Positions 1-64,000 of a stretch of 64,000 nt of DNA are shown piece after piece. The stretch is from Rhizobium terricola (GTDB lineage Bacteria; Pseudomonadota; Alphaproteobacteria; Rhizobiales; Rhizobiaceae). The notes under the pieces are model-generated. The model saw nothing but the letters and a program-made list of their open reading frames with translations. It did not search any database and had not been told where the DNA came from. The position numbers and the translations under genes were made by a program. Position 1 is the first letter of the stretch; each line of letters begins with the position of its first letter. The stretch spans positions 1,048,649 to 1,112,648 of the forward strand of contig NZ_JABBGK010000001.1 in assembly GCF_012927355.1 (NCBI RefSeq). The letters are read 5' to 3'.

Positions 1-476
<476 letters not shown>

Positions 477-505
477 TCGTCGACGCAATTTTTCGTATCT
501 TGAAG

Positions 506-532
506 CCGCGCCCTCCGGGGCGCGGTTTTTTT
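506..532 (+). terminator. Intrinsic terminator of eno
   Basis: An 8-bp GC stem (CCGCGCCC at 506-513 paired with GGGCGCGG at 518-525) with a 4-base loop is followed at once by seven Ts (526-532), 30 bases after the enolase stop codon. This is a textbook rho-independent terminator. Confidence 0.93.
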
Positions 533-581
533 GTCTGGCACACAATCAGGGTCAACGATCGGTTAAGCAATCGCCGATAAT

Positions 582-606
582 TTGAAACCATAGTTTTGCG
601 TTTCAA
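582..606 (+). promoter_or_regulatory. Inverted repeat upstream of the FtsB-like gene
   Basis: TTGAAAC (582-588) and GTTTCAA (600-606) form 7-bp arms 11 bases apart, 13 bases before the next start codon. It lies in the only stretch that can hold the promoter of the next gene, because the enolase terminator is just upstream. It could be an operator or a leader hairpin; no regulator can be named. Confidence 0.3.
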
Positions 607-618
607 GGCGTTCAGCGT

Positions 619-936
619 ATGTGGACCAGGCACCATAAGAAGAGAAAATTCGGTCGTCTCATTCTTCCGTCCGTCACCATCGCCTTTCTTTCCTATTTCG
701 GCTATCATTCCATCCATGGCGACTACGGCCTGAGGGCCGCGCAGGAGTTCGAGCGGCAGCGCATTGCGCGAAGCGGAGAACTTGCCGAGCTTGTGAAGCA
801 TAGAAAGCAGCTTGAAAGACAGGTCGAGTTGATGAGCGACGGCTCGCTCGAGCGCGACATGATCGACGAGAAGGCGCGGTATCAGCTCAATATGTCGCGT
901 CCGGACGAAATCGTCATCTTTAATAGCTATTTCTGA
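619..936 (+). CDS. FtsB/DivIC-family septum formation initiator protein
   Basis: A 105-residue small membrane protein. A basic N-terminus (WTRHHKKRK) precedes one transmembrane segment at about residues 13-31, then a charged coiled-coil helix at about 38-75 rich in E, R, K and Q, and a C-terminal tail with the typical ERDMIDEKARYQLN pattern. This is the layout of FtsB-like proteins, which in other bacteria sit in the inner membrane with the FtsQ-FtsL division complex. Its location between eno and pdhA is the same as for ftsB next to eno in many proteobacteria, which supports the call. The role in division is inferred from family and context. Confidence 0.82.
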   Translation: MWTRHHKKRKFGRLILPSVTIAFLSYFGYHSIHGDYGLRAAQEFERQRIARSGELAELVKHRKQLERQVELMSDGSLERDMIDEKARYQLNMSRPDEIVIFNSYF

Positions 937-956
937 TTAACCGAAATCAGGTTAAT
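936..956. repeat. Inverted repeat at the end of the FtsB-like gene
   Basis: ATTAACC (936-942) and GGTTAAT (950-956) are perfect 7-bp arms around a 7-base loop, directly at the stop codon. An alternative pairing CTGATT/AATCAG (933-938 with 945-950) overlaps it. An A-run rather than a T-run follows, so it is a poor terminator on this strand; it may be a regulatory site for pdhA. Confidence 0.35.
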
Positions 957-1045
957 TCAAAAAAATAACGTAAAATCATATGGTTATCATGAATGCGAGC
1001 CATGCATTTATAGCATTGCCCGCGCGCCCTTTCTTGCCTATTCTG

Positions 1046-1053
1046 TTGCGCAA
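1046..1053. promoter_or_regulatory. TTGCGCAA palindrome in the pdhA leader
   Basis: A perfect 8-bp palindrome 33 bases upstream of the pdhA start codon, in a 149-base gap that must carry the pdh operon promoter. No clear -35/-10 pair could be picked. Candidate operator only. Confidence 0.22.
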
Positions 1054-1085
1054 TCAAGATCCGACATAACCCTAGGGAGGGATGA

Positions 1086-2132
1086 ATGGCGCCGCGAAAA
1101 TCCGCGACTGCTTCCGGCCGCAAGACCACGGCCAAGCCTGCCAAGAAGGATTTCACCGAAGGAGCGATCGTCGAGTTCGATCGCGACGCCGAGCTCAAGT
1201 CCTATCGCGAGATGCTTCTGATCCGCCGCTTCGAGGAAAAGGCCGGCCAGCTTTACGGCATGGGCTTCATCGGCGGCTTCTGTCACCTCTATATCGGTCA
1301 GGAAGCCGTCGTCGTCGGCATGCAGATGGCCCTCAAGGACGGCGACCAGGTCATCACCGGTTACCGTGACCACGGGCACATGCTGGCCTGCGGCATGAGT
1401 GCGCGCGGCGTCATGGCCGAGCTGACCGGGCGTCGTGGCGGCCTGTCCAAGGGCAAGGGCGGCTCGATGCACATGTTCTCCAAGGAGAAGAACTTCTACG
1501 GCGGTCACGGCATCGTCGGTGCCCAGGTTTCGCTCGGCACGGGTCTCGCCTTCGCCAACCGCTACCGTGACAACGGCCAGATCTCGGTTGCCTATTTCGG
1601 CGATGGCGCTGCCAACCAGGGGCAGGTCTACGAGAGCTTCAACATGGCCGAGCTGTGGAAGTTGCCGGTCATCTATGTGATCGAAAACAACCGCTACGCC
1701 ATGGGTACCGCCGTTTCGCGCGCTTCGGCTCAGACCAATTTCGCCCAGCGCGGCGTGGCCTTCAACATTCCCGGCCTGCAGGTCGACGGGATGGATGTGC
1801 GCGCGGTTCGCGCCGCAGCCGAGCAGGCGGCCGAATACTGCCGCTCCGGCAAGGGTCCGGTCATCCTCGAGATGATGACCTATCGCTATCGCGGTCACTC
1901 CATGTCCGACCCGGCAAAATACCGTTCCAAGGACGAAGTGCAGAAGATGCGCTCCGAGCATGACCCGATCGAGCAGGTGCGCGCGCGCCTCCTGGAGAAG
2001 GGCTGGGCGAGCGAAGAGGAGCTGAAGGCGATCGACAAGGATGTCCGCGACATCGTCGCCGACAGTGCCGATTTTGCCCAGGCCGATCCGGAGCCGGATG
2101 TATCCGAGCTCTACACCGACATTCTGCTGTAA
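1086..2132 (+). CDS. pdhA: Pyruvate dehydrogenase E1 component, alpha subunit
   Basis: A 348-residue protein, the alpha half of the alpha2-beta2 thiamine-diphosphate E1 enzyme that decarboxylates pyruvate and reductively acetylates the lipoyl group of E2. The thiamine-diphosphate motif starts with GDG at residues 172-174 and ends with ENN near 200-202. The conserved RRFEEKAGQLY, GGFCHLYIGQEA and YRYRGHSMSDP stretches are all present. The N-terminal 25 residues are Lys/Ala-rich and may be a linker. Start ATG at 1086 follows an AGGGAGGG ribosome site. It is the first gene of pdhA-pdhB-pdhC, with only 15 bases to pdhB. Confidence 0.97.
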   Translation: MAPRKSATASGRKTTAKPAKKDFTEGAIVEFDRDAELKSYREMLLIRRFEEKAGQLYGMGFIGGFCHLYIGQEAVVVGMQMALKDGDQVITGYRDHGHMLACGMSARGVMAELTGRRGGLSKGKGGSMHMFSKEKNFYGGHGIVGAQVSLGTGLAFANRYRDNGQISVAYFGDGAANQGQVYESFNMAELWKLPVIYVIENNRYAMGTAVSRASAQTNFAQRGVAFNIPGLQVDGMDVRAVRAAAEQAAEYCRSGKGPVILEMMTYRYRGHSMSDPAKYRSKDEVQKMRSEHDPIEQVRARLLEKGWASEEELKAIDKDVRDIVADSADFAQADPEPDVSELYTDILL

Positions 2133-2147
2133 TCGGGGAGGGAACCC

Positions 2148-3524
2148 ATGCCGATCGAAATTTTGATGCCCGCCCTCTCTCCGACGATGGAAGAAGGCAC
2201 GCTTTCCAAGTGGATCAAGAAGGAAGGCGACACCGTCAAGTCCGGCGACGTGATTGCTGAAATCGAGACCGACAAGGCGACCATGGAAGTGGAAGCCGTC
2301 GATGAAGGCGTGCTCGGCAAGCTGCTGGTTGCTGCCGGCACCGAAAACGTCAAGGTCAATACGCCAATCGCCGTGCTCCTTCAGGACGGCGAAAGCGCCG
2401 CCGACGCGGTGGCTCCGAAGGCTGCGCCCGCTCCGGCAACCGAAGCTGCGCAGGCTCCGGTTGCCCCTGCTGCGTCCGCTCCGGTGCCTGCGGCTCCGGC
2501 TGCAGCCGTCGCCGCCGATCCCGACGTGCCGGCCGGCACCGAAATGGTGACGATGACGGTGCGCGAGGCGCTTCGCGAAGCGATGGCTGAAGAGATGCGC
2601 GCCAATCCGGACGTCTTCGTCATGGGTGAGGAAGTCGCCGAGTACCAGGGCGCCTACAAGATCACGCAGGGCCTGCTGCAGGAATTCGGCGCAAGGCGCG
2701 TCGTTGATACGCCGATCACCGAACACGGCTTTGCCGGCGTCGGCGTCGGCGCGGCGATGGCTGGCCTTCGCCCGATCGTCGAGTTCATGACCTTCAACTT
2801 CGCCATGCAGGCGATCGACCAGATCATCAACTCGGCGGCCAAGACGCTGTACATGTCGGGCGGCCAGATGGGTGCTCCGATCGTGTTCCGCGGCCCGAAC
2901 GGTGCAGCAGCGCGCGTCGCCGCCCAGCACAGCCAGGACTACGCCGCCTGGTACAGCCATATCCCGGGCCTCAAGGTGATCCAGCCCTATACGGCTGCCG
3001 ACGCGAAGGGCCTGCTGAAGGCGGCCATCCGCGATCCGAACCCGATCATCTTCCTCGAGAACGAAATCCTCTACGGTCACTCCTTCGAGGTTCCGAAGCT
3101 CGATGATTTCGTCCTGCCGATCGGCAAGGCGCGCATCCACAAGGTCGGCAAGGACGCGACGATCGTTTCGTTCGGTATCGGCATGACCTATGCGGTCAAG
3201 GCGGCCGACGAGCTTGCCAAGGAAGGTATCGACGTCGAGATCATCGACCTGCGCACGATCCGCCCGATGGACCTGCCGACCGTCATCGAGTCGGTCAAGA
3301 AGACCGGCCGTCTGGTCACCGTCGAGGAAGGTTATCCGCAGTCTTCGGTCGGCACCGAAATCGCCACGCGCGTCATGCAGCAGGCCTTCGACTACCTCGA
3401 TGCGCCGATCCTGACGATCGCCGGCAAGGACGTTCCGATGCCTTACGCGGCCAACCTTGAGAAGCTTGCTCTGCCGAATGTCGGCGAAGTGGTCGAGGCG
3501 GTCAAAACCGTCTGCTACAAGTAA
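2148..3524 (+). CDS. pdhB: Pyruvate dehydrogenase E1 component, beta subunit with N-terminal lipoyl domain
   Basis: A 458-residue protein, about 130 longer than a plain E1-beta because it begins with a complete lipoyl domain: residues 1-80, with the lipoylated lysine in [11 protein letters not shown] at position 43. An Ala/Pro-rich flexible linker follows (about 85-130), then the transketolase-like E1-beta domain ([47 protein letters not shown]). An extra lipoyl domain on E1-beta is known from alphaproteobacteria such as Sinorhizobium and Zymomonas. It pairs with PdhA, and its lipoyl domain presumably shuttles acetyl groups beside that of E2. Fifteen bases separate it from pdhC. Confidence 0.97.
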
Positions 3525-3539
3525 CGGGAGGGTCAGCAC

Positions 3540-4874
3540 ATGCCGATCAACATTACGATGCCGGCACTCTCCCCGACCATGGAAGAGGGCAATCTTTCGA
3601 AGTGGCTCGTCAAGGAAGGCGACAAGGTCAAGGCCGGCGACGTGATCGCCGAGATCGAAACCGACAAGGCGACGATGGAAGTCGAAGCCGTCGATGAAGG
3701 CACGGTCGCGAAGCTCGTCGTTCCGGCCGGGACCGAAGCGGTCAAGGTCAACGCGGTGATTGCGATCCTTGCCGCAGACGGGGAAGATCTGGCTGCGGCC
3801 GCAGCCGGTGGCGGCGCTGCCGCTGCGGCGAAGGCTGAAGCGGCACCGGTTGCTTCACCGGCACCCGCCGCCACTCCCGCGCCTGTTGCCGCTCCGGCTC
3901 CTGCCGCGGCCGCACCGGCACTTGCCAAGTCGGACGGCAACCGCGTCTTCGCATCGCCGCTGGCCCGCCGTCTGGCGAAGGAAAGCGGCCTTGATCTCTC
4001 TGCCGTTTCCGGCTCTGGTCCGAGGGGCCGGGTCGTGAAGAGCGACGTCGAGAAGGCTGTCGCAACCGGTGGCGCGAAGGCTGCTCCGGCTGCTGCCGCA
4101 CCGGCCGCTGCACCCGCGCCGGTTCTGGCAAAAGGCGCATCCGACGAGGCCGTTCTCAAGAACTTCGCCGAAGGCTCCTACGAGCTCGTGCCGCACGACG
4201 GCATGCGCAAGACGATCGCCAAGCGCCTGCAGGAATCCAAGCAGACCATCCCGCACTTCTACGTTTCGGTGGATTGCGAGCTCGACGCTCTGCTTGCCCT
4301 GCGTGGTCAGATCAACAGCGCCGCGCCTGAAAGGGACGGCAAGCCGGCCTACAAGCTTTCGGTCAACGACATGGTGATCAAGGCTCTGGCACTGGCACTG
4401 CGCGACGTTCCGGACGCCAACGTCTCCTGGACCGACAGCGCGATGGTCAAGCACAAGCACGCCGATGTCGGCGTGGCGGTGTCGATCCCGGGCGGCCTGA
4501 TCACCCCGATCATCCGCCAGGCAGAGACCAAGACGCTTTCGGCGATTTCCAACGAGATGAAGGACCTCGGCAAGCGCGCCAAGGACCGGAAGCTGAAGCC
4601 GGAAGAGTATCAGGGCGGCACGACTGCCGTGTCCAACATGGGCATGATGGGCGTGAAGAGCTTCTCCGCGGTCGTCAATCCGCCGCATGCCACCATCCTG
4701 GCGGTTGGTGCCGGCGAGGAGCGTGTCGTGGTCAAGAACGGCGAGATGAAGATCGCCAATGTCATGACCGTGACGCTGTCGACCGACCATCGCTGCGTCG
4801 ATGGCGCGCTCGGGGCCGAACTGCTCGGTGCCTTCAAGCGCTACATCGAAAACCCGATGGGCATGCTGGTCTGA
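3540..4874 (+). CDS. pdhC: Pyruvate dehydrogenase E2, dihydrolipoamide acetyltransferase
   Basis: A 444-residue E2 core subunit that passes the acetyl group from lipoamide to coenzyme A. Order of domains: lipoyl domain (1-80, lipoyl lysine 43), Ala/Pro linker, peripheral-subunit-binding domain (about 138-172, [17 protein letters not shown]), a second Ala-rich linker, then the catalytic acetyltransferase domain. The catalytic DHRCVDG motif (H and D of the HRxxDG type) is near the C-terminus. The first 80 residues are almost identical to those of PdhB, which suggests duplication of the lipoyl domain. It ends the pdhABC set; E3 (lpdA) follows two genes later. Confidence 0.97.
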
Positions 4875-4890
4875 GCGGAAGGCGGGCGTG

Positions 4891-5529
4891 ATGAAGACCG
4901 TTCTTGCCTTCGGCGACAGTCTGACCTGGGGTTACGACCCTGAGCTACTGGGCCGCCATGCCTATGAAGATCGCTGGACCAGCGTGCTGCAGGAGGCATT
5001 GGGCCACGGGGTCAGGGTGATCGCCGAGGGGTTGAACGGTCGCACGACCGCCTATGACGACCATCTCGCCGATTGCGAGCGCAACGGCGTGAAGCTGTTG
5101 CCGAGTGTGCTCGAGACCCACAAGCCGCTGGATCTCGTGATCATCATGCTCGGCACCAACGACATGAAGCGCGGTGTCGCGGGCACGGCGATCGCAGCAA
5201 CCAAGGGGATGGATCGGCTGATCAAGCTGATCCGCCATCACGACTGGGGTTTCGGTTTCGAGACCCCGGAAATCCTGGTTGTTTCGCCGCCGGCGATCTC
5301 TGAGACGGCAAATGCCCATTTTGCGGCCATGTTCCGGGGTGCCCTCGACGAATCGGCGATGTTGGCGAGTTTCTACGGTGACCTCGCGGACGAAGCGGGC
5401 TGTGGTTTTTTCGATGCGGGGTCGGTTGCGGAAACCTCCCCACTCGACGGGATCCACCTCGATGCGGAAAGCACGCGGGCGATCGGGCGCGGCCTTGAGC
5501 CGATTGTCCGGATGATGCTCGGGATTTGA
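4891..5529 (+). CDS. SGNH/GDSL-family hydrolase (arylesterase-like)
   Basis: A 212-residue cytoplasmic esterase-like protein without a signal peptide. The SGNH blocks are visible: FGDSLTWG (catalytic Ser), the Gly of EGLNGRTT, GTNDMKRG (Asn block), and DGIHLDAEST (catalytic Asp and His). Rhizobial relatives are described as arylesterases; the true substrate is unknown. I chose ATG 4891, 16 bases after the pdhC stop and preceded by GGAAGGCGGG; the frame extends further upstream but would overlap pdhC. It may be co-transcribed with pdhABC. Confidence 0.88.
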   Translation: MKTVLAFGDSLTWGYDPELLGRHAYEDRWTSVLQEALGHGVRVIAEGLNGRTTAYDDHLADCERNGVKLLPSVLETHKPLDLVIIMLGTNDMKRGVAGTAIAATKGMDRLIKLIRHHDWGFGFETPEILVVSPPAISETANAHFAAMFRGALDESAMLASFYGDLADEAGCGFFDAGSVAETSPLDGIHLDAESTRAIGRGLEPIVRMMLGI

Positions 5530-5547
5530 CGTCGCGACGGCAGAAAG

Positions 5548-5561
5548 TTGATCAAGATCAA
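5548..5561. promoter_or_regulatory. Perfect FNR/FixK-type box upstream of the YdcH-like gene
   Basis: TTGATCAAGATCAA matches the consensus TTGAT-N4-ATCAA of the FNR/FixK/FnrN/ANR group exactly. Its centre is 68 bases before the start codon of the next gene. A class II promoter (box at -41.5) would start RNA near 5596, leaving room for the AGGAGA ribosome site at 5611-5616. Identity of the protein that binds cannot be told from the DNA. Confidence 0.75.
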
Positions 5562-5622
5562 GGGAGTGTCGCTTTCGGGTGAATAGTCTGCAGGTATCGA
5601 CCGACAACAGAGGAGATATCGA

Positions 5623-5862
5623 ATGTCGAACACCCCGCACGAACTGGCGCAGGAGTTTCCGGAGCATGTCGGCAAGATGCACGAGCTCAAGGTGAGCAAC
5701 GCGCATTTCGCCAAGCTGATGGACAGCTACCACGACGTGAACCGCGCCATTCACCGTGCTGAAACCGAAGTTGAACCGGTTGGCGACACCCAGATGGAGA
5801 CCATGCGCAAGCAGCGCATGGTTCTGAAGGACGAAATCTACGGGATGCTGACCAAGGCGTAA
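5623..5862 (+). CDS. YdcH-family (DUF465) small protein
   Basis: A 79-residue all-helical protein with the family pattern: LAQEFPEHVGKMHELKVSNAHFAKLMDSY, then HDVNRAIHRAE, then MRKQRMVLKDEIYGML. YdcH proteins are widespread in proteobacteria and have no firmly assigned function. A good AGGAGA ribosome site precedes ATG 5623. The gene lies behind a perfect FNR/FixK-type box, so it may respond to low oxygen. It is followed by a strong hairpin and then lpdA in the same direction. Confidence 0.88.
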   Translation: MSNTPHELAQEFPEHVGKMHELKVSNAHFAKLMDSYHDVNRAIHRAETEVEPVGDTQMETMRKQRMVLKDEIYGMLTKA

Positions 5863-5888
5863 TCGCCTTCGTCTTCATCTCTCGGGAG

Positions 5889-5912
5889 GGGCTCTGCCGC
5901 GTGGCGGAGCCC
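5889..5912 (+). other. Strong hairpin between the YdcH-like gene and lpdA
   Basis: GGGCTCTGCC (5889-5898) pairs with GGCGGAGCCC (5903-5912) over ten positions (one G-U) around a GCGT loop. No T-run follows, so it is more likely a transcript stabiliser or attenuator than a full terminator. Confidence 0.5.
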
Positions 5913-5941
5913 GGACCGTTCAAACAGGGAGATGAAGACCA

Positions 5942-7387
5942 GTGTCGAACGCCTATGACGTCATCATTATCGGCTCCGGCCCCGGCGGCTATATTGCCGC
6001 GATCCGTGCGGCCCAATTGGGCTTCAAGACCGCGATCGTTGAGCGCGAACACCTCGCCGGCATCTGCTCCAACTGGGGCTGCATTCCCACCAAGGCGCTG
6101 CTCAGGTCGGCGGAAGTCCTGCACCTCGCCGAACATGCCAAGAACTACGGCCTGACGCTCGAAGGCAAGATCACCCCCGACCTCAAGGCGATCATCGCCC
6201 GCTCGCGCGGTATTGCCGAGCGCATGAACGGCGGCGTCGGCTTCCTGATGAAGAAGAACAAGGTCGACATCATCTGGGGCGAGGCCAAGCTGACGAAGCC
6301 GGGCGAGGTCTTGGTTTCGAAGACCACCAAGAAGATCGTCCAGCCGCAGGCGCCCTTGCCGAAGAACACGCTGGGCGAGGGCACTTATACTGCCAAGCAC
6401 ATCATCATCGCCACTGGTGCGCGTCCGCGCGCGCTTCCCGGCATCGAGCCGGACGGCAAGCTGATCTGGACCTATTTCGAGGCGATGAACCCGGATGCCA
6501 TGCCGAAGTCGTTGCTGGTCATGGGCTCTGGCGCCATCGGTATCGAATTCGCCTCCTTCTATCGCACACTCGGCGTCGAGGTGACCGTCGTCGAGGTCAT
6601 GAGCCAGGTCATGCCGGTCGAGGACGCCGAGATCTCGGCCTTCGCCAAGAAGCAGTTCGACAAGCAGGGCATGAAGATCCTGCTGGAGGCCAAGGTCGCC
6701 AAGGTCGAGAAGGGCGCCAATTCCATCACCGCCCATGTCGAGAAGAAGGACGGCTCGATCGAGAAAATCACCGCCGACCGGATGATCTCGGCCGTCGGCG
6801 TGCAGGCCAATATCGAGAACATCGGGCTGGAATCGGTCGGCGTGAAGACCGATCGCGGGTTCATCGCCATCGACGGCTACGGCAAGACGAACGTGCCGGG
6901 CATCTATGCGATTGGCGACGTCGCCGGCCCGCCGATGCTTGCTCACAAGGCCGAGCACGAAGCCGTCATCTGCATCGAGAAGATCGCCGGCCTGCCGAAC
7001 GTTCACCCGATGGACAAGGCCAAGATCCCCGGCTGCACCTACTGCAACCCGCAGGTGGCTTCCGTCGGCCTGACCGAGGCCAAGGCGAAGGCGGAAGGCC
7101 GCGACATCCGCGTCGGTCGCTTCCCCTTCGTCGCCAACGGCAAGGCCATCGCGCTCGGCGAAGACCAGGGCATGGTCAAGACCGTCTTCGACAAGAAGAC
7201 CGGCGAACTCCTGGGCGCGCATCTGGTCGGCGCGGAAGTGACCGAGCTGATCCAGGGTTTCGTCGTGGCGATGAACCTCGAGACGACAGAGGAAGAGCTG
7301 ATGCACACGATCTTCCCGCATCCGACCATTTCCGAGACGCTGAAGGAAAGCGTGCTGGATGCCTATGGCCGGGCGCTCAACGCCTAA
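5942..7387 (+). CDS. lpdA: Dihydrolipoamide dehydrogenase (E3)
   Basis: A 481-residue flavoprotein that reoxidises dihydrolipoamide of the pyruvate dehydrogenase complex with NAD. The FAD-binding GSGPGGYIAAIRAAQLG is at 11-27, the redox-active cysteines are C42 and C47 in GICSNWGCIPTKALL, an NAD-binding GSGAIGIEFASFYRTLG lies in the middle, and the C-terminal dimer domain has HPTISE, which holds the active-site histidine. The start is GTG 5942, preceded by CAGGGAGATG. An insertion-like stretch QPQAPLPKNTLGEG near residue 140 is common in rhizobial E3 proteins. Its placement after pdhABC suggests it serves that complex. Confidence 0.95.
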   Translation: MSNAYDVIIIGSGPGGYIAAIRAAQLGFKTAIVEREHLAGICSNWGCIPTKALLRSAEVLHLAEHAKNYGLTLEGKITPDLKAIIARSRGIAERMNGGVGFLMKKNKVDIIWGEAKLTKPGEVLVSKTTKKIVQPQAPLPKNTLGEGTYTAKHIIIATGARPRALPGIEPDGKLIWTYFEAMNPDAMPKSLLVMGSGAIGIEFASFYRTLGVEVTVVEVMSQVMPVEDAEISAFAKKQFDKQGMKILLEAKVAKVEKGANSITAHVEKKDGSIEKITADRMISAVGVQANIENIGLESVGVKTDRGFIAIDGYGKTNVPGIYAIGDVAGPPMLAHKAEHEAVICIEKIAGLPNVHPMDKAKIPGCTYCNPQVASVGLTEAKAKAEGRDIRVGRFPFVANGKAIALGEDQGMVKTVFDKKTGELLGAHLVGAEVTELIQGFVVAMNLETTEEELMHTIFPHPTISETLKESVLDAYGRALNA

Positions 7388-7393
7388 GGTCGA

Positions 7394-7422
7394 GTTGTGA
7401 CACCGGGATCCGCCGCCTATAT
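7394..7422 (+). promoter_or_regulatory. Probable sigma-70 promoter for the small membrane protein and lipA
   Basis: GTTGTG (7394-7399) and CTATAT (7417-7422) are 17 bases apart. The -10 element equals the alphaproteobacterial CTATAT form; the -35 keeps only TTG of CTTGAC. It lies 35 bases before ATG 7457 and would be inside the gene if the upstream GTG 7397 were the start, which argues against that start. Confidence 0.45.
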
Positions 7423-7456
7423 AGGGGACGGATTTCAGCGAGGGAGTTCGCGAAAG

Positions 7457-7708
7457 ATGGCTTTCGAGATTGGTTGGTTTCTGGCGCTCGTCATTGGCGG
7501 CCTGGCGGGATGGCTCGCCGGCAAGTTCCTCGACATGCGCTTCGGCATCTTCATGAACATCGTGATCGGCATTGTCGGCGCGGTGCTTGCCGCAGCCGTG
7601 TTCCGCCGCTTCGGCATCGTCGTCGAAGGCGACTGGCTCGGCTATCTGCTGACCAGCTTCGTCGGCTCGTGTCTCTTGTTGTACGCCGTCAAGCTCATCC
7701 GGCGCTAA
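7457..7708 (+). CDS. Small membrane protein, GlsB/YeaQ/YmgE-like
   Basis: An 83-residue, very hydrophobic protein with three predicted membrane segments: about 4-24 (IGWFLALVIGGLAGWLAGKF), 28-48 (GIFMNIVIGIVGAVLAAAVF) and 58-78. The glycine-rich GGLAGWLAG and NIVIGIVGAVL patterns are those of the transglycosylase-associated/GlsB stress membrane family, whose function is not established. ATG 7457 is chosen because AGGGAG at 7441-7446 lies just upstream; an in-frame GTG at 7397 would overlap the likely promoter. It sits between lpdA and lipA. Confidence 0.8.
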   Translation: MAFEIGWFLALVIGGLAGWLAGKFLDMRFGIFMNIVIGIVGAVLAAAVFRRFGIVVEGDWLGYLLTSFVGSCLLLYAVKLIRR

Positions 7709-7719
7709 GTTTTCGTGAG

Positions 7720-7735
7720 GCCGCCGGACGGCGGC
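7720..7735 (+). other. Short GC hairpin in the lipA leader
   Basis: GCCGCC (7720-7725) and GGCGGC (7730-7735) pair around GGAC, 16 bases before the lipA start. No T-run follows. It could affect lipA translation or mark an RNA processing point. Confidence 0.3.
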
Positions 7736-7751
7736 AAAGGCAGGTAAGATC

Positions 7752-8720
7752 ATGGTCACCATCCTCGACAGGACCAATCCCGAGGACAAGCGCGTCCGCC
7801 ATCCGGAAAAGGCCCATCGGCCGGACACGGAGGTGATGCGCAAGCCGGAATGGATCCGCGTCAAGGCGCCGACCTCCAAGGGCTATGCCGAGACCCGCTC
7901 GATCGTGAAGGACAACAAGCTCGTCACGGTCTGCGAGGAAGCCGGCTGCCCGAACATCGGTGAGTGCTGGGACAAGAAGCACGCTACCTTCATGATCATG
8001 GGCGAAATCTGTACGCGCGCCTGTGCCTTCTGCAACGTGGCGACCGGCAAGCCGAACGCGCTTGATCCGGACGAACCGGAAAATGTCGCCAAGGCCGTGA
8101 AGCAGATGGGCCTTTCGCACGTTGTCATCACGTCAGTCGACCGTGACGACCTCGATGACGGCGGCGCCGAGCATTTCGAGAAGGTTATCTGGGCGATCCG
8201 GGCGGCTTCGCCGGCAACCACCATCGAGATCCTGACGCCGGACTTCCTGAAGAAGCCGGGCGCGCTGGAACGCGTTGTCGCGGCAAAGCCGGACGTGTTC
8301 AACCACAACATGGAAACGGTGCCCGGCAACTATCTGACCGTTCGTCCCGGTGCGCGCTATTTCCATTCCGTGCGGCTGTTGCAGCGGGTCAAGGAACTCG
8401 ACCCGACGATGTTCACCAAGTCCGGCATCATGGTCGGCCTCGGCGAGGAGCGCAACGAAGTGCTTCAGCTCATGGACGATCTCAGGACCGCCGACGTCGA
8501 CTTCCTGACGATCGGCCAGTACCTGCAGCCGACCCGCAAGCACCACCAGGTGATGAGCTTCGTCACGCCGGATGAATTCAAGTCCTACGAGACCGTCGCC
8601 TATGCCAAGGGCTTCCTGATGGTGTCGTCGAGCCCGCTGACCCGCTCTTCGCATCATGCAGGCGACGACTTCGCCAGGTTGAAGGCGAACCGGGAAAAAC
8701 TGCGCGGCGACCGCGCATAG
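7752..8720 (+). CDS. lipA: Lipoyl synthase
   Basis: A 322-residue radical-SAM enzyme that inserts two sulfurs into protein-bound octanoyl groups to make lipoyl cofactors. The auxiliary-cluster cysteines are C61, C66 and C72 ([13 protein letters not shown]). The radical-SAM cysteines are C87, C91 and C94 (CTRACAFC). The C-terminal RSSHHA contains the serine-bearing motif of the family. It has full family length. Position near pdhABC and lpdA fits its role of supplying lipoyl groups to the E2 and E1-beta lipoyl domains seen upstream. lipB is not in the window. Confidence 0.97.
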
Positions 8721-8751
8721 CATTCCCGTCATGTTTCGGCGCTAGGCCTCT

Positions 8752-8766
8752 TCTCCTGCAAGGAGA
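8752..8766 (+). promoter_or_regulatory. Hairpin that covers the ribosome binding site of the next gene
   Basis: TCTCCT (8752-8757) pairs perfectly with AGGAGA (8761-8766) around a GCA loop. AGGAGA is the ribosome binding site of the gene starting at 8774, so the site can be masked in the RNA. Confidence 0.55.
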
Positions 8767-8773
8767 TCACCGA

Positions 8774-9343
8774 ATGCCGAACTTCGTGGGAATAGAGGTT
8801 GCCGTCGAGGTGCTGAACGCGGCGCAACGGGTCATGGTCGTCGGCTGTCCGGGTGGCGGCAAGAGCACCTTGTCGCAGGCACTCTCTGCGCATTTCGGCT
8901 TGCGCTACATCTCCATGGACAAGGAGTTCTTCTGGCTGCCGGGCTGGGTCGCCCGTCCGCGCGCCGAACAGCGGGCGTTGATCACGGAGGCTGTGGCCGG
9001 CGAGCGCTGGATCATGGATGGCAGCAATCCGACAAGCTTTGATCTGCGCGTGCCTCGCAGCGATCTCGTCATATGGGCCCGCATGCGAAGACTGCTGTCG
9101 CTTTGGGGCGTGTTGACGCGGGTCGCAAAGACCTATGGTCGTACCCGTCCGGATATGGCCTCGGGCTGTCCGGAACAACTGCCAGACCGGGCGTTCCTGC
9201 GCTATATCTGGAACTTCGAGAGCGTTCACGGGCCGGTTTTCGTGCGAAACATCGATCTCCATGGTCCCGATGTCCCGGTTGTCGTGCTGAATTCACGTGC
9301 GGAAATGCGTTGCATGCTTGATCTCGCCGGTGTCCGGGCTTAA
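8774..9343 (+). CDS. P-loop NTPase, adenylate-kinase/topology-modulation-like
   Basis: A 189-residue soluble protein. The Walker A motif GCPGGGKST is at residues 24-32. It is followed by features of the small kinase group: DKEFFWLPGWVARP, a WIMDGSNPTSFDLRVPRSD strand-loop similar to the acceptor region of topology modulation (FlaR-like) proteins, and an arginine-rich lid (MRRLLSLWGVLTRVAKTYGRTRPD). The substrate is unknown. Start ATG 8774 is supported by AGGAGA seven bases upstream, which is locked in a hairpin. It stands between lipA and the COQ10-like gene. Confidence 0.75.
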   Translation: MPNFVGIEVAVEVLNAAQRVMVVGCPGGGKSTLSQALSAHFGLRYISMDKEFFWLPGWVARPRAEQRALITEAVAGERWIMDGSNPTSFDLRVPRSDLVIWARMRRLLSLWGVLTRVAKTYGRTRPDMASGCPEQLPDRAFLRYIWNFESVHGPVFVRNIDLHGPDVPVVVLNSRAEMRCMLDLAGVRA

Positions 9344-9352
9344 TCCCGGCTT

Positions 9353-9805
9353 ATGCCGCAGTTCGAAACCCGCCGCCCTGTCAGACACTCTCCGGAACAG
9401 ATGTTCGCGCTCGTCGCCGACATTGGCCGTTATCCGGAATTCCTGCCGCTCTGCGAGGCGCTCACCATCCGGTCGCGCCGCGAGCGCGACGGCAAGGAGC
9501 TGCTCGTCGCCGACATGACGGTGGGATACAAGGCGATCCGCGAGACTTTCACGACCCAGGTCCTCCTGGTTCCGGCCGAACGGGTGATCGACGTGAAGTA
9601 TATCGAGGGGCCGTTCCGCTATCTCGACAATCGCTGGCGCTTTGAGGAAACCGCGGATGGCGGTTGCCTCGTGCATTTCTTCATCGACTACGAATTCAAG
9701 AGCCGCATCCTCGGCGCCTTGATGGGCTCTATGTTCGACCGTGCCTTCCGGATGTTCGCCGAGGCCTTCGAGGCCCGCGCGGACAAGATCTACGCCGCGG
9801 CCTGA
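9353..9805 (+). CDS. COQ10/RatA-like START-domain protein (polyketide cyclase family)
   Basis: A 150-residue single START/SRPBCC domain. The pattern FETRRPVRHSPEQMFALVADIGRYPEFLPLCEAL is typical of the COQ10-RatA family, as are the VIDVKYIEGPFRYLDNRWRF and HFFIDYEFKSRILG strands and a long C-terminal helix. Mitochondrial Coq10 binds ubiquinone and aids respiration; the E. coli homologue is annotated RatA toxin, but there is no antitoxin here, so a quinone or lipid-binding role is the more likely one. It ends four bases before a convergent gene, within a shared palindrome. Confidence 0.87.
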   Translation: MPQFETRRPVRHSPEQMFALVADIGRYPEFLPLCEALTIRSRRERDGKELLVADMTVGYKAIRETFTTQVLLVPAERVIDVKYIEGPFRYLDNRWRFEETADGGCLVHFFIDYEFKSRILGALMGSMFDRAFRMFAEAFEARADKIYAAA

Positions 9806-9813
9806 GGCCTCAG
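9802..9813. repeat. 12-bp palindrome carrying both stop codons of a convergent gene pair
   Basis: CTGAGGCCTCAG is a perfect palindrome. The TGA at 9803-9805 ends the plus-strand gene and the reverse TGA (9812-9810) ends the minus-strand gene, so the only four bases between the two genes are the centre of the palindrome. Confidence 0.6.
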
Positions 9814-10307
9814 CCGGCCGCCTCTCTCAGCATTTCCAGTGCCGTCCTGACGGTCGCCAGTCTTATCCCCTCGCGGCCGAGATCGCCGTAGCGCATCTCC
9901 TTGTGCAGGAGGACGCCGCCGCGCGAGCGCGCGGCGATATGCACGAGACCGACCGGCTTCTCGTCCGAACCACCGCCCGGGCCGGCAATGCCGGTCACGG
10001 CAACGGCCAGGTCGGCCCCGGACCGGGCCAGCGCACCGGCGACCATCTGGAGCGCGGTTTCGCGCGAGACGGCGCCGAAGCCGGCGAGAGTGTCTGACGT
10101 CACGCCCAGCAGGTCCATTTTCGCCTGGTTCGAATAGGTGACGAAACTGCGGTCGACCACGGCAGACGATCCGGAAATCTCGGTCAGGGCGCCGACGATC
10201 AGCCCGCCGGTGCAGGATTCGGCCGTCGCGACGGTCAGGCCGCGTTCGGCAAAGCTCGCGATGATCCGTGCCGCCAGGGCTTCGATGTCGGGCGGGAAGA
10301 GGCTCAT
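9810..10307 (-). CDS. pncC: CinA C-terminal-type nicotinamide-nucleotide amidase
   Basis: A 165-residue single-domain protein of the CinA C-terminal (PncC) family, which deamidates NMN to nicotinate mononucleotide in pyridine nucleotide salvage. The landmarks are [10 protein letters not shown] (with the conserved Ser-Cys), [18 protein letters not shown] and [18 protein letters not shown]. The N-terminal molybdopterin-like domain of full CinA is absent. It follows ispDF with a 4-base overlap (10304-10307), so the two are translationally coupled. Confidence 0.9.
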
Positions 10308-11512
10308 GCCGAGCCACCATACACGACGGTCGCCGTGGCGATCGCGGCAATGCCCTCCCGCCGCCCGACAAACCCGATCTTCTCGTTGGTCGTCGCCTTG
10401 ACCGAGCAGCGGTCAAGAGAAATGCCGAGGATCTCCGACAGTTTCTCGCGCATTTCCTGGCGATGGGGGCCGATCTTCGGCGCTTCCGCGATCAGCGAGA
10501 TGTCGGCGTTCATGATGGTGCCGCCGGCTTCGCGGACGATTTTTGCCGCATGTTCGAGGAAGATGCGGGACGGTGCCCCCTTCCACTGCATGTCGGACGG
10601 GGGGAAATGGTCGCCGATATCCCCGGCGCCGCAGGTGGCGAGCAAGGCGTCGGTCAGGGCGTGGAGTGCCACGTCGGCATCGGAATGGCCCTTGAGCTTC
10701 TGGTCGTGGGGTATGAAGATCCCGCAGAGCGTGACGCCGTCTCCGGGCTCCAACTGGTGAACGTCATAGCCGTTGCCCGTCCGCACGTCCGGCAAAGTGG
10801 GGGCGGAGAGCTTGGCGTCGGCCATGGCGATGTCCTTCTGCAGGGTCAGTTTCACGTTTTCCGGCAGGCCCTCGACGAGGCGGACCTCGAGCCCGGCCCA
10901 TTCGGCGATCGACGCGTCGTCGGTGAAGTCGGAGCGGCCGCTGTCGGCGGCGCTCTCGTGGGCGGCAAGGATCACGGGCAGGGAGAAGGCCTGCGGCGTC
11001 TGGGCCGCGAACAGGCCGGCGCGGGAAACCGTCTCCGCTACGTGGCCGTTCTCTGTTCCACGTTTCAGCGTGTCGGTGACCGGCATGGCCGGCAGGACGC
11101 AGGTCTCGCCGTCATCGAGCGCGTCGGCGATGCGGTCCAACAGGCTTTCATCGATGAAGGGCCGCACCGCGTCGTGGATCATGACATGCGTGACGCCCGC
11201 ATCCGCCATTGCGCGCAGTCCGGCGAGCACCGACGCCTGGCGGGTGCTGCCGCCTAGCGCTGTTTTCACGCCTTCGGCGCCTTCCACCTGTCCGCGAGCC
11301 GTCTCGAAGAACGCCACGTCGTCCGGGTGAATGACGGAGACGATCGTTGCCGTTCTCGGCCAGGCGAGGAAGGCTTCGAGTGTGCGGGCGATCACAGGCT
11401 TTCCGCCGATTCGTCGGTATTGTTTGGGACCTTCCACCGATGTACCGGCCCGTTCGCCGCGGCCAGCGGCGACAACAATGATGCCGATCGAGGTCCTGCC
11501 ATCCTGCTGCAT
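10304..11512 (-). CDS. ispDF: Bifunctional IspD/IspF (MEP cytidylyltransferase / MEcPP synthase)
   Basis: A 402-residue fusion enzyme of the non-mevalonate isoprenoid pathway. The N-terminal IspD domain (about 1-225) has [26 protein letters not shown] and [10 protein letters not shown]. The C-terminal IspF domain (about 240-400) has [35 protein letters not shown] and [11 protein letters not shown], with the metal-binding Asp and His. Fusion of these non-consecutive steps is typical of alphaproteobacteria. I chose ATG at 11512 because GGAAGG precedes it; an upstream in-frame ATG at 11536 has no ribosome site. Confidence 0.95.
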
Positions 11513-11620
11513 TTTGCCTTCCGGTCCGTGACACATGAATTTCGCAAGCGAGGTCTATCGGCTCGAACGTTGATTTTCCAGCAGTTGCTTGAAATTTGTC
11601 GGGAGGCTCAGGATACCCCC

Positions 11621-11649
11621 TTGGCAAGACTGGAATTAGTGTCTAAAAA
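11621..11649 (+). promoter_or_regulatory. Candidate promoter of dusB-ntrBC
   Basis: TTGGCA (11621-11626), a 17-base spacer, and TAAAAA (11644-11649) lie about 37 bases before the dusB start in the gap between divergent ispDF and dusB. This is a fair sigma-70-type match. TGGCA here is not a sigma-54 site, since no GC follows at the right distance. Confidence 0.4.
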
Positions 11650-11685
11650 TCGTGCAGTTACTCAGAGTGCCCGAAAGATAGTCAA

Positions 11686-12690
11686 TTGTATTCAAACGCG
11701 CTGAATTCGCCCTTCGAGATCGGAACGGTCGCGATCCGCAATCGCGTGATCCTCGCGCCGATGTCGGGCGTCAGCGATCTGCCGTTCCGGCAAATGGCGT
11801 GGCGCTTCGGTGCCGGTCTCGTCGTGACCGAGATGGTGGCGAGCCGCGAACTCGTCCACAACGCCGCCGAGTCGTGGTCGCGCCTGCAAGGGGCAGGGCT
11901 CACTCCGCACATGGTGCAACTCGCCGGTCGTGAGGCGCACTGGATGGCGGAAGCCGCGCGTATCGCAGAGGCCAACGGCGCCGACATTATTGACATCAAC
12001 ATGGGATGTCCTGCGAAAAAAGTGACGGGCGGGTATTCCGGATCTGCATTGATGCGCGATCCCGATCATGCGCTTTCGTTGGTGGAGGCGACGGTCAACG
12101 CGGTCAAGGTGCCGGTGACGCTGAAGATGCGGCTCGGCTGGGACGAGACCATGCTGAACGCCCCGGAGATCGCGGCCCGGGCGGAGGCTGCCGGCGTGAA
12201 GATGATCACCATTCACGGGCGCACCCGGATGCAGTTCTACGAAGGGCGTGCCGACTGGGATGCGATCGCGGCTGTCCGCTCTGTGATTTCGGTTCCGCTT
12301 GCGGCCAACGGCGATGTCGAAAGCCGGGAAGATGCCGGCGAAATCCGGCGGCGCTCGGGCGCCGATGCCGTGATGGTCGGGCGCGCCTGCCAAGGGCGCC
12401 CCTGGCACGCGGGCTGGATCGCCGGCGATGCCGGACCGAAAATGGACGAGATCGCCGATCTGGCCGCGGAGCACTACGACATGATGATGGCGCATTACGG
12501 TCGTGACGTCGGCGTGCGCCATGCGCGCAAGCATGTCGGATGGTATCTCGATCGTTTTGCGCCGGCGGTTCCGGCAGCTCGGAAAGTGGAAATCATGACA
12601 TCGAAGGACGCGGATTTCGTGTCGCGGACGTTTTCGCGCTGTATCGCGGATGCGATACGGGACGGCGAAGGCCGGCGGGAGGCAGCATGA
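11686..12690 (+). CDS. dusB: tRNA-dihydrouridine synthase (DusB / NifR3 family)
   Basis: A 334-residue FMN enzyme that reduces uridine to dihydrouridine in tRNA. The landmarks are [19 protein letters not shown], the catalytic cysteine in [32 protein letters not shown], and the FMN-binding [15 protein letters not shown]. It begins at a rare TTG codon (11686), because no ATG or GTG is available before the conserved N-terminus. Older literature calls it nifR3. It overlaps ntrB by four bases and is the first gene of the ntrBC operon, a conserved arrangement in alphaproteobacteria. Confidence 0.92.
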
Positions 12691-13823
12691 TGGTGCAGGC
12701 AGGCGGCGGCGGACTGGCGATGGCGGTGCTCAACGCCATCCAGCATCCGGTCATCATGATCGATTCGGACGGACACGTGGCCTTCGCAAACTGGGAGGCC
12801 GAGGCCTTTTTCGGCGCGAGTGCCAGCCATCTGGCGCGACATCGGATCTCGACCTTCATTCCGTTCGGCAGCCCGCTGCTTGCACTGATCGAGCAGGTGC
12901 GCGAACGGCGGGCACCGGTGAACGAATACCGGGTCGATCTTTCCTCGCCACGGCTGGGACAGGACAAGCTCGTCGACCTCTATGTGGCGCCGGTGCTGAG
13001 CCAGCCGGGCAACGTCGTCGTGGTGCTGCAAGAGCGGTCGATGGCGGACAAGATCGACCGACAGCTCACCCATCGCACGGCGGCCCGTTCGGTCACCGGA
13101 CTTGCCTCGATGCTTGCCCACGAGATCAAGAACCCGCTTTCGGGCATTCGTGGCGCGGCCCAGTTGCTCGAGACCTCCGTTCCTGACGAGGACCGGGCGC
13201 TCACCCGCCTGATCTGCGACGAGACGGATCGCATCGTGTCGCTGGTCGATCGGATGGAGGTCTTTTCCGACGAACGTCCGGTCGATCGTGTCGCGATCAA
13301 CATCCACTCGGTACTCGACCATGTGAAGGCGATCGCCAAGGCGGGGTTTGCGCGCCACCTGCGCATCGTCGAGAACTACGACCCGTCGCTACCGCCGGTC
13401 TATGCCAATCGTGATCAGCTGGTGCAGGTCTTCCTAAACCTCGTTAAGAACGCCGCCGAAGCGATCGGCGATCGCCCGGACGGCGAGATCCAGCTGACGA
13501 CGGCCTATCGGCCGGGTATCCGTCTTTCGGTGGCAGGTTCCAGAGAGAAGATTTCCTTGCCGCTCGAATTCTGCGTGCATGACAATGGTCCGGGCGTGCC
13601 GGCAGACCTGTTGCCGCACCTCTTCGATCCGTTCATCACCACCAAGACCAACGGATCCGGCCTCGGCCTGGCGCTGGTCGCCAAGATCATCGACGGCCAT
13701 GGCGGCATCGTGGAATGCGACAGCCAGGCGAACCGAACCACCTTCCGCGTCCTGATGCCGGTGTCGAAAGACATCGCGCTCGACGATTCCATTCCGGCGA
13801 ACTCCACAGGAAGCATCCGATGA
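12687..13823 (+). CDS. ntrB: Nitrogen regulation sensor histidine kinase NtrB
   Basis: A 378-residue cytoplasmic two-component kinase/phosphatase that controls NtrC according to nitrogen status signalled through PII. It has an N-terminal PAS domain (about 12-115), the phosphorylated histidine H145 in the box [20 protein letters not shown], and an ATP-binding domain with N box ([10 protein letters not shown]), DNGPGVP and [18 protein letters not shown]. Start ATG 12687 overlaps the dusB stop (ATGA). Its own stop overlaps the ntrC start, so the three genes are tightly coupled. Confidence 0.95.
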
Positions 13824-15271
13824 CTGCCACCATCCTCGTCGCTGACGACGACGCCGCCATCCGCACCGTGCTCAACCAGGCGCTGACGCGCGCCGGCTAT
13901 GACGTGCGCATCACGTCCAATGCGGCAACCCTCTGGCGCTGGGTTTCCGCGGGCGAGGGGGACCTTGTGGTCACCGACGTGGTGATGCCGGACGAGAACG
14001 CCTTCGACCTGCTGCCGCGCATCAAGAAGGCCCGTCCCGACCTGCCGGTTCTGGTCATGAGCGCACAGAACACCTTCATGACCGCCATCAAGGCTTCGGA
14101 GAAGGGCGCCTACGACTATCTGCCGAAGCCGTTCGACCTGACGGAGCTCATCGCCATCATCGGCAGAGCTCTCGCCGAGCCGAAGAAGAAGCCGGCACGT
14201 CTCGACGACGACATGCAGGATGGCATGCCGCTGGTCGGCCGATCGGCAGCGATGCAGGAGATTTACCGCGTGCTGGCCCGCCTGATGCAGACGGACCTGA
14301 CGTTGATGATTACGGGGGAATCCGGCACCGGCAAGGAACTGGTGGCGCGCGCGCTGCACGACTACGGCAAGCGCCGCAACGGCCCCTTTGTGGCGATCAA
14401 CATGGCGGCGATCCCGCGCGACCTGATCGAGTCTGAACTTTTCGGCCATGAAAAGGGTGCGTTCACCGGTGCCCAGACACGCTCAACCGGCCGTTTCGAG
14501 CAGGCGGAAGGCGGCACGCTTTTCCTCGATGAGATCGGTGACATGCCGATGGACGCCCAGACACGCCTTCTGCGCGTGTTGCAGCAGGGCGAGTATACCA
14601 CCGTTGGCGGACGCACGCCGATCCGCACCGACGTGCGCATCGTCGCTGCGACCAACAAGGACCTCAAGCACTCGATCAATCAGGGCCTCTTCCGCGAGGA
14701 TCTCTATTATCGCCTCAACGTCGTGCCGCTGCGGCTGCCGCCGCTGCGCGACCGCGCCGAGGACATCCCGGACCTGGTTCGCCATTTCATCCAGCAGGGT
14801 GAAAAGGAGGGGCTCGACCTCAAGCGGTTCGATAATGAGGCGCTCGAGGTGCTGAAGGCCTATTCATGGCCCGGAAACGTGCGCGAACTCGAGAACGTGG
14901 TCCGCCGCCTCATGGCGCTCTATCCGCAGGATGTGATCTCGCGAGAGATCGTCGAGCAGGAACTGCGTTCCGACATCGCCGACAGCCCGATCGCCAAGGC
15001 CGGCGTTCCTGCCGGATCGATGACCATTTCGCAGGCGGTCGAGGAGAATATGCGGACCTATTTCGCCAGTTTCGGCGACAGTCTGCCACCGTCGGGGCTC
15101 TATGAGCGCGTGCTGACCGAGATGGAATATCCGTTGATCCTTGCAGCGCTCACCGCAACGCGTGGCAACCAGATCAAGGCGGCCGACCTGCTCGGACTGA
15201 ACCGCAATACGCTTCGAAAGAAGATCCGGGAGCTCGGTGTTTCGGTCTATCGCAGTTCGCGCTCGGCTTGA
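13820..15271 (+). CDS. ntrC: Nitrogen regulation response regulator NtrC
   Basis: A 483-residue sigma-54 activator. The receiver domain (1-120) has phospho-acceptor D53 in [12 protein letters not shown] and lysine in YDYLPKPFD. The AAA+ domain has Walker [16 protein letters not shown], an intact GAFTGA sigma-54 contact loop ([19 protein letters not shown]) and Walker [12 protein letters not shown]. The C-terminal Fis-type helix-turn-helix ends with [27 protein letters not shown]. Start ATG 13820 overlaps the ntrB stop. It is expected to act on nitrogen-assimilation promoters such as those of glnII and glnK, none of which is in this window. Confidence 0.96.
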
Positions 15272-15296
15272 CACCACCTCCGGGCCGTTGCAATTT
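15268..15296 (+). promoter_or_regulatory. Candidate promoter of ntrYX overlapping the ntrC stop
   Basis: A perfect TTGACA (15268-15273) is followed after 17 bases by the weak -10 element CAATTT (15291-15296). The -35 overlaps the ntrC stop codon. It could give ntrYX separate transcription from dusB-ntrBC. Confidence 0.3.
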
Positions 15297-15402
15297 CGCC
15301 ACATTGCGTTGCTCAAAAGACACGAAGCCGTGACCCGCGGACGTCGTCGTCGTCTTGATTCGGGAATTGCATGGCATGCGCGGAGCGCGGGAGTTCTTTT
15401 TG

Positions 15403-17673
15403 ATGATCAGGCGAGCGGCGGCATCCGTTACGGATAGCGATCCTACGCCGGCGCACGACCGGCGGGCATCCTTCGCGCTTCCGGGGCTGGCGCTCGCGAC
15501 AGGCGCATTGGCCTGCGCCGTGTTTACGCTGCCGGTTCTGCTCGGGCTGACGCCAATCGAGCCGACATCCAACGTCCTGATCGCCTCGGCGATCGTCAAT
15601 TCGCTGTTCATCGTCGGCCTGATGTTCCTGATCGGTCGCGAGGTGACGCGTCTCGTCAAGGCTCGGACCCGCGGACGGGCCGCGGCGCGGCTCCATGTGC
15701 GCATCGTCGTGCTGTTCTCGATCGTCGCCATCACGCCGGCGATCCTCGTCGCCATCTTCGCGAGCATCACGCTGAACGTCGGTCTCGATCGCTGGTTCTC
15801 GCTGCGCACCCAGTCGATCGTTTCGTCATCGAGCAATATCGCTCAGGCCTACATGATGGAGAATGCGAGCTATCTGCAGGGGCAGACGGTCTCCATGGCG
15901 AACGATCTCGAGCGCAACCGGGCGCTCTATTTCCTCGACCGGACCGGCTTCGTCCAGCTGATGACCCGTCAGGCCAAGGGGCGCGGGCTGCTCGGGGCCT
16001 TCCTGGTCCGTCAGGACGGTTCGGCGATCACGCAGGCCGACATCCCGACGGACAAGCCCCTGCCGGCCATTCCGCGGGATGCGCTCGACAGCGCAGCGGC
16101 CGGCCAACCGACGCTGATCCCGCCGGGCGTGACCAACCTGGTCGGTGCGATCATCAAGCTCGATTCAATTTCCGGAACGTTCCTCTACACCATCCGCGCG
16201 GTTGATCCGAAGGTCATGGCCGCGATGCGGCTGATGGAGGAGAACACCGCCGAGTACAAGGCGATGGAGGCGGGACGGACCACGCTGCAGATCGCGTTTG
16301 CCGTTCTCTATCTCGGTTTTGCCCTGATTGTGCTGCTCGCGGCGATCTGGACGGCAATCGCCGTCGCCGACCGGATCGTCCGGCCGATCCGTCTGCTCAT
16401 CGGCGCGGCAGACAGCATTGCGTCCGGCAACCTCAACGTGATCGTGCCGGTGCGCGCTGCCGATGGTGACGTCGGCAGCCTGTCGCGCACCTTCAACAAG
16501 ATGATTTCGCAGATCCGAACCCAGCGCGATGAGATTCTCGAAGCGAAGGACGAAGTCGACGACCGGCGCCGTTTCATCGAGGCCGTGCTGTCCGGCGTGA
16601 CTGCCGCCGTCATCGGCGTCGAGGACGACGGTGTCATCACCATCGTCAATCCGTCTGCCGAATACTTCCTGGCCGTGCCGGCCGAAGAACTAATGGGGCA
16701 GAAGCTCGCTTCCGTAGCGCCGGAGGTCGATCGTGTTCTCGCCGAGGCGGCCGTGCGTCACCGCGGCGAGTATCGCGAGCAGATCAACCTCATTCGCAAC
16801 GGCAAGGAGCGGACGCTCAACGTGCAGGTCACACGAGAGGAAACCCGCGGTTCGGCCGACAGCTATGTGATCACCCTCGACGACATCACCGATCTCGTTA
16901 TCGCGCAACGGTCCACCGCCTGGGCGGACGTTGCCCGGCGCATCGCGCATGAGATCAAGAACCCGCTTACACCGATCCAGCTTTCGGCGGAGCGACTGAA
17001 GCGTCGTTACGGCAAGCACATTGCTGAAGATGATCGGGCGGTGTTCGACCAGTGCACCGACACGATCGTCCGCCAGGTGGGCGACATCGGCCGCATGGTG
17101 GACGAGTTCTCGGCCTTCGCGCGCATGCCGAAGCCCGCCAAGCAGCGGTCCGACCTGCGCGACATCCTGCGCGATTCGGTCTTCCTGCGCGAAATGGGGC
17201 ATCACGACGTGACGTTCCTGCGGGAGTTCGGCGACGAGCCGCTGGAGGGAAGCTTTGATGCCCGGATGCTCGGCCAGGCCGTCGGCAACCTCATCAAGAA
17301 CGCCGTCGAGGCGATTGAGGGCGTGCCGCGCGAAGAGCTCGGGGACGGCGGGAAGGTACTGGTACGGTCCAGCTACGACCGGGACCACGACCGGTTCGTC
17401 GTGGACGTGATCGACAATGGTCGGGGACTGCCGGTGGAGAACCGCCACCGCATCCTCGAACCCTACATGACCATGCGGGACAAGGGCACGGGCCTCGGTC
17501 TCGCGATCGTAAAGAAGATTATCGAAGAACATGGCGGGCAGCTGGAATTGCACGATGCACCGGCGGAGTTCGACCGGGGCAGGGGCGCGATGATCCGCAT
17601 CGTGCTTCCGCGTCTCGAGACGCCGGCCGCCATGGAGGACGAAAGCAACAAGGAAAAGGTCCATGGCCTCTGA
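15403..17673 (+). CDS. ntrY: Sensor histidine kinase NtrY
   Basis: A membrane sensor kinase of 756 residues from ATG 15403 (in-frame ATG 15376 and TTG 15355 are alternatives; GGAG at about 15389-15392 best serves 15403). Order: two N-terminal membrane segments plus another near residue 85-105, an extracytoplasmic sensor stretch, a further membrane segment (FAVLYLGFALIVLLAAIWTAIAV), HAMP domain (RIVRPIRLLIGAADSIASGN), PAS domain, H box ([20 protein letters not shown]), and ATP-binding domain (LIKNAVEAIEG, DNGRGLP, GTGLGLAIVKKI). It partners NtrX, whose gene overlaps by 11 bases. In related bacteria NtrYX responds to nitrogen and redox conditions. Confidence 0.95.
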   Translation: MIRRAAASVTDSDPTPAHDRRASFALPGLALATGALACAVFTLPVLLGLTPIEPTSNVLIASAIVNSLFIVGLMFLIGREVTRLVKARTRGRAAARLHVRIVVLFSIVAITPAILVAIFASITLNVGLDRWFSLRTQSIVSSSSNIAQAYMMENASYLQGQTVSMANDLERNRALYFLDRTGFVQLMTRQAKGRGLLGAFLVRQDGSAITQADIPTDKPLPAIPRDALDSAAAGQPTLIPPGVTNLVGAIIKLDSISGTFLYTIRAVDPKVMAAMRLMEENTAEYKAMEAGRTTLQIAFAVLYLGFALIVLLAAIWTAIAVADRIVRPIRLLIGAADSIASGNLNVIVPVRAADGDVGSLSRTFNKMISQIRTQRDEILEAKDEVDDRRRFIEAVLSGVTAAVIGVEDDGVITIVNPSAEYFLAVPAEELMGQKLASVAPEVDRVLAEAAVRHRGEYREQINLIRNGKERTLNVQVTREETRGSADSYVITLDDITDLVIAQRSTAWADVARRIAHEIKNPLTPIQLSAERLKRRYGKHIAEDDRAVFDQCTDTIVRQVGDIGRMVDEFSAFARMPKPAKQRSDLRDILRDSVFLREMGHHDVTFLREFGDEPLEGSFDARMLGQAVGNLIKNAVEAIEGVPREELGDGGKVLVRSSYDRDHDRFVVDVIDNGRGLPVENRHRILEPYMTMRDKGTGLGLAIVKKIIEEHGGQLELHDAPAEFDRGRGAMIRIVLPRLETPAAMEDESNKEKVHGL

Positions 17674-19027
17674 CATTCTGGTCGTTGACGACGAAGAAGA
17701 CATTCGCGAAATCGTCTCCGGCATCCTCAGTGACGAAGGACACGAGACACGCACCGCGCATGACGCGGATAGCGCGCTCGCGGCGATCTCGGACCGCGTG
17801 CCGCGGCTGGTCTTCCTCGACATCTGGATGCAGGGCAGCCGCCTCGACGGGCTGTCGCTGCTGGACGAGATCAAGACCCGCCATCCCGATCTTCCGGTCG
17901 TGATGATTTCGGGACACGGCAATGTCGAAACTGCCGTCTCCGCCATCAAACGCGGCGCCTTCGACTTCATCGAGAAGCCGTTCAAGGCCGACCGTCTTAT
18001 CCTCATTGCCGAACGGGCCCTGGAGAACTCCAAGCTCAAGCGCGAGGTGACGGAACTCAAGAAACGCACCGGGGATGCCGTGGAGCTGATCGGTACCTCT
18101 GTCGCGGTGTCGCAGCTTCGTCAGACGATCGACAAGGTGTCGCCGACCAATAGCCGCATCATGATCTTCGGGCCGTCCGGATCGGGCAAGGAGCTCGTCG
18201 CCCGGATGATCCACAAGCGCTCGGCGCGCTCCTCCGGTCCGTTCGTCACGCTGAATGCGGCCGCAATCACGCCGGATCGGATGGAAGTCGCCCTCTTCGG
18301 GACCGAAGGAACGCCGGGGCAGCCGCGGCGCATCGGTGCGCTCGAGGAGGCCCATCGCGGCATCCTCTATCTCGACGAGATCGGCGAGATGCCGCGTGAG
18401 ACGCAGAACAAGATCCTGCGCGTTCTCGTGGAACAGCAGTTCGAACGGGTCGGAGGCTCCAAGCGGGTCAAGGTCGATGTTCGCATCATCTCGTCGTCGG
18501 CCTACAATCTCGAAAGCCTGATTGCGGAAGGGCGTTTCCGCGAGGATCTGTTCCATCGCCTTGCGGTCGTGCCGGTCAAGGTGCCGGCGCTCGCCGAACG
18601 GCGCGAGGACATTCCCTTCCTGGTCGACATGTTCATGCGGCAGATTTCGGAGCAGGCCGGCATCCGTCCGCGCCGGATCGGCGAGGACGCCATGGCGGTG
18701 CTTCAGGCGAATGACTGGCCGGGCAACATCCGGCAGCTTCGCAACAACATGGAACGGCTGATGATCCTCGCACAGAGCGACAGCGCCGATTCCCTGATCA
18801 CCGCGGAAATGCTGCCGCAGGATCTCTCCGACATGCTGCCGAAGGTTTCGGCCCGCAACGACACCCACATCATGACACTTCCCTTGCGGGAGGCGCGCGA
18901 AATGTTCGAGCGGGACTATCTGATCGCGCAGATCAACCGGTTCGGCGGCAACATCTCGCGCACTGCGGAGTTTGTCGGCATGGAACGCTCCGCGCTCCAT
19001 CGCAAACTGAAGTCGCTTGGCGTATAA
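17663..19027 (+). CDS. ntrX: Response regulator NtrX
   Basis: A 454-residue NtrC-like regulator. The receiver domain has the phospho-acceptor D53 (LVFLDIWMQGS). The AAA+ domain has Walker A GPSGSGKELVARMIH and Walker B ILYLDEIGEMP. The C-terminal Fis-like helix-turn-helix is NISRTAEFVGMERSALHRKL. The GAFTGA loop required to contact sigma-54 is missing: the equivalent place reads LFGTEGTPGQPRRIG. This suggests it does not act as a classical sigma-54 activator. It is translationally coupled to ntrY, and trkA follows after 59 bases. Confidence 0.95.
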   Translation: MASDILVVDDEEDIREIVSGILSDEGHETRTAHDADSALAAISDRVPRLVFLDIWMQGSRLDGLSLLDEIKTRHPDLPVVMISGHGNVETAVSAIKRGAFDFIEKPFKADRLILIAERALENSKLKREVTELKKRTGDAVELIGTSVAVSQLRQTIDKVSPTNSRIMIFGPSGSGKELVARMIHKRSARSSGPFVTLNAAAITPDRMEVALFGTEGTPGQPRRIGALEEAHRGILYLDEIGEMPRETQNKILRVLVEQQFERVGGSKRVKVDVRIISSSAYNLESLIAEGRFREDLFHRLAVVPVKVPALAERREDIPFLVDMFMRQISEQAGIRPRRIGEDAMAVLQANDWPGNIRQLRNNMERLMILAQSDSADSLITAEMLPQDLSDMLPKVSARNDTHIMTLPLREAREMFERDYLIAQINRFGGNISRTAEFVGMERSALHRKLKSLGV

Positions 19028-19086
19028 GGACATGCGGGCGGGGGCACACCTTCCTCGCCCGTCATCAAATCGCTGAAAGAGCCATC

Positions 19087-20463
19087 ATGAAAGTCATCAT
19101 CTGCGGGGCGGGACAGGTCGGATACGGCATCGCCGAGCGCCTGTCCCAGGAGGACAACGACGTGTCGGTGATCGACACGTCGGCTTCGCTGGTCAACCAC
19201 ATCACCGAAACGCTCGACGTCCGCGGCTATGTGGGGCATGGCGCCCATCCGGACATGCTGGCGAGAGCGGGCGCGGACCAGGCCGATATGATCATTGCGG
19301 TGACGCTTTACGACGAGGTCAACATCGTGGCCTGCGAAGTGGCCCATGCCTTGTTCTCGGTCCCGACGAAGATCGCCCGCATCCGTGCACAGAACTATCT
19401 CAGGCCGGAATATTCCGACCTCTTCAGCCAGCAGAACATGTCGATCGACGTGACGATTTCTCCGGAAATCGAGGTCGGCAAGATGGTGCTGCGGCGCATT
19501 TCCTTCCCCGGCGCGACCGATATCGTCCGCTTCGCCGACGACCATATCGCGATGGTCGCCATCGAGTGCATGGAGGATTGCCCGGTCGTCAACACGCCGT
19601 TGCACCAGCTCAGCCAGCTCTTTCCGGACCTGATGGCGACGGTAACCGCGATCTATCGCAACGGTCGCCTCATGGTCGCCCGCTCGACGGACCAACTGCT
19701 TGTCGGTGACCTTGCCTATGTCATCTGCCAGCGCGAGCATATCCGTCGGACCCTCGGCCTCTTCGGACATGAGGAGCAGGAGGCGGGCCGGCTGATCATC
19801 GCGGGCGGCGGCAATATCGGCTACTACGTGGCGCGCCAGATCGAAAAGATGCAGCCGAAGACCAAGGTGAAGATCATCGAGAGCGATCGGGATCGTGCCA
19901 TCGTGGTTTCCGACAAGCTGAAGCAGTCGATCGTGCTTCATGGTTCCGCGCTCGACCAGAATATCCTGCAGCAGGCGGACGTGCAGGATGCCGATCTGAT
20001 GATCACGCTGACCAACAGCGACCAGACCAATATTCTGAGCGCGGCGATGGCGAAGCGCATGGGTTGCAGGTCGGGGATGGCGCTGATCAACAATCCGAGC
20101 TTTCAGGATCTCACCCAGGGGGTCGGGATCGACCACCACATCAATCCTCGCGCGGTCACCATTTCCCGGGTGCTCCAGCACGTCCGCAAGGGCCGTATCC
20201 GCTCGGTCTATGCGGTACAGAAGGGGGTCGCGGAAGTGATCGAGGCCGAGGCGCTCGAGACCTCGCCGCTGGTCGGCGTGCCGTTCCGCGAGCTCAAGCT
20301 GCCGCCGGGTATCCGCATCGGCGCGATCTATCGCGACAAGCATGTGCTGCGGCCCGACGGGGATCTGAAGATCAAGGCGAAGGACCGTGTTGTCCTCTTC
20401 GCCACCGCCGAAGCGGTGCGCGACGTGGAGCAGATGTTCCGGGTGTCGATCCAATATTTCTAG
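19087..20463 (+). CDS. trkA: Trk potassium uptake system peripheral protein TrkA
   Basis: A 458-residue cytoplasmic, NAD(H)-binding regulatory subunit of the Trk potassium channel. It is a tandem of two RCK halves: RCK-N1 (VIICGAGQVGYGIAERL), RCK-C1, RCK-N2 (LIIAGGGNIGYYVARQI, from about residue 235) and RCK-C2. The dinucleotide-binding glycine motif is intact in both halves. The channel subunit TrkH is not in this window. Location right after ntrYX is conserved across alphaproteobacteria. Confidence 0.95.
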   Translation: MKVIICGAGQVGYGIAERLSQEDNDVSVIDTSASLVNHITETLDVRGYVGHGAHPDMLARAGADQADMIIAVTLYDEVNIVACEVAHALFSVPTKIARIRAQNYLRPEYSDLFSQQNMSIDVTISPEIEVGKMVLRRISFPGATDIVRFADDHIAMVAIECMEDCPVVNTPLHQLSQLFPDLMATVTAIYRNGRLMVARSTDQLLVGDLAYVICQREHIRRTLGLFGHEEQEAGRLIIAGGGNIGYYVARQIEKMQPKTKVKIIESDRDRAIVVSDKLKQSIVLHGSALDQNILQQADVQDADLMITLTNSDQTNILSAAMAKRMGCRSGMALINNPSFQDLTQGVGIDHHINPRAVTISRVLQHVRKGRIRSVYAVQKGVAEVIEAEALETSPLVGVPFRELKLPPGIRIGAIYRDKHVLRPDGDLKIKAKDRVVLFATAEAVRDVEQMFRVSIQYF

Positions 20464-20485
20464 AATTCGCCAGCAAGGGTTTCCG

Positions 20486-21349
20486 ATGCCGAGAATTGCC
20501 TATGTCAACGGTCGCTACCTGCCGCACGATGCGGCCGGCGTCCATATCGAGGATCGCGGCTACCAGTTTGCCGACGGCGTCTACGAAGTCTGCGAGATCC
20601 GCCATGGCGTGATCGTCGACCTGACCCGGCATCTCGACAGGCTGGACCGTTCGCTCTCGGAAATCCGCATCTCACCCCCGATGTCGAGGGCAGCTCTCGT
20701 GCAGGTGATCCGCGAGGTGGCGCGGCGTAACCATGTGCGCAACGGCCTGTTCTACATGCAGGTGACACGCGGCGTGGCGCGGCGCGATCATGTCTTTCCG
20801 AACGCCGAGACCGCGCCGTCACTGGTGATCACCGCCAAGAGCACGGATCCCAAGGTGATCGCGGCCAAGAACGCCAACGGCCTCAAGGCCATCACGCTGC
20901 CCGACAACCGCTGGGATCGCGTCGACATCAAGACCGTGGGTCTTCTGCCGAATGTCATGGCACGCCAGGCGGCCAAGGAAGCCGGTGCCCAGGAGGCGAT
21001 CTATGTCGACGCACGGGGCATGGTGACCGAAGGGGCCGCGACCAATGTCTGGATGGTGGATGCAGACGGACAGTTGGTGACACGACCGGCAGAACACGGT
21101 ATCTTGCGCGGCATTACGCGAACCGGGCTGATGGACGTGGCGAGGGCGCTTTCGATACCGGTCGTCGAGCGGGAGTTTTCGCGGGAGGAAATGCTGGGGG
21201 CGCGCGAGGTATTCATTACCGCCGCGACAAGCATCTGCTTCCCGATCGTGGAAATTGATGGAAAGACGATCGGAAACGGCCATCCGGGCACGTTCTCCGA
21301 GAAAATTCGGAGCGCCTTTTTCGAGATTGCGGAAAAGACGGCGATTTGA
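20486..21349 (+). CDS. dat: D-amino-acid aminotransferase (class IV)
   Basis: A 287-residue pyridoxal-phosphate enzyme of the class IV aminotransferase fold. Features: DRGYQFADGVYEV near the N-terminus, the likely cofactor lysine K149 in DIKTVGLLPNVMARQAA, the phosphate-binding VTEGAATNVWMV, and GILRGITRTGLMDVA. D-amino-acid aminotransferases make D-Glu or D-Ala from keto acids. Specificity against branched-chain enzymes cannot be proven here, but the IEDRGYQFADGVYE start and the context between trkA and hfq match genes called dat in rhizobia. Start ATG 20486 follows AAGG at 20475-20478. Confidence 0.87.
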   Translation: MPRIAYVNGRYLPHDAAGVHIEDRGYQFADGVYEVCEIRHGVIVDLTRHLDRLDRSLSEIRISPPMSRAALVQVIREVARRNHVRNGLFYMQVTRGVARRDHVFPNAETAPSLVITAKSTDPKVIAAKNANGLKAITLPDNRWDRVDIKTVGLLPNVMARQAAKEAGAQEAIYVDARGMVTEGAATNVWMVDADGQLVTRPAEHGILRGITRTGLMDVARALSIPVVEREFSREEMLGAREVFITAATSICFPIVEIDGKTIGNGHPGTFSEKIRSAFFEIAEKTAI

Positions 21350-21366
21350 TACCAACTTCACGGTGA

Positions 21367-21390
21367 AAGGCTTGCAAGGGACAAAGCCTT
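21367..21390 (+). other. Hairpin between dat and hfq
   Basis: AAGGCTT (21367-21373) pairs with AAGCCTT (21384-21390) around a 10-base loop, 18 bases after the dat stop. No T-run follows, so it is at best a weak terminator. Confidence 0.3.
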
Positions 21391-21421
21391 AGCTGTTTGA
21401 TAAGCTTGAACAATAATTACA

Positions 21422-21437
21422 CCGACCAATCTGTCGG
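21422..21437 (+). promoter_or_regulatory. hfq 5' leader hairpin with adjacent A-rich tract
   Basis: CCGAC (21422-21426) pairs with GTCGG (21433-21437); an A-rich run (about 21439-21449) follows directly, 23 bases before the hfq start. A hairpin next to an A-rich single strand is the kind of site Hfq binds, so autoregulation is possible. Autoregulation of hfq is reported in Sinorhizobium meliloti; whether this element does it is inference. Confidence 0.35.
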
Positions 21438-21459
21438 CAAAAAAGAAAGAAGCGGCGCC

Positions 21460-21711
21460 ATGGCGGAACGTTCTCAGAACCTGCAGGATCTTTTTCTCAA
21501 CACCGTTCGCAAGCAGAAGATTTCGCTGACGATCTTCCTGATCAACGGTGTCAAGCTGACGGGCGTTGTTACGTCCTTCGACAATTTCTGCGTTCTGTTG
21601 CGCCGCGACGGGCACTCGCAGCTCGTCTACAAACACGCCATCTCGACCATAATGCCGGGTCAGCCGATGCAGATGTTCGAAAGCGAAGAAGCCTCTTCGT
21701 CGCAGGATTGA
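21460..21711 (+). CDS. hfq: RNA chaperone Hfq
   Basis: An 83-residue hexameric Sm-like RNA chaperone that helps small RNAs pair with mRNAs. The Sm1 motif ([26 protein letters not shown]) and Sm2 motif ([10 protein letters not shown]) are complete; the N-terminal [16 protein letters not shown] is typical. The short acidic tail ([10 protein letters not shown]) is like that of other alphaproteobacterial Hfq proteins. I chose ATG 21460, since the conserved part begins there; a possible upstream start at 21397 would add an unconserved leader. hflX follows. Confidence 0.96.
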
Positions 21712-21778
21712 AGCCATAACCACGCGAGACACGAAAAACGATTCGATCATCCCGGAGGACGAAAAGCCCCGGGATGAC

Positions 21779-23119
21779 ATGCGTGCATTGGTCATCGTTC
21801 CGGTTCTGAAGCAGCTGCGCAACGCGCCGTCCGCCACGACCGACAATGTGGTCGCCGCGGTTACCCGTTCCAACGAAAGCCGGCTCGAAGAGGCCATTGG
21901 CCTTGCCCGGGCAATCGACTTGACCGTGGCCGAGGGGCTGATCGTGCCGGTGAACCAGCCGCGTCCGGCAACCTTGCTCGGCACCGGCAAGATCGCCGAG
22001 ATTACCGAGAAGCTGGAAGAGCACGATGCCGGTCTGGTCATCGTCGACCACCCGCTGACGCCCGTCCAGCAGCGCAATCTCGAGAAGGCATGGAATGCGA
22101 AGGTCATCGACCGCACCGGCCTGATCCTGGAGATCTTCGGCCGCCGGGCCTCCACCAAGGAAGGCACGCTGCAGGTCGATCTCGCCCATCTCAACTATCA
22201 GAAGGGTCGGCTCGTTCGCAGTTGGACCCACCTTGAGCGCCAGCGCGGCGGTGGCGGCTTCATGGGCGGTCCGGGTGAAACCCAGATCGAAGCTGACCGT
22301 CGGCTGCTGCAGGATCGTATCGTAAAGCTCGAGCGTGAGCTGGAGCAGGTGGTGCGCACCCGCCAGCTGCATCGCGCCAAGCGCCGCAAGGTGCCGCATC
22401 CGATCGTGGCACTGGTCGGCTATACCAATGCCGGCAAGTCGACGCTGTTCAACCGGATCACCGGTGCCGGCGTTCTGGCCGAAGACATGCTGTTCGCCAC
22501 CCTCGATCCGACGCTGCGGCGGATGAAGCTTCCGCACGGCCGGACCGTGATCCTGTCCGACACGGTCGGTTTCATTTCCGATCTGCCGACGCATCTGGTC
22601 GCGGCGTTCCGCGCCACGCTCGAAGAGGTTCTCGAAGCCGATCTGATCCTGCATGTGCGCGACATGTCCGATCCGGACAACGCCGCCCAGTCCGCCGATG
22701 TGCTGCGCATCCTGTCCGACCTCGGCATCGACGACAAGGAAAAGTCCGAGCGCATCATCGAGGTATGGAACAAGATCGACCGGTTGGAGAGCGAGACGCA
22801 TGATGCGCTCCTGCAGAAGGCAGCGACGCGCGAAAACGTGCTGACCGTCTCGGCCATCACGGGCGAAGGCGTCGACAGGCTGCTCGACGTGATTTCGGAG
22901 CGACTTTCCGGTGTCCTGACCGAAGCGACGATCACGATCCCGGCCGACAAGCAGGCGATTGTGTCCTGGGCCTATCAGAATGCCGTCGTCGACGGGCGCG
23001 AGGATCACGAGGACGGTTCCGTCAGCCTCGACCTGCGCCTGACCGATCGCCAGGCGATTGAGCTCGAACGCAAGCTCGGCGGCGGCAAGCCGCGGGACAA
23101 GGAAGACTGGGAACGATAA
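21779..23119 (+). CDS. hflX: GTPase HflX
   Basis: A 446-residue ribosome-associated GTPase involved in splitting stalled or stressed ribosomes. It has an N-terminal HflX domain with the conserved GRRASTKEGTLQVDLAHLNY, a helical linker, then the G domain: G1 GYTNAGKSTLFN, G3 DTVGFI, G4 NKID, G5 SAITGEG. The frame is open for 69 more bases upstream, back to the hfq stop, but without ATG, GTG or TTG; 21779 is therefore the first usual start, although its ribosome site is poor (GGAGG is 20 bases away). It lies 67 bases after hfq in the same direction. Confidence 0.94.
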   Translation: MRALVIVPVLKQLRNAPSATTDNVVAAVTRSNESRLEEAIGLARAIDLTVAEGLIVPVNQPRPATLLGTGKIAEITEKLEEHDAGLVIVDHPLTPVQQRNLEKAWNAKVIDRTGLILEIFGRRASTKEGTLQVDLAHLNYQKGRLVRSWTHLERQRGGGGFMGGPGETQIEADRRLLQDRIVKLERELEQVVRTRQLHRAKRRKVPHPIVALVGYTNAGKSTLFNRITGAGVLAEDMLFATLDPTLRRMKLPHGRTVILSDTVGFISDLPTHLVAAFRATLEEVLEADLILHVRDMSDPDNAAQSADVLRILSDLGIDDKEKSERIIEVWNKIDRLESETHDALLQKAATRENVLTVSAITGEGVDRLLDVISERLSGVLTEATITIPADKQAIVSWAYQNAVVDGREDHEDGSVSLDLRLTDRQAIELERKLGGGKPRDKEDWER

Positions 23120-23454
23120 GCCAGTCAGGTTGGCGTAATCTGTGTGAAAAGTCGCCCGGTTCGTGACCGACGGCCCTCCGGCCATGCATTTGCTTCGAGA
23201 ATCTTTCCGCGACTTTGCCAGGGGCTCCCGTTGACGTGATTCGGTATGTGCATCGCAATCTGGTGGCGATCGGCGATTGACGTTCGGCATTTCCGTACCA
23301 AAACCCGGTTGTCAACGGCGCAGTACAGCGTTCAATTGCAGTTGCTCAGGTATATTTTTGCAATTTTCGTTTGTGGTGCGAATTCCCCAAGCAACGCCTT
23401 TGCCAAAAAAAGTGATTTGTGCATCTATATTTCTCCAACTGCACGGAGAGGTTG
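23120..23454. other. 335-base intergenic stretch before the GAF-EAL gene
   Basis: No open frame in this stretch resembles a known protein. The last 130 bases are distinctly richer in A and T than the surroundings and hold a candidate promoter. I see no tRNA, no terminator with a T-run and no long repeat. Confidence 0.5.
23400..23430 (+). promoter_or_regulatory. Candidate promoter of the GAF-EAL gene
   Basis: TTGCCA (23400-23405) and TCTATA (23424-23429, overlapping CTATAT 23425-23430) are 18 bases apart. The -10 fits the alphaproteobacterial CTATAT form. RNA would start near 23437, just before the GGAGAGG ribosome site at 23444-23450. Confidence 0.35.
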
Positions 23455-24696
23455 ATGCAACAGGAATCCGTTCTGGTGGGCGCGCTGGGCTGGCGCGGAG
23501 GGGAGCCTGAGAAGCTGCGTTACGACGAGGAGGTCGAAAGCGCGCTCAAGGCTGTGCGACAGCATCTGGGCATGGAGATAGGCTTCGTCTCGGAGTTCCT
23601 GGGTGAAGAGCGCGTCTTCCGTCACGTCGACACCAGTCTCGCCGAGCCGCCGTTCCTCGCCGGGCACAGGCTATCGATGGAAGAGGGCTATTGCCGCAAG
23701 GTGGTAGCCGGCGAACTTCCCGAACTCATTCCCGACACCTCACTCGTTCCTGCCGCACTCGATATCCCGGAGACCGCGCTACTGCCGATCGGCTCGCACA
23801 TGAGCGTCCCGATTCGCCTGAGCGACGGTACCGTCTACGGCACGTTCTGTTGCTTCAGTTCGTGGCCGGATACCTCGCTGAGCGTCAGGGACCTGCAGAC
23901 GATGCGCGCCGTGGCCGACATGGTGGCGGCTCAGGTCGAGGCGAAGGTCACTTCGCAGAAGGTCCAGGAGAGCCTCAGGTCGCGGCTCGCCGCCGTGCTG
24001 ACGGCAGGCGGGCCGCACATGATCTACCAACCGATCATCAGGTTGGATGACATGGTGGTGGTGGGCGCGGAGGCTCTGGCGCGTTTCGCCGGCTCGCCGC
24101 ACCAGTCTCCCGACCGCTGGTTTGCCGATGCGGATGCGGCCGGCATGCGTAGCGAGCTGGAGTTCGCGGCAATACGAAATGCGCTCCGCGACTTCTTCGC
24201 CGTTTCGCAGGAGGACCGGTACCTTGCGCTCAACATTTCCCCGAAGATTATCGTCGGCGGCGATCTGGCGGCCGTTCTGGAGGGGTATCCGCTCGATCGG
24301 ATCGTGCTGGAACTCACCGAGCACGAACATGTCGAGGACTATGAAGGCCTGTTCCGGGCTCTTGCGAGGGTCCGGGCGCGGGGCGTGCGGATTGCCGTGG
24401 ACGATGCCGGCTCCGGATATGCAAGCCTTCGGCATGTTCTCAGCATCCGACCGGATATCATCAAGCTCGATATCAGCCTGACGCGTGCCATCGAGACCGA
24501 TCCGGTGCGTCAGGCGCTCGCCGCGGCGATCGTCGCCTTCGGGTGTCATGTATCCTGCCGAATTGTCGCCGAAGGCATCGAGACGGAGGCGCAACTCACG
24601 GCGCTGCGGGCTCTCGGGGTGGAATACGGGCAGGGCTACCTGCTCGCCAAACCGTTGCCGGCCGCCGATCTAGGGCGAACGACGGGCGGGGTCTGA
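23455..24696 (+). CDS. GAF-EAL protein, probable cyclic-di-GMP phosphodiesterase
   Basis: A 413-residue cytoplasmic protein. The N-terminal GAF domain (about 15-165) contains HRLSMEEGYCRKVV and SHMSVPIRLSDGTVYGTFCCFS. The C-terminal EAL domain (about 185-405) has the residues needed for hydrolysis: E of EALARF, N of LNIS, E of LELTEHE, DD of VDDAGSGYASL, K of IKLD, E of VAEGIE, and GQGYLLAKP. It therefore looks active, although the DDFGTG loop reads DDAGSG. The GAF ligand is unknown. ATG 23455 is chosen because GGAGAGG precedes it. It is alone between hflX and convergent mazG. Confidence 0.9.
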   Translation: MQQESVLVGALGWRGGEPEKLRYDEEVESALKAVRQHLGMEIGFVSEFLGEERVFRHVDTSLAEPPFLAGHRLSMEEGYCRKVVAGELPELIPDTSLVPAALDIPETALLPIGSHMSVPIRLSDGTVYGTFCCFSSWPDTSLSVRDLQTMRAVADMVAAQVEAKVTSQKVQESLRSRLAAVLTAGGPHMIYQPIIRLDDMVVVGAEALARFAGSPHQSPDRWFADADAAGMRSELEFAAIRNALRDFFAVSQEDRYLALNISPKIIVGGDLAAVLEGYPLDRIVLELTEHEHVEDYEGLFRALARVRARGVRIAVDDAGSGYASLRHVLSIRPDIIKLDISLTRAIETDPVRQALAAAIVAFGCHVSCRIVAEGIETEAQLTALRALGVEYGQGYLLAKPLPAADLGRTTGGV

Positions 24697-24700
24697 GCCC

Positions 24701-25543
24701 TTATCCTTCGTCCTTCTTGGCTTCCTGCCAAAGAGCCTCCATTCGTTCCAGCCCGGCCGTCTGGAGCGCCTCGCCGTTCCTCTCCAGAGATGTCTCTATG
24801 TATCTGAAACGGCGTCGGAATTTGCTGTTCGTGCCGCGCAATGCCTGTTCCGGTTCGGCGCCGACATGGCGACCGATATTGACGAGGGCGAAGATCAGGT
24901 CGCCAAGTTCGTCCTTGACCTTATCCGGTTGCCGGGCGGCGAGCGCCTCGCGCAGTTCGGCGATCTCCTCCTCGATCTTGTCGAGGATCGGAGCCGCTTC
25001 CGCCCAGTCGAAGCCGACCTTGGCCGCCTGTTCCTGGAGCTTCAGCGCTTCGGTCAGCGCCGGAAACGAGCGCTGGACGCTGCCCAGGAGGCCGACCTTC
25101 GGATCGTCGGGTGTGGATTGACCCACAGCGGCAGCGCGTGCCGCACGGCGCTCTGTCCGCTCCTGCTTTTCAAGCCGCTTGATCTCGTCCCACTGGAGCT
25201 TGACTGCCTCGGGCGTCGAGGCGTCCGACACCGCAAAGACATGCGGATGGCGGCGGATCATCTTGGCGGTGATCGCCTCGACCACGTCGCCGAAAGCGAA
25301 AAGCCTTGCTTCCTCGGCGATGCGGGCATGGAAGACCACCTGGAGGAGAAGATCGCCGAGTTCGTCGCAGAGGTCGTCGGGATCGTTGCGTTCGATCGCG
25401 TCGGCGACCTCATAGGCCTCCTCGATGGTATAGGGCTTGATGGTCTCGAAGGTCTGGACGATGTCCCAGGGGCAACCGGTTTCCGGATTACGCAGGGACG
25501 CCATGATTTCGAGAAGGCGCGAGATGTCCTTTGAGGGCTGCAT
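24701..25543 (-). CDS. mazG: Nucleoside triphosphate pyrophosphohydrolase MazG
   Basis: A 280-residue all-alpha NTP pyrophosphatase, likely a house-cleaning enzyme that splits non-canonical NTPs. It has two MazG modules: the N-terminal one with CPWDIVQTFETIKPYTIEE and the metal-binding EEAYEVADAIE plus DELGDLLLQVVFHARIAEE, and a C-terminal one with KIEEEIAELREAL and DELGDLIFALVNIGRH. ATG 25543 gives the normal N-terminus; the frame continues upstream but into the neighbouring gene. It ends four bases from the convergent EAL gene. Confidence 0.94.
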   Translation of the reverse strand: MQPSKDISRLLEIMASLRNPETGCPWDIVQTFETIKPYTIEEAYEVADAIERNDPDDLCDELGDLLLQVVFHARIAEEARLFAFGDVVEAITAKMIRRHPHVFAVSDASTPEAVKLQWDEIKRLEKQERTERRAARAAAVGQSTPDDPKVGLLGSVQRSFPALTEALKLQEQAAKVGFDWAEAAPILDKIEEEIAELREALAARQPDKVKDELGDLIFALVNIGRHVGAEPEQALRGTNSKFRRRFRYIETSLERNGEALQTAGLERMEALWQEAKKDEG

Positions 25544-25565
25544 GCGGAGATCCTGTCGTGGCCCG

Positions 25566-26147
25566 TCAGTTGAGGGGAATGTCGTTGTCGGACTTGCCGT
25601 ACTGGTACTGCCCCGAGAGCCTGTCATAGACGGCGCGGATGCGGCGCGACTGCGCATCGAGCGTTTCCTGCTCGTCGCTGACCGCGACCAGATCCGCGAT
25701 GGCAAACGCATTCCAGAAGGCATTCGACTTGCGGTAGCCGCCTGGCTCCAGCCCGAAGACCTCTTTCAGGATCTTCAGATCGTGCGGGATGGCGAAGGCG
25801 TCGCGGCTGTCCTGGTGGCTGAAGAAATAGTAGAAATTGTCGAAGCCGGCCCAGGTGATCGCGGACATGCACATGGTGCAGGGCTCGTGGGTCGAGAGGA
25901 AGATCAGGTCCTTCGTGGGAGGATGTTCACCAAGCTCGTAGAAGCGCTTCAGCGTGTGGACCTCGCCGTGCCACAACGGGTTTTCCAGTTCGTTGTTGGT
26001 CTCGGCAAGCACCAGCGACAGATCGGACTTCCTCAGGATCGCCGCCCCGAAAACCTTGTTGCCTGCGGCCACTCCCGTCTCGGTAAGCGGCAGGATGTCG
26101 TGTTCGATGACGTCAAGCAGGCGTCGCGTCAGCAGAGGGCTGTTCAA
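25566..26147 (-). CDS. Cytidine/deoxycytidylate deaminase-family protein
   Basis: A 193-residue zinc-dependent deaminase-fold protein. The zinc-binding and catalytic motifs are HGEVHTLKRF (H-x-E; Gly replaces the usual Ala) and PCTMCMSA (PCxxC). The segment NFYYFFSHQDSRDAFAIPHDLKILKEVFG and a helical C-terminal region of about 60 residues are not typical of tRNA adenosine deaminase or guanine deaminase. The substrate is not known. It lies upstream of mazG in the same direction with 22 bases between, so the pair may form a nucleotide clean-up operon. Confidence 0.82.
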   Translation of the reverse strand: MNSPLLTRRLLDVIEHDILPLTETGVAAGNKVFGAAILRKSDLSLVLAETNNELENPLWHGEVHTLKRFYELGEHPPTKDLIFLSTHEPCTMCMSAITWAGFDNFYYFFSHQDSRDAFAIPHDLKILKEVFGLEPGGYRKSNAFWNAFAIADLVAVSDEQETLDAQSRRIRAVYDRLSGQYQYGKSDNDIPLN

Positions 26148-26277
26148 AGTCGGTCTCCTTCAGAGGTGGTCCGCAATCCTAGCGTCTGGCCGTTGCGAGC
26201 GGAAAGGCAAAACATGCCGGTGATGCGGTTATCCCGACGCTTTTGCAGCGCGAAACGGGCGGTTGGTGCCGGACGGT

Positions 26278-26319
26278 GATATTTGCTCTGTTTGGCCTTG
26301 TGGCTAGCAAAGAAATATC
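26278..26319. promoter_or_regulatory. Imperfect inverted repeat in the cysG upstream region
   Basis: GATATTTGCT (26278-26287) faces AGC (26306-26308) and AAATATC (26313-26319), i.e. the reverse of the left arm with a 4-base insertion. It lies between the divergent deaminase and cysG genes, about 90 bases before cysG. Candidate operator; the regulator is unknown. Confidence 0.3.
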
Positions 26320-26408
26320 CATGGTGAGGCCGCTACGGATTTCTGTTTCTTCAAACGTTTGCGACTAAAGAGGATAGTGCGGCACTCCTCGGAATAGTGG
26401 AATCACGC

Positions 26409-27851
26409 ATGGGCGCGAGCGAACAGCAACTTTCGGTCTTTCCGGCCTTCTTCAAGGTCTCGAATGCCGTTGCCGCCGTTTTCGGCAACGGACCGGAAGC
26501 GTTCGCCAAGGTGCGCCTGCTGCGCAACACCGAAGCCCGGATCGTCGCCTATACGGATGCGCCGGATGCCGACTATGCCGCCTTTCTGGCCGTGCACGGT
26601 GTCGAGACGATTGCCCGCAGCTTTGCCGCGCACCAGGTCGAGGACGCCGTCCTCGTCTTTGCGGCGACCGGTGACGCGGAACTGGATCGGACGATCGTGA
26701 CGGCAGCACGGGCGCATCGCGTCCCGGCCAATGCCGTCGACCAGCCGGATTTTTGCGATTTTTACACGCCGGCACTGGTCAATCGTGCCCCGATCGCCGT
26801 TGCGATCGGCACGGAGGGTGCCGGTCCGGTGCTCGCGCAGATGATCCGTGGCGACATTGACCGACTGCTTCCGAAGTCGCTTGGCCGTCTTGCACGGCTC
26901 GCCAATGCCTACCGTTCCGCAGTGGACAGCCTGCTGCCACGCGGTGTCGTGCGCCGCCTGTTCTGGCGGGCCTTCTTCAAGGGCGACGTGGCAGATGCCG
27001 TCGAGGCTGGCGACGAGAGCGCGGCGCGTCGCCACGCGACCCGGCTCCTCAAGGTCACTCGTACCAGCGGTTCCGTCGGTCGGGTCTTCCTGGTCGGCGC
27101 CGGACCGGGGGCGGAGGATCTGCTTACGCTCCGCGCCCATCGCCTGCTGATGGAAGCAGATGTGATTGTCCATGACGCGCTCGTACCGCAGGCCGTGATC
27201 GACATGGGACGCCGTGATGCGACCCGTATCCCGGTCGGCAAGCGCAAGGGCTGCCATTCAAAGTCGCAGGACGAGATCAACCATCTGCTCGTCGAACTCG
27301 GACGCGAGGGCAAGCGCGTCGTTCGCCTCAAATCCGGCGACCCGCTGGTGTTCGGCCGCGCCGCCGAGGAAATGGCAGCGCTGCGCGAGGCGGGCATCGC
27401 TTACGAGGTTGTGCCGGGCATCACCTCCGCACTGGCGGCTGCCGCCGATTTCGAGCTGCCGCTCACGCTGCGCGGCGTTGCCTCGTCTCTGGTTTTCACC
27501 ACCGGCCACGACCTTCACGGCGAAACGCTGCCCGACTGGGCGCGGCTTGCCCTTTCCGGCGCGACGGTTGCCGTCTACATGGGCCGCAGCGTCGCGGCCT
27601 CTGTCGCAACACGGCTGATGGATGCCGGTCTGGCCGAGGACACCACGGTCGCCGTCGTCGAGAATGCCGGCCGCAGCGACAGCCGGCTCCTGCACGGCAC
27701 GCTCGAGGAGCTGCCGGCGCTTGAGACCCGCAATGAACTCAAGGGCCCGGTGATGGTGATCATCGGTGATGCCGTCGCAGGCGGCAACTTCGCCCGTTCC
27801 GAACCGCTGCGCGGCAAGATCGCCAGCCTTGCCCCTTTCGAGAGGACATGA
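26409..27851 (+). CDS. cysG: Siroheme synthase CysG (precorrin-2 dehydrogenase/ferrochelatase and uroporphyrinogen methyltransferase)
   Basis: A 480-residue bifunctional enzyme that makes siroheme, the cofactor of the reductase encoded downstream. The N-terminal part (about 1-215) is the dehydrogenase/ferrochelatase (VFGNGPEAFAKVRLL, NAVDQPDFCDFYTPALV). The C-terminal part (about 220-465) is the SAM-dependent methyltransferase with VGAGPGAEDLLTLRA, VRLKSGDPLVFGRAAEE and VVPGITSALAA. I prefer ATG 26409 with GGAA six bases upstream over GTG 26397. It begins the cysG-DUF2849-reductase-DUF934 cluster; the next gene starts one base after its stop. Confidence 0.93.
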   Translation: MGASEQQLSVFPAFFKVSNAVAAVFGNGPEAFAKVRLLRNTEARIVAYTDAPDADYAAFLAVHGVETIARSFAAHQVEDAVLVFAATGDAELDRTIVTAARAHRVPANAVDQPDFCDFYTPALVNRAPIAVAIGTEGAGPVLAQMIRGDIDRLLPKSLGRLARLANAYRSAVDSLLPRGVVRRLFWRAFFKGDVADAVEAGDESAARRHATRLLKVTRTSGSVGRVFLVGAGPGAEDLLTLRAHRLLMEADVIVHDALVPQAVIDMGRRDATRIPVGKRKGCHSKSQDEINHLLVELGREGKRVVRLKSGDPLVFGRAAEEMAALREAGIAYEVVPGITSALAAAADFELPLTLRGVASSLVFTTGHDLHGETLPDWARLALSGATVAVYMGRSVAASVATRLMDAGLAEDTTVAVVENAGRSDSRLLHGTLEELPALETRNELKGPVMVIIGDAVAGGNFARSEPLRGKIASLAPFERT

Positions 27852-27852
27852 C

Positions 27853-28167
27853 ATGGCAGAAAATGTATTGACCGCAAATCGTCTGGGTGACGGCATTGCC
27901 GTTTGGCTCGACGCCAACGGCCAGTGGACCGAAAAGCTGCAGGAGGCATTTGTCGCCCGCCACGCCGAAGCGGTCGCCGCGCTCGAAGAAGCAGGCCGCA
28001 AGGCCTTTGCCAGCAACATCGTTCTCGATGTCAACGTTATCGAGGTCGAGGAAAAGGACGGCAAGTTGCGTCCGCTTCGCCTTCGCGAGCGCATCCGCGC
28101 CGAAGGACCGACCATCGCCTATGCGGACGGCCACGGTTTCGCCGATCCTGACTTCATTGCCGCCTGA
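27853..28167 (+). CDS. DUF2849 domain protein
   Basis: A 104-residue protein of the alphaproteobacterial DUF2849 family: VLTANRLGDGIAVWLDANGQWTE at the start, then EALEEAGRKAF-like helices, and IVLDVNVIEVEEKDGKLRPLRLRERIRAEGP at the end. The biochemical role is not known. It regularly sits between cysG and the sulfite/nitrite reductase gene, as here, so a part in siroheme or sulfite reduction is inferred. It lies one base after cysG and eight before the reductase, clearly one operon. Confidence 0.87.
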   Translation: MAENVLTANRLGDGIAVWLDANGQWTEKLQEAFVARHAEAVAALEEAGRKAFASNIVLDVNVIEVEEKDGKLRPLRLRERIRAEGPTIAYADGHGFADPDFIAA

Positions 28168-28175
28168 GGAATTCC

Positions 28176-29846
28176 ATGTACCGCTACGATGAATTCGACC
28201 ACGCCTTCGTCTCCGCTCGCGTCGAGCAGTTTCGGGACCAGGTCAACCGCCGTCTTGCCGGAGAGATCGCCGAGGACGCGTTCCGTCCGCTGCGCCTGAT
28301 GAACGGCGTCTATCTGCAGTTGCATGCCTACATGCTGCGCGTCGCGATCCCCTATGGCACGCTGAACGCCAAGCAGATGCGCATGCTCGCCCATGTCGCG
28401 CGCCGCTACGACCGCGGCTATGGCCATTTCACCACACGCCAGAACATCCAGTACAACTGGCCGAAGCTTTCCGACACGCCGGATATCCTGGCGGATCTGG
28501 CCAGCGTCGAGATGCATGCGATCCAGACGTCGGGCAACTGCATCCGCAATGTCACGGCCGATCATTTCGCCGGCGCCGCCGCCGACGAGGTCGCCGACCC
28601 GCGGCCCTATGCGGAAATTCTGCGCCAGTGGTCGTCGGTCCATCCGGAATTCTCGTTCCTGCCGCGCAAGTTCAAGATCGCGGTGACCGGGGCCCCGCGG
28701 GATCGCGCCGCGATCCAGGTCCACGACATCGGTCTGCACCTGAAGAAGAACGACGCCGGCGAACTCGGCTTTGCGGTCTATGTCGGGGGAGGGCAGGGCC
28801 GCACGCCGCTGGTTGCCAAGCTGATCCGCGACTTCCTGCCGGAAGCCGATCTCCTGACCTATGTGACGGCGATCGTTCGCGTCTATAACCTGCATGGCCG
28901 CCGCGACAACAAGTACAAGGCCCGCATCAAGATCCTCGTGCACGAGACCGGCGTCGAGGAACTGACGCGTCAGGTCGAAGCCGAATTCGACCATATCCGC
29001 GACGGCGAGCTGAAGCTGCCGGAAGCGGACATCCGTGCGATCGAGGCCTATTTCGCCCCGCCCGTGCTGCCGGAACGGCCGGAGGGCTGGGAAGCGCTCG
29101 CCCGCGCCAAGAAGGCGGATGCGACCTTTGCCGCCTGGGCCTCGCAGAACGTCCAGCCGCACACCCATCCTGACTACGGCATGGTGACCATCTCGCTGAA
29201 GCCGATCGGCGGCACGCCGGGCGATGCCAGTGACGCGCAGATGGACGTCGTCGCCGACATTGCCGAGCGGCTGGCCTTCGACGAGATCCGCGTCAGCCAC
29301 GAGCAAAACCTGATCCTGCCGCACGTGGCGCTCGGTGATCTCTACGCCGTCTACCAGGCGCTCGAGGCTTCGGGCCTCGCCACCGCCAATGCGGGCCTGA
29401 TCACCGACATCATCGCATGCCCGGGCCTCGACTATTGCGCGCTTGCCAATGCCCGTTCCATCCCGGTCGCTCAGGAGATTTCGACCCGTTTCGGTTCGCC
29501 GGAACGCCAGGCCGAGATCGGCGAGCTGAAGATCAAGATTTCCGGCTGCATCAATGCCTGCGGCCACCACCATGTCGGCCATATCGGCCTTCTGGGGGTG
29601 GAAAAGAAGGGGGCGGAGCTCTATCAGATCACGCTCGGCGGTTCCGGCGACGAGAACACCTCGATCGGCGAGATCATCGGCCGCGGCTTCGAGCCGGATC
29701 GGGTCACCGATGCGATCGAAACGATCGTCGATACCTATCTCGGCCTGCGCCTGGACCCGAAGGAGACCTTCCTCCATGCCTATCGTCGGGTCGGCCCGAA
29801 GCCCTTCAAGGATGCCCTTTACGGCCAGGCGGCGGAAGCGGCCTAA
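28176..29846 (+). CDS. cysI: Siroheme-dependent nitrite/sulfite reductase (CysI-like)
   Basis: A 556-residue hemoprotein that reduces sulfite to sulfide (or nitrite to ammonia) with six electrons. It has the duplicated nitrite/sulfite-reductase fold: HFTTRQNIQYNWPKLSD and TSGNCIRNVTADHFAG in the first half. The 4Fe4S-siroheme cysteines are in the second half, as C-x5-C (ACPGLDYCALA) and C-x3-C (SGCINACGHHHVGHIG). Context with cysG suggests assimilatory sulfite reduction, and the downstream fpr could supply electrons. Sulfite versus nitrite specificity cannot be decided from sequence alone. Confidence 0.92.
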   Translation: MYRYDEFDHAFVSARVEQFRDQVNRRLAGEIAEDAFRPLRLMNGVYLQLHAYMLRVAIPYGTLNAKQMRMLAHVARRYDRGYGHFTTRQNIQYNWPKLSDTPDILADLASVEMHAIQTSGNCIRNVTADHFAGAAADEVADPRPYAEILRQWSSVHPEFSFLPRKFKIAVTGAPRDRAAIQVHDIGLHLKKNDAGELGFAVYVGGGQGRTPLVAKLIRDFLPEADLLTYVTAIVRVYNLHGRRDNKYKARIKILVHETGVEELTRQVEAEFDHIRDGELKLPEADIRAIEAYFAPPVLPERPEGWEALARAKKADATFAAWASQNVQPHTHPDYGMVTISLKPIGGTPGDASDAQMDVVADIAERLAFDEIRVSHEQNLILPHVALGDLYAVYQALEASGLATANAGLITDIIACPGLDYCALANARSIPVAQEISTRFGSPERQAEIGELKIKISGCINACGHHHVGHIGLLGVEKKGAELYQITLGGSGDENTSIGEIIGRGFEPDRVTDAIETIVDTYLGLRLDPKETFLHAYRRVGPKPFKDALYGQAAEAA

Positions 29847-29858
29847 GGAAGAGATGAA

Positions 29859-30371
29859 ATGACCAAAATCTGGAACCAGTCCGGCTTCGTCGACAACGAC
29901 GCCTGGGTCATCGAGACCGAAGACCGCAAGGCGGGCGAGGGCGAGCGGGCCGTCGTCGCTCTCGACGGTTTTCTCGCCGCGGTCGAGCAGAGCAACGAGA
30001 GCGGTTTCGGCGTTCTCGTCCAGCCCGCCGACGACGTGACGAAGCTTGCGCCCCATATCGATCGCATCGCGCTGATCGCCGTCAACTTCCCTGCCTTCAA
30101 CGACGGGCGCGGCTTCAGCCATGCGTCGCTTGTCCGCGATCGTCTCGGTTATCAGGGAGATCTCCGTGCCGTCGGCGACGTGCTGATCGACCAGGTGCCG
30201 CTGATGCTGCGGACCGGCTTCACGAGCTTTGCGGTGACGAACCCGGTCGCCCTTGCGCGGCTCGCCGACGGACGTCTGCCGGGAATTGCCCAGCGCTACC
30301 AGCCGAGCGCCAAGGCATCCGCCGCGGCCGGCGGTTTCAGTTGGCGGCGCATCGGCGGTCAGGGCGCATAA
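29859..30371 (+). CDS. DUF934 family protein (sulfite-reduction associated)
   Basis: A 170-residue protein of the DUF934 family, with the typical LAPHIDRIALIAVNFPAFNDGRGFSHASLVRDRLGYQGDLRAVGDVLIDQ core. Members nearly always lie beside siroheme sulfite reductase or cysH genes, and have been treated as an assembly or electron-transfer helper of assimilatory sulfite reduction; the mechanism is not known. It is 12 bases after the reductase and ends the operon. A cysH gene, frequent in this cluster elsewhere, is not present. Confidence 0.88.
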   Translation: MTKIWNQSGFVDNDAWVIETEDRKAGEGERAVVALDGFLAAVEQSNESGFGVLVQPADDVTKLAPHIDRIALIAVNFPAFNDGRGFSHASLVRDRLGYQGDLRAVGDVLIDQVPLMLRTGFTSFAVTNPVALARLADGRLPGIAQRYQPSAKASAAAGGFSWRRIGGQGA

Positions 30372-30405
30372 TACATCGCCAGAATAATATGTAATCTCCG
30401 TCGAC

Positions 30406-30419
30406 TTGATGGAGGTCAA
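30406..30419. promoter_or_regulatory. FNR/FixK-like box upstream of fpr
   Basis: TTGATGGAGGTCAA fits TTGA-N6-TCAA and differs from TTGAT-N4-ATCAA at one base. It is centred 147 bases before the fpr start codon, in a 188-base gap. A class II start would lie near 30454, giving a leader of about 105 bases. Confidence 0.5.
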
Positions 30420-30425
30420 GGAAGG

Positions 30426-30447
30426 CGGATGCCATTTCAGGCATCCG
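30426..30447. other. Perfect hairpin upstream of fpr
   Basis: CGGATGCC (30426-30433) and GGCATCCG (30440-30447) are perfect 8-bp arms around ATTTCA. A smaller stem, GGCG-AAA-CGCC (30456-30466), follows. There is no T-run, so it is an operator or leader structure rather than a terminator. Confidence 0.5.
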
Positions 30448-30559
30448 ATGAGCGGGGCGAAACGCCGAAGGTGGCGAATTGTCCGCTTTTTCCGGCCTCA
30501 AAGTTGCGGTATAGGCCTGCGAGCCAAACCTCTCTGGCGACCATAGGAACACAAGACGC

Positions 30560-31372
30560 ATGAATGCTCCTGTCAAAACCGATAATGCGGAACTGATCGT
30601 ACCGGAAGGCGTCTATGCCGAAACTGTGCTCGACGTCACTCACTACACCGATCGCCTGTTCCGCTTCCGCATGACCCGCCCGGCCGGCTTCCGTTTCCGC
30701 TCCGGCGAGTTCGCGATGATCGGCCTCATGGTCGAGGGCAAGCCGGTCTACCGTGCCTATTCGATCGCGAGCCCGGCCTGGGACGAGGAACTCGAGTTCT
30801 TCTCGATCAAGGTGCCGGACGGTCCGCTGACGCAGCACCTGCAGAAGATCAAGCCCGGTGACAAGGTTCTGATGCGCAAGAAGCCGACCGGGACGCTCGT
30901 GCTCGATGCGCTGACGCCCGGCAAGCGCCTCTACATGTTCTCGACCGGTACCGGCATCGCGCCGTTTGCCAGCCTCATCCGCGATCCGGAAACTTACGAA
31001 AAGTTCGAAGAGGTCATCCTCACCCATACCTGCCGTGAGGTTGCGGAACTGCAATACGGTTTCGATCTCGTCGAAGAGATCAAGAACCATGAGTTCCTCG
31101 CCGAAATCGTCGGTGACAAGCTGAAGCACTATGCGACGGTTACCCGCGAAGACTATCCTTTCAAGGGCCGGATCACCGACCTCATGGAGAACGGCAAGCT
31201 CTACAGCGATCTCGGTGTTCCGGCGCTCGATCCGGCGGTCGATCGCGGCATGATCTGCGGTTCGTCGGCCATGCTCAAGGACACCAAGGCCCTGCTGGAA
31301 AAGGCGGGCCTCAACGAAGGCGCCAACAACAAACCGGCGGAATTCGTCATCGAACGCGCCTTCGTCGGCTGA
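30560..31372 (+). CDS. fpr: Ferredoxin/flavodoxin-NADP+ reductase
   Basis: A 270-residue FAD enzyme of the bacterial FPR class. The FAD-binding domain (1-110) has RAYSIASPAWDEELEFFSIKVPDGPLTQ. The NADP domain has STGTGIAPFASLIRDPE, ILTHTCREVAELQYG and GMICGSSAMLKDTKALLEKAG, and the C-terminus FVIERAFVG is the usual one. It moves electrons between NADPH and ferredoxin or flavodoxin and could feed the reductase encoded upstream or take part in oxidative-stress defence. A FNR-like box and hairpin precede it and an intrinsic terminator follows. Confidence 0.95.
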   Translation: MNAPVKTDNAELIVPEGVYAETVLDVTHYTDRLFRFRMTRPAGFRFRSGEFAMIGLMVEGKPVYRAYSIASPAWDEELEFFSIKVPDGPLTQHLQKIKPGDKVLMRKKPTGTLVLDALTPGKRLYMFSTGTGIAPFASLIRDPETYEKFEEVILTHTCREVAELQYGFDLVEEIKNHEFLAEIVGDKLKHYATVTREDYPFKGRITDLMENGKLYSDLGVPALDPAVDRGMICGSSAMLKDTKALLEKAGLNEGANNKPAEFVIERAFVG

Positions 31373-31397
31373 CGGTCAGAGATCAGCGGAAACAGGA

Positions 31398-31426
31398 ACG
31401 CCCGATCGTTGATCGGGCGTTTTTTT
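31398..31426 (+). terminator. Intrinsic terminator of fpr
   Basis: ACGCCCGATC (31398-31407) pairs perfectly with GATCGGGCGT (31411-31420) around GTT; seven Ts span 31420-31426. It lies 25 bases after the fpr stop, between two convergent genes. Confidence 0.93.
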
Positions 31427-31454
31427 GTTTTCGCGGGCGTTTGCTGTCGGGGCT

Positions 31455-32078
31455 TCACGCCTCGCTGAGATAGCCGATCAAGGCCGTCATGGCGGTTTCC
31501 GCCTCATCGCCCTTGCCCTGCTGGATGGCGCGGATCACCGCGACATGCAGAGCGACCGAGCGATCCATCTTTCCGGCCGTTGCGCGCGCATACCACATGC
31601 GACGGGAATGGGACTGAAGCGGTGCCACCGCCGCGATGAGGAAGCGGTTGCTGCAGGCCTCCTCGATGGTTTCGTCGAACCGCTTGTCGGCGGCCAGGAA
31701 GGCCGCGAAATCACCGGCGGCCGCCGACGTCGTCATTGCCGTGGCACAGTCAAGCAGGGCGGCGCGTTGGCCGTTATCGGCGTTTTCGGCCGCAAGACGT
31801 GCGAGAAGCGGTTCGAGCTTCAGCCGAACTGCCATGATCGACCGGTGGTCGGCATCCTCGATCTCGGCAATCTGAAGGCCGACGCGCGGGCGAACGACGA
31901 CGAGACCCTGCCAGGCCAGCTTCTGGATTGCTTCGCGAACCGGGGTGCGGCCATAGCCCGAAAGCTCGATCAACTGCCGTTCGTTCACCAGTGCGCCCGG
32001 TTTCAGTTTCAATGTGACGATAAGGCTTTCGAGCGCGAGGTAGGCGAGGTGACTTTGCGAGTCGGTAATCGTGCTCAT
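31455..32078 (-). CDS. GntR-family regulator, FadR/FCD subfamily
   Basis: A 207-residue DNA-binding regulator. The winged helix is at about 10-75 (LKPGALVNERQLIELSGYGRTPVREAIQKLAWQGLVVVRPRVG). The C-terminal helical FCD ligand domain (about 80-205) has DKRFDETIEEACSNRFL and HVAVIRAIQQGKGDEAETAM. The ligand is unknown. Two TGATATATC elements lie just upstream, so autoregulation is likely. The gene has no metabolic partner nearby: on one side is fpr (convergent) and on the other the MacAB-like exporter in the same direction. Confidence 0.88.
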   Translation of the reverse strand: MSTITDSQSHLAYLALESLIVTLKLKPGALVNERQLIELSGYGRTPVREAIQKLAWQGLVVVRPRVGLQIAEIEDADHRSIMAVRLKLEPLLARLAAENADNGQRAALLDCATAMTTSAAAGDFAAFLAADKRFDETIEEACSNRFLIAAVAPLQSHSRRMWYARATAGKMDRSVALHVAVIRAIQQGKGDEAETAMTALIGYLSEA

Positions 32079-32090
32079 TCTGCCCTCCGC

Positions 32091-32100
32091 TGATATATCT
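32091..32100. promoter_or_regulatory. TGATATATC element 1, probable GntR operator
   Basis: TGATATATCT is found 13 bases upstream of the GntR start codon (32078), followed by CAATTTG. The same core recurs 47 bases away. It is near-palindromic (GATATATC) and well placed to block transcription of the regulator gene. Confidence 0.5.
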
Positions 32101-32137
32101 CAATTTGGCATGTCGCATCCGCGATGGCAAGGCGGAG

Positions 32138-32147
32138 TGATATATCA
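32138..32147. promoter_or_regulatory. TGATATATCA element 2, probable GntR operator
   Basis: A perfect 10-bp palindrome TGATATATCA, 47 bases from element 1. It too is followed by CAATTTG (32151-32157). The gap between the regulator and the exporter permease gene contains nothing else recognisable. Confidence 0.5.
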
Positions 32148-32222
32148 ATGCAATTTGTGGTGGAAAACGCGGAAGACCATTGCGGGAGGACGGAGGGGCG
32201 ACCATTGGCCGCCGCCTCTCCT

Positions 32223-33428
32223 TCATTCGTGGCGCAGCGCCTCGATCGGGTTGAGCTGGGCCGCCCGGCGGGCCGGGAAGTAGCCGAAGACCATGCCGAT
32301 CGCTGCGGAGAAGGCAAAGGCCAGCACGATCACCGAGGGACTGGTGACGAAGGGTACGCTCATATAGCTCACTGCCGAATAGGCGAGTCCGAGACCCAGC
32401 AGAATGCCGATGATGCCGCCGGCCAGCGAGAGCGTCACCGCCTCGACGAGAAACTGGGTGAGAACCTGCTTTTCCAGCGCACCGATCGCCAGACGGATGC
32501 CGATCTCGCGGGTGCGCTCGGTGACCGACACGAGCATGATGTTCATGATGCCGATACCGCCGACGAGCAGGCTGACGGCGGCGACGGCGCCGAGAAGACC
32601 GGTCATCAGCGTGGTGGTGCCGGTCAGCGTTGAGGCCATCTGCGTCATGTCGTTGACAGAGAAATCGTCCTCGCGTCCGGCGATGATCTTGCGGCGCTCT
32701 CGCAGCAGTCGTTCGACGTTCGCCTGGATCTTGCTCGTCGATACGCCGTCCTCGGCTGACAGGATCATGCTGGACACGTCAGAGGAGCCACCGATGCGGC
32801 GCTGGAAGACCTTGAGCGGCATCACCACCATGTCGTCCTGGTCATTGCCCATGCCGCTCTGGCCCTTCTTGCCGAGCGTGCCGATCACCTGGCAGGAGAC
32901 GCTGCCGACGCGGATGTTCTGTTCCAGTGCCGGGGTCGAGCCGAAGAGCTCCTTGCGCACCGTTTCGCCGATGACGCAGACGGCCTGACCGCCGCGCTCC
33001 TCGGAAACCAGGAAAGTCCGGCCGCTGGCGATCGTCCAATCCTGGGCGATGAAATAATCACCGGTCGTGCCCATGACGGTCGTCTGGTGGTTTTCGCCAC
33101 CATAGATCACCACCTGGCTCGACTGGTTGAGGCCTGCCACCGCCCTCAGGCCGGAAATCTGCTCGGTGATCGCCTGAACATCGCGTTCCGTGAACTTCTT
33201 GGCCTCGGTGCTGGCGCGACCGGGGCCAAACTGACCGGGGCGGACGAAGAGGAGGTTGGTGCCGAGCTTGGAGATCTCGGCGGTCACCTGGGCGGTGGTG
33301 CCATTGCCGATCGTCACCATGGCGATGACGGCCGCAACGCCGATGACGACCCCCAGCACGGTGAGGAAGGAGCGCAGCATGTTGCGGCTGATGGCCCGCA
33401 GCGCGAGTTTGACGGTTTCAAAGAACAT
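32223..33428 (-). CDS. MacB-like ABC transporter permease
   Basis: A 401-residue FtsX/MacB-type permease. One N-terminal membrane segment (about 18-40, LRSFLTVLGVVIGVAAVIAMV) is followed by a large MacB periplasmic core domain (about 45-250) and three C-terminal membrane segments with the conserved LVGGIGIMNIMLVSVTERTREIGIRLAIGA. The C-terminus ends FPARRAAQLNPIEALRHE, as in the family. The ATPase is a separate, overlapping gene (11 bases), unlike fused MacB of E. coli. With the adaptor gene it forms a tripartite exporter; an outer-membrane TolC is not encoded here. Confidence 0.93.
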   Translation of the reverse strand: MFFETVKLALRAISRNMLRSFLTVLGVVIGVAAVIAMVTIGNGTTAQVTAEISKLGTNLLFVRPGQFGPGRASTEAKKFTERDVQAITEQISGLRAVAGLNQSSQVVIYGGENHQTTVMGTTGDYFIAQDWTIASGRTFLVSEERGGQAVCVIGETVRKELFGSTPALEQNIRVGSVSCQVIGTLGKKGQSGMGNDQDDMVVMPLKVFQRRIGGSSDVSSMILSAEDGVSTSKIQANVERLLRERRKIIAGREDDFSVNDMTQMASTLTGTTTLMTGLLGAVAAVSLLVGGIGIMNIMLVSVTERTREIGIRLAIGALEKQVLTQFLVEAVTLSLAGGIIGILLGLGLAYSAVSYMSVPFVTSPSVIVLAFAFSAAIGMVFGYFPARRAAQLNPIEALRHE

Positions 33429-34134
33429 CGGCTGGAGCCTTTCCGTTCAGGCTGTCGGAACTCAGATGGCCGTCGACGAAACGCAGGTTACGCTTGGCAT
33501 AGGCTGCGATATCGTCTTCATGGGTGACCATAATCACGGTGATGCCGTGATCCCGATTGAGGCCCGTAATGAGTTCCATGATCTCCTTGCTGGTCTTGGT
33601 GTCGAGGTTGCCGGTGGGTTCGTCGGCGAGCAGGACGGCTGGGCTGGTAACGATTGCGCGGGCGATCGCAACGCGCTGCTGCTGGCCACCGGAAAGTTCC
33701 TGCGTCGTATGGTGTTCGCGTCCTTTCAGGCCGACCTGTTCGAGCGCGATGGCCGCAAGCCGGCGTCGTTCCCGCGCTTCCATGCCTCGATAGACGAGCG
33801 GCAGTTCGACGTTTTCGATTGCCGAGGTGCGCGCGAGCAGGTTGAACCCCTGGAAGACGAAACCGAGCATGTGACGCCTCAGCATGGTGTGCTGGCTGCG
33901 ATCGAGTTCGGAGGTGCGGATACCCTGGAACAGGTATTCGCCGGAGCTCGGCACGTCGAGGCAACCGAGAATGTTCATTGCCGTCGACTTGCCAGAGCCG
34001 GACGGTCCCATGATGGCTACGAATTCATTCTTCTCGATGGTGAGATCGACGCGGTCGAGGGCGCGGATCGTGGCCTCGCCACGGCCATAGACCTTGGAGA
34101 CCTGCTGGAACTCGATGAGTGGAGGGCCGGACAT
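33418..34134 (-). CDS. MacB/LolD-like ABC transporter ATP-binding protein
   Basis: A 238-residue ATPase. Walker A is [12 protein letters not shown] (about 41-52), the Q-loop is in [22 protein letters not shown], the signature is [15 protein letters not shown], Walker B is [11 protein letters not shown], and the H-loop is [11 protein letters not shown]. It powers the permease encoded next to it. Five bases separate it from the adaptor gene upstream, so adaptor, ATPase and permease are one operon. Confidence 0.94.
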
Positions 34135-34139
34135 CAGGG

Positions 34140-35420
34140 TCAGCCCTTCTTTTCGGCGGCGTCGGTGATCAGCAGATCGCCCTCGGCAATGTCCCCCTTG
34201 GTGACGACCGTGTTCTGGCCGTCGCTGGCGCCGATCTCGATGTTGACCGCCGTCGGCACGTTGTTGCGCATCAGCCAGACCGTGCGCTCGCTGCCCACCG
34301 GCTCGGGCGCGCTGATGGAGCCCATGCGGGGCGGACGGAAGAGGCTGAACATGCCACTGCCGGAGCTCTTCTGGGTCAGGCTTTCCGGCGGCGTGTAGCG
34401 CAATGCGGTGTTCGGGATGAGAAGGGCGCCATCGATCGACTGGACGACGATGTCGGCGGTGGCGGTCATGCCGGGGCGCAGCAGAAGCTGGTCATTCTGC
34501 ACCGTCAGGATGCCCATGTAGGTCACGACGTCGTTGACGGTCTCAGAGGCATAGCGAACGGTCGTGATTTCCGCCGGAAACCGTTTGTCGGCAAAGGCAT
34601 CGACGGTGAAGGTCGCCTTCTGGCCGACGGCGACCTGACCGACATCGGCTTCATCAATGTCGACCTGAAGTTCCATTTGCCGAAGGTCACCGGCAATCTT
34701 GAAGAGAGTCGGCGCTTCGAGCGAAGCCGCGACCGTCGCGCCCGGATCGACGTCGCGCGAGAGCACAATGCCGTCGATCGGCGACTGGATCGTCGCCTTG
34801 GTGAGGTTCAGCCGGGCCTGTTCCAACTCGGCCTCGGCGGAAAGCACATTGGCCTCGGCGCTCTGCTTGGTTGCGGCGGAGGCCTCGTAGGTGTAGCCGG
34901 CCGCCTCCATCTCCTGCTGGGTCGAAACCCGGCTGCTGACCAGCGACTTCAGACGGTCGTAACTGGCCTTGGCCGACTGCATGTCGGCTTCCGCCTTTGC
35001 GACACTCGCCTTGGCGGAGAGCAGGCTCGCCTCAGCGCTCTTGACCGTGGCTTCCAGTTTCGCGGTGTCGAGCCGGGCGACGACCTCGCCCTTCTTCACG
35101 GAACTGTTGTAGTCGACCAGCACTTCGCGGATAGTGCCTGACTGTTCGCTGGACACGTCGACCTGAACGGTCGGTTCGACCGAGCCGGTTGCGGTGACGA
35201 TGACCGTGAGGGCGCCCTTCTTGGCCGCCGAAGTGGAATAGGTGTAGGCCGTCGTCTGGCTCGAATAGAGCCAATAGGCATAGCCGGCGACGAGAACCAG
35301 GCCCGCGGCACCGAGGCGCCATATCCAGCGGGAACGTCCGTCGCTCTTGCGGGAGGACGCAAGAAGCTTCGAGAGTTCATTCGTTTCAGTTGACGTTGAC
35401 TTGTCGGCGTCGCTGGTCAT
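34140..35420 (-). CDS. MacA/HlyD-like periplasmic adaptor protein
   Basis: A 426-residue membrane-fusion protein. A cytoplasmic N-terminus is followed by one membrane anchor (about residues 31-51, WIWRLGAAGLVLVAGYAYWLY), a lipoyl half (VEPTVQVDVSSEQSGTIREV), a long alpha-helical hairpin (about 110-210), the second lipoyl half (IQSPIDGIVLSRDVDPGATV) and a beta-barrel. It links the inner-membrane permease to an outer-membrane channel. ATG 35420 is preferred because GAAGATGG precedes it; ATG 35441 is a weaker alternative and would overlap an inverted repeat. The exported substrate is unknown. Confidence 0.91.
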   Translation of the reverse strand: MTSDADKSTSTETNELSKLLASSRKSDGRSRWIWRLGAAGLVLVAGYAYWLYSSQTTAYTYSTSAAKKGALTVIVTATGSVEPTVQVDVSSEQSGTIREVLVDYNSSVKKGEVVARLDTAKLEATVKSAEASLLSAKASVAKAEADMQSAKASYDRLKSLVSSRVSTQQEMEAAGYTYEASAATKQSAEANVLSAEAELEQARLNLTKATIQSPIDGIVLSRDVDPGATVAASLEAPTLFKIAGDLRQMELQVDIDEADVGQVAVGQKATFTVDAFADKRFPAEITTVRYASETVNDVVTYMGILTVQNDQLLLRPGMTATADIVVQSIDGALLIPNTALRYTPPESLTQKSSGSGMFSLFRPPRMGSISAPEPVGSERTVWLMRNNVPTAVNIEIGASDGQNTVVTKGDIAEGDLLITDAAEKKG

Positions 35421-35440
35421 GTCGTGTCCATCTTCGATCA

Positions 35441-35470
35441 TCGGTTTCGTCTTGTATCGACCGAAACCGA
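35441..35470. promoter_or_regulatory. 9-bp inverted repeat in the MacAB-like operon control region
   Basis: TCGGTTTCG (35441-35449) and CGAAACCGA (35462-35470) are perfect arms with a 12-base gap; the half-site centres are 21 bp apart, two helical turns. It begins 21 bases upstream of the adaptor start codon. This is the geometry of a dimeric repressor operator. Confidence 0.6.
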
Positions 35471-35480
35471 GGCGTTGTTA

Positions 35481-35494
35481 TTGACCCGTGTCAA
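35481..35494. promoter_or_regulatory. TTGAC-N4-GTCAA palindrome (FNR/Nnr- or TetR-like site)
   Basis: TTGACCCGTGTCAA is fully symmetric in its arms and fits TTGA-N6-TCAA. On the minus strand it also contains TTGACA, a perfect -35 hexamer. It lies just upstream of the 9-bp inverted repeat, in the promoter region of the MacAB-like operon. Confidence 0.42.
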
Positions 35495-35614
35495 ATCCTG
35501 ACCATCGGGCTCTTTGGCGCGGACCCTTCTCCACCAGCAGGATTGCGCTTGGACCTGTTTCCCACAGCAAGCGCTTTGAGCGAAGTTAAATCTTGGTAAT
35601 GCCGGGACGAAGGC

Positions 35615-36334
35615 TCATCGGCCTTCGCTTGGCGCCTCTAGACCTGTGTCGTGGTCGATGGCCGTCGACCCAGGGTACCGCACGAGTGCCGTCAGGAGCG
35701 CCGCGAAGGCCAGGCAATTGGTGACGTGCCACAGGAAGTGCGTGCCCATGGGGACGACGTCGCAAAGCGGCATGTCGAGACTGCGGAAAACGAAGGAAAG
35801 ACAGAAGAGGGCGACCGAGAGCCCGATCAGGCGGATCGACGGATGGCGTTCGCGCCAGAGCAGCCGGCCTGTGGCGATCACGACAAACAGTGCGGGCAAA
35901 TATTGCGTCGAGCCGCTGACCGTGTCTCCCAGCATGTGCGTCTCGCTCATCGACAAGGCTACGCCAGTCAGGAAGACGACGGCGCCGAAAGCCAATGCGA
36001 CGATGGGTCCGACGGGCGCGCGGACGGAACTGAAGATCATTGCACTGCCGTAGACCGCGACGAAACCCCAGATCGGCAGCACGTCGGCAAGTTCTGCCCA
36101 ACGAGTCGCGAACGTGTGCCAGAGGAAGGAGCCGATGCCGATCGCGACCGCCATGGCCATGAGGGCGAGGATACCCGGCGCCACGCGGCGCTTGCGCAGG
36201 ACATAGACGAGGGCCGTGATGCTGACGATGACTACAAGCAGGCTGGATGCCGAATTCAGCGGCTCGCCCCAGAACTCCGGCCCCGTCCGCTCGCAATAGG
36301 CACCCGTGATCGGCGCAGTCCAGTTGTCAGTCAT
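35615..36334 (-). CDS. Ceramidase-like (CREST superfamily) membrane protein
   Basis: A 239-residue protein with about seven membrane segments. Features of the alkaline ceramidase family are visible: YCERTGPEFWGEPLNSASSL near the N-terminus (Glu and Asn-Ser pattern), GIGSFLWHTFATRWAELADVLPI (Ser, His, Asp) and HFLWHVTNCLAF near the C-terminus (two His); these are the zinc-site positions of the family. It could hydrolyse an amide-linked lipid in the inner membrane; the substrate in this bacterium is unknown. It is divergent from the MlaC-like gene. Confidence 0.82.
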   Translation of the reverse strand: MTDNWTAPITGAYCERTGPEFWGEPLNSASSLLVVIVSITALVYVLRKRRVAPGILALMAMAVAIGIGSFLWHTFATRWAELADVLPIWGFVAVYGSAMIFSSVRAPVGPIVALAFGAVVFLTGVALSMSETHMLGDTVSGSTQYLPALFVVIATGRLLWRERHPSIRLIGLSVALFCLSFVFRSLDMPLCDVVPMGTHFLWHVTNCLAFAALLTALVRYPGSTAIDHDTGLEAPSEGR

Positions 36335-36559
36335 GCCTGATCCGGGTCGGCCTCGGCCGGTTTCAAACCAAAGTATTAGATGGCGCCGAGACGTCTTGAC
36401 CTAAGGCAAAATAACAACGGCCTTCCTTTTCCTTTGCGAATTAGGGGCCCCGCACATATTATGTCAAGCGCATCGGCGGGTGGGGTGCCGGACGTTTTTG
36501 GGACTTGCGGTGAGAAGGCGTTTCCGTATCCATCCGGCGGAAGGTCTTCTGGGGCATCC
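36335..36559. other. Intergenic region between divergent ceramidase-like and MlaC-like genes
   Basis: The 225 bases are A/T-richer than their neighbours in their first third. They contain GGTTT-C-AAACC (36359-36369), and TTGACCTAAGGCAA (36396-36409), an imperfect TTGA-N6-TCAA-like site. No convincing promoter pair was identified. Promoters for both genes must lie here. Confidence 0.35.
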
Positions 36560-37186
36560 ATGTATTTCAGACCATTTTTCTGCGGACCAAAGGGCATCGT
36601 TTCCTCCTGCGGTCGTTTCTTTGTTCTTGCTGCCCTTTGCAGCTCGCTCTTTCTCGGTTTCCAGCCCGCCATTGCCGCCAACGTGGACGGTGCGATTGCC
36701 GCTGTGGAGAAGATCCACGCGGCTACGGTCGCATCTGCGGGCGCCCCTCGGTCACGGCTCGCCGGTTTGCTCGAGCGCTATCTCGACCTTGGCGACATTG
36801 CCCGTAAGGTCGCCGGAAAAGCATGGGAAACTGCCGGCGAGGCGGAGCGGCGCGAGTTTCGCCTCGTGCTACGTGACGTGATGGCCGTCGAGCTCGGCCG
36901 GCGCATCCGCCCGGACGACCGTCTGCGCATTTCCGGTGCCAAGGCGATCGGATCAACGGACGTGGTGGTGCTTTCCTCGCAGATCCGGCGCGACGGCAGT
37001 GCCCGGCGGCTTGACTGGAAGATGCGGCCCTGCGGCGGTTCCTTCTGTCTCTTCGACATCGCCGGAAACGGCGCGTCGCTGACCGTCGCCCGCCGTGACG
37101 ACTATGCTCCCCGCCTCAAGGCGCTCGGAGGATCGCTGGCCGCGCTGACCGCGAGCCTGCGCACCGAGCTTGATCGCCAGAACTGA
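36560..37186 (+). CDS. MlaC/Ttg2D-like periplasmic lipid-binding protein
   Basis: A 208-residue secreted protein: basic N-terminus, hydrophobic segment (FFVLAALCSSLFLGF) and likely cleavage after QPAIAA near residue 40. The mature part has the MlaC pattern: LLERYLDLGDIARKVAGKAW, EAERREFRLVLRDVMAVELG, then strands ending CLFDIAGNGASLTVARRDDYA and a C-terminal helix. MlaC proteins carry phospholipids between membranes together with an MlaFEDB transporter. Here the neighbours are instead a LolD/MacB-type ATPase and an FtsX-like permease. ATG 36560 is chosen for the signal peptide; in-frame starts upstream (36380, 36461) are possible. Confidence 0.75.
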   Translation: MYFRPFFCGPKGIVSSCGRFFVLAALCSSLFLGFQPAIAANVDGAIAAVEKIHAATVASAGAPRSRLAGLLERYLDLGDIARKVAGKAWETAGEAERREFRLVLRDVMAVELGRRIRPDDRLRISGAKAIGSTDVVVLSSQIRRDGSARRLDWKMRPCGGSFCLFDIAGNGASLTVARRDDYAPRLKALGGSLAALTASLRTELDRQN

Positions 37187-37196
37187 GATTTCCCGA

Positions 37197-37895
37197 ATGT
37201 CCCGACTGATCGAAATCCGTAATTGCCGGCGCACCTATGACAATGGCCGCATCATAGCTCTCGATGATGTATCCTTCTCGGTCGACCGAGGCGACTATAT
37301 CGGGATCACAGGGCCGAGCGGCAGCGGCAAGTCGACGCTGCTCGACGTGCTCTGCGGGCTCGAAGAACCGAGCACCGGCGACGTGCTGTTCGACGGCTCG
37401 GCGGTCAGGGGCAGGGCGGCCTGGGCCAGGCTGCGGTCCGAACGCGTCGGTTTCGTCTTCCAGTCCTTCTACCTGATCCCGTCCCTGACGGTCGCGGAGA
37501 ACATCGAGCTCGCAATGCTGTGGCAGGGCGTATCGGCGAAGGCACGCCGCGATCGCGTCGAAGACCTGCTTGAGCGGTTGGGGCTTTCCGGCCGAAGCAA
37601 CCAGCATCCGCTGCAGCTTTCCGGCGGCGAGCGGCAGAGGGTGGCGATCGCCAGAGCCCTTGCCAACCGGCCCGAACTCATCGTCGCCGACGAGCCGACC
37701 GGCAGCCTCGACAGTCGTTCGAGCGGCGAGATCGTCAAGCTGCTGGAAGAGCTCCATCGCGATGGCGGCATCACGGTGGTGATCGTCACCCATGACCGCG
37801 ACATAGCAGAGCGGTGCGATCGGCGCGTCGAACTCGTCGATGGCAAGATCGTCTCGGATACACGCCGCCCGCTGGCCGTGGAGATCAGCGCATGA
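37197..37895 (+). CDS. ABC transporter ATP-binding protein, LolD/MacB type
   Basis: A 232-residue ATPase: Walker [14 protein letters not shown]-loop FVFQSFYLIPSLTVAENIELAM, signature [16 protein letters not shown], Walker B LIVADEPTGSLD, H-loop IVTHDRDIAERCD. The sequence belongs to the group that works with FtsX-like permeases moving lipoproteins, lipids or peptides. It starts ten bases after the MlaC-like gene and overlaps the permease gene by four bases (ATGA), so the three form one operon. Confidence 0.93.
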   Translation: MSRLIEIRNCRRTYDNGRIIALDDVSFSVDRGDYIGITGPSGSGKSTLLDVLCGLEEPSTGDVLFDGSAVRGRAAWARLRSERVGFVFQSFYLIPSLTVAENIELAMLWQGVSAKARRDRVEDLLERLGLSGRSNQHPLQLSGGERQRVAIARALANRPELIVADEPTGSLDSRSSGEIVKLLEELHRDGGITVVIVTHDRDIAERCDRRVELVDGKIVSDTRRPLAVEISA

Positions 37896-39010
37896 ACATC
37901 CTTACCCTTCCTGCCCGCAACCTCGTCTCGCAGAAACTGCGCTCGACACTTACGATCATCGGCATTGCGGTTGCCGTCGGCAGCTTCATCGCGCTCACCG
38001 GGCTGACCCGCGGGCTGCAGGACAGCTACGCCCAAGGCGTGGGTGACGTCGGCGGCGACTATGTCGCCAGCCAGCGTGGCACCTACAGCCTTGTCAGCAG
38101 CTCGATCTCAGAGGATCTGGTCGCCAGGCTGGACACGGTTGCGGGCGTCGAGGAGGCCGCCGGCATCGTGCTGTCGATCACCGAGGTCGGCGACGAGGCG
38201 AACATCTTCGTGACGGGCTGGCCGGAAGGAAGCTTCCTATGGAGGTCGCTCAGGCTCGACCAGGGAACGCCGCCGCTCGGCGATCGGGACGTCGTGCTCG
38301 GCAAGACAGTCGCCGAGGCGCTGGGGAAGACCGTCGGCGACGAGATCGAGATCCAGTACGAACCTTACCGTATCACCGGGATTTCCGTACCGGATTCCGT
38401 GTTCAACCAGAACGTGGCGGTCACGAAACTCAAAGGATTGCAAACGTTGCTGGGCCGTCCCGCCAGCGTGTCGTTGGTGCAGATCCGGCTCGAACGCCCC
38501 GTTGACCCGCAGAAGGCGGCGGCGATCAAGGCAGCGCTGTCGGCCATCTCGCCGACGATCGAAGTGAGCGACAGCGCCGAGTTCGCGGAGAACATGGACT
38601 TCGTGAAGACCGTGGACGCGATCACCTCCGCCGTCTCGCTGATCATGATCCTCGCCTCGTCGATCCTGGTCGCCAACACGCTTCTGATGTCGGTTTCGGA
38701 GCGTGGGCAGGAGTTCGGCATTCTGGCTGCGATCGGCTGGACACCGGCGCGCATCCGTATGCTGGTCGTGGTCGAGGGACTGATGATGTGCATCATCGGC
38801 AGCCTGATCGGCGTGGGCCTCGGGATCGCCGGCATGCATCTCGTTTCGTGGTTGCGCATTTCGGCCGGCCTGCTCGAGCCCTTCCTCAGCGTCGGGATCG
38901 TGGGTGAGGCTTTGTTCTGGGTTCTGTTGATCGGGCCGCTTGCCGCGCTCTATCCGGCATGGCGGGTCACGCGTGCGACACCGTCGGCCGCGCTCAGGGG
39001 AATTCGCTGA
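37892..39010 (+). CDS. FtsX/MacB-like ABC transporter permease
   Basis: A 372-residue permease. The first membrane segment (about 18-38, LRSTLTIIGIAVAVGSFIALTGL) precedes a periplasmic MacB-type core domain (about 40-230). Three C-terminal membrane segments follow, with VANTLLMSVSERGQEFGILAAIGWTPARIRMLV, and the C-terminus reads YPAWRVTRATPSAALRGIR. The order is that of LolC/MacB-class permeases. No adaptor of the MacA type is in this operon; the MlaC-like protein upstream may be the periplasmic partner, which is inference. Confidence 0.91.
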   Translation: MNILTLPARNLVSQKLRSTLTIIGIAVAVGSFIALTGLTRGLQDSYAQGVGDVGGDYVASQRGTYSLVSSSISEDLVARLDTVAGVEEAAGIVLSITEVGDEANIFVTGWPEGSFLWRSLRLDQGTPPLGDRDVVLGKTVAEALGKTVGDEIEIQYEPYRITGISVPDSVFNQNVAVTKLKGLQTLLGRPASVSLVQIRLERPVDPQKAAAIKAALSAISPTIEVSDSAEFAENMDFVKTVDAITSAVSLIMILASSILVANTLLMSVSERGQEFGILAAIGWTPARIRMLVVVEGLMMCIIGSLIGVGLGIAGMHLVSWLRISAGLLEPFLSVGIVGEALFWVLLIGPLAALYPAWRVTRATPSAALRGIR

Positions 39011-39109
39011 TCCGGGGCGATTGTCCGGCCTCTTTCAAGTGTGCACTGGACCCGTCGGCATCCAGCAGCGTTCATGGGATGTTGTTCCACATCACGGGGA
39101 GATGCACGC

Positions 39110-40657
39110 TTGCGGATCGCGAAATACCTTCTTGTCGTCATCGTCCTGCTTACAGTCGTGTCGTGGCTATCCGTCTATGCCTATGGTCGATTTGCAGCGC
39201 ACGCCCGGGGACGTCCCTCAGAGTCCATTCCACCGGCCGCGGATGTTACGGCGCTCGACCGTGTCTTCGGCCGGATGGCAGACGATCGCCCCGATCAGAG
39301 CGGACTTGCGCTGATCGCCGAAGATGTTGGAGCCTTCGCGGCCAGGGCGCATGCTGCCCGCGCAGCGGGGCGTAGCCTTGACCTCCAGTATTATTACTGG
39401 CGCGACGATCTGACCGGTGGCCTCCTGACGCGGGAGGTGTTGGCGGCCGCCGATCGTGGTGTGCGGGTCCGGATACTGCTCGACGATATCAATACTCGTG
39501 GCGACGATTCGCTGCTTGCCGCACTCGACAGTCATCCCCGCATCGAGGTTCGGTTGTTCAATCCGGCCATCAACCGGGAGGGAGCGCTTGGACGAGGCGC
39601 GGAGATGCTGTTGCGTTTCGTCACCGTCACGCGCCGGATGCACAACAAGGCGTGGATTGCAGACGGCCGGTTGGCCATCGTCGGAGGACGCAATATCGGC
39701 GATGCCTATTTCGGCGCCGCGCGTGACGCCAATTTTCGTGACCTCGACGTCCTGATGTTGGGCACGGTTGTTACGTCGACTGCGTCGATCTTCGACAGGT
39801 TCTGGAACAGCCCGGCAGTCCTTCCGGTGGCAAGCCTTGCGGACGGCCGTGGCGAGGGGCTGTTGCGCCTGCGCACCCGGCTTGATCGTCTTGCGCACAG
39901 CCGGCAAGCGGATGCCTATCTTTCCCAACTCGAAGATGACGAGGCTGCGGCCCGGGCCTCGGCGGAGCGATTTACTTTTCACTGGACGGCCGAGGCTGAG
40001 ATCATCTCGGATCCCCCGGAAAAGGTCCTGGGCGTCGGCCAGCAGGGGTGGCTCGACACGGCCATACTGCCGACGATTGCGTCGGCGAGGCAGACGTTGG
40101 AGCTGATTTCGCCGTATTTCATCCCCGGAGACGAAGGGATAGCGATGTTGAAGGGCATGACGGAGCGACACGTTTCGGTCTCGGTCCTCACCAATTCTCT
40201 CGCGGCCACCGACGTTGCGGCAGTGCATGGCGCTTACGCCCCTTATCGACCGGATCTTCTCGCGGCCGGTGTTCACCTTTTCGAGCTCAGGCCCGATGGC
40301 GGGCCACGCCGGTTTTCGTTATTCGGATCCAGCAGTGCCAGTCTTCATACAAAGGCGTTTACGGTCGACGGCATCGCCGGGTTTGTCGGGTCGTTCAATT
40401 TCGATCCCCGATCGATTTCGCTCAATACCGAGATGGGACTGGTCTTTCGCGACCGTCCACTTGCGTCGGCGCTCGAGCAGGAGTTCGCCACCCATACGGA
40501 CCCGAAGCACAGCTATCGGCTCGGCCTCGAATCGGGCCGGATCGTCTGGACGGAAGAGCATGGCAGCCAAGTTGGCAATCATGATCCCGATGCCAGTCTG
40601 TGGCGTCGGTTCGTCGCCGTCGTCACCGGTTTGCTGCCGCTCGAATCGCAGTTGTGA
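39110..40657 (+). CDS. Phospholipase D / cardiolipin synthase-like protein, membrane-anchored
   Basis: A protein of about 515 residues from TTG 39110 (GGGGAG precedes it; GTG 39041 and ATG 39074 are alternatives). One N-terminal membrane anchor (AKYLLVVIVLLTVVSWLSVYAY) is followed by two PLD domains. The HKD motifs are HNKAWIADGRLAIVGGRN and LHTKAFTVDGIAGFVGSFNFDPRS, both complete. The overall layout (SLDLQYYYWRDDLTGGLL, NPAINREG) is that of the ClsC/YmdC class that makes cardiolipin or related lipids. It may exchange phosphatidyl groups at the membrane; the exact reaction is not provable here. Confidence 0.88.
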   Translation: MRIAKYLLVVIVLLTVVSWLSVYAYGRFAAHARGRPSESIPPAADVTALDRVFGRMADDRPDQSGLALIAEDVGAFAARAHAARAAGRSLDLQYYYWRDDLTGGLLTREVLAAADRGVRVRILLDDINTRGDDSLLAALDSHPRIEVRLFNPAINREGALGRGAEMLLRFVTVTRRMHNKAWIADGRLAIVGGRNIGDAYFGAARDANFRDLDVLMLGTVVTSTASIFDRFWNSPAVLPVASLADGRGEGLLRLRTRLDRLAHSRQADAYLSQLEDDEAAARASAERFTFHWTAEAEIISDPPEKVLGVGQQGWLDTAILPTIASARQTLELISPYFIPGDEGIAMLKGMTERHVSVSVLTNSLAATDVAAVHGAYAPYRPDLLAAGVHLFELRPDGGPRRFSLFGSSSASLHTKAFTVDGIAGFVGSFNFDPRSISLNTEMGLVFRDRPLASALEQEFATHTDPKHSYRLGLESGRIVWTEEHGSQVGNHDPDASLWRRFVAVVTGLLPLESQL

Positions 40658-40668
40658 GGGGAGAAAAT

Positions 40669-40743
40669 GGTGAGAGCGCAGGGATTCGAACCCTGGACCT
40701 ACTGATTAAAAGTCAGTTGCTCTACCGGCTGAGCTACGCTCTC
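40669..40743 (-). tRNA. tRNA-Lys (anticodon UUU)
   Basis: Read on the minus strand, the gene runs from GAGAGCG at 40743 to CCA at 40669. The acceptor stem GAGAGCG pairs with CGCTCTC, U8-A9 and the D-arm (GCTC/GAGC) are in place, the anticodon loop CTTTTAA sits on the ACTGA/TCAGT stem, and the T-arm is CAGGG-TTCGAAT-CCCTG. CCA is encoded. It lies 11 bases from the end of the convergent PLD gene. Confidence 0.97.
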
Positions 40744-40873
40744 CCAGGCGGGACGTTGAGGTCCCCGCGGAAGTGAGCGTTACATAGGCAGGAGCCTTCG
40801 GCCGGTCAACCGAAAAATTCAGTGCCGCATGTCGGCGTCTGCGCATTTGTCGCAGGCTACGGAAAGGTGATTG

Positions 40874-40888
40874 GCAAGCATGGCTTGC
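40874..40888. repeat. Short inverted repeat upstream of ccdA
   Basis: GCAAGC-ATG-GCTTGC has perfect 6-bp arms, 43 bases before the ccdA start codon. Candidate operator or leader hairpin. Confidence 0.3.
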
Positions 40889-40931
40889 AGGCGATAGAGA
40901 AGCGGCAATTCGCCGTTACAGGAGCAGACTG

Positions 40932-41684
40932 GTGTCGATCGCCGAGATTTCCCTGATCAGTGCGCTTCTCGCCGGGGCGCTGTCCTTCCTGTCGCCTTGC
41001 GTTCTGCCGCTGGTTCCGCCCTACCTCTGCTACATGGCGGGAATTTCGGTCGAGCAGTTCCGGGGTGGTGGGGCAGGCGCCACGCAGGACGATCGGGCCC
41101 GCCGGGCGGTGATGCTCTCGGCGCTGGCCTTCACGCTCGGATTTGCCACCGTTTTTGTCGCGCTCGGCGCCGGCGCCTCCACGATCGGCACGTTGCTGCG
41201 CCAGCATCTCGACCTGTTGTCGAAGATCGGCGGTCTGATCATCATCGTGATGGGGCTGAATTTCCTCGGCGTCTTCCGTATCGGTCTTCTCTCGCGCGAG
41301 GTGCGTATCTCCGGCGGCGGAAAGCCGGCGACGCTGTCGGGCGCCTATGTCATGGGTCTTGCCTTCGCCTTCGGCTGGACGCCCTGCATCGGCCCGGTGC
41401 TCGGCGCCATCCTAGGCGTCGCGGCTTCGCGTGACACGGTGGGCGACGGCGCCATGCTGCTTGCCGTCTATTCGCTTGGTCTTGCCGTGCCCTTCTGGAT
41501 CGCCGCCGCCTTTTCCGGGGCCTTCATGCGCTTCCTCGCACGCTTCCGGCGCCATCTCGGACTGGTCGAGAAGGTGATGGGCGGCCTCCTTGTGCTCACG
41601 GGCCTTGCCTTCATGTTCGGTTTCGTCGCCGACATGGCGATTTGGTTCCAGCAGACCTTTCCAATCCTCTCCCAAATCGGCTAA
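40932..41684 (+). CDS. ccdA: Cytochrome c biogenesis protein CcdA
   Basis: A 250-residue membrane protein with six predicted membrane segments. It carries the CcdA signature LSPCVLPLVPPYLCYMAG in the first segment and FGWTPCIGPVLGAILGVAA in the fourth, each with one of the redox cysteines. CcdA passes electrons from cytoplasmic thioredoxin to periplasmic thiol proteins that keep apocytochrome c reduced. GTG 40932 is used, with GGAG at 40921-40924. An AEC transporter gene follows 54 bases later. Confidence 0.92.
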   Translation: MSIAEISLISALLAGALSFLSPCVLPLVPPYLCYMAGISVEQFRGGGAGATQDDRARRAVMLSALAFTLGFATVFVALGAGASTIGTLLRQHLDLLSKIGGLIIIVMGLNFLGVFRIGLLSREVRISGGGKPATLSGAYVMGLAFAFGWTPCIGPVLGAILGVAASRDTVGDGAMLLAVYSLGLAVPFWIAAAFSGAFMRFLARFRRHLGLVEKVMGGLLVLTGLAFMFGFVADMAIWFQQTFPILSQIG

Positions 41685-41738
41685 GCCCGAAGGCGAAGGG
41701 TCGCATACGACCCGCCCCGCGGATCGAGGAGAGGCGGT

Positions 41739-42701
41739 TTGGGAGACATCATCGCTCTGGTCCTGCCGTTCTTCGGCCTGATCCTGATCGGCTATATTTC
41801 CGGGCGTATCACGCATCAGCCGGCGGGCGCGCTCGGCTGGCTCAACTTCTTCGTGATCTACGTCACACTGCCATCGCTGTTCTTCAAGCTGGTCTCCCGC
41901 ACACCGATCGAGGAACTGACGCGCATCGATTTCATCGCGGCGGCGCTCGCGGCGACTTATGCGATCTTCCTGGTGGTTTTCCTGATCGGCCGGCTCATTC
42001 GCAAGAACTCGATCGCCGACTGCACGATCCAGGCGCTGGCCGGTGCCTACGGCAATATCGGCTACATGGGGCCGGGGCTTGCGCTTCTCGCTTTCGGCGA
42101 GGCTGCCGCCGTCCCGGTGGCGCTGATTTTCTGCTTCGAAAACGCCGCGCACTTCATCGCCGCGCCGGCGCTGATGGCCTTTGCCGGCGGCGACGAGCGG
42201 CCGCGCGGCCGCGTCGCGCTCGATGTGCTGAAGAAGATCGCCTATCACCCGTTCATCATCGCGACTGCGGTCGGGTTCCTCGCTGCCGGACTGCATTTCG
42301 AGCCGCCTGTCGCCCTCCAGCGTCTCATCGACTATCTCGCCCAGGCCGCGGCGCCCTGTGCGCTGTTCGCCATGGGTGTCACGCTGGCGCTCCGGCCGTT
42401 GAAGCGGATCCCGGCGGAGATCGGCTATATCGTGCCGATCAAGCTCGTGGCCCATCCGGTGCTGGTCTATGTCGTGCTGGGGTTCGTCGGCAATTTCGAT
42501 CCGCTGTGGATCTATACCGCGGTGTTGCTTGCCTCACTGCCGACGGCCACCAATGTGTTCGTCATCGGCCAGCAATACGGCGTCTGGCAGGAACGCGCCT
42601 CGGCGACGATCCTGATCACCACGGTCCTTTCGGTGCTGTCGGTTTCCGGCCTGCTCTACGCGATCACCAACGGTATCCTACCGCCGGATCTTTTCCCTTA
42701 A
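41739..42701 (+). CDS. AEC-family transporter (auxin efflux carrier family)
   Basis: A 320-residue protein with about ten membrane segments in the two-bundle AEC pattern. Landmarks are LVLPFFGLILIGYISGR at the start, LAGAYGNIGYMGPGLALLAFG (the N-bearing crossing of the first half) and LLASLPTATNVFVIGQQYGV (second half). Bacterial members carry dicarboxylates or other small acids; the substrate here is unknown. The start is TTG 41739, with GAGGAGAGG just before. Its last 24 bases overlap the end of the convergent monooxygenase gene. Confidence 0.88.
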   Translation: MGDIIALVLPFFGLILIGYISGRITHQPAGALGWLNFFVIYVTLPSLFFKLVSRTPIEELTRIDFIAAALAATYAIFLVVFLIGRLIRKNSIADCTIQALAGAYGNIGYMGPGLALLAFGEAAAVPVALIFCFENAAHFIAAPALMAFAGGDERPRGRVALDVLKKIAYHPFIIATAVGFLAAGLHFEPPVALQRLIDYLAQAAAPCALFAMGVTLALRPLKRIPAEIGYIVPIKLVAHPVLVYVVLGFVGNFDPLWIYTAVLLASLPTATNVFVIGQQYGVWQERASATILITTVLSVLSVSGLLYAITNGILPPDLFP

Positions 42702-43880
42702 GAAACCGGGGAAGGATTTCAGCGCCCGGCCGGGTGCAACACCCTCCTGCATGACGAGATGGCGAAGCGGCGCAACCGCGGACAGCAGTTGCAGGCCTGC
42801 GGCCCGCAGCATCTGGACCGGCAGAAGATCGGAGAGCAGCGAGCGATTGAGGAGATCGACGCTCGCGGTGCGGCTGATGATGTCGGCACGCCTCATCCGG
42901 TCGAAGCGGTCGCCGGCGTCGGCCGGGATCGGCCGGCCTTCGCGATCACACAGGATCTCCTCAAGTGTGGAAATGTCCCGTAGGCTGAGATTGAGGCCCT
43001 GGGCACCGATGGGCGGAAAGGCATGGCCTGCTTCGCCGATGAAGGCGGCGCGGCCCTTGCCGTATCGGTCGGCGGTCATGCCGGAGAGCGGCCAGGCCTG
43101 AACGCCGTCCTCGACCGTCACCTTCCCAAGCATCGACTGCATGCGGGTTTCGACCGCGGCGGAGAGTTCCTCGGTGGTGAGCGCCAGAAGGCGCTCGGCC
43201 TCTTTCGGCTCTACCACCCAGACGAGGCTTGAGCGCAGGCCGGGCAGGGGCACTTGAGTGAAGGGACCGCTTTCCCCGTGGAATTCGGTGGAGGTGTTCC
43301 GATGCGGTATGGTGTGGGAAAAATTGAGGACGACGGCAGTCTGCGGATAGGACCAGGTCTTGACGCCCACGCCGGCGCTTTCCCGGACCGACGACTTGCG
43401 CCCGTCTGCGCCGACAACGAAGCCGGCCTCTATCTCTTGCCCGTCGGCAAGCGCGACCGAGACCTGCTCTGCCGATATCGTGATCTCGCTGGCAAGCGCG
43501 GGAAAGGCCGTAATGTTCGGCTCGGCTTTGACGGCCATGGACAGGGCTTCGTTCAAGGCGCTGTTGAGGAAATTGTATCCGAAGGCCTCAAGCCCGATTT
43601 CCGCGCTGCGGAACGGTACCACAGGCGCGCGGACCAGACGGTTCGTGCCGTCGATGATCTGCATGGTCGACAGAGCGGCCGCCGAAGGCTGGATCGCCTG
43701 CCAGAGACCGAACCGCTCCATCATTCGGATCGACTGGTCCATGAGGGCCGTGGTGCGACGGTCCGTTCCGGGAAGCGGTGGCGCGACGAAGGCGACGCGC
43801 CGTCCGCCGCGCGCAAGGGCAATCGCCGCGATGGATCCTGCAAGGCCGCCGCCGATGACCGCGATGTCGAAATGTTTCAT
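42678..43880 (-). CDS. UbiH/UbiF/COQ6-type FAD monooxygenase
   Basis: A 400-residue flavoprotein hydroxylase. The FAD-binding GGGLAGSIAAIALARGG is near residues 9-25, VVGADGRKSSVRE (DG motif) is in the middle, and GEAGHAFPPIGAQGLNLSLRDI is the second FAD motif. This group hydroxylates the ring of ubiquinone precursors; which position it modifies cannot be told. ATG 43880 is used; GTG 43889 is an alternative three codons upstream. It overlaps the AEC gene tail-to-tail by 24 bases and is divergent from pcs. Confidence 0.91.
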   Translation of the reverse strand: MKHFDIAVIGGGLAGSIAAIALARGGRRVAFVAPPLPGTDRRTTALMDQSIRMMERFGLWQAIQPSAAALSTMQIIDGTNRLVRAPVVPFRSAEIGLEAFGYNFLNSALNEALSMAVKAEPNITAFPALASEITISAEQVSVALADGQEIEAGFVVGADGRKSSVRESAGVGVKTWSYPQTAVVLNFSHTIPHRNTSTEFHGESGPFTQVPLPGLRSSLVWVVEPKEAERLLALTTEELSAAVETRMQSMLGKVTVEDGVQAWPLSGMTADRYGKGRAAFIGEAGHAFPPIGAQGLNLSLRDISTLEEILCDREGRPIPADAGDRFDRMRRADIISRTASVDLLNRSLLSDLLPVQMLRAAGLQLLSAVAPLRHLVMQEGVAPGRALKSFPGFLREKIRR

Positions 43881-43999
43881 GCCAACCACCCAATGCTGTT
43901 TGGGCTCTATTTAGTTCCGTTGGCGGGCGAAATCCATAAGGCGATTTGGCGCGGGGTGGCTTGAGCCATCGCCACGATGGTTGCGGCGAAATTGCTCGG

Positions 44000-44038
44000 C
44001 GACCGAAGAGGCGGTTGCAAAAACCGCCGTTTCGGTCG
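44000..44038. repeat. Large inverted repeat between the monooxygenase gene and pcs
   Basis: CGACCGAA (44000-44007) pairs with TTCGGTCG (44031-44038), and GGCGGTT (44010-44016) with AACCGCC (44022-44028). They are separated by one 2-base mismatch step on each side, with a 5-base loop. The 17-base arms would form a very stable hairpin, 40 bases before the pcs start. There is no T-run on either side. Confidence 0.7.
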
Positions 44039-44077
44039 ATACGAATGCCGAGGCTGCGAATGGGGCGCGATCGGGAC

Positions 44078-44806
44078 ATGAAGATCTTCAATTATCGGCG
44101 TGTGCCTTACGCGGAAATGCGCGCCTTTTCCGTTCATATCCTGACGGCCTCGGGTTCCTTCCTGGCCTTTCTCGGCGTCGTCGCCGCCGCAGAGCGTCGA
44201 TTCGTCGACATGTTCTGGTGGTTGGGGCTCGCACTCCTCGTCGACGGGATCGACGGTCCGATCGCCCGCAAGGTGCGCGTCAAGGAAGTGCTGCCGAACT
44301 GGTCCGGCGACACGCTGGACAACATCATCGACTACGTCACCTACGTTCTTCTGCCGGCCTTCGCACTCTACCAGAGCGGCATGATCGGCGAGCCCTGGTC
44401 CTTCGTCGCGGCGGGCATGATCGTTGTGTCGAGCGCGATCTATTATGCCGACATGGGCATGAAGACGGACGAGTATTTCTTCTCCGGTTTCCCGGTTGTG
44501 TGGAACATGGTCGTGTTCACGCTGTTCGTCATCGATGCGGATGCCGTGACCGCGTTGACCGTGGTGACGGTGTCGGTCGTGCTCACCTTCCTGCCGATCC
44601 ATTTCCTGCATCCGGTGCGCGTGAAACGGTTGCGCCTGCTCAATCTCGCGGTCTTCTTCCTCTGGTGCGGCTTCGGCGGCTATGCGCTGCTGCTGCATTT
44701 CCAGACCCCTTTCTGGGTGATGATCGGCTTTGTCGTCACCGGCATCTACCTCTATGCGATCGGCGCTGTTCTGCAGTTCCTCCCGGCGCTCGGCCGACAG
44801 GACTGA
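44078..44806 (+). CDS. pcs: Phosphatidylcholine synthase
   Basis: A 242-residue integral membrane enzyme that joins choline directly to CDP-diacylglycerol, the Pcs route of rhizobia. The modified CDP-alcohol phosphotransferase motif is at about residues 55-84: DGIDGPIARK, then GDTLDNIIDYVTY, with the conserved Asp, Gly, Ala-Arg and Asp residues. About eight membrane segments. The protein is highly similar in my memory to Sinorhizobium Pcs, including FNYRRVPYAEMRAFSVHILT and GMKTDEYFFSGFPVVWN. Start ATG 44078 matches that N-terminus; the frame is open upstream through the large inverted repeat. Confidence 0.96.
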   Translation: MKIFNYRRVPYAEMRAFSVHILTASGSFLAFLGVVAAAERRFVDMFWWLGLALLVDGIDGPIARKVRVKEVLPNWSGDTLDNIIDYVTYVLLPAFALYQSGMIGEPWSFVAAGMIVVSSAIYYADMGMKTDEYFFSGFPVVWNMVVFTLFVIDADAVTALTVVTVSVVLTFLPIHFLHPVRVKRLRLLNLAVFFLWCGFGGYALLLHFQTPFWVMIGFVVTGIYLYAIGAVLQFLPALGRQD

Positions 44807-44941
44807 CGGCCTGCGCTTTGCTGCGCAAAACCAAAAAAAACCTCTGCCTATATATTGTGCGATGCCGCAAACGGGTTATGAATTGTGCTTTGGACCGGGC
44901 CCAAGACCCGGCCGCCTTGACGGCGATGCAAAGGGGGACCC

Positions 44942-46504
44942 GTGCCGAACGTGACACCAGAGAGTGACAAGCCACTCCTGTCCGTGCGTGGCCTGACCAA
45001 GCTGTTCGGCAGCTTTGCCGCCTGCGACGGGATCGATCTGGAGATCGGCCACGGCGAGATCCACGCGCTACTCGGCGAGAATGGTGCTGGCAAGTCTACC
45101 CTGGTCAAGATGCTGTTCGGGATTCTTGCACCGTCCTCCGGCGAGATCGGCTGGGAAGGCAGTGTCCGCGACATCGTATCGCCGGCCGCCGCCCGCCGCC
45201 TCGGAATCGGCATGGTGTTCCAGCACTTTTCCCTGTTCGAGGCGCTGACGGTCGCGGAGAACATCGCGCTCGCGCTCGATGAGGACATCTCCATTGACGA
45301 GATCGCCACCAAGGCGGCGGAGCTTTCGAAAGCCTATGGCCTGCCGCTCGATCCGGCGGCGCACGTGGCGGACCTCTCGGTCGGCGAGCGCCAGCGCATC
45401 GAGATCGTGCGGGCACTGTTGCAGAACCCGAAACTGATCATCCTCGACGAGCCGACCTCGGTGCTCACACCGCAGGAGGCCGACCGCCTGTTCGAGACGC
45501 TGTTCAAATTGAAGGCCGAGGGGCGCTCGGTTCTCTATATCAGCCACAGGCTGGAGGAAGTGCAGCGGATCTGCGACCGTGCCACAGTGCTCCGTCACGG
45601 CAAGGTCACCGGCGCTTGCGATCCGCGTAGCGAGACGCCGGCATCGCTCGCCCGCATGATGGTCGGCTCGGACGTCGCATCCGTCATGCGTGACGATGAT
45701 ACCGGCCTCGGCGACATCCAGCTCCGGGTTAGCAAGCTTGACCTCAAGGCACGCACGCCCTTCGCCATAGCGCTCAAGGACCTTTCACTTACCGTGCGAG
45801 CCGGGGAGGTGCTGGCAATCGCCGGTGTCGCCGGCAACGGGCAGGGAGAGCTCTTCGATGCGCTCTCGGGTGAGTATCCGGCCGACGACAATGAAGCGGT
45901 GCAGATCCGTGGCAAGGCGGTCGGCTCGCTCGGGATCAACGCCCGTCGGCTGCTCGGTGCCGGTTTCGTACCCGAGGAGCGCAACGGACATGGCGCGGTC
46001 GCCACATTGCCGCTCTCGGAAAACCTGCTGCTCGCGCGGAACCAGTCCGACAAGCGGGCCTTCCTGGCGGGTGGCTGGCTGAAGCTCATCCGGCACGACA
46101 CCGTGCGGTCCGCGACCCAGCGGATCTGCGAGGCGATGGACGTGCGCAAGAGCGGTCTCGATCCTGCCGCGGGCTCGCTGTCCGGCGGCAATCTTCAGAA
46201 ATTCATCGTCGGTCGCGAGCTCGACCGGCAGCCGACGGTGCTCGTCGTCAACCAGCCGACCTGGGGCGTGGACGCAGGCGCCGCAAGCCGCATCCGGCAG
46301 GCGCTGGTGAACCTCGCACGGGCGGGATCGGCGGTGGTGGTCATCAGCCAGGATCTCGACGAGATCTTCGAGGTTGCGACCAGCATCGCGGCGATCTCGG
46401 AAGGGCGCCTGTCGCCGAGCTATCCGGCGGCCACGATGACACGGGAAAAGATCGGGCTGCTGATGGGCGGCATGCATGGCCTGGAGACTGCCGATGCGCA
46501 TTGA
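44942..46504 (+). CDS. ABC transporter ATP-binding protein, BMP-type (nucleoside/sugar) importer
   Basis: A 520-residue double ATPase. The first half has intact Walker A GENGAGKSTLVKML, signature LSVGERQRIEIVRAL and Walker B LIILDEPTSVLTPQEA. The second half has a degenerate Walker A (AGVAGNGQGEL) and signature LSGGNLQKFIVGREL, as usual in the RbsA-like family. GTG 44942 is preceded by AAAGGGGGA. It overlaps the first permease gene by 11 bases. With the BMP-type binding protein encoded three genes later, it probably imports nucleosides. Confidence 0.92.
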   Translation: MPNVTPESDKPLLSVRGLTKLFGSFAACDGIDLEIGHGEIHALLGENGAGKSTLVKMLFGILAPSSGEIGWEGSVRDIVSPAAARRLGIGMVFQHFSLFEALTVAENIALALDEDISIDEIATKAAELSKAYGLPLDPAAHVADLSVGERQRIEIVRALLQNPKLIILDEPTSVLTPQEADRLFETLFKLKAEGRSVLYISHRLEEVQRICDRATVLRHGKVTGACDPRSETPASLARMMVGSDVASVMRDDDTGLGDIQLRVSKLDLKARTPFAIALKDLSLTVRAGEVLAIAGVAGNGQGELFDALSGEYPADDNEAVQIRGKAVGSLGINARRLLGAGFVPEERNGHGAVATLPLSENLLLARNQSDKRAFLAGGWLKLIRHDTVRSATQRICEAMDVRKSGLDPAAGSLSGGNLQKFIVGRELDRQPTVLVVNQPTWGVDAGAASRIRQALVNLARAGSAVVVISQDLDEIFEVATSIAAISEGRLSPSYPAATMTREKIGLLMGGMHGLETADAH

Positions 46505-47588
46505 ACTCGAACGCCGCCCGCGTATGTCGGGCCTTTTCGCGGTCGTATCTCCACTGCTCGCCCTGGCGCTGACGGTGATCTTCGGCGGCATCATGTTCGC
46601 GTTGCTGGGCAAGGATCCGGTCGAGGCCCTCTTCAGCTTCTTCATCGAGCCGCTGCTCGAGGTCTGGTCGCTGCACGAACTGGCAATCAAGGCGGCTCCG
46701 CTCATCCTGATCGGCGTCGGTCTTTCGGTCGCCTATCGGTCGAACAACTGGAACATCGGCGCCGAAGGGCAGTTCACCGTCGGAGCAATCACCGGCTCGA
46801 TCCTGCCGGTCGTGTTCTACGAATGGCATTCGCCGCTGCTCCTGCCGCTGATGCTCGTCATGGGCATGCTGGGCGGCGCGCTCTATGCGGCGATCCCGGC
46901 GCTCTTGAAGACGCGCTTCAACACCAATGAGATCCTGACGAGCCTCATGCTCGTCTATATCGCCCAGCTTTTCCTCGACTGGCTGGTGCGTGGGGCGTGG
47001 CGCGACCCGGCGGGCTACAACTTTCCGCAGAGCCGATCCTTCGTGACCGAAGGCGTTCTGCCGGAAATGCTGTCATCGGGCCGGGCGCACTGGGGTTTTG
47101 CCTTCGCCATCCTCGCCGCCGTTGGCGTCTGGTTCATGATGCGCTACACGCTCAAGGGATTCCAGGTTGTCGTGCTCGGCCAGTCGGAACGGGCAGGGCG
47201 CTTCGCCGGCTTTTCGTCGCGCGGAATGGTGTGGTTCTCGATGCTGTTTTCGGGAGCGCTTGCCGGTCTCGCCGGCATTTCCGAAGTCTCCGGCTCCATC
47301 GGCCACCTGCAGCCGTCGATCTCGCCCGGCTACGGTTTCACCGCGATCATCGTCGCCTTCCTCGGCCGCCTCAACCCGCTCGGGATCATCGGTTCCGGCC
47401 TGGTGCTGGCGCTGACCTATCTCGGTGGTGAAGGCGCACAGTTGTCGATCGGGGTCTCCGACAAGGTGACGCGGGTCTTCCAGGGTCTGCTGCTGTTTTT
47501 CGTTCTCTCCTGCGACACGCTCATCCACTACAAGGTGAGGGTGCTGGTCGGGAAGGGGCGCGTTCTTTTCGGGGGAGCCGGGCGATGA
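46494..47588 (+). CDS. ABC transporter permease, BMP-type importer (subunit 1)
   Basis: A 364-residue inner-membrane permease of the branched-chain/ribose class. Landmarks are APLILIGVGLSVAYRSNNWNIGAEGQFTVGA and the coupling-loop region GQSERAGRFAGFSSRGMVWFSMLFSGALAGLAGISEV, followed by GFTAIIVAFLGRLNPLGII. About nine membrane segments. ATG 46494 lies within the end of the ATPase gene. It overlaps the second permease gene by four bases. Confidence 0.92.
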   Translation: MRIELERRPRMSGLFAVVSPLLALALTVIFGGIMFALLGKDPVEALFSFFIEPLLEVWSLHELAIKAAPLILIGVGLSVAYRSNNWNIGAEGQFTVGAITGSILPVVFYEWHSPLLLPLMLVMGMLGGALYAAIPALLKTRFNTNEILTSLMLVYIAQLFLDWLVRGAWRDPAGYNFPQSRSFVTEGVLPEMLSSGRAHWGFAFAILAAVGVWFMMRYTLKGFQVVVLGQSERAGRFAGFSSRGMVWFSMLFSGALAGLAGISEVSGSIGHLQPSISPGYGFTAIIVAFLGRLNPLGIIGSGLVLALTYLGGEGAQLSIGVSDKVTRVFQGLLLFFVLSCDTLIHYKVRVLVGKGRVLFGGAGR

Positions 47589-48502
47589 TCATCGAGGCGA
47601 TCCTTCTCACCATCATCACGGCGTCTACGCCGCTGGTCATCGCTGCGATGGGGGAGCTCGTCACCGAGCGTTCCGGCGTGCTGAACCTCGGCGTCGAGGG
47701 CATGATGATCATCGGGGCCGTCTGTGCCTTCGCCACGTCGCAGATCACCGGATCGCCGTTCATCGGCGTTCTGGCCGGCATCCTGGCAGGTGCGGCCTTC
47801 TCCCTGCTCTTTGCCTTCCTGACGCTGACCCTGGTCGCCAACCAGGTGGCAACCGGTCTTGCGCTGACGCTCCTCGGGCTCGGCGTCTCCGGCATGATGG
47901 GCGAAAGCTTCGTGGGCGTTCCCGGCGTCAAGCTCCAGCCGATCGCGGTTCCGCTGCTCTCCGACATCCCGGTCATCGGCAAGCTCTTGTTCCACCAGGA
48001 CCTCGTCTTCTACCTGTCGATCCTGCTGGTCGTCGGCGTGAACTGGTACCTGTTTCGCACCCGGTCCGGCCTGAAGCTGCGGGCGATCGGCGACAATCAC
48101 GGCTCGGCCCACACGCTCGGCATCCATGTGGTGCGGACGCGTTACCTCGCAGTGCTGTTCGGCGGCGCCTGCGCAGGGCTTGCGGGTGCGCAGCTTTCGC
48201 TCGTCTATACGCCGCAATGGGTGGAGAACATGTCGGCCGGCCGCGGCTGGATCGCGCTTGCGCTCGTCGTCTTCGCCTCCTGGCGGCCGTGGCGGGTGCT
48301 GGCGGGCGGCTACCTGTTCGGCGCGGTGACGATCGGCCAGCTGCATGCGCAGGCCTTCGGTATCGGACTGCCGTCGCAATTCCTTTCGGCTTTGCCATAT
48401 GCGGCAACCATTGTCGTTCTCGTGATTATTTCCCATAATCGCCGCACGACGCTCATCAATACTCCGGCCTCGCTCGGCAAGCCGTTCGTGCCTGACCGGT
48501 GA
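47585..48502 (+). CDS. ABC transporter permease, BMP-type importer (subunit 2)
   Basis: A 305-residue permease and partner of the preceding one. Landmarks are ASTPLVIAAMGELVTERSGVLNLGVEGMMIIGAV (the NLG-EG motif of nucleoside-importer permeases), ATGLALTLLGLGVSG and RAIGDNHGSAHTLGIHV, the coupling helix. About eight to nine membrane segments. The nucleoside-type motif supports purine nucleosides as cargo, but this is family knowledge rather than proof. It ends 38 bases before the binding-protein gene. Confidence 0.92.
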   Translation: MIIEAILLTIITASTPLVIAAMGELVTERSGVLNLGVEGMMIIGAVCAFATSQITGSPFIGVLAGILAGAAFSLLFAFLTLTLVANQVATGLALTLLGLGVSGMMGESFVGVPGVKLQPIAVPLLSDIPVIGKLLFHQDLVFYLSILLVVGVNWYLFRTRSGLKLRAIGDNHGSAHTLGIHVVRTRYLAVLFGGACAGLAGAQLSLVYTPQWVENMSAGRGWIALALVVFASWRPWRVLAGGYLFGAVTIGQLHAQAFGIGLPSQFLSALPYAATIVVLVIISHNRRTTLINTPASLGKPFVPDR

Positions 48503-48540
48503 AGTCAAAAATCAGTTCAACAACCAGACAGGGGTTTCCC

Positions 48541-49614
48541 ATGAAGAAAATGCTCATTGCACTTGCTGCAAGCGCCGCTGCCCTCGGCAGCTTCGCGGCC
48601 TCGGCGCAGGCCGAAGACAAGACGAAGGTCTGCTTCGTCTACGTCGGCACCACGACCGACGGCGGCTGGACCCAGGCTCACGACATCGGCCGCCAGCAGT
48701 TGCAGGCGCATTTCGGCGACAAGATCGAAACCCCGTATCTCGAAAGCGTTCCGGAAGGTCCGGATGCCGAACGCGCCATCGAGCGTCTGGCCCGTTCCGA
48801 CTGCAAGCTGATCTTCACCACTTCGTTCGGCTTCATGGACGCCACCGTGAAGGTCGCCGCCAAGTTCCCGGACGTGAAGTTCGAACACGCAACCGGCTTC
48901 AAGGCTGCCGACAACGTCGCGACCTACAATTCGCGTTTCTATGAAGGCCGTTACATCCAGGGCGTGATCGCCGCCAAGATGTCCCAGAAGGGCGTCGCGG
49001 GCTACATCGCCTCGTTCCCGATCCCGGAAGTCGTCATGGGCATCAACGCCTTCATGCACGGCGCGCAGTCCGTCAACCCGGACTTTAAGGTCAAGGTCGT
49101 CTGGGCCAACACCTGGTTCGACCCGGGCAAGGAAGCCGACGCCGCCAAGGCGCTGATCGACCAGGGCGTCGATATCCTGACCCAGCACACCGACACCACG
49201 GCACCGATGCAGGTTGCACAGGAGCGCGGTATCAAGGCCTTCGGCCAGGCTTCCGACATGATCAAGGCCGGCCCCGAAACCCAGCTGACCGCCATCACCG
49301 ACACCTGGGGCGCATATTACATCAAGCGCACCCAGGCGCTTCTCGACGGCACCTGGAAGTCCGAGCAGATCTGGGACGGCCTGAAGGACGGCATCCTGAC
49401 CATGGCGCCCTATACCAACATGCCGGATGACGTGAAGGCGCTTGCGCAGGACACCGAAGCCAAGATCAAGTCGGGCGAACTGCATCCGTTCACCGGCCCG
49501 ATCAAGAAGCAGGACGGTTCGGACTGGCTGAAGGACGGCGAAAAGGCCGACGACGGCACGCTGCTCGGCATGAACTTCTACGTCGCCGGCGTCGACGACA
49601 AGCTGCCGCAATAA
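48541..49614 (+). CDS. BMP-family (Med/PnrA-like) periplasmic substrate-binding protein
   Basis: A 357-residue secreted protein. The signal peptide MKKMLIALAASAAALGSFAASAQA is likely cleaved before EDKTKVCFVYV. The body has the BMP pattern: GGWTQAHDIGRQQLQ, ERLARSDCKLIFTTSFGFMDATVKVAAKFPDVKFEHATG and SRFYEGRYIQGVIAAKMSQKG. Relatives bind purine nucleosides or similar. No lipobox, so it is free in the periplasm. It ends the operon with an intrinsic terminator after 30 bases. Confidence 0.92.
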   Translation: MKKMLIALAASAAALGSFAASAQAEDKTKVCFVYVGTTTDGGWTQAHDIGRQQLQAHFGDKIETPYLESVPEGPDAERAIERLARSDCKLIFTTSFGFMDATVKVAAKFPDVKFEHATGFKAADNVATYNSRFYEGRYIQGVIAAKMSQKGVAGYIASFPIPEVVMGINAFMHGAQSVNPDFKVKVVWANTWFDPGKEADAAKALIDQGVDILTQHTDTTAPMQVAQERGIKAFGQASDMIKAGPETQLTAITDTWGAYYIKRTQALLDGTWKSEQIWDGLKDGILTMAPYTNMPDDVKALAQDTEAKIKSGELHPFTGPIKKQDGSDWLKDGEKADDGTLLGMNFYVAGVDDKLPQ

Positions 49615-49644
49615 CTCCATCAGAGCTGGAGCTTCAAATTCTGC

Positions 49645-49674
49645 AAAGGGCGCCTCGGGCGCCCTTTCTTTTTG
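49645..49674 (+). terminator. Intrinsic terminator of the BMP-type importer operon
   Basis: AAAGGGCGCC (49645-49654) pairs with GGCGCCCTTT (49658-49667) around TCG; a T-rich tail TTTCTTTTT (49665-49673) follows. Confidence 0.92.
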
Positions 49675-49717
49675 CCGTTTGTTTCGCGGAAACTCGCGGC
49701 AGCCGCGTTTACAAAAG

Positions 49718-49730
49718 TCATATAGTATGA
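49718..49730. promoter_or_regulatory. TCATA-TAG-TATGA palindrome upstream of ytfQ
   Basis: 5-bp perfect arms around a 3-base centre, 44 bases before the ytfQ start, in the control region of the importer operon. The last gene of that operon encodes a FadR-like GntR regulator, whose dimeric operators have this size, so it is the natural candidate to bind here. Confidence 0.5.
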
Positions 49731-49773
49731 TTAATGATCTTTGTCACGGGAGGTGACGCCAAGGGAGGAAATC

Positions 49774-50736
49774 ATGAAGTCTTTTAAAGCGCTTGCCAGC
49801 GCCACGATTCTTGCTGGCTGCATGTTTGCTACGGCCCATGCAGAGGGCCTCGTCGTCGGTTTTTCGCAGATCGGTTCAGAATCCGGGTGGCGCGCCGCTG
49901 AAACCACGCTGACCAAGCAGCAGGCCGAAAAGCGCGGCATCGATCTCAAGTTCGCCGATGCCCAGCAGAAGCAGGAAAACCAGATCAAGGCACTGCGTTC
50001 GTTCATCGCGCAGGGCGTCGATGCGATCCTGGTTGCCCCGGTGGTCGCTACCGGCTGGGATGAAGTTCTCGAAGAAGCCAAGGACGCAGAGATCCCCGTG
50101 ATCCTGCTCGACCGGACTGTCGATTCCGACAAGGAACTCTACATGACGGCGGTCACCTCGGATCTCGTGCATGAAGGCAAGGTCGCCGGCGAATGGCTCG
50201 CCAAGACCGTGGGCGACAAGCCCTGCAACATCGTCGAACTCCAGGGCACGACCGGCTCCTCGCCGGCCATCGACCGCAAGAAGGGGTTTGAGGAAGGCAT
50301 TGCCGGCAAGGCGAACCTCAAGATCGTCCGCAGCCAGACCGGCGACTTCACCCGTACGAAGGGCAAGGAAGTCATGGAAAGCTTCCTCAAGGCCGAGGAC
50401 GGCGGCAAGAACATCTGCGCGCTCTACGCCCACAATGACGACATGGCCGTCGGCGCCATCCAGGCAATCAAGGAAGCCGGCCTGAAGCCGGGCACCGACA
50501 TCCTGGTCGTCTCGATCGACGCGGTTCCGGACATCTTCCTCGCCATGGCGGCGGGCGAGGCGAACGCAACGGTCGAACTGACCCCGAACATGGCAGGCCC
50601 GGCGTTCGATGCGCTGGAGGCCTTCAAGAAGGACGGCACCATGCCGCCGAAGTGGATCCAGACTGAATCGAAGCTCTATACCCAGGCCGACGATCCTCAG
50701 AAGGTCTACGAGGAGAAGAAGGGCCTCGGCTACTGA
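49774..50736 (+). CDS. ytfQ: Galactofuranose-type ABC importer substrate-binding protein
   Basis: A 320-residue periplasmic sugar-binding protein with a signal peptide cleaved after ATAHA (about residue 21). It strongly resembles E. coli YtfQ over the whole length: VGFSQIGSESGWRAAETTLTK, QKQENQIKALRSFIAQGVDAI, APVVATGWDEVL, ELQGTTGSSPAIDRKKGF and LTPNMAGPAFDALE. YtfQ binds galactofuranose. Start ATG 49774 has AGGGAGG just upstream. It is followed by two hairpins and then the ATPase gene. Confidence 0.93.
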   Translation: MKSFKALASATILAGCMFATAHAEGLVVGFSQIGSESGWRAAETTLTKQQAEKRGIDLKFADAQQKQENQIKALRSFIAQGVDAILVAPVVATGWDEVLEEAKDAEIPVILLDRTVDSDKELYMTAVTSDLVHEGKVAGEWLAKTVGDKPCNIVELQGTTGSSPAIDRKKGFEEGIAGKANLKIVRSQTGDFTRTKGKEVMESFLKAEDGGKNICALYAHNDDMAVGAIQAIKEAGLKPGTDILVVSIDAVPDIFLAMAAGEANATVELTPNMAGPAFDALEAFKKDGTMPPKWIQTESKLYTQADDPQKVYEEKKGLGY

Positions 50737-50763
50737 TTTGCGCCACCTCGACCCGGCTGTACT

Positions 50764-50779
50764 GACCGCCTCGGCGGTC
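50764..50779 (+). other. Intercistronic hairpin 1 after ytfQ
   Basis: GACCGCC (50764-50770) is followed by TC and its exact reverse complement GGCGGTC (50773-50779), 28 bases after the ytfQ stop. No T-run. A hairpin here would protect the binding-protein message and lower the expression of the later genes. Confidence 0.55.
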
Positions 50780-50800
50780 GGGCGGCCGGGCTGCAGAGAC

Positions 50801-50830
50801 CTGCCGGAGCCGCGCCTGCGGTCCCGGCAG
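50801..50830 (+). other. Intercistronic hairpin 2 between ytfQ and ytfR
   Basis: CTGCCGG (50801-50807) pairs with CCGGCAG (50824-50830), and CCGC (50810-50813) with GCGG (50818-50821), around a GCCT loop with one mismatch and one G-U between. It ends 28 bases before the ytfR start. It forms a tandem with hairpin 1. Confidence 0.55.
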
Positions 50831-50858
50831 AAGCATTGCGATGAAGGCGGGAGCGCGC

Positions 50859-52382
50859 ATGACGGAGCAATCCAATTCCATTCTGGCCGCCTCGGGGATC
50901 TGCAAGTATTTCCCAGGCGCGACGGCACTCGACCACGTGGATTTCGATCTGAGGCGCGGTGAGATCCTGGCCTTGCTCGGCGAAAACGGTGCCGGAAAAT
51001 CGACCCTCGTGAAGTGTCTGACGGGCGCCTATCGCCGGGACGGCGGCAGGATCCTTCTGGACGGACGGGAGATCGATCCTAAGGACACGGGTGCCGCACA
51101 AACGCTCGGGATTGGCACGGTCTACCAGGAGGTGAACCTGCTCGGGAACCTGACCGTGGCCGAAAACCTCTATCTCGGCCGCCAGCCGCGCCGGCTCGGC
51201 ATGATCGACACGCGGCGCATGAATGCGGACGCCCGGGATCTGCTGCTCGGTTATGGCATCGACATCGATGTCCGCCAGGAACTCGCCGGCTTTTCCGTTG
51301 CGATCCAGCAGGTGGTGGCGATCGCCCGCGCGGTCGATTTGTCCGGCAAGGTTCTGATCCTCGACGAACCGACCGCGAGCCTCGACGCGCAGGAAGTGGC
51401 CATGCTCTTCGGCATCATGCGAGACCTGAAGGCCAAAGGGCTCGGGATCGTCTTCATCACGCATTTTCTCGGCCAGGTCTACGAAGTGGCCGACCGCGTC
51501 ACCGTTCTGCGCAACGGTTGCCTCGTCGGTACTCGCGATACCGCGTCGCTCGATCGCAAGACCCTGATTTCGATGATGCTTGGGCGTGAGCTTGAGGCCG
51601 TTGAGAAGAACCACAGCGGCAAAGACCGGTCCGAAGGTGCGGTTCGCTACCGTTTCGACGCATTCGGCAGGCGAGGCCGCGTACAGCCCTTCGATCTGAC
51701 CGTACGGGCCGGTGAGGTGGTCGGCATGGCGGGGCTGCTCGGTTCCGGCCGCACGGAGACCGCCGAGACGCTGTTCGGGGTGCACCCGTCCGACAGCGGT
51801 TCGGCTGAAGTCGACGGGAAGGCCGTCAAGATCGGCAGTCCGCGCGACGCGATCCGGCTGGGTTTCGGATTTTGCCCCGAGGATCGGAAGACCGATGGCA
51901 TCGTGGGCGATCTGTCGATCCGGGAGAACATCGCGTTGGCGCTGCAGGCGCGGCGCGGCTGGCTCCGGCCGATATCGGCGCGGGAACAGGCAGAGCTCGC
52001 GGACCGCTACATCGCCGCGCTCGACATCCGAACGACAGATCGTGAAAAGCCGATACGCCTGCTTTCCGGCGGGAACCAGCAGAAGGTGATCCTCGCCCGC
52101 TGGCTCGCCACCAATCCGCAATTCCTGATCCTCGACGAACCGACGCGCGGAATCGATGTCGGTGCCCATGCCGAGATCATCCGCCTGATCGAACAGCTTT
52201 GCGCCCAGGGGCTCTCGCTCCTCATCATATCGTCCGAATTGGAAGAACTGCTGGCCTATAGCTCCAGGGTCGTGGTCCTGCGCGACCGGCGGCACGTGGC
52301 CGAACTGAGCGGCGCGGACATGACCACCGCGCATATCGTCGAGGCAATCGCCAGCCAGGGCGGCGAAGGACAGCCGGCATGA
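50859..52382 (+). CDS. ytfR: Galactofuranose-type ABC importer ATP-binding protein
   Basis: A 507-residue double ATPase. First half: Walker A GENGAGKSTLVKCL, Walker B VLILDEPTASLD. Second half: degenerate Walker A (AGLLGSGRTETAE), signature LLSGGNQQKVILARWLA and LILDEPTRGIDVGAHAE. It resembles RbsA/YtfR. I prefer ATG 50859 with GGGAG seven bases upstream over ATG 50841, which has no ribosome site. It overlaps ytfT by four bases. Confidence 0.92.
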   Translation: MTEQSNSILAASGICKYFPGATALDHVDFDLRRGEILALLGENGAGKSTLVKCLTGAYRRDGGRILLDGREIDPKDTGAAQTLGIGTVYQEVNLLGNLTVAENLYLGRQPRRLGMIDTRRMNADARDLLLGYGIDIDVRQELAGFSVAIQQVVAIARAVDLSGKVLILDEPTASLDAQEVAMLFGIMRDLKAKGLGIVFITHFLGQVYEVADRVTVLRNGCLVGTRDTASLDRKTLISMMLGRELEAVEKNHSGKDRSEGAVRYRFDAFGRRGRVQPFDLTVRAGEVVGMAGLLGSGRTETAETLFGVHPSDSGSAEVDGKAVKIGSPRDAIRLGFGFCPEDRKTDGIVGDLSIRENIALALQARRGWLRPISAREQAELADRYIAALDIRTTDREKPIRLLSGGNQQKVILARWLATNPQFLILDEPTRGIDVGAHAEIIRLIEQLCAQGLSLLIISSELEELLAYSSRVVVLRDRRHVAELSGADMTTAHIVEAIASQGGEGQPA

Positions 52383-53386
52383 TGCAGAAGATCAGATCCC
52401 TTTTCCTCCGGCTTACGCCGCAACTGATCGCGCTCGCGGTCATTCTCCTGCTTAATGTGCTCGCCTTTCCCGGCTTCTTCGACATCGAGATCCAGAACGG
52501 CCGACTCTATGGCAGCCTGATCGACGTGTTGAACCGCGGCGCCCCAGTGGCGCTGCTGGCGGTCGGCATGACGCTGGTGATTGCGACAAAGGGCATCGAC
52601 CTCTCTGTCGGAGCGGTCATCGCGATCACCGGAGCGGCGGGAGCGGCGGCCATCACGGCCGGTTTTTCGCTTCCCCTCACGATCGCGCTCGTTCTCGGCG
52701 TCGGCCTTGCCTGCGGGCTGTGGAACGGTGTTCTCGTCGCCATCCTGGGCATCCAGCCGATCATCGCCACGCTGGTCCTGATGGTCGCAGGGCGCGGCAT
52801 CGCGCAGTTGATCACCGAGGGGACGATTCTCACCTTCACCGATCCCGGCTTCATCTTCATCGGCAGCGGATCGCTGTTCCTTCTGCCGATGCCGGCACTG
52901 ATCTTCATCGCCTTCGCCGCTCTCGTTGCGATCCTGGTCCGTGGCACGGCGCTCGGACTGCTCGTCGAGGCGGTCGGGGTCAATCGCCGGGCGGCGACGC
53001 TTTCGGGTGTCGGGACGTCGGTCCTGCTGCTCGTCGTCTACCTGCTCTGCAGCCTTTCGGCGACCATCGCCGGGCTCATCGTCGCAGCCGACATCAAGGG
53101 GGCGGACGCCAACAATGCCGGCCTGTGGCTCGAGCTCGACGCCATCCTCGCGGTGGTCGTCGGCGGCAATTCGCTGCTCGGAGGGCGCTTCAGCATCGCC
53201 GGCTCTCTGCTCGGTGCGCTGATTATCCAGTCGATCAACACCGGCATCCTGCTCTCTGGTTTCCCGCCGGAATTCAACCTGATCATCAAGGCAGCCATCA
53301 TCGTGATTATCCTCGTCATCCAGTCGCCCGCCGTGCAGCAGATCGCCGGTTTCCTGCGTCGGGCGCCGGCCGGTGCGGGAGAGTAG
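52379..53386 (+). CDS. ytfT: Galactofuranose-type ABC importer permease YtfT
   Basis: A 335-residue ribose-type permease with about ten membrane segments. Landmarks: GAPVALLAVGMTLVIATKGIDLSVGAVIAITGA (the GIDLSVG motif), GIQPIIATLVLMVAGRGIAQL, and LELDAILAVVVGGNSLLGGRFSIAGSLLGALIIQ. The order SBP-ATPase-permease-permease equals that of the E. coli ytfQRT-yjfF operon. Three bases separate it from the next gene. Confidence 0.92.
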   Translation: MMQKIRSLFLRLTPQLIALAVILLLNVLAFPGFFDIEIQNGRLYGSLIDVLNRGAPVALLAVGMTLVIATKGIDLSVGAVIAITGAAGAAAITAGFSLPLTIALVLGVGLACGLWNGVLVAILGIQPIIATLVLMVAGRGIAQLITEGTILTFTDPGFIFIGSGSLFLLPMPALIFIAFAALVAILVRGTALGLLVEAVGVNRRAATLSGVGTSVLLLVVYLLCSLSATIAGLIVAADIKGADANNAGLWLELDAILAVVVGGNSLLGGRFSIAGSLLGALIIQSINTGILLSGFPPEFNLIIKAAIIVIILVIQSPAVQQIAGFLRRAPAGAGE

Positions 53387-53389
53387 GGC

Positions 53390-54358
53390 ATGAGGTTCAA
53401 CGCACGTTACCTGCCGGTTCTGGCGACGGTTGCGATCTTCGTCGTCGCCTATGCCATCTGCACGCTGCAGTTCCCGGCCATGCTGTCGGCCCGGGTTGTC
53501 AGCAATCTCCTGACCGACAATGCCTTCCTCGGGATAGCCGCCGTCGGTATGACCTTCGTCATCCTTTCCGGTGGCATCGACCTCTCGATCGGGGCGGTGA
53601 TCGCCTTTGCCGGCGTCTTTCTTGCCGTGCTTCTCCAGAACACCGGCATCCACCCGATGGTGGCCTTCGTTCTGCTGCTCGTCATCACGACCGCCTTCGG
53701 CGCATTGATGGGCGCGGTGATCCACTATCTCGAAATGCCGTCCTTTATCGTGACCTTGGCCGGAATGTTCCTTGCCCGCGGCATGGCTTTTGTCCTGTCG
53801 ATCGACAGCATTCCGATCGACCACCCGTTCTACGCGGCGATGCGCAAGACCTTCTACAAGCTGCCAGGAGGCGGTAGGCTTACACTGATCGGCGGGATCA
53901 TGATCGCGGTCTTCCTGATCGGCATCCTGATTGCCCATCGGACCCGCTTCGGCGCGAATGTCTACGCGCTCGGCGGGGGCGCACAGACAGCGCGGCTGAT
54001 GGGGGTGCCGGTCGGGCGCACAACCATTCAGACCTATGCCTTGTCCGGCCTTCTCGCAGGCCTCGCCGGCATCGTGTTCTCGCTCTACACCTCCGCCGGC
54101 TATCCGCTTTCGGCGGTCGGCGTCGAACTCGACGCCATCGCCGCGGTGGTGATCGGCGGCACGCTCCTGACCGGTGGTTCCGGGTTCATCGCCGGCACCT
54201 TCATCGGCATCCTCATCCAGGGATTGATCCAGACCTACATCACCTTCGACGGAACCCTTTCCAGTTGGTGGACGAAAATCCTCATCGGGCTACTGTTGTT
54301 TGCCTTCATCCTGTTGCAAAAGGGCATTCTCGCCCTGTCTCGCCGGGGCGCAGGATAA
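53390..54358 (+). CDS. yjfF: Galactofuranose-type ABC importer permease YjfF
   Basis: A 322-residue second permease with the same fold: FLGIAAVGMTFVILSGGIDLSIGAVIAFAGVF, MPSFIVTLAGMFLARGMAFVLS, and GVELDAIAAVVIGGTLLTGGSGFIAGTFIG. Loop GGGAQTARLMGVPVGRTTIQTYALSG is the coupling region. It forms a heterodimer with YtfT by analogy. The regulator gene follows 21 bases later and is probably in the same transcript. Confidence 0.92.
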   Translation: MRFNARYLPVLATVAIFVVAYAICTLQFPAMLSARVVSNLLTDNAFLGIAAVGMTFVILSGGIDLSIGAVIAFAGVFLAVLLQNTGIHPMVAFVLLLVITTAFGALMGAVIHYLEMPSFIVTLAGMFLARGMAFVLSIDSIPIDHPFYAAMRKTFYKLPGGGRLTLIGGIMIAVFLIGILIAHRTRFGANVYALGGGAQTARLMGVPVGRTTIQTYALSGLLAGLAGIVFSLYTSAGYPLSAVGVELDAIAAVVIGGTLLTGGSGFIAGTFIGILIQGLIQTYITFDGTLSSWWTKILIGLLLFAFILLQKGILALSRRGAG

Positions 54359-54379
54359 CGCATTGAAGAGGAACCGATC

Positions 54380-55123
54380 TTGCCCAACGAACTGCTCCGA
54401 CCAGTGACGATTACCGGCTCCAGGACGAGCCACGGGCAGGTCGTCGACGAGATCGGCATGGCGATCGTCTGCGGCGAATTCCCGGTCGGCAGCGTTCTTC
54501 CGGGGGACGTCGAGCTTGCCCAGCGGTTCCAGGTGTCGCGGACGGTGTTGCGCGAGGCGATGAAGACCCTGGCGGCCAAGGGTCTGGTGGTGGCAAAGGC
54601 GCGGATTGGCACCCGCGTCACCAGCCGGCAATTCTGGAACATGTTCGACGGCGATGTGCTCAGCTGGCACTTCGAATGCGGTGTGAGCGAAGACTTCCTG
54701 CTCAGCCTCTACGAGGTTCGTCTGGCTTTTGAACCGGCCGCTGCGGCACTCGCGGCGGAAAAGGCCACCCCCCAGGCAATCGCGCGGCTGCGCCATCTGG
54801 CGGAGGACCTCGGCAATCCGGATCATACGGTCGAGAGCCTGGCCATGGCCGACCTGCGCTTTCACATGGCGCTCGCCGATGCGTCTGGGAACCCCTTCAT
54901 GAGCACCCTGGGCAGCCTGATCAAGGCGGCGCTGGTCGGGGCGTTCAAGCTCTCCTCGGCCCCCGTCGACATGGGCCGCGCGCGGGACGTCAAGACCACT
55001 CATCTGGCAATCGTCGAGGCGATCGAGAAACGCGATCAGCCGGCTGCACGCGCCGCCATGGAAAAGGTCATTCTGGTCGGCCGTGAAAGGGCGCGCTCCA
55101 ACTTTGCCACCCAGCACAAGTAG
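54380..55123 (+). CDS. GntR-family regulator, FadR subfamily (of the ytf-type operon)
   Basis: A 247-residue regulator. The winged helix is at about 15-85 (CGEFPVGSVLPGDVELAQRFQVSRTVLREAMKTLAAKGLV). The FCD ligand domain has LYEVRLAFEPAAAALAAEKAT, DLRFHMALADASGNPFM and HLAIVEAIEKRDQPAARAAMEKVI, with metal-binding Asp/His positions. It starts at TTG 54380 with GAAGAGG before it. Being the last gene of the importer operon, it most likely controls it in response to the sugar or a product; the palindrome before ytfQ is the candidate target. Confidence 0.88.
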   Translation: MPNELLRPVTITGSRTSHGQVVDEIGMAIVCGEFPVGSVLPGDVELAQRFQVSRTVLREAMKTLAAKGLVVAKARIGTRVTSRQFWNMFDGDVLSWHFECGVSEDFLLSLYEVRLAFEPAAAALAAEKATPQAIARLRHLAEDLGNPDHTVESLAMADLRFHMALADASGNPFMSTLGSLIKAALVGAFKLSSAPVDMGRARDVKTTHLAIVEAIEKRDQPAARAAMEKVILVGRERARSNFATQHK

Positions 55124-55310
55124 GAACGCGGCGTCTCGTCGGCCTTTACGAGCGCGAACGGGCAAATGCCTGTTATCACAATAATTCCGCCTGCAATGTT
55201 TTTTGAAATGGAGCACCGTTCCGTGCGGTCTTTTGCTGTTGGGCGTCAATCATCTTGCTGATAAGAGACAGCGACATTTCAAGAACCACCATTTCATCTC
55301 CGGAGACTCC

Positions 55311-56669
55311 ATGAGCCGCAGCTGTCTCGCCGTCATCCTCGCCGCTGGCGAAAGCACCCGTATGAAGTCCTCGATGTCGAAGGTCCTGCACCCGGTCGCC
55401 GGGCGCCCGATGATCGCGCATGTCATGTCGTCGCTCGCGGCATCCGACATCACCGACGTCGCACTGGTCGTCGGGCGTGATGCGGAGCGCGTGACCGAGG
55501 CCGGCAGTATCGAGGGCCTCAACGTTTCGCCCTTCGTCCAGACGGAGCGGCTCGGGACCGGCCATGCCGTGCTTGCGGCCCGTGAGGCGATCGCCCGTGG
55601 CTACGACGACATCCTCGTTGCCTATGGTGACGTTCCGCTGATCACGTCCGGTCCGTTGCTCGCCGCCCGCGCAGCGCTCGCTGAGGGCAACGACATCGTC
55701 GTCATCGGCTTTCACACCGACAAGCCGACCGGCTATGGGCGCCTGCTGGTCAAGGACGGTGAGCTTATCGCGATCCGCGAGGAAAAGGATGCGACCGACG
55801 CCGAACGCGCGGTGACATGGTGCAACAGCGGTCTGATGGCGATCGACGGCCGCAAGGCGCTCGATCTCTTGTCGCGCATCGGTAATGCCAATGCCAAGGG
55901 CGAACACTATCTGACCGACCTCGTCGAGATCGCCCGTTCGCTCGGCGGGCGGACGGTGGCGGTCGACGCACCGGAAGAAGAACTGACCGGCTGCAACAAC
56001 CGCGCCGAACTCGCCTTCATCGAGCGGCTCTGGCAGGAACGGCGGCGCCACGAACTTATGGTGTCCGGCGTGTCGATGATTGCACCGGAAACCGTCTTTC
56101 TCAGCCATGACACGGTGATCGGCCAGGATGCCCTGATCGAACCCAATGTCGTGTTCGGTCCGGGCGTCACCGTCGAGGGCGGTGCGGTCATTCATGCCTT
56201 CTCCCACCTCGAAGGAGCCCATGTCGCGGCGGGTGCCACCGTCGGGCCGTTCGCGCGGCTACGCCCCGGCGCCAACCTGGCGGCAGGTGCTAAGGTCGGC
56301 AACTTCTGTGAAGTGAAGAAAGCGGAGATCGGCGAGGGCGCCAAGGTCAACCACCTGACCTATATCGGCGACGCCTTCATCGGCGCCCATGCCAATATCG
56401 GCGCGGGCACGATCACCTGCAATTACGACGGGGTGAACAAGCACGAGACGCGGATCGGCGAGGGGGCCTTCATCGGCTCCAACACCTCCCTCGTCGCGCC
56501 GGTTGCAGTCGGCGACGGTGCAATCGTCGCCTCCGGCAGCGTGATCACCGCCGACGTGCCGGACGACGCGCTCGCCTTCGGCCGGGCACGCCAGGAGGTC
56601 AAGGCCGGACGGGCGAGGGATGTTCGCGCCCGCAACCAGGCAATCAAGGCGTCCCGCAGCGCAAAGTGA
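55311..56669 (+). CDS. glmU: Bifunctional UDP-GlcNAc pyrophosphorylase / glucosamine-1-phosphate acetyltransferase
   Basis: A 452-residue enzyme making UDP-N-acetylglucosamine for peptidoglycan and lipopolysaccharide. The N-terminal uridylyltransferase has [33 protein letters not shown] and AYGDVPL. The C-terminal acetyltransferase is a left-handed beta-helix of hexad repeats with [20 protein letters not shown] and [14 protein letters not shown] 55311 is chosen (CGGAG precedes; the frame is open further upstream). It is followed by glmS, so precursor synthesis is grouped. Confidence 0.96.
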
Positions 56670-56682
56670 AACTTGCTGCAAC

Positions 56683-56730
56683 TGCGTAACGTTCAGAAAC
56701 CGAATGTGACCGCGGTCCGGATTGCGTAAC
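56683..56730. repeat. Direct repeats TGCGTAAC before glmS
   Basis: TGCGTAAC occurs at 56683-56690 and 56723-56730, 40 bases apart, each followed after 4-5 bases by a GAAA-rich segment ending in ACC. They lie in the 114-base gap between glmU and glmS. Spacing is close to four helical turns; possibly regulator half-sites. Confidence 0.35.
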
Positions 56731-56783
56731 TCACGAAAACCATTAGGACTGGCGCCGAAGACCAAAGCCAGACGGAGAATTCT

Positions 56784-58610
56784 ATGTGCGGTATTGTCGG
56801 TATTGTCGGTAATCAACCGGTGTCTGGCCGTCTGGTCGACGCCCTGAAGCGGCTCGAGTATCGGGGCTATGATTCCGCCGGCGTCGCGACGATCCACGAC
56901 GGCGTGATGGATCGCCGGCGTGCCGAGGGCAAGCTGTTCAATCTCGAGAAGAAGCTCGATTCCGAACCGCTGTCCGGCACCATCGGCATCGCCCACACCC
57001 GCTGGGCGACCCACGGCGTGCCGAACGAAACAAATGCCCATCCGCATTTCGTGGAAGGTGTCGCAGTCGTTCACAACGGCATCATCGAGAACTTTTCCGA
57101 ACTGCGCGACGAACTGACGGCGGAAGGCGCGGTCTTCACCACCCAGACCGACACCGAGATCGTCGCACAGCTGCTCGCCAAGTATCGCCGCCAAGGCCTC
57201 GACAACCGCGCAGCGATGCTTGCCATGCTCAACGACGTGACCGGAGCCTATGCGCTTGTCGTCATGTTCGCCGACGATCCGGACACGATCATGGCCGCCC
57301 GCTTCGGGCCGCCGCTCGCCGTCGGCTTCGGCAAGGGCGAAATGTTCCTCGGCTCGGATGCGATCGCGCTGGCTCCCTTCACCAACGAAATCGCCTATCT
57401 CGTAGACGGCGATTGCGCGATCATCCACAAGGGTGGTGCCGAGATCATGGACTATGCGGGCAACCCCGTGGAGCGTCCCCACCAGATCTCGCAGGCGACG
57501 GCCTTCATCGTCGACAAGGGCAACCACCGCCATTTCATGGAAAAGGAAATCTACGAGCAGCCGGAGGTCATCTCCCATGCGCTGTCGCACTACGTCGATT
57601 TTCATAGCCATGAGGTGAAGCCGGTCGACGCGGCCATCGATTTCAAATCCCTGCGCGGACTGGCCGTTTCCGCCTGCGGTACGGCCTATCTGTCCGGCCT
57701 CGTCGGCAAGTACTGGTTCGAGCGCTATGCGCGGCTGCCGGTCGAGATCGACGTGGCGTCAGAGTTCCGCTACCGGGAAATGCCGCTCTCCAAGGATCAG
57801 GCCGCTCTTTTCATCTCGCAGTCCGGGGAGACCGCGGACACGCTCGCCTCGCTGCGCTACTGCCATGAGGCGGGCCTGAAAATCGGCGCGATCGTCAACG
57901 TCAAGGAATCGACCATCGCCCGCGAGGCGGATGCCGTCTTCCCGATCCTTGCCGGTCCGGAGATCGGCGTCGCATCGACCAAGGCGTTCACCTGCCAGCT
58001 CGCCGTCCTCGCATCGCTGTCGATCGCTGCCGGCAAGGCGCGCGGCACGATCTCGGCGGAAGAAGAAAAGCAGCTGGTGAAGAACCTCGCCGAGATGCCG
58101 CGCATCATGAGCCAGGTGCTCAATGCGATCCAGCCGCAGATGGAAGCGCTGGCGCGCGATCTCTCGAAGTTCAAGGACGTGCTCTACCTCGGCCGCGGCA
58201 CCAGCTATCCGCTCGCCATGGAAGGCGCACTGAAGCTCAAGGAAATCTCCTATATCCATGCCGAAGGTTACGCCGCCGGAGAACTGAAGCACGGGCCAAT
58301 CGCGCTGATCGACGAGAACATGCCGGTCATCGTGATAGCTCCCCACGACCGCTTCTTCGACAAGACCGTGTCGAACATGCAGGAAGTGGCGGCCCGCGGC
58401 GGCAGGATCATCTTTATCACGGACGAGAAGGGGGCTGCCGCCTCCAAGCTCGAGACCATGGCGACCATCGTGCTTCCGAACGTCGCGGAGATCATTTCGC
58501 CGATGGTCTTCTCGCTGCCGATCCAGCTCTTGGCCTACCACACCGCAGTCTTCATGGGCACCGACGTCGACCAGCCGCGCAATCTGGCGAAATCGGTCAC
58601 CGTGGAATGA
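56784..58610 (+). CDS. glmS: Glutamine-fructose-6-phosphate aminotransferase (isomerizing)
   Basis: A 608-residue enzyme of the first step of amino-sugar synthesis. It has an N-terminal glutamine amidotransferase with catalytic Cys2 (MCGIVGIVGNQ), LEYRGYDSAG, and HTRWATHG. Two SIS sugar-isomerase domains follow (ISQSGETADTLASLRY and LGRGTSYPLAMEGALKLKEISYIHAEGYAAGELKHGPIALI). The C-terminus DQPRNLAKSVTVE is standard. No glmS ribozyme is expected in this group, and none was seen. Its stop overlaps the start of a GNAT gene. Confidence 0.97.
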   Translation: MCGIVGIVGNQPVSGRLVDALKRLEYRGYDSAGVATIHDGVMDRRRAEGKLFNLEKKLDSEPLSGTIGIAHTRWATHGVPNETNAHPHFVEGVAVVHNGIIENFSELRDELTAEGAVFTTQTDTEIVAQLLAKYRRQGLDNRAAMLAMLNDVTGAYALVVMFADDPDTIMAARFGPPLAVGFGKGEMFLGSDAIALAPFTNEIAYLVDGDCAIIHKGGAEIMDYAGNPVERPHQISQATAFIVDKGNHRHFMEKEIYEQPEVISHALSHYVDFHSHEVKPVDAAIDFKSLRGLAVSACGTAYLSGLVGKYWFERYARLPVEIDVASEFRYREMPLSKDQAALFISQSGETADTLASLRYCHEAGLKIGAIVNVKESTIAREADAVFPILAGPEIGVASTKAFTCQLAVLASLSIAAGKARGTISAEEEKQLVKNLAEMPRIMSQVLNAIQPQMEALARDLSKFKDVLYLGRGTSYPLAMEGALKLKEISYIHAEGYAAGELKHGPIALIDENMPVIVIAPHDRFFDKTVSNMQEVAARGGRIIFITDEKGAAASKLETMATIVLPNVAEIISPMVFSLPIQLLAYHTAVFMGTDVDQPRNLAKSVTVE

Positions 58611-59110
58611 GGATCCGGCCGGAAGCGCCCGGAGACGAAGCCGCAATCGGCGCGATCACCGCGGCCGCCTTTGCCGGCCATCCCTATAGCGACGGGTCGG
58701 AACCGCGCATCATCGAGCGGCTCCGGCAGGCCGGTGTTCTGACGCTTTCGCTGGTCGCGGAGGACGAAAACGAGATCGTCGGGCACGTCGCCTTTTCGCC
58801 GCTGACGCTCTCGGGGGGCGAAACGGGCTGGTACGGGCTCGGGCCTGTCTCGGTGAAGCCTGGGCGCCAGCGGGGCGGGATCGGTTCGTCGCTGATCCGA
58901 GAAGGCCTTTCCGTCTTGACTGCCGGTGGCGCGGCCGGGTTCGCCCTGGTCGGCGATCCGGCCTACTACAATCGCTTCGGCTTTGTGGCCGGTCCTTCGC
59001 TTTCGGTCGCTGATGTGCCGCCGGAGTTTTTCCTGGTTCTGCCCTTGCACGGCAAGGCCCCGTCCGGCATTGTCGCCTTCCATCCGGGTTTTTACGGCGA
59101 CGCAACATAG
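58607..59110 (+). CDS. GNAT-family N-acetyltransferase
   Basis: A 167-residue acetyltransferase of the YhbS-like type. The acetyl-CoA pyrophosphate-binding motif is VKPGRQRGGIGSSLIREGL (R/Q-x-x-G-x-G/A). GHVAFSPLTLSGG and GFALVGDPAYYNRFGFV are typical of the subgroup. The substrate is unknown. The start codon ATGA overlaps the glmS stop by four bases, so its translation is coupled to glmS. Confidence 0.87.
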   Translation: MRIRPEAPGDEAAIGAITAAAFAGHPYSDGSEPRIIERLRQAGVLTLSLVAEDENEIVGHVAFSPLTLSGGETGWYGLGPVSVKPGRQRGGIGSSLIREGLSVLTAGGAAGFALVGDPAYYNRFGFVAGPSLSVADVPPEFFLVLPLHGKAPSGIVAFHPGFYGDAT

Positions 59111-59120
59111 ACGGCGAGCG

Positions 59121-59796
59121 ATGAACGACGATAACCCCGACCGGCTTTCCCTTGCGACGCGGCTTCGAAACAACTTCCTGACCGGACTGATCATCTGCGC
59201 GCCGATTGCCATCACGATCTGGCTGACCTGGACCTTCATCCACTGGGCCGATAGCTGGGTGAAACCCTATATCCCGAACCGCTACAACCCGGAAAGCTAT
59301 CTCCAGTTCGCCATTCCGGGTTTCGGGCTGCTGATCGCGCTCGTGGTCATCACGCTGATCGGTTTTCTCGGCAAGAACCTCATTGGCCGCTCGATCGTCT
59401 CCTACAGCGAATCCATCCTGCACCGCATGCCGCTGGTGCGCACGGTCTACAAGAGCACCAAGCAGATCTTCGAAACCGTGCTCAAGGAACAGTCCAGTTC
59501 CTTCAAGAAGGTGGGTCTGATCGAGTTTCCGTCCCCCGGCACCTGGGCGCTGGTCTTCGTGTCGACCGATGCCAAGGGCGAGATCGCCGCGAGGCTCGGC
59601 GAAGACGGCGAGGAAATGGTCGCCGTTTTCCTCGCGCCGACGCCGGTCCCGACCGCGGGCTTCCTGATGTTCGTGCCGCGCAGCAAGTTGAAGCTGCTCG
59701 ACATGTCGCCGGAAGAGGGCGTGAAGCTTCTGATTTCCGCGGGTCTCGTGACGCCGGAGTATAAGACGGCGGCGACCGAAGAGGCCGAAAAGGCCG

Positions 59797-59819
<23 letters not shown>
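59121..59819 (+). CDS. DUF502 family membrane protein
   Basis: A 232-residue protein with two membrane segments: about 18-40 (FLTGLIICAPIAITIWLTWTFIHW) and 61-83 (FGLLIALVVITLIGFLGKNLIG). A soluble C-terminal part with SILHRMPLVRTVYKSTKQIFETVL and VFLAPTPVPTAGFLMFVPRSKL follows, both family hallmarks. The role is not established in bacteria. Start ATG 59121 has GGCGAG before it. Its last 23 bases overlap the end of convergent recG. Confidence 0.9.
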
Positions 59820-61902
<2,083 letters not shown>

Positions 61903-61943
61903 GATGGCTGGCAAAATGCGCCGAGAATTACCGCCTTGGCAAG

Positions 61944-61972
61944 GCTGACATTTCCCGATCGAGGGGCTATAG
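61944..61972 (+). promoter_or_regulatory. Probable promoter of sdhE-mfd
   Basis: GCTGAC (61944-61949), 17 bases, CTATAG (61967-61972) is close to the alphaproteobacterial CTTGAC-N17-CTATAT pattern. It lies 29 bases before the sdhE start, in the gap to divergent recG. Confidence 0.5.
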
Positions 61973-62000
61973 AGGCGCATCAACAGGAAGGTGTTTCGTC

Positions 62001-62318
62001 ATGACCGGTTTGACCCTCAGCAGTGCAGAACTCGACCCGCGCCGCCGGCGCATCCTGTTCCGCTGCTGGCATCGCGGCATTCGCGAGATGGACCTGATCC
62101 TCGGCCAGTTCGCCGAGGCCGAAATCGGGACCATGGACGCGGAAACCCTCGACGAACTCGAGCGGATCATGAGCGAAGAGGACCAGGACCTGATCAAGTG
62201 GATCACCGGCGCGGCACCTGTTCCGGATCACCTGAAGACGCCGCTTTTCGAGCGCATCGCCGCCTGTCGTCCCGACTTTTCGCCCGTCACCGTGGAAAGC
62301 CTCGGACGTCCGGAATGA
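62001..62318 (+). CDS. sdhE: SdhE / SDHAF2-family FAD assembly factor
   Basis: A 105-residue protein that promotes covalent FAD attachment to the succinate dehydrogenase flavoprotein. The signature RGIREMDLILGQFAE (RGxxE) is present near residues 26-40, and the C-terminal half has ELERIMSEEDQDLIKWITG. Family length is normal; rhizobial members often have a short C-terminal extension as here. The stop overlaps the mfd start by four bases. Confidence 0.92.
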   Translation: MTGLTLSSAELDPRRRRILFRCWHRGIREMDLILGQFAEAEIGTMDAETLDELERIMSEEDQDLIKWITGAAPVPDHLKTPLFERIAACRPDFSPVTVESLGRPE

Positions 62319-64000
62319 TCTCGCTATTCGATGCCAGGAAGATCGGCCAATCGGCGACCGCGCTGACGCTCAGCCAGGTGCCGGACGGCATGGATGCCTT
62401 CCTGCTGGCCGAACTCGCCCGTGAGGGGCAGCCGGTTGCCTATGTGATGTCGGACGGCCAGCGCATGGCCGACATCGAGCAGATCCTGTCCTTCGCCGCA
62501 CCGGAAATCCCGGTTCTCACCCTGCCGGCCTGGGACTGCCTTCCCTATGACCGCGTGTCTCCGTCGGCCGACGTTTCGGCCCGCCGGCTCGCCGCCCTTT
62601 CCGGGCTGATCGCCCATGCCCGCAAGCCGCATGCGGCGATCGTGCTCGTCACCGTCAACGCCATGCTGCAGCGCCTTGCCCCGGCGGAGGTCATCGAAAG
62701 TCTCGCCTTTTCCGCGAGACCCGGCAATCAGGTCCGCATGGACGACATTGCCGCGCGGCTGGAGCGCAACGGATTCGAACGGGTGGCGACCGTGCGCGAA
62801 GTCGGCGAGTTTGCGGTGCGCGGCGGCATCCTCGACGTCTTCGTGCCGGGCTCGGAGGAGCCGGTCCGCCTCGACTTTTTCGGCGATACGCTGGAGAGCA
62901 TCCGCAGCTTCGATCCGGCCTCGCAGCGCACGACCGGCCAGGCGCGCTCGCTCGACCTCAATCCGATGAGCGAGGTGACTCTGACGCCCGAGACGATCAG
63001 CCGCTTCCGCAAGAACTACCTGTCGCTGTTCGGCGCGGCAACCCGCGACGACGCGCTCTATTCGGCCGTGTCGGAGGGCCGGCGCTATGCCGGCATGGAG
63101 CACTGGCTGCCGCTGTTCCACGATCACCTTTCGACGGCCTTCGACTATCTCGCAGGCTTTCGGATCGTCACCGACCACACGGTGCGCGAGGCCGCCGAAG
63201 AGCGGGCCAAGCTCATCCGCGACTACTACGAGGCCCGCCTCAACAGCGGAACGCCCGGCAAGGGCCATCTCGCCCAGGGCACGCCTTACAAGCCGGTCCC
63301 GCCAGAACGCCTCTATCTCGGCTCCGCCGAATTCGGCCGGGCGCTGGATGAACGCGCGCCGATCCGGCTCACCCCGTTCGCCGAGCACGAGGGCGAGAGC
63401 AGGAAGGTGATCGAAGTCTCTGCGCGACCGAGCCCGCGCTGGGCAAAGGCCGCGGTAGAGACGGGCGAGGGCAATACCCGCGTCAACGTCTTCGACCAGG
63501 CCGTCAAGTACATCGCCGACAAACGGGCTTCGGGGTCGAAGGTGCTCGTCACCGGCTGGTCCGAAGGCTCACTCGACCGGTTGCTGCAGGTTCTCGAGGA
63601 ACACGGGCTTGCCAACCTCAAGGCGGTTTCCGCGCTCAAGGAACTCGACAGCCTGGAGAAGGGCGAGGCGGCGACCGCCGTACTCAGCCTCGAGGGCGGG
63701 TTCGAGGCCGGCGATCTTGTCGTCGTCGGCGAACAGGACATTCTCGGCGATCGCATGGTCCGCCGTTCGAAACGCCGCAAGCGGGCGGCCGACTTCATCT
63801 CCGAGGTCGCCGGCCTCGACGAGGGATCGATCGTCGTTCATGCCGAACACGGCATCGGCCGCTTCGTGGGCCTGCGCACCATCGAGGCCGCCGGCGCGCC
63901 GCATGCCTGCCTCGAACTGCTCTACGCGGACGATGCCAAACTTTTTCTGCCGGTCGAAAACATCGACCTGCTGTCGCGATACGGCTCGGAAGCGTCCGAC
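62315..64000 (+). CDS. mfd: Transcription-repair coupling factor Mfd, N-terminal part (cut by window edge)
   Basis: The frame is open from ATG 62315 to the end of the window (562 residues), about half of a 1,150-1,170-residue protein. Mfd removes RNA polymerase stalled at lesions and recruits UvrA. It has the UvrB-like N-terminal domain (LPAWDCLPYDRVSPSADVSARRL, EVGEFAVRGGILDVF), a degenerate helicase-like region, and the CarD-like RNA-polymerase-interacting domain starting at about 504 (GSIVVHAEHGIGRFVGL, LELLYADDAKLFLPVENIDLLSRYG). The motor domains lie beyond the edge. It is coupled to sdhE by a 4-base overlap. Confidence 0.95.
   Translation, partial: MISLFDARKIGQSATALTLSQVPDGMDAFLLAELAREGQPVAYVMSDGQRMADIEQILSFAAPEIPVLTLPAWDCLPYDRVSPSADVSARRLAALSGLIAHARKPHAAIVLVTVNAMLQRLAPAEVIESLAFSARPGNQVRMDDIAARLERNGFERVATVREVGEFAVRGGILDVFVPGSEEPVRLDFFGDTLESIRSFDPASQRTTGQARSLDLNPMSEVTLTPETISRFRKNYLSLFGAATRDDALYSAVSEGRRYAGMEHWLPLFHDHLSTAFDYLAGFRIVTDHTVREAAEERAKLIRDYYEARLNSGTPGKGHLAQGTPYKPVPPERLYLGSAEFGRALDERAPIRLTPFAEHEGESRKVIEVSARPSPRWAKAAVETGEGNTRVNVFDQAVKYIADKRASGSKVLVTGWSEGSLDRLLQVLEEHGLANLKAVSALKELDSLEKGEAATAVLSLEGGFEAGDLVVVGEQDILGDRMVRRSKRRKRAADFISEVAGLDEGSIVVHAEHGIGRFVGLRTIEAAGAPHACLELLYADDAKLFLPVENIDLLSRYGSEASD

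Follow-up and report, generated by a model that had tools for sequence, protein, structure and literature searches.

The window, a stretch of 64,000 nucleotides from Rhizobium terricola, contains a block of five genes next to a tRNA gene. Three of them, coding for a carrier-like secreted protein, a LolD-class ATPase and a permease, form one tight operon, here called the cassette, with a ceramidase-like and a PLD-like gene on either side. The features of the region are the following, with profile matches in parentheses:

32223-35441, strand opposite to the cassette: operon of MacA and a split MacB, adjoining the cassette (profile matches)
35615..36334, minus strand: ceramidase-superfamily membrane protein, divergent (PF05875 1.8e-11)
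36560..37186, plus strand: MlaC-fold secreted protein of 208 aa, proposed lipid shuttle (PF05494 6e-15)
37197..37895, plus strand: LolD/FtsE-class ABC ATPase of 232 aa (PF00005 3.2e-37)
37892..39010, plus strand: type VII (FtsX/MacB-type) permease of 372 aa (MacB_PCD 6.7e-20, FtsX 1.6e-16)
39041..40657, plus strand: PLD-superfamily, cardiolipin-synthase-like protein, start codon uncertain (PLDc_2 1.5e-32)
40668..40743, minus strand: tRNA-Lys(TTT), bordering the block (ARAGORN)

All five genes named in the sequence-only reading were recovered at these positions by Pfam matches and open reading frames, and the start of the permease gene overlaps the stop codon of the ATPase gene by 4 bases. The MacA adaptor, which in a MacB system is encoded in the same operon, is missing from the cassette as had been noticed before; MacA is encoded on the other strand in an operon with its own MacB parts. 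The Mla partners were likewise said to be missing, which is correct for MlaD and MlaE in the operon but not for the genome, in which one MlaE and one MlaD match were identified about 170 kb away. The possibility of a mobile island with tRNA-derived repeats was rejected: a search of window positions 30001 to 46000 gave no exact repeat of at least 12 bases from the tRNA-Lys region, and the GC content is ordinary (62-65% in the block, 63% in the window).

Structure and family of the cassette proteins

The carrier scores 55.9 bits with PF05494, against a curated cut-off of 26, and no other match to this family was found in the genome. Its start is most likely the ATG at 36560, to which an internal methionine aligns in the longer open reading frames of four orthologues from the genus (L129, L131, L132 and L133), and a signal-like hydrophobic stretch is present at the N-terminus. 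Structure prediction had been proposed as a check on this protein, and the AlphaFold2 model (pLDDT 87.2, pTM 0.75) gave an MlaC fold. Foldseek identified 11 PDB matches at E<=0.001, all of them MlaC/Ttg2D or phospholipid-binding relatives, and alignment by VIA to ten solved MlaC-type entries resulted in Z scores of 14.8-18.3, including 18.3 for 8dte (rmsd 2.6, 162 residues aligned) and 16.4 for E. coli MlaC, 5uwa (rmsd 2.8, 164 residues aligned), while the best unrelated structure reached a Z of only 9.1. Judged by its predicted structure, the secreted protein is an MlaC-fold protein.

For the ATPase, the best NCBIfam model is LolD (TIGR02211), with 215.8 bits and thus below the cut-off of 307.75; LolD, MacB, YbbA and FtsE were among its best matches. 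The permease scored 58.4 bits with the LolC/E equivalog (cut-off 362.45), and with the MacB equivalog, a model of the full-length fused MacB with a cut-off of 966, the ATPase and the permease reached 211.3 and 35 bits, respectively. The AlphaFold2 model of the permease (pLDDT 82.5, pTM 0.66) contains four transmembrane helices (15-52, 236-269, 285-321 and 334-361); a single periplasmic core domain separates the first two, and an FtsX C-terminal domain is present. PDB matches of this model were HrtB, Spr0695, LolE, MacB, FtsX and YbbAP, and BceB is also similar. The closest structure by VIA is the heme exporter HrtB (Z 26.8), for whose system no soluble carrier is known. With a four-helix permease containing a core domain and a LolD/FtsE-class ATPase, the pair belongs to the type VII ABC transporters.

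The genes of the block are under purifying selection, with dN/dS values of 0.10-0.30 in the comparisons made (three relatives for each gene, two for the PLD-like gene); these values are approximate, as dS is near saturation and the starts of the open reading frames were set mechanically.

Occurrence of the cassette and of its neighbouring genes

The permease is present in 7 of 63 genomes of the genus. Positive genomes were at least 4 of 297 in the order search, in which up to six candidates per genome were scored, and at least 3 of 385 in the class and at least 5 of 398 in the phylum search (up to five candidates per genome scored). The 386 records obtained from a plasmid search were all below 60% identity. 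A contig scan gave at least 80 loci; among the 80 listed, the MlaC-like gene is present at one, Rhodoblastus L013. A partial match in G084, with an internal stop, was dropped, since the wider stretch gave no support for it.

A survey of the gene order had been suggested before, together with the view that an order unique to this genome would speak against a lipid transport system of another kind. The three-gene order was found to recur outside the R. terricola genome. In a permease tree of 47 selected rows, from which G491 and the more distant scan loci were left out, the MlaC-like gene directly precedes the ATPase gene in 17 of the 18 rows of the permease clade (support 96/87), seven of these 17 being from the genus of the window and ten from outside. 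A second tree with other outgroups (41 rows, with G491 added and some near-copies removed) gave the same order in 14 of 15 clade rows (support 100/99). The label test on the first tree compares MlaC with LolA rows only, and its clustering test ignores shared ancestry; rows assigned to no group are those with no detected MlaC-like or seed LolA-like neighbour.

The stop codon of the MlaC-like gene and the estimated start of the ATPase gene lie no more than 50 bases apart in all 16 rows computed, L013 being left out because a paralogue scored best. The clade-wide search for MlaC used a profile built from most of the same proteins, but Pfam is independent of it, and PF05494 was above its cut-off in eight of the nine MlaC-like rows run, out of 17; the ninth, G359, has a gene frameshifted in the assembly, the intact end of which scores 24.8 against 26. 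Two further rows are affected by their assemblies, as the G844 permease is cut by a contig end and the G1211 MlaC-like gene has undetermined bases.

Identity within the permease clade falls to 28% for the permease and to 16% for the carrier. The distances of the two proteins correlate with r = 0.97 in 12 of the 17 MlaC-positive rows, a value reached by none of 5000 permutations and uncorrected for shared ancestry, and their trees show the same groupings except for the order within the genus. G823 has a single contig with two divergent, complete sets of the three genes, and members of its family appear in three places of the permease tree; therefore, the three genes travel together. Chance adjacency was rejected on the strength of the order in 17 of 18 clade rows, with ten of the 17 outside the genus, and the three genes are co-inherited across distantly related bacteria.

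Exceptions to this order were also identified. In six Gallionellaceae-type loci, a LolA-like protein is encoded at the end of the permease gene and replaces the MlaC-like protein, so that the carrier fold seems exchangeable on the pump. Of the five phylum matches, four have a LolA-like gene and no detected MlaC-like gene, and at L035, one of the rows assigned to no group, a LolA-like open reading frame lies 2.4 kb away. The clade member G445, a match of the class search, has ATPase and permease genes and no recognisable MlaC-like protein; instead, a gene of PF06100, the oleate hydratase family, is located upstream. Near the class match G491, which falls outside the MlaC clade on a long branch, neither an MlaC-like nor a LolA-like carrier was found.

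Lipid-modifying enzymes beside the cassette had been part of the sequence-only reading, and both genes are real. The ceramidase-like protein scores 44.4 bits with PF05875 (curated cut-off 32.5), and its Ser/His/Asp/HxxxH residues, which are catalytic in ceramidases, are invariant in seven orthologues. The best NCBIfam model for the PLD-like protein is cardiolipin synthase TIGR04265, with 106.8 bits against a cut-off of 290, so that its sequence places it in the PLD superfamily only; it has an N-terminal hydrophobic segment and two HKD motifs. Of the 63 genus genomes, exactly the seven with the permease contain the ceramidase-like gene, and the PLD-like gene is at the locus in six of these seven; the G1190 locus is without it, and a split relative lies elsewhere in that genome. 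The six cassette carriers that could be placed in the genus tree form one clade (26 of 27 rows were used, carrier G1205 being left out as the marker genes are absent from its stretch), and the co-occurrence within the genus thus counts as one event. However, a search for the two genes in other Rhizobiales stretches detected neither of them, and in G407, G335, G359 and G842 the neighbouring genes that were tested do not encode lipid enzymes. The two genes are accessories outside the core.

Proposed function and comparison to known systems

As in LolCDE-LolA, a type VII permease and a LolD-class ATPase are combined with a putative soluble periplasmic carrier for acyl chains, and the folds closest to the cassette permease include those of LolE and LolC. 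However, the cassette contains one permease gene in place of LolC and LolE, its carrier has the MlaC and not the LolA fold, and its proteins are below the LolD and LolCE equivalog cut-offs. With the Mla system, in which MlaC works with MlaFEDB, the cassette shares the family and fold of the carrier. In contrast to an Mla operon with MlaC, MlaF, MlaE and MlaD, the cassette combines an ATPase with an FtsX-type permease, and the carrier appears, from the linkage of the genes, to be paired with this pump. HpnM of the hopanoid cluster, which belongs with the RND protein HpnN, is also an MlaC-family protein outside the classical Mla operon, but the cassette carrier reached only 37.4 bits with TIGR03481, the HpnM model, against a cut-off of 160.1. 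The MlaE core fold is described as distantly related to MacB (PMC7790496). In the BBJ23-29 cluster of Borrelia, a type VII transporter described as MacB-like and homodimeric adjoins a protein with a carrier fold, and extraction of a non-polar ligand was predicted (PMC13078400); like the cassette it places such a transporter next to a carrier, but this carrier is LolA-like and is accompanied by an Omp85-family protein and TPR proteins, and MlaC goes unmentioned.

Among the matches listed in the literature searched, no publication pairing MlaC with a LolD and FtsX pump was found. MlaC and FtsX are separate genes in the examined passages that name both, and one candidate pairing was rejected, as 'MlaC' in the passage concerned is a program option (PMC13082787). 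The coupling of an MlaC-type carrier to a LolD/FtsX-type pump is probably a new combination of known parts.

A lipid transport system of another kind, as first suggested from the sequence, is the best-supported reading, since the MlaC fold was confirmed and the gene order is not unique; the lipid transport itself we infer. With a probability of roughly 0.6, the three genes encode a type VII ABC system which hands membrane lipid to a dedicated MlaC-fold carrier. The core of this complex would be formed by two permease copies, presumably as a homodimer, together with two LolD-class ATPases, and the periplasmic domains of the permease would pass a membrane lipid or lipid-like amphiphile to the carrier. 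Binding of ATP would close the ATPases and, by mechanotransmission, the periplasmic domains, by which acyl chains would be pushed into the pocket of the docked MlaC-like protein, analogous to the transfer from LolCDE to LolA. The loaded carrier may then diffuse away, either to the outer membrane or to an enzyme of the envelope. The ceramidase-like and, in six of seven genus genomes, the PLD-like protein may make or consume the cargo. An outer-membrane acceptor was not seen beside the cassette.

Alternatively, the system might be protective or sensing, freeing lipids or amphiphiles from attack or driving a periplasmic partner as in BceAB or FtsEX-EnvC, with the MlaC-like protein as sensor or decoy. 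The permease resembles FtsX and BceB among others, the patchy spread (at least 4 of 297 order genomes and 7 of 63 genus genomes) would suit an accessory defence trait, and the type VII systems include FtsEX-EnvC, described as regulating amidases (PMC12646458). However, the partner has the fold of a lipid carrier and a LolA-like protein lies next to related permeases, which makes this role unlikely.

A clearance function is improbable, in which the pump would present unwanted lipids to periplasm-facing ceramidase-like and PLD-like enzymes, with the MlaC-like protein as go-between. Its model is YbbAP-TesA of E. coli, which is proposed to extract hydrophobic molecules for hydrolysis and in which YbbAP has a 10-helix fold (PMC12646458). 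The YbbAP chains have 799-804 residues, in contrast to the 372 aa, four helices and single core domain of the cassette permease, and the TesA partner is an enzyme and not a carrier. Within the genus the ceramidase-like gene always accompanies the cassette, and clearance would also agree with the PF06100 gene next to the G445 ATPase and with a FeeM-domain gene next to the Rhodoblastus permease; against it, both enzymes are missing from the other Rhizobiales stretches searched, and the G1190 locus manages without the PLD-like gene.

It is highly improbable that the MlaC-like protein serves the genome's own MCE system as its missing MlaC and lies by chance beside an unrelated exporter. The genome does contain MlaE, an adjoining ATPase and MlaD with a single PF05494 protein, but in this MCE operon MlaD is extended (456 aa) and accompanied by an auxiliary lipoprotein of PF03886, a layout not known to use MlaC, and the carrier gene stays with the ATPase and permease genes across Rhizobiales. 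A tripartite efflux pump borrowing the neighbouring MacA, retained because in Rhodoblastus L013, too, a MacA operon is located on the opposite strand within a few kb, is hardly credible: MacA already comes with an ATPase and a permease gene of its own, in 7 of the 20 genus relatives examined (out of 56 lacking the permease) macA lies near tRNA-Lys and the cassette is absent, and no MacA match was found in the stretches of G407, G335, G359, G823, G825, G842, G844 and G846, some of which span only 4-9 kb.

Transfer of lipid to an MlaC-fold carrier by a type VII pump thus being preferred, the gene set is probably an undescribed route for lipids through the cell envelope, since the three genes are co-inherited in distantly related bacteria. 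Only tentatively, a new class of directional exporter might be proposed, in which a type VII pump would drive lipid from the inner to the outer membrane via an exchangeable MlaC/LolA-like shuttle, with clade-specific enzymes supplying the cargo. The carrier in such an exporter would have the MlaC fold in Rhizobiales and be LolA-like in the Gallionellaceae-type relatives, and the enzymes in the genus of the window would be the ceramidase-like and PLD-like proteins.

The direction of transport by MlaC is disputed in the literature (PMC10094684, PMC8035174). If the proposed system is correct, an MlaC-type carrier on a pump with relatives that take molecules out of the inner membrane would provide a naturally directional case for this question, and it would suggest that carrier folds may be swappable on one type of pump.

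Gene arrangement and predicted folds

For the R. terricola locus, five genes were identified within 35615-40657, adjoined on the far side by an operon coding for a MacA-like adaptor and, as two distinct genes, a MacB-type ATPase and a MacB-type permease:

32223-35441, minus strand: MacA and split MacB operon
35615-36334, minus strand: ceramidase-superfamily gene, divergent from the cassette operon
36560-37186, plus strand: MlaC-like secreted protein gene
37197-37895, plus strand: LolD-class ATPase gene
37892-39010, plus strand: permease gene with MacB_PCD and FtsX domains
39041-40657, plus strand: PLD-superfamily gene, start uncertain
followed by a tRNA-Lys gene

The ATPase and permease genes overlap by 4 bases and 10 bases lie between the MlaC-like stop and the ATPase gene, so that the three genes are very probably cotranscribed. 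The PLD-superfamily gene begins 30 bases after the permease gene, and the genes of the block are under purifying selection (dN/dS 0.10-0.30).

The secreted protein was matched to Pfam PF05494 at 6e-15, and no second PF05494 match was found in the genome. A PDB search with a profile of 11 relatives retrieved solved MlaC-family chains (top 5.8e-17). For the AlphaFold2 model (mean pLDDT 87.2, pTM 0.75), all 11 Foldseek matches at E<=0.001 were MlaC/Ttg2D or phospholipid-binding relatives, and VIA-align gave Z 14.8-18.3 against ten MlaC-type entries (161-166 residues, rmsd 2.6-3.5), Z 10.9 and 9.5 against two MlaC chains in complexes, and Z 9.1 for the top unrelated fold. The modelled protein is thus assigned the MlaC fold.

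The permease model (mean pLDDT 82.5, pTM 0.66) contains four long helices with a single periplasmic domain between helices 1 and 2, and its structural matches were HrtB, Spr0695, LolE, LolC, MacB, FtsX and YbbAP. The pump is thus of type VII. Since the permease scored below the NCBIfam equivalog cut-offs for LolC/E and MacB and the ATPase below that for LolD, the pump is none of these named systems.

Conservation of the three-gene unit

The cassette is present in 7 of the 63 genomes of the genus, and in the order the permease was found in at least 4 of the 297 genomes searched. In all three other genomes of the order, an MlaC-like protein precedes the ATPase, with PF05494 values of 6.7e-24 (G407), 1.4e-8 (G335) and, slightly below the cut-off for the intact end of a frameshifted gene, 2.1e-5 (G359). 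The G359 gene (L008/L090) is split over reading frames in the assembly, either by an assembly error or as a pseudogene. Family-level searches for these three genomes matched permeases in 3 of 28, 1 of 11 and 4 of 30 genomes, which added loci from G823 (two), G825 (one), G842, G844 and G846, all with the identical gene order. Rhodoblastus sp. 17X3 also carries an MlaC-like gene in its cassette (1.9e-10; L013 6567-10689), with a MacA/MacB operon at a distance of a few kb.

An MlaC-like gene accompanied 17 of the 18 rows that make up one clade (support 96/87) when 47 permeases were placed in a tree, and 14 of 15 (100/99) in a second tree including G491. The lone exception in both was G445 (L098 5556-10362), where no MlaC-like gene was found at the locus; upstream of the ATPase and FtsX-type permease lies a gene of PF06100, the oleate hydratase family, and a cytochrome P450 gene lies on the other side. 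The MlaC-like stop is within 50 bases of the estimated ATPase start in 16 of 17 rows, the 17th, Rhodoblastus, being outside this computation. Carrier and permease distances were correlated at 0.97 (12 rows; none of 5000 permutations as high), and the carrier tree and the permease tree agree in their groupings except for the order inside the genus. Two cassette copies on one G823 contig fall in separate parts of the permease tree, over three parts of which the family of this genome is scattered, so that the three genes form a unit that moves or duplicates as a whole. The lowest identities among the 12 rows are 28% (permease) and 16% (carrier), as would be expected of an association that is probably old.

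Possible alternative carriers and the MCE system of the genome

At six other Pseudomonadota loci, two from Gallionellaceae and four from further genomes grouping with them, the ATPase gene is followed by the permease gene, whose 3' end is adjoined by a gene for a secreted LolA-like protein. Among the five tested, Pfam LolA_like was above the cut-off in L012 and L121, slightly below it in L119 and L120, and not listed in L122; L122 and L014, in the latter case with the protein inside an over-long ORF, were counted by pairwise similarity to L119. LolA is the carrier loaded by LolCDE. That one kind of pump adjoins two different folds of lipid-carrier type is the main argument for the partner being a carrier, and the carrier seems to be exchangeable. 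The six loci also encode a PF10118-type protein (by Pfam for L119), several lie near cytochrome-like genes, and they possibly represent another undescribed lipid system.

The sequence-only reading that the Mla partners are absent holds for the operon. About 170 kb from the cassette, the genome has an MCE operon (L093 2915-7031) coding for MlaE fused to a STAS domain, an ATPase, an extended 456-residue MlaD and a PF03886 auxiliary lipoprotein. No MlaC was found in this operon, and the layout with extended MlaD and PF03886 lipoprotein is not known to use MlaC. The MlaC-like protein is therefore better explained by its own pump than by the MCE system. According to PMC7790496, the MlaE core fold resembles that of MacB, and the pairing of a MacB-type pump with an MlaC-type partner is less surprising in this light.

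Lipid enzymes and proposed mechanism

The ceramidase-like gene occurs in precisely the 7 of 63 genus genomes with the permease, in 6 of which the PLD-like gene adjoins the cassette. Around tRNA-Lys and the CcdA-like gene of 20 permease-free genus genomes, no match to the ceramidase-like, MlaC-like, permease or PLD-like genes was obtained; macA was within reach of tRNA-Lys in seven, at 271 bases in G1218, an empty site, and at less than 700 bases in G1238 and G1222. Of the genus genomes with the cassette, the six for which a tree position was obtained fall into a single clade (support 0.96), so that the co-occurrence within the genus represents one gain. The lipid enzymes are a genus-level addition to the cassette. 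In G1205 (contig C30, 52111-64766), the CcdA-like and PLD-like genes are about 12.6 kb apart; the corresponding gap in the window measures a few hundred bases, and the extra DNA is an insertion at the tRNA-Lys end of the block.

Ceramidase-like and PLD-like genes were not found in the stretches covered for G407, G335, G359, G823, G825, G842, G844 and G846, some of only 4-9 kb, and no lipid-type gene was found among the neighbours tested in G407, G335, G359 and G842. Elsewhere, the Rhodoblastus cassette is followed by a gene whose product combines a GNAT domain and a FeeM (N-acyl amino acid synthase) domain, one G823 copy lies near a lycopene-cyclase-like and an AMP-binding/acyl-reductase-type gene, and a CrtC-type lipocalin gene adjoins the G825 copy.

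To the observed parts, folds, order and co-inheritance of the three genes, a mechanism can be added by comparison with LolCDE-LolA and YbbAP-TesA (PMC12646458). Two permeases and two ATPases would make up the pump, ATP binding would drive a periplasmic-side movement lifting a lipid out of the inner membrane, and the lipid would be seated in the docked MlaC-like protein, which would then deliver it. From the same comparison, transport would run from the inner to the outer membrane. Phospholipid, cardiolipin and sphingolipid-like molecules are all possible cargoes; the enzymes encoded alongside are compatible with each of them but are proof of none.

Among the matches listed in a literature search covering few subscription journals, the pairing of an MlaC-type carrier with a LolD/FtsX-type pump was not found. 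The nearest published layout among them was the Borrelia BBJ23-29 cluster (PMC13078400), in which a LolA-like protein accompanies a MacB-like transporter. The component families are already known, and their pairing may be new.
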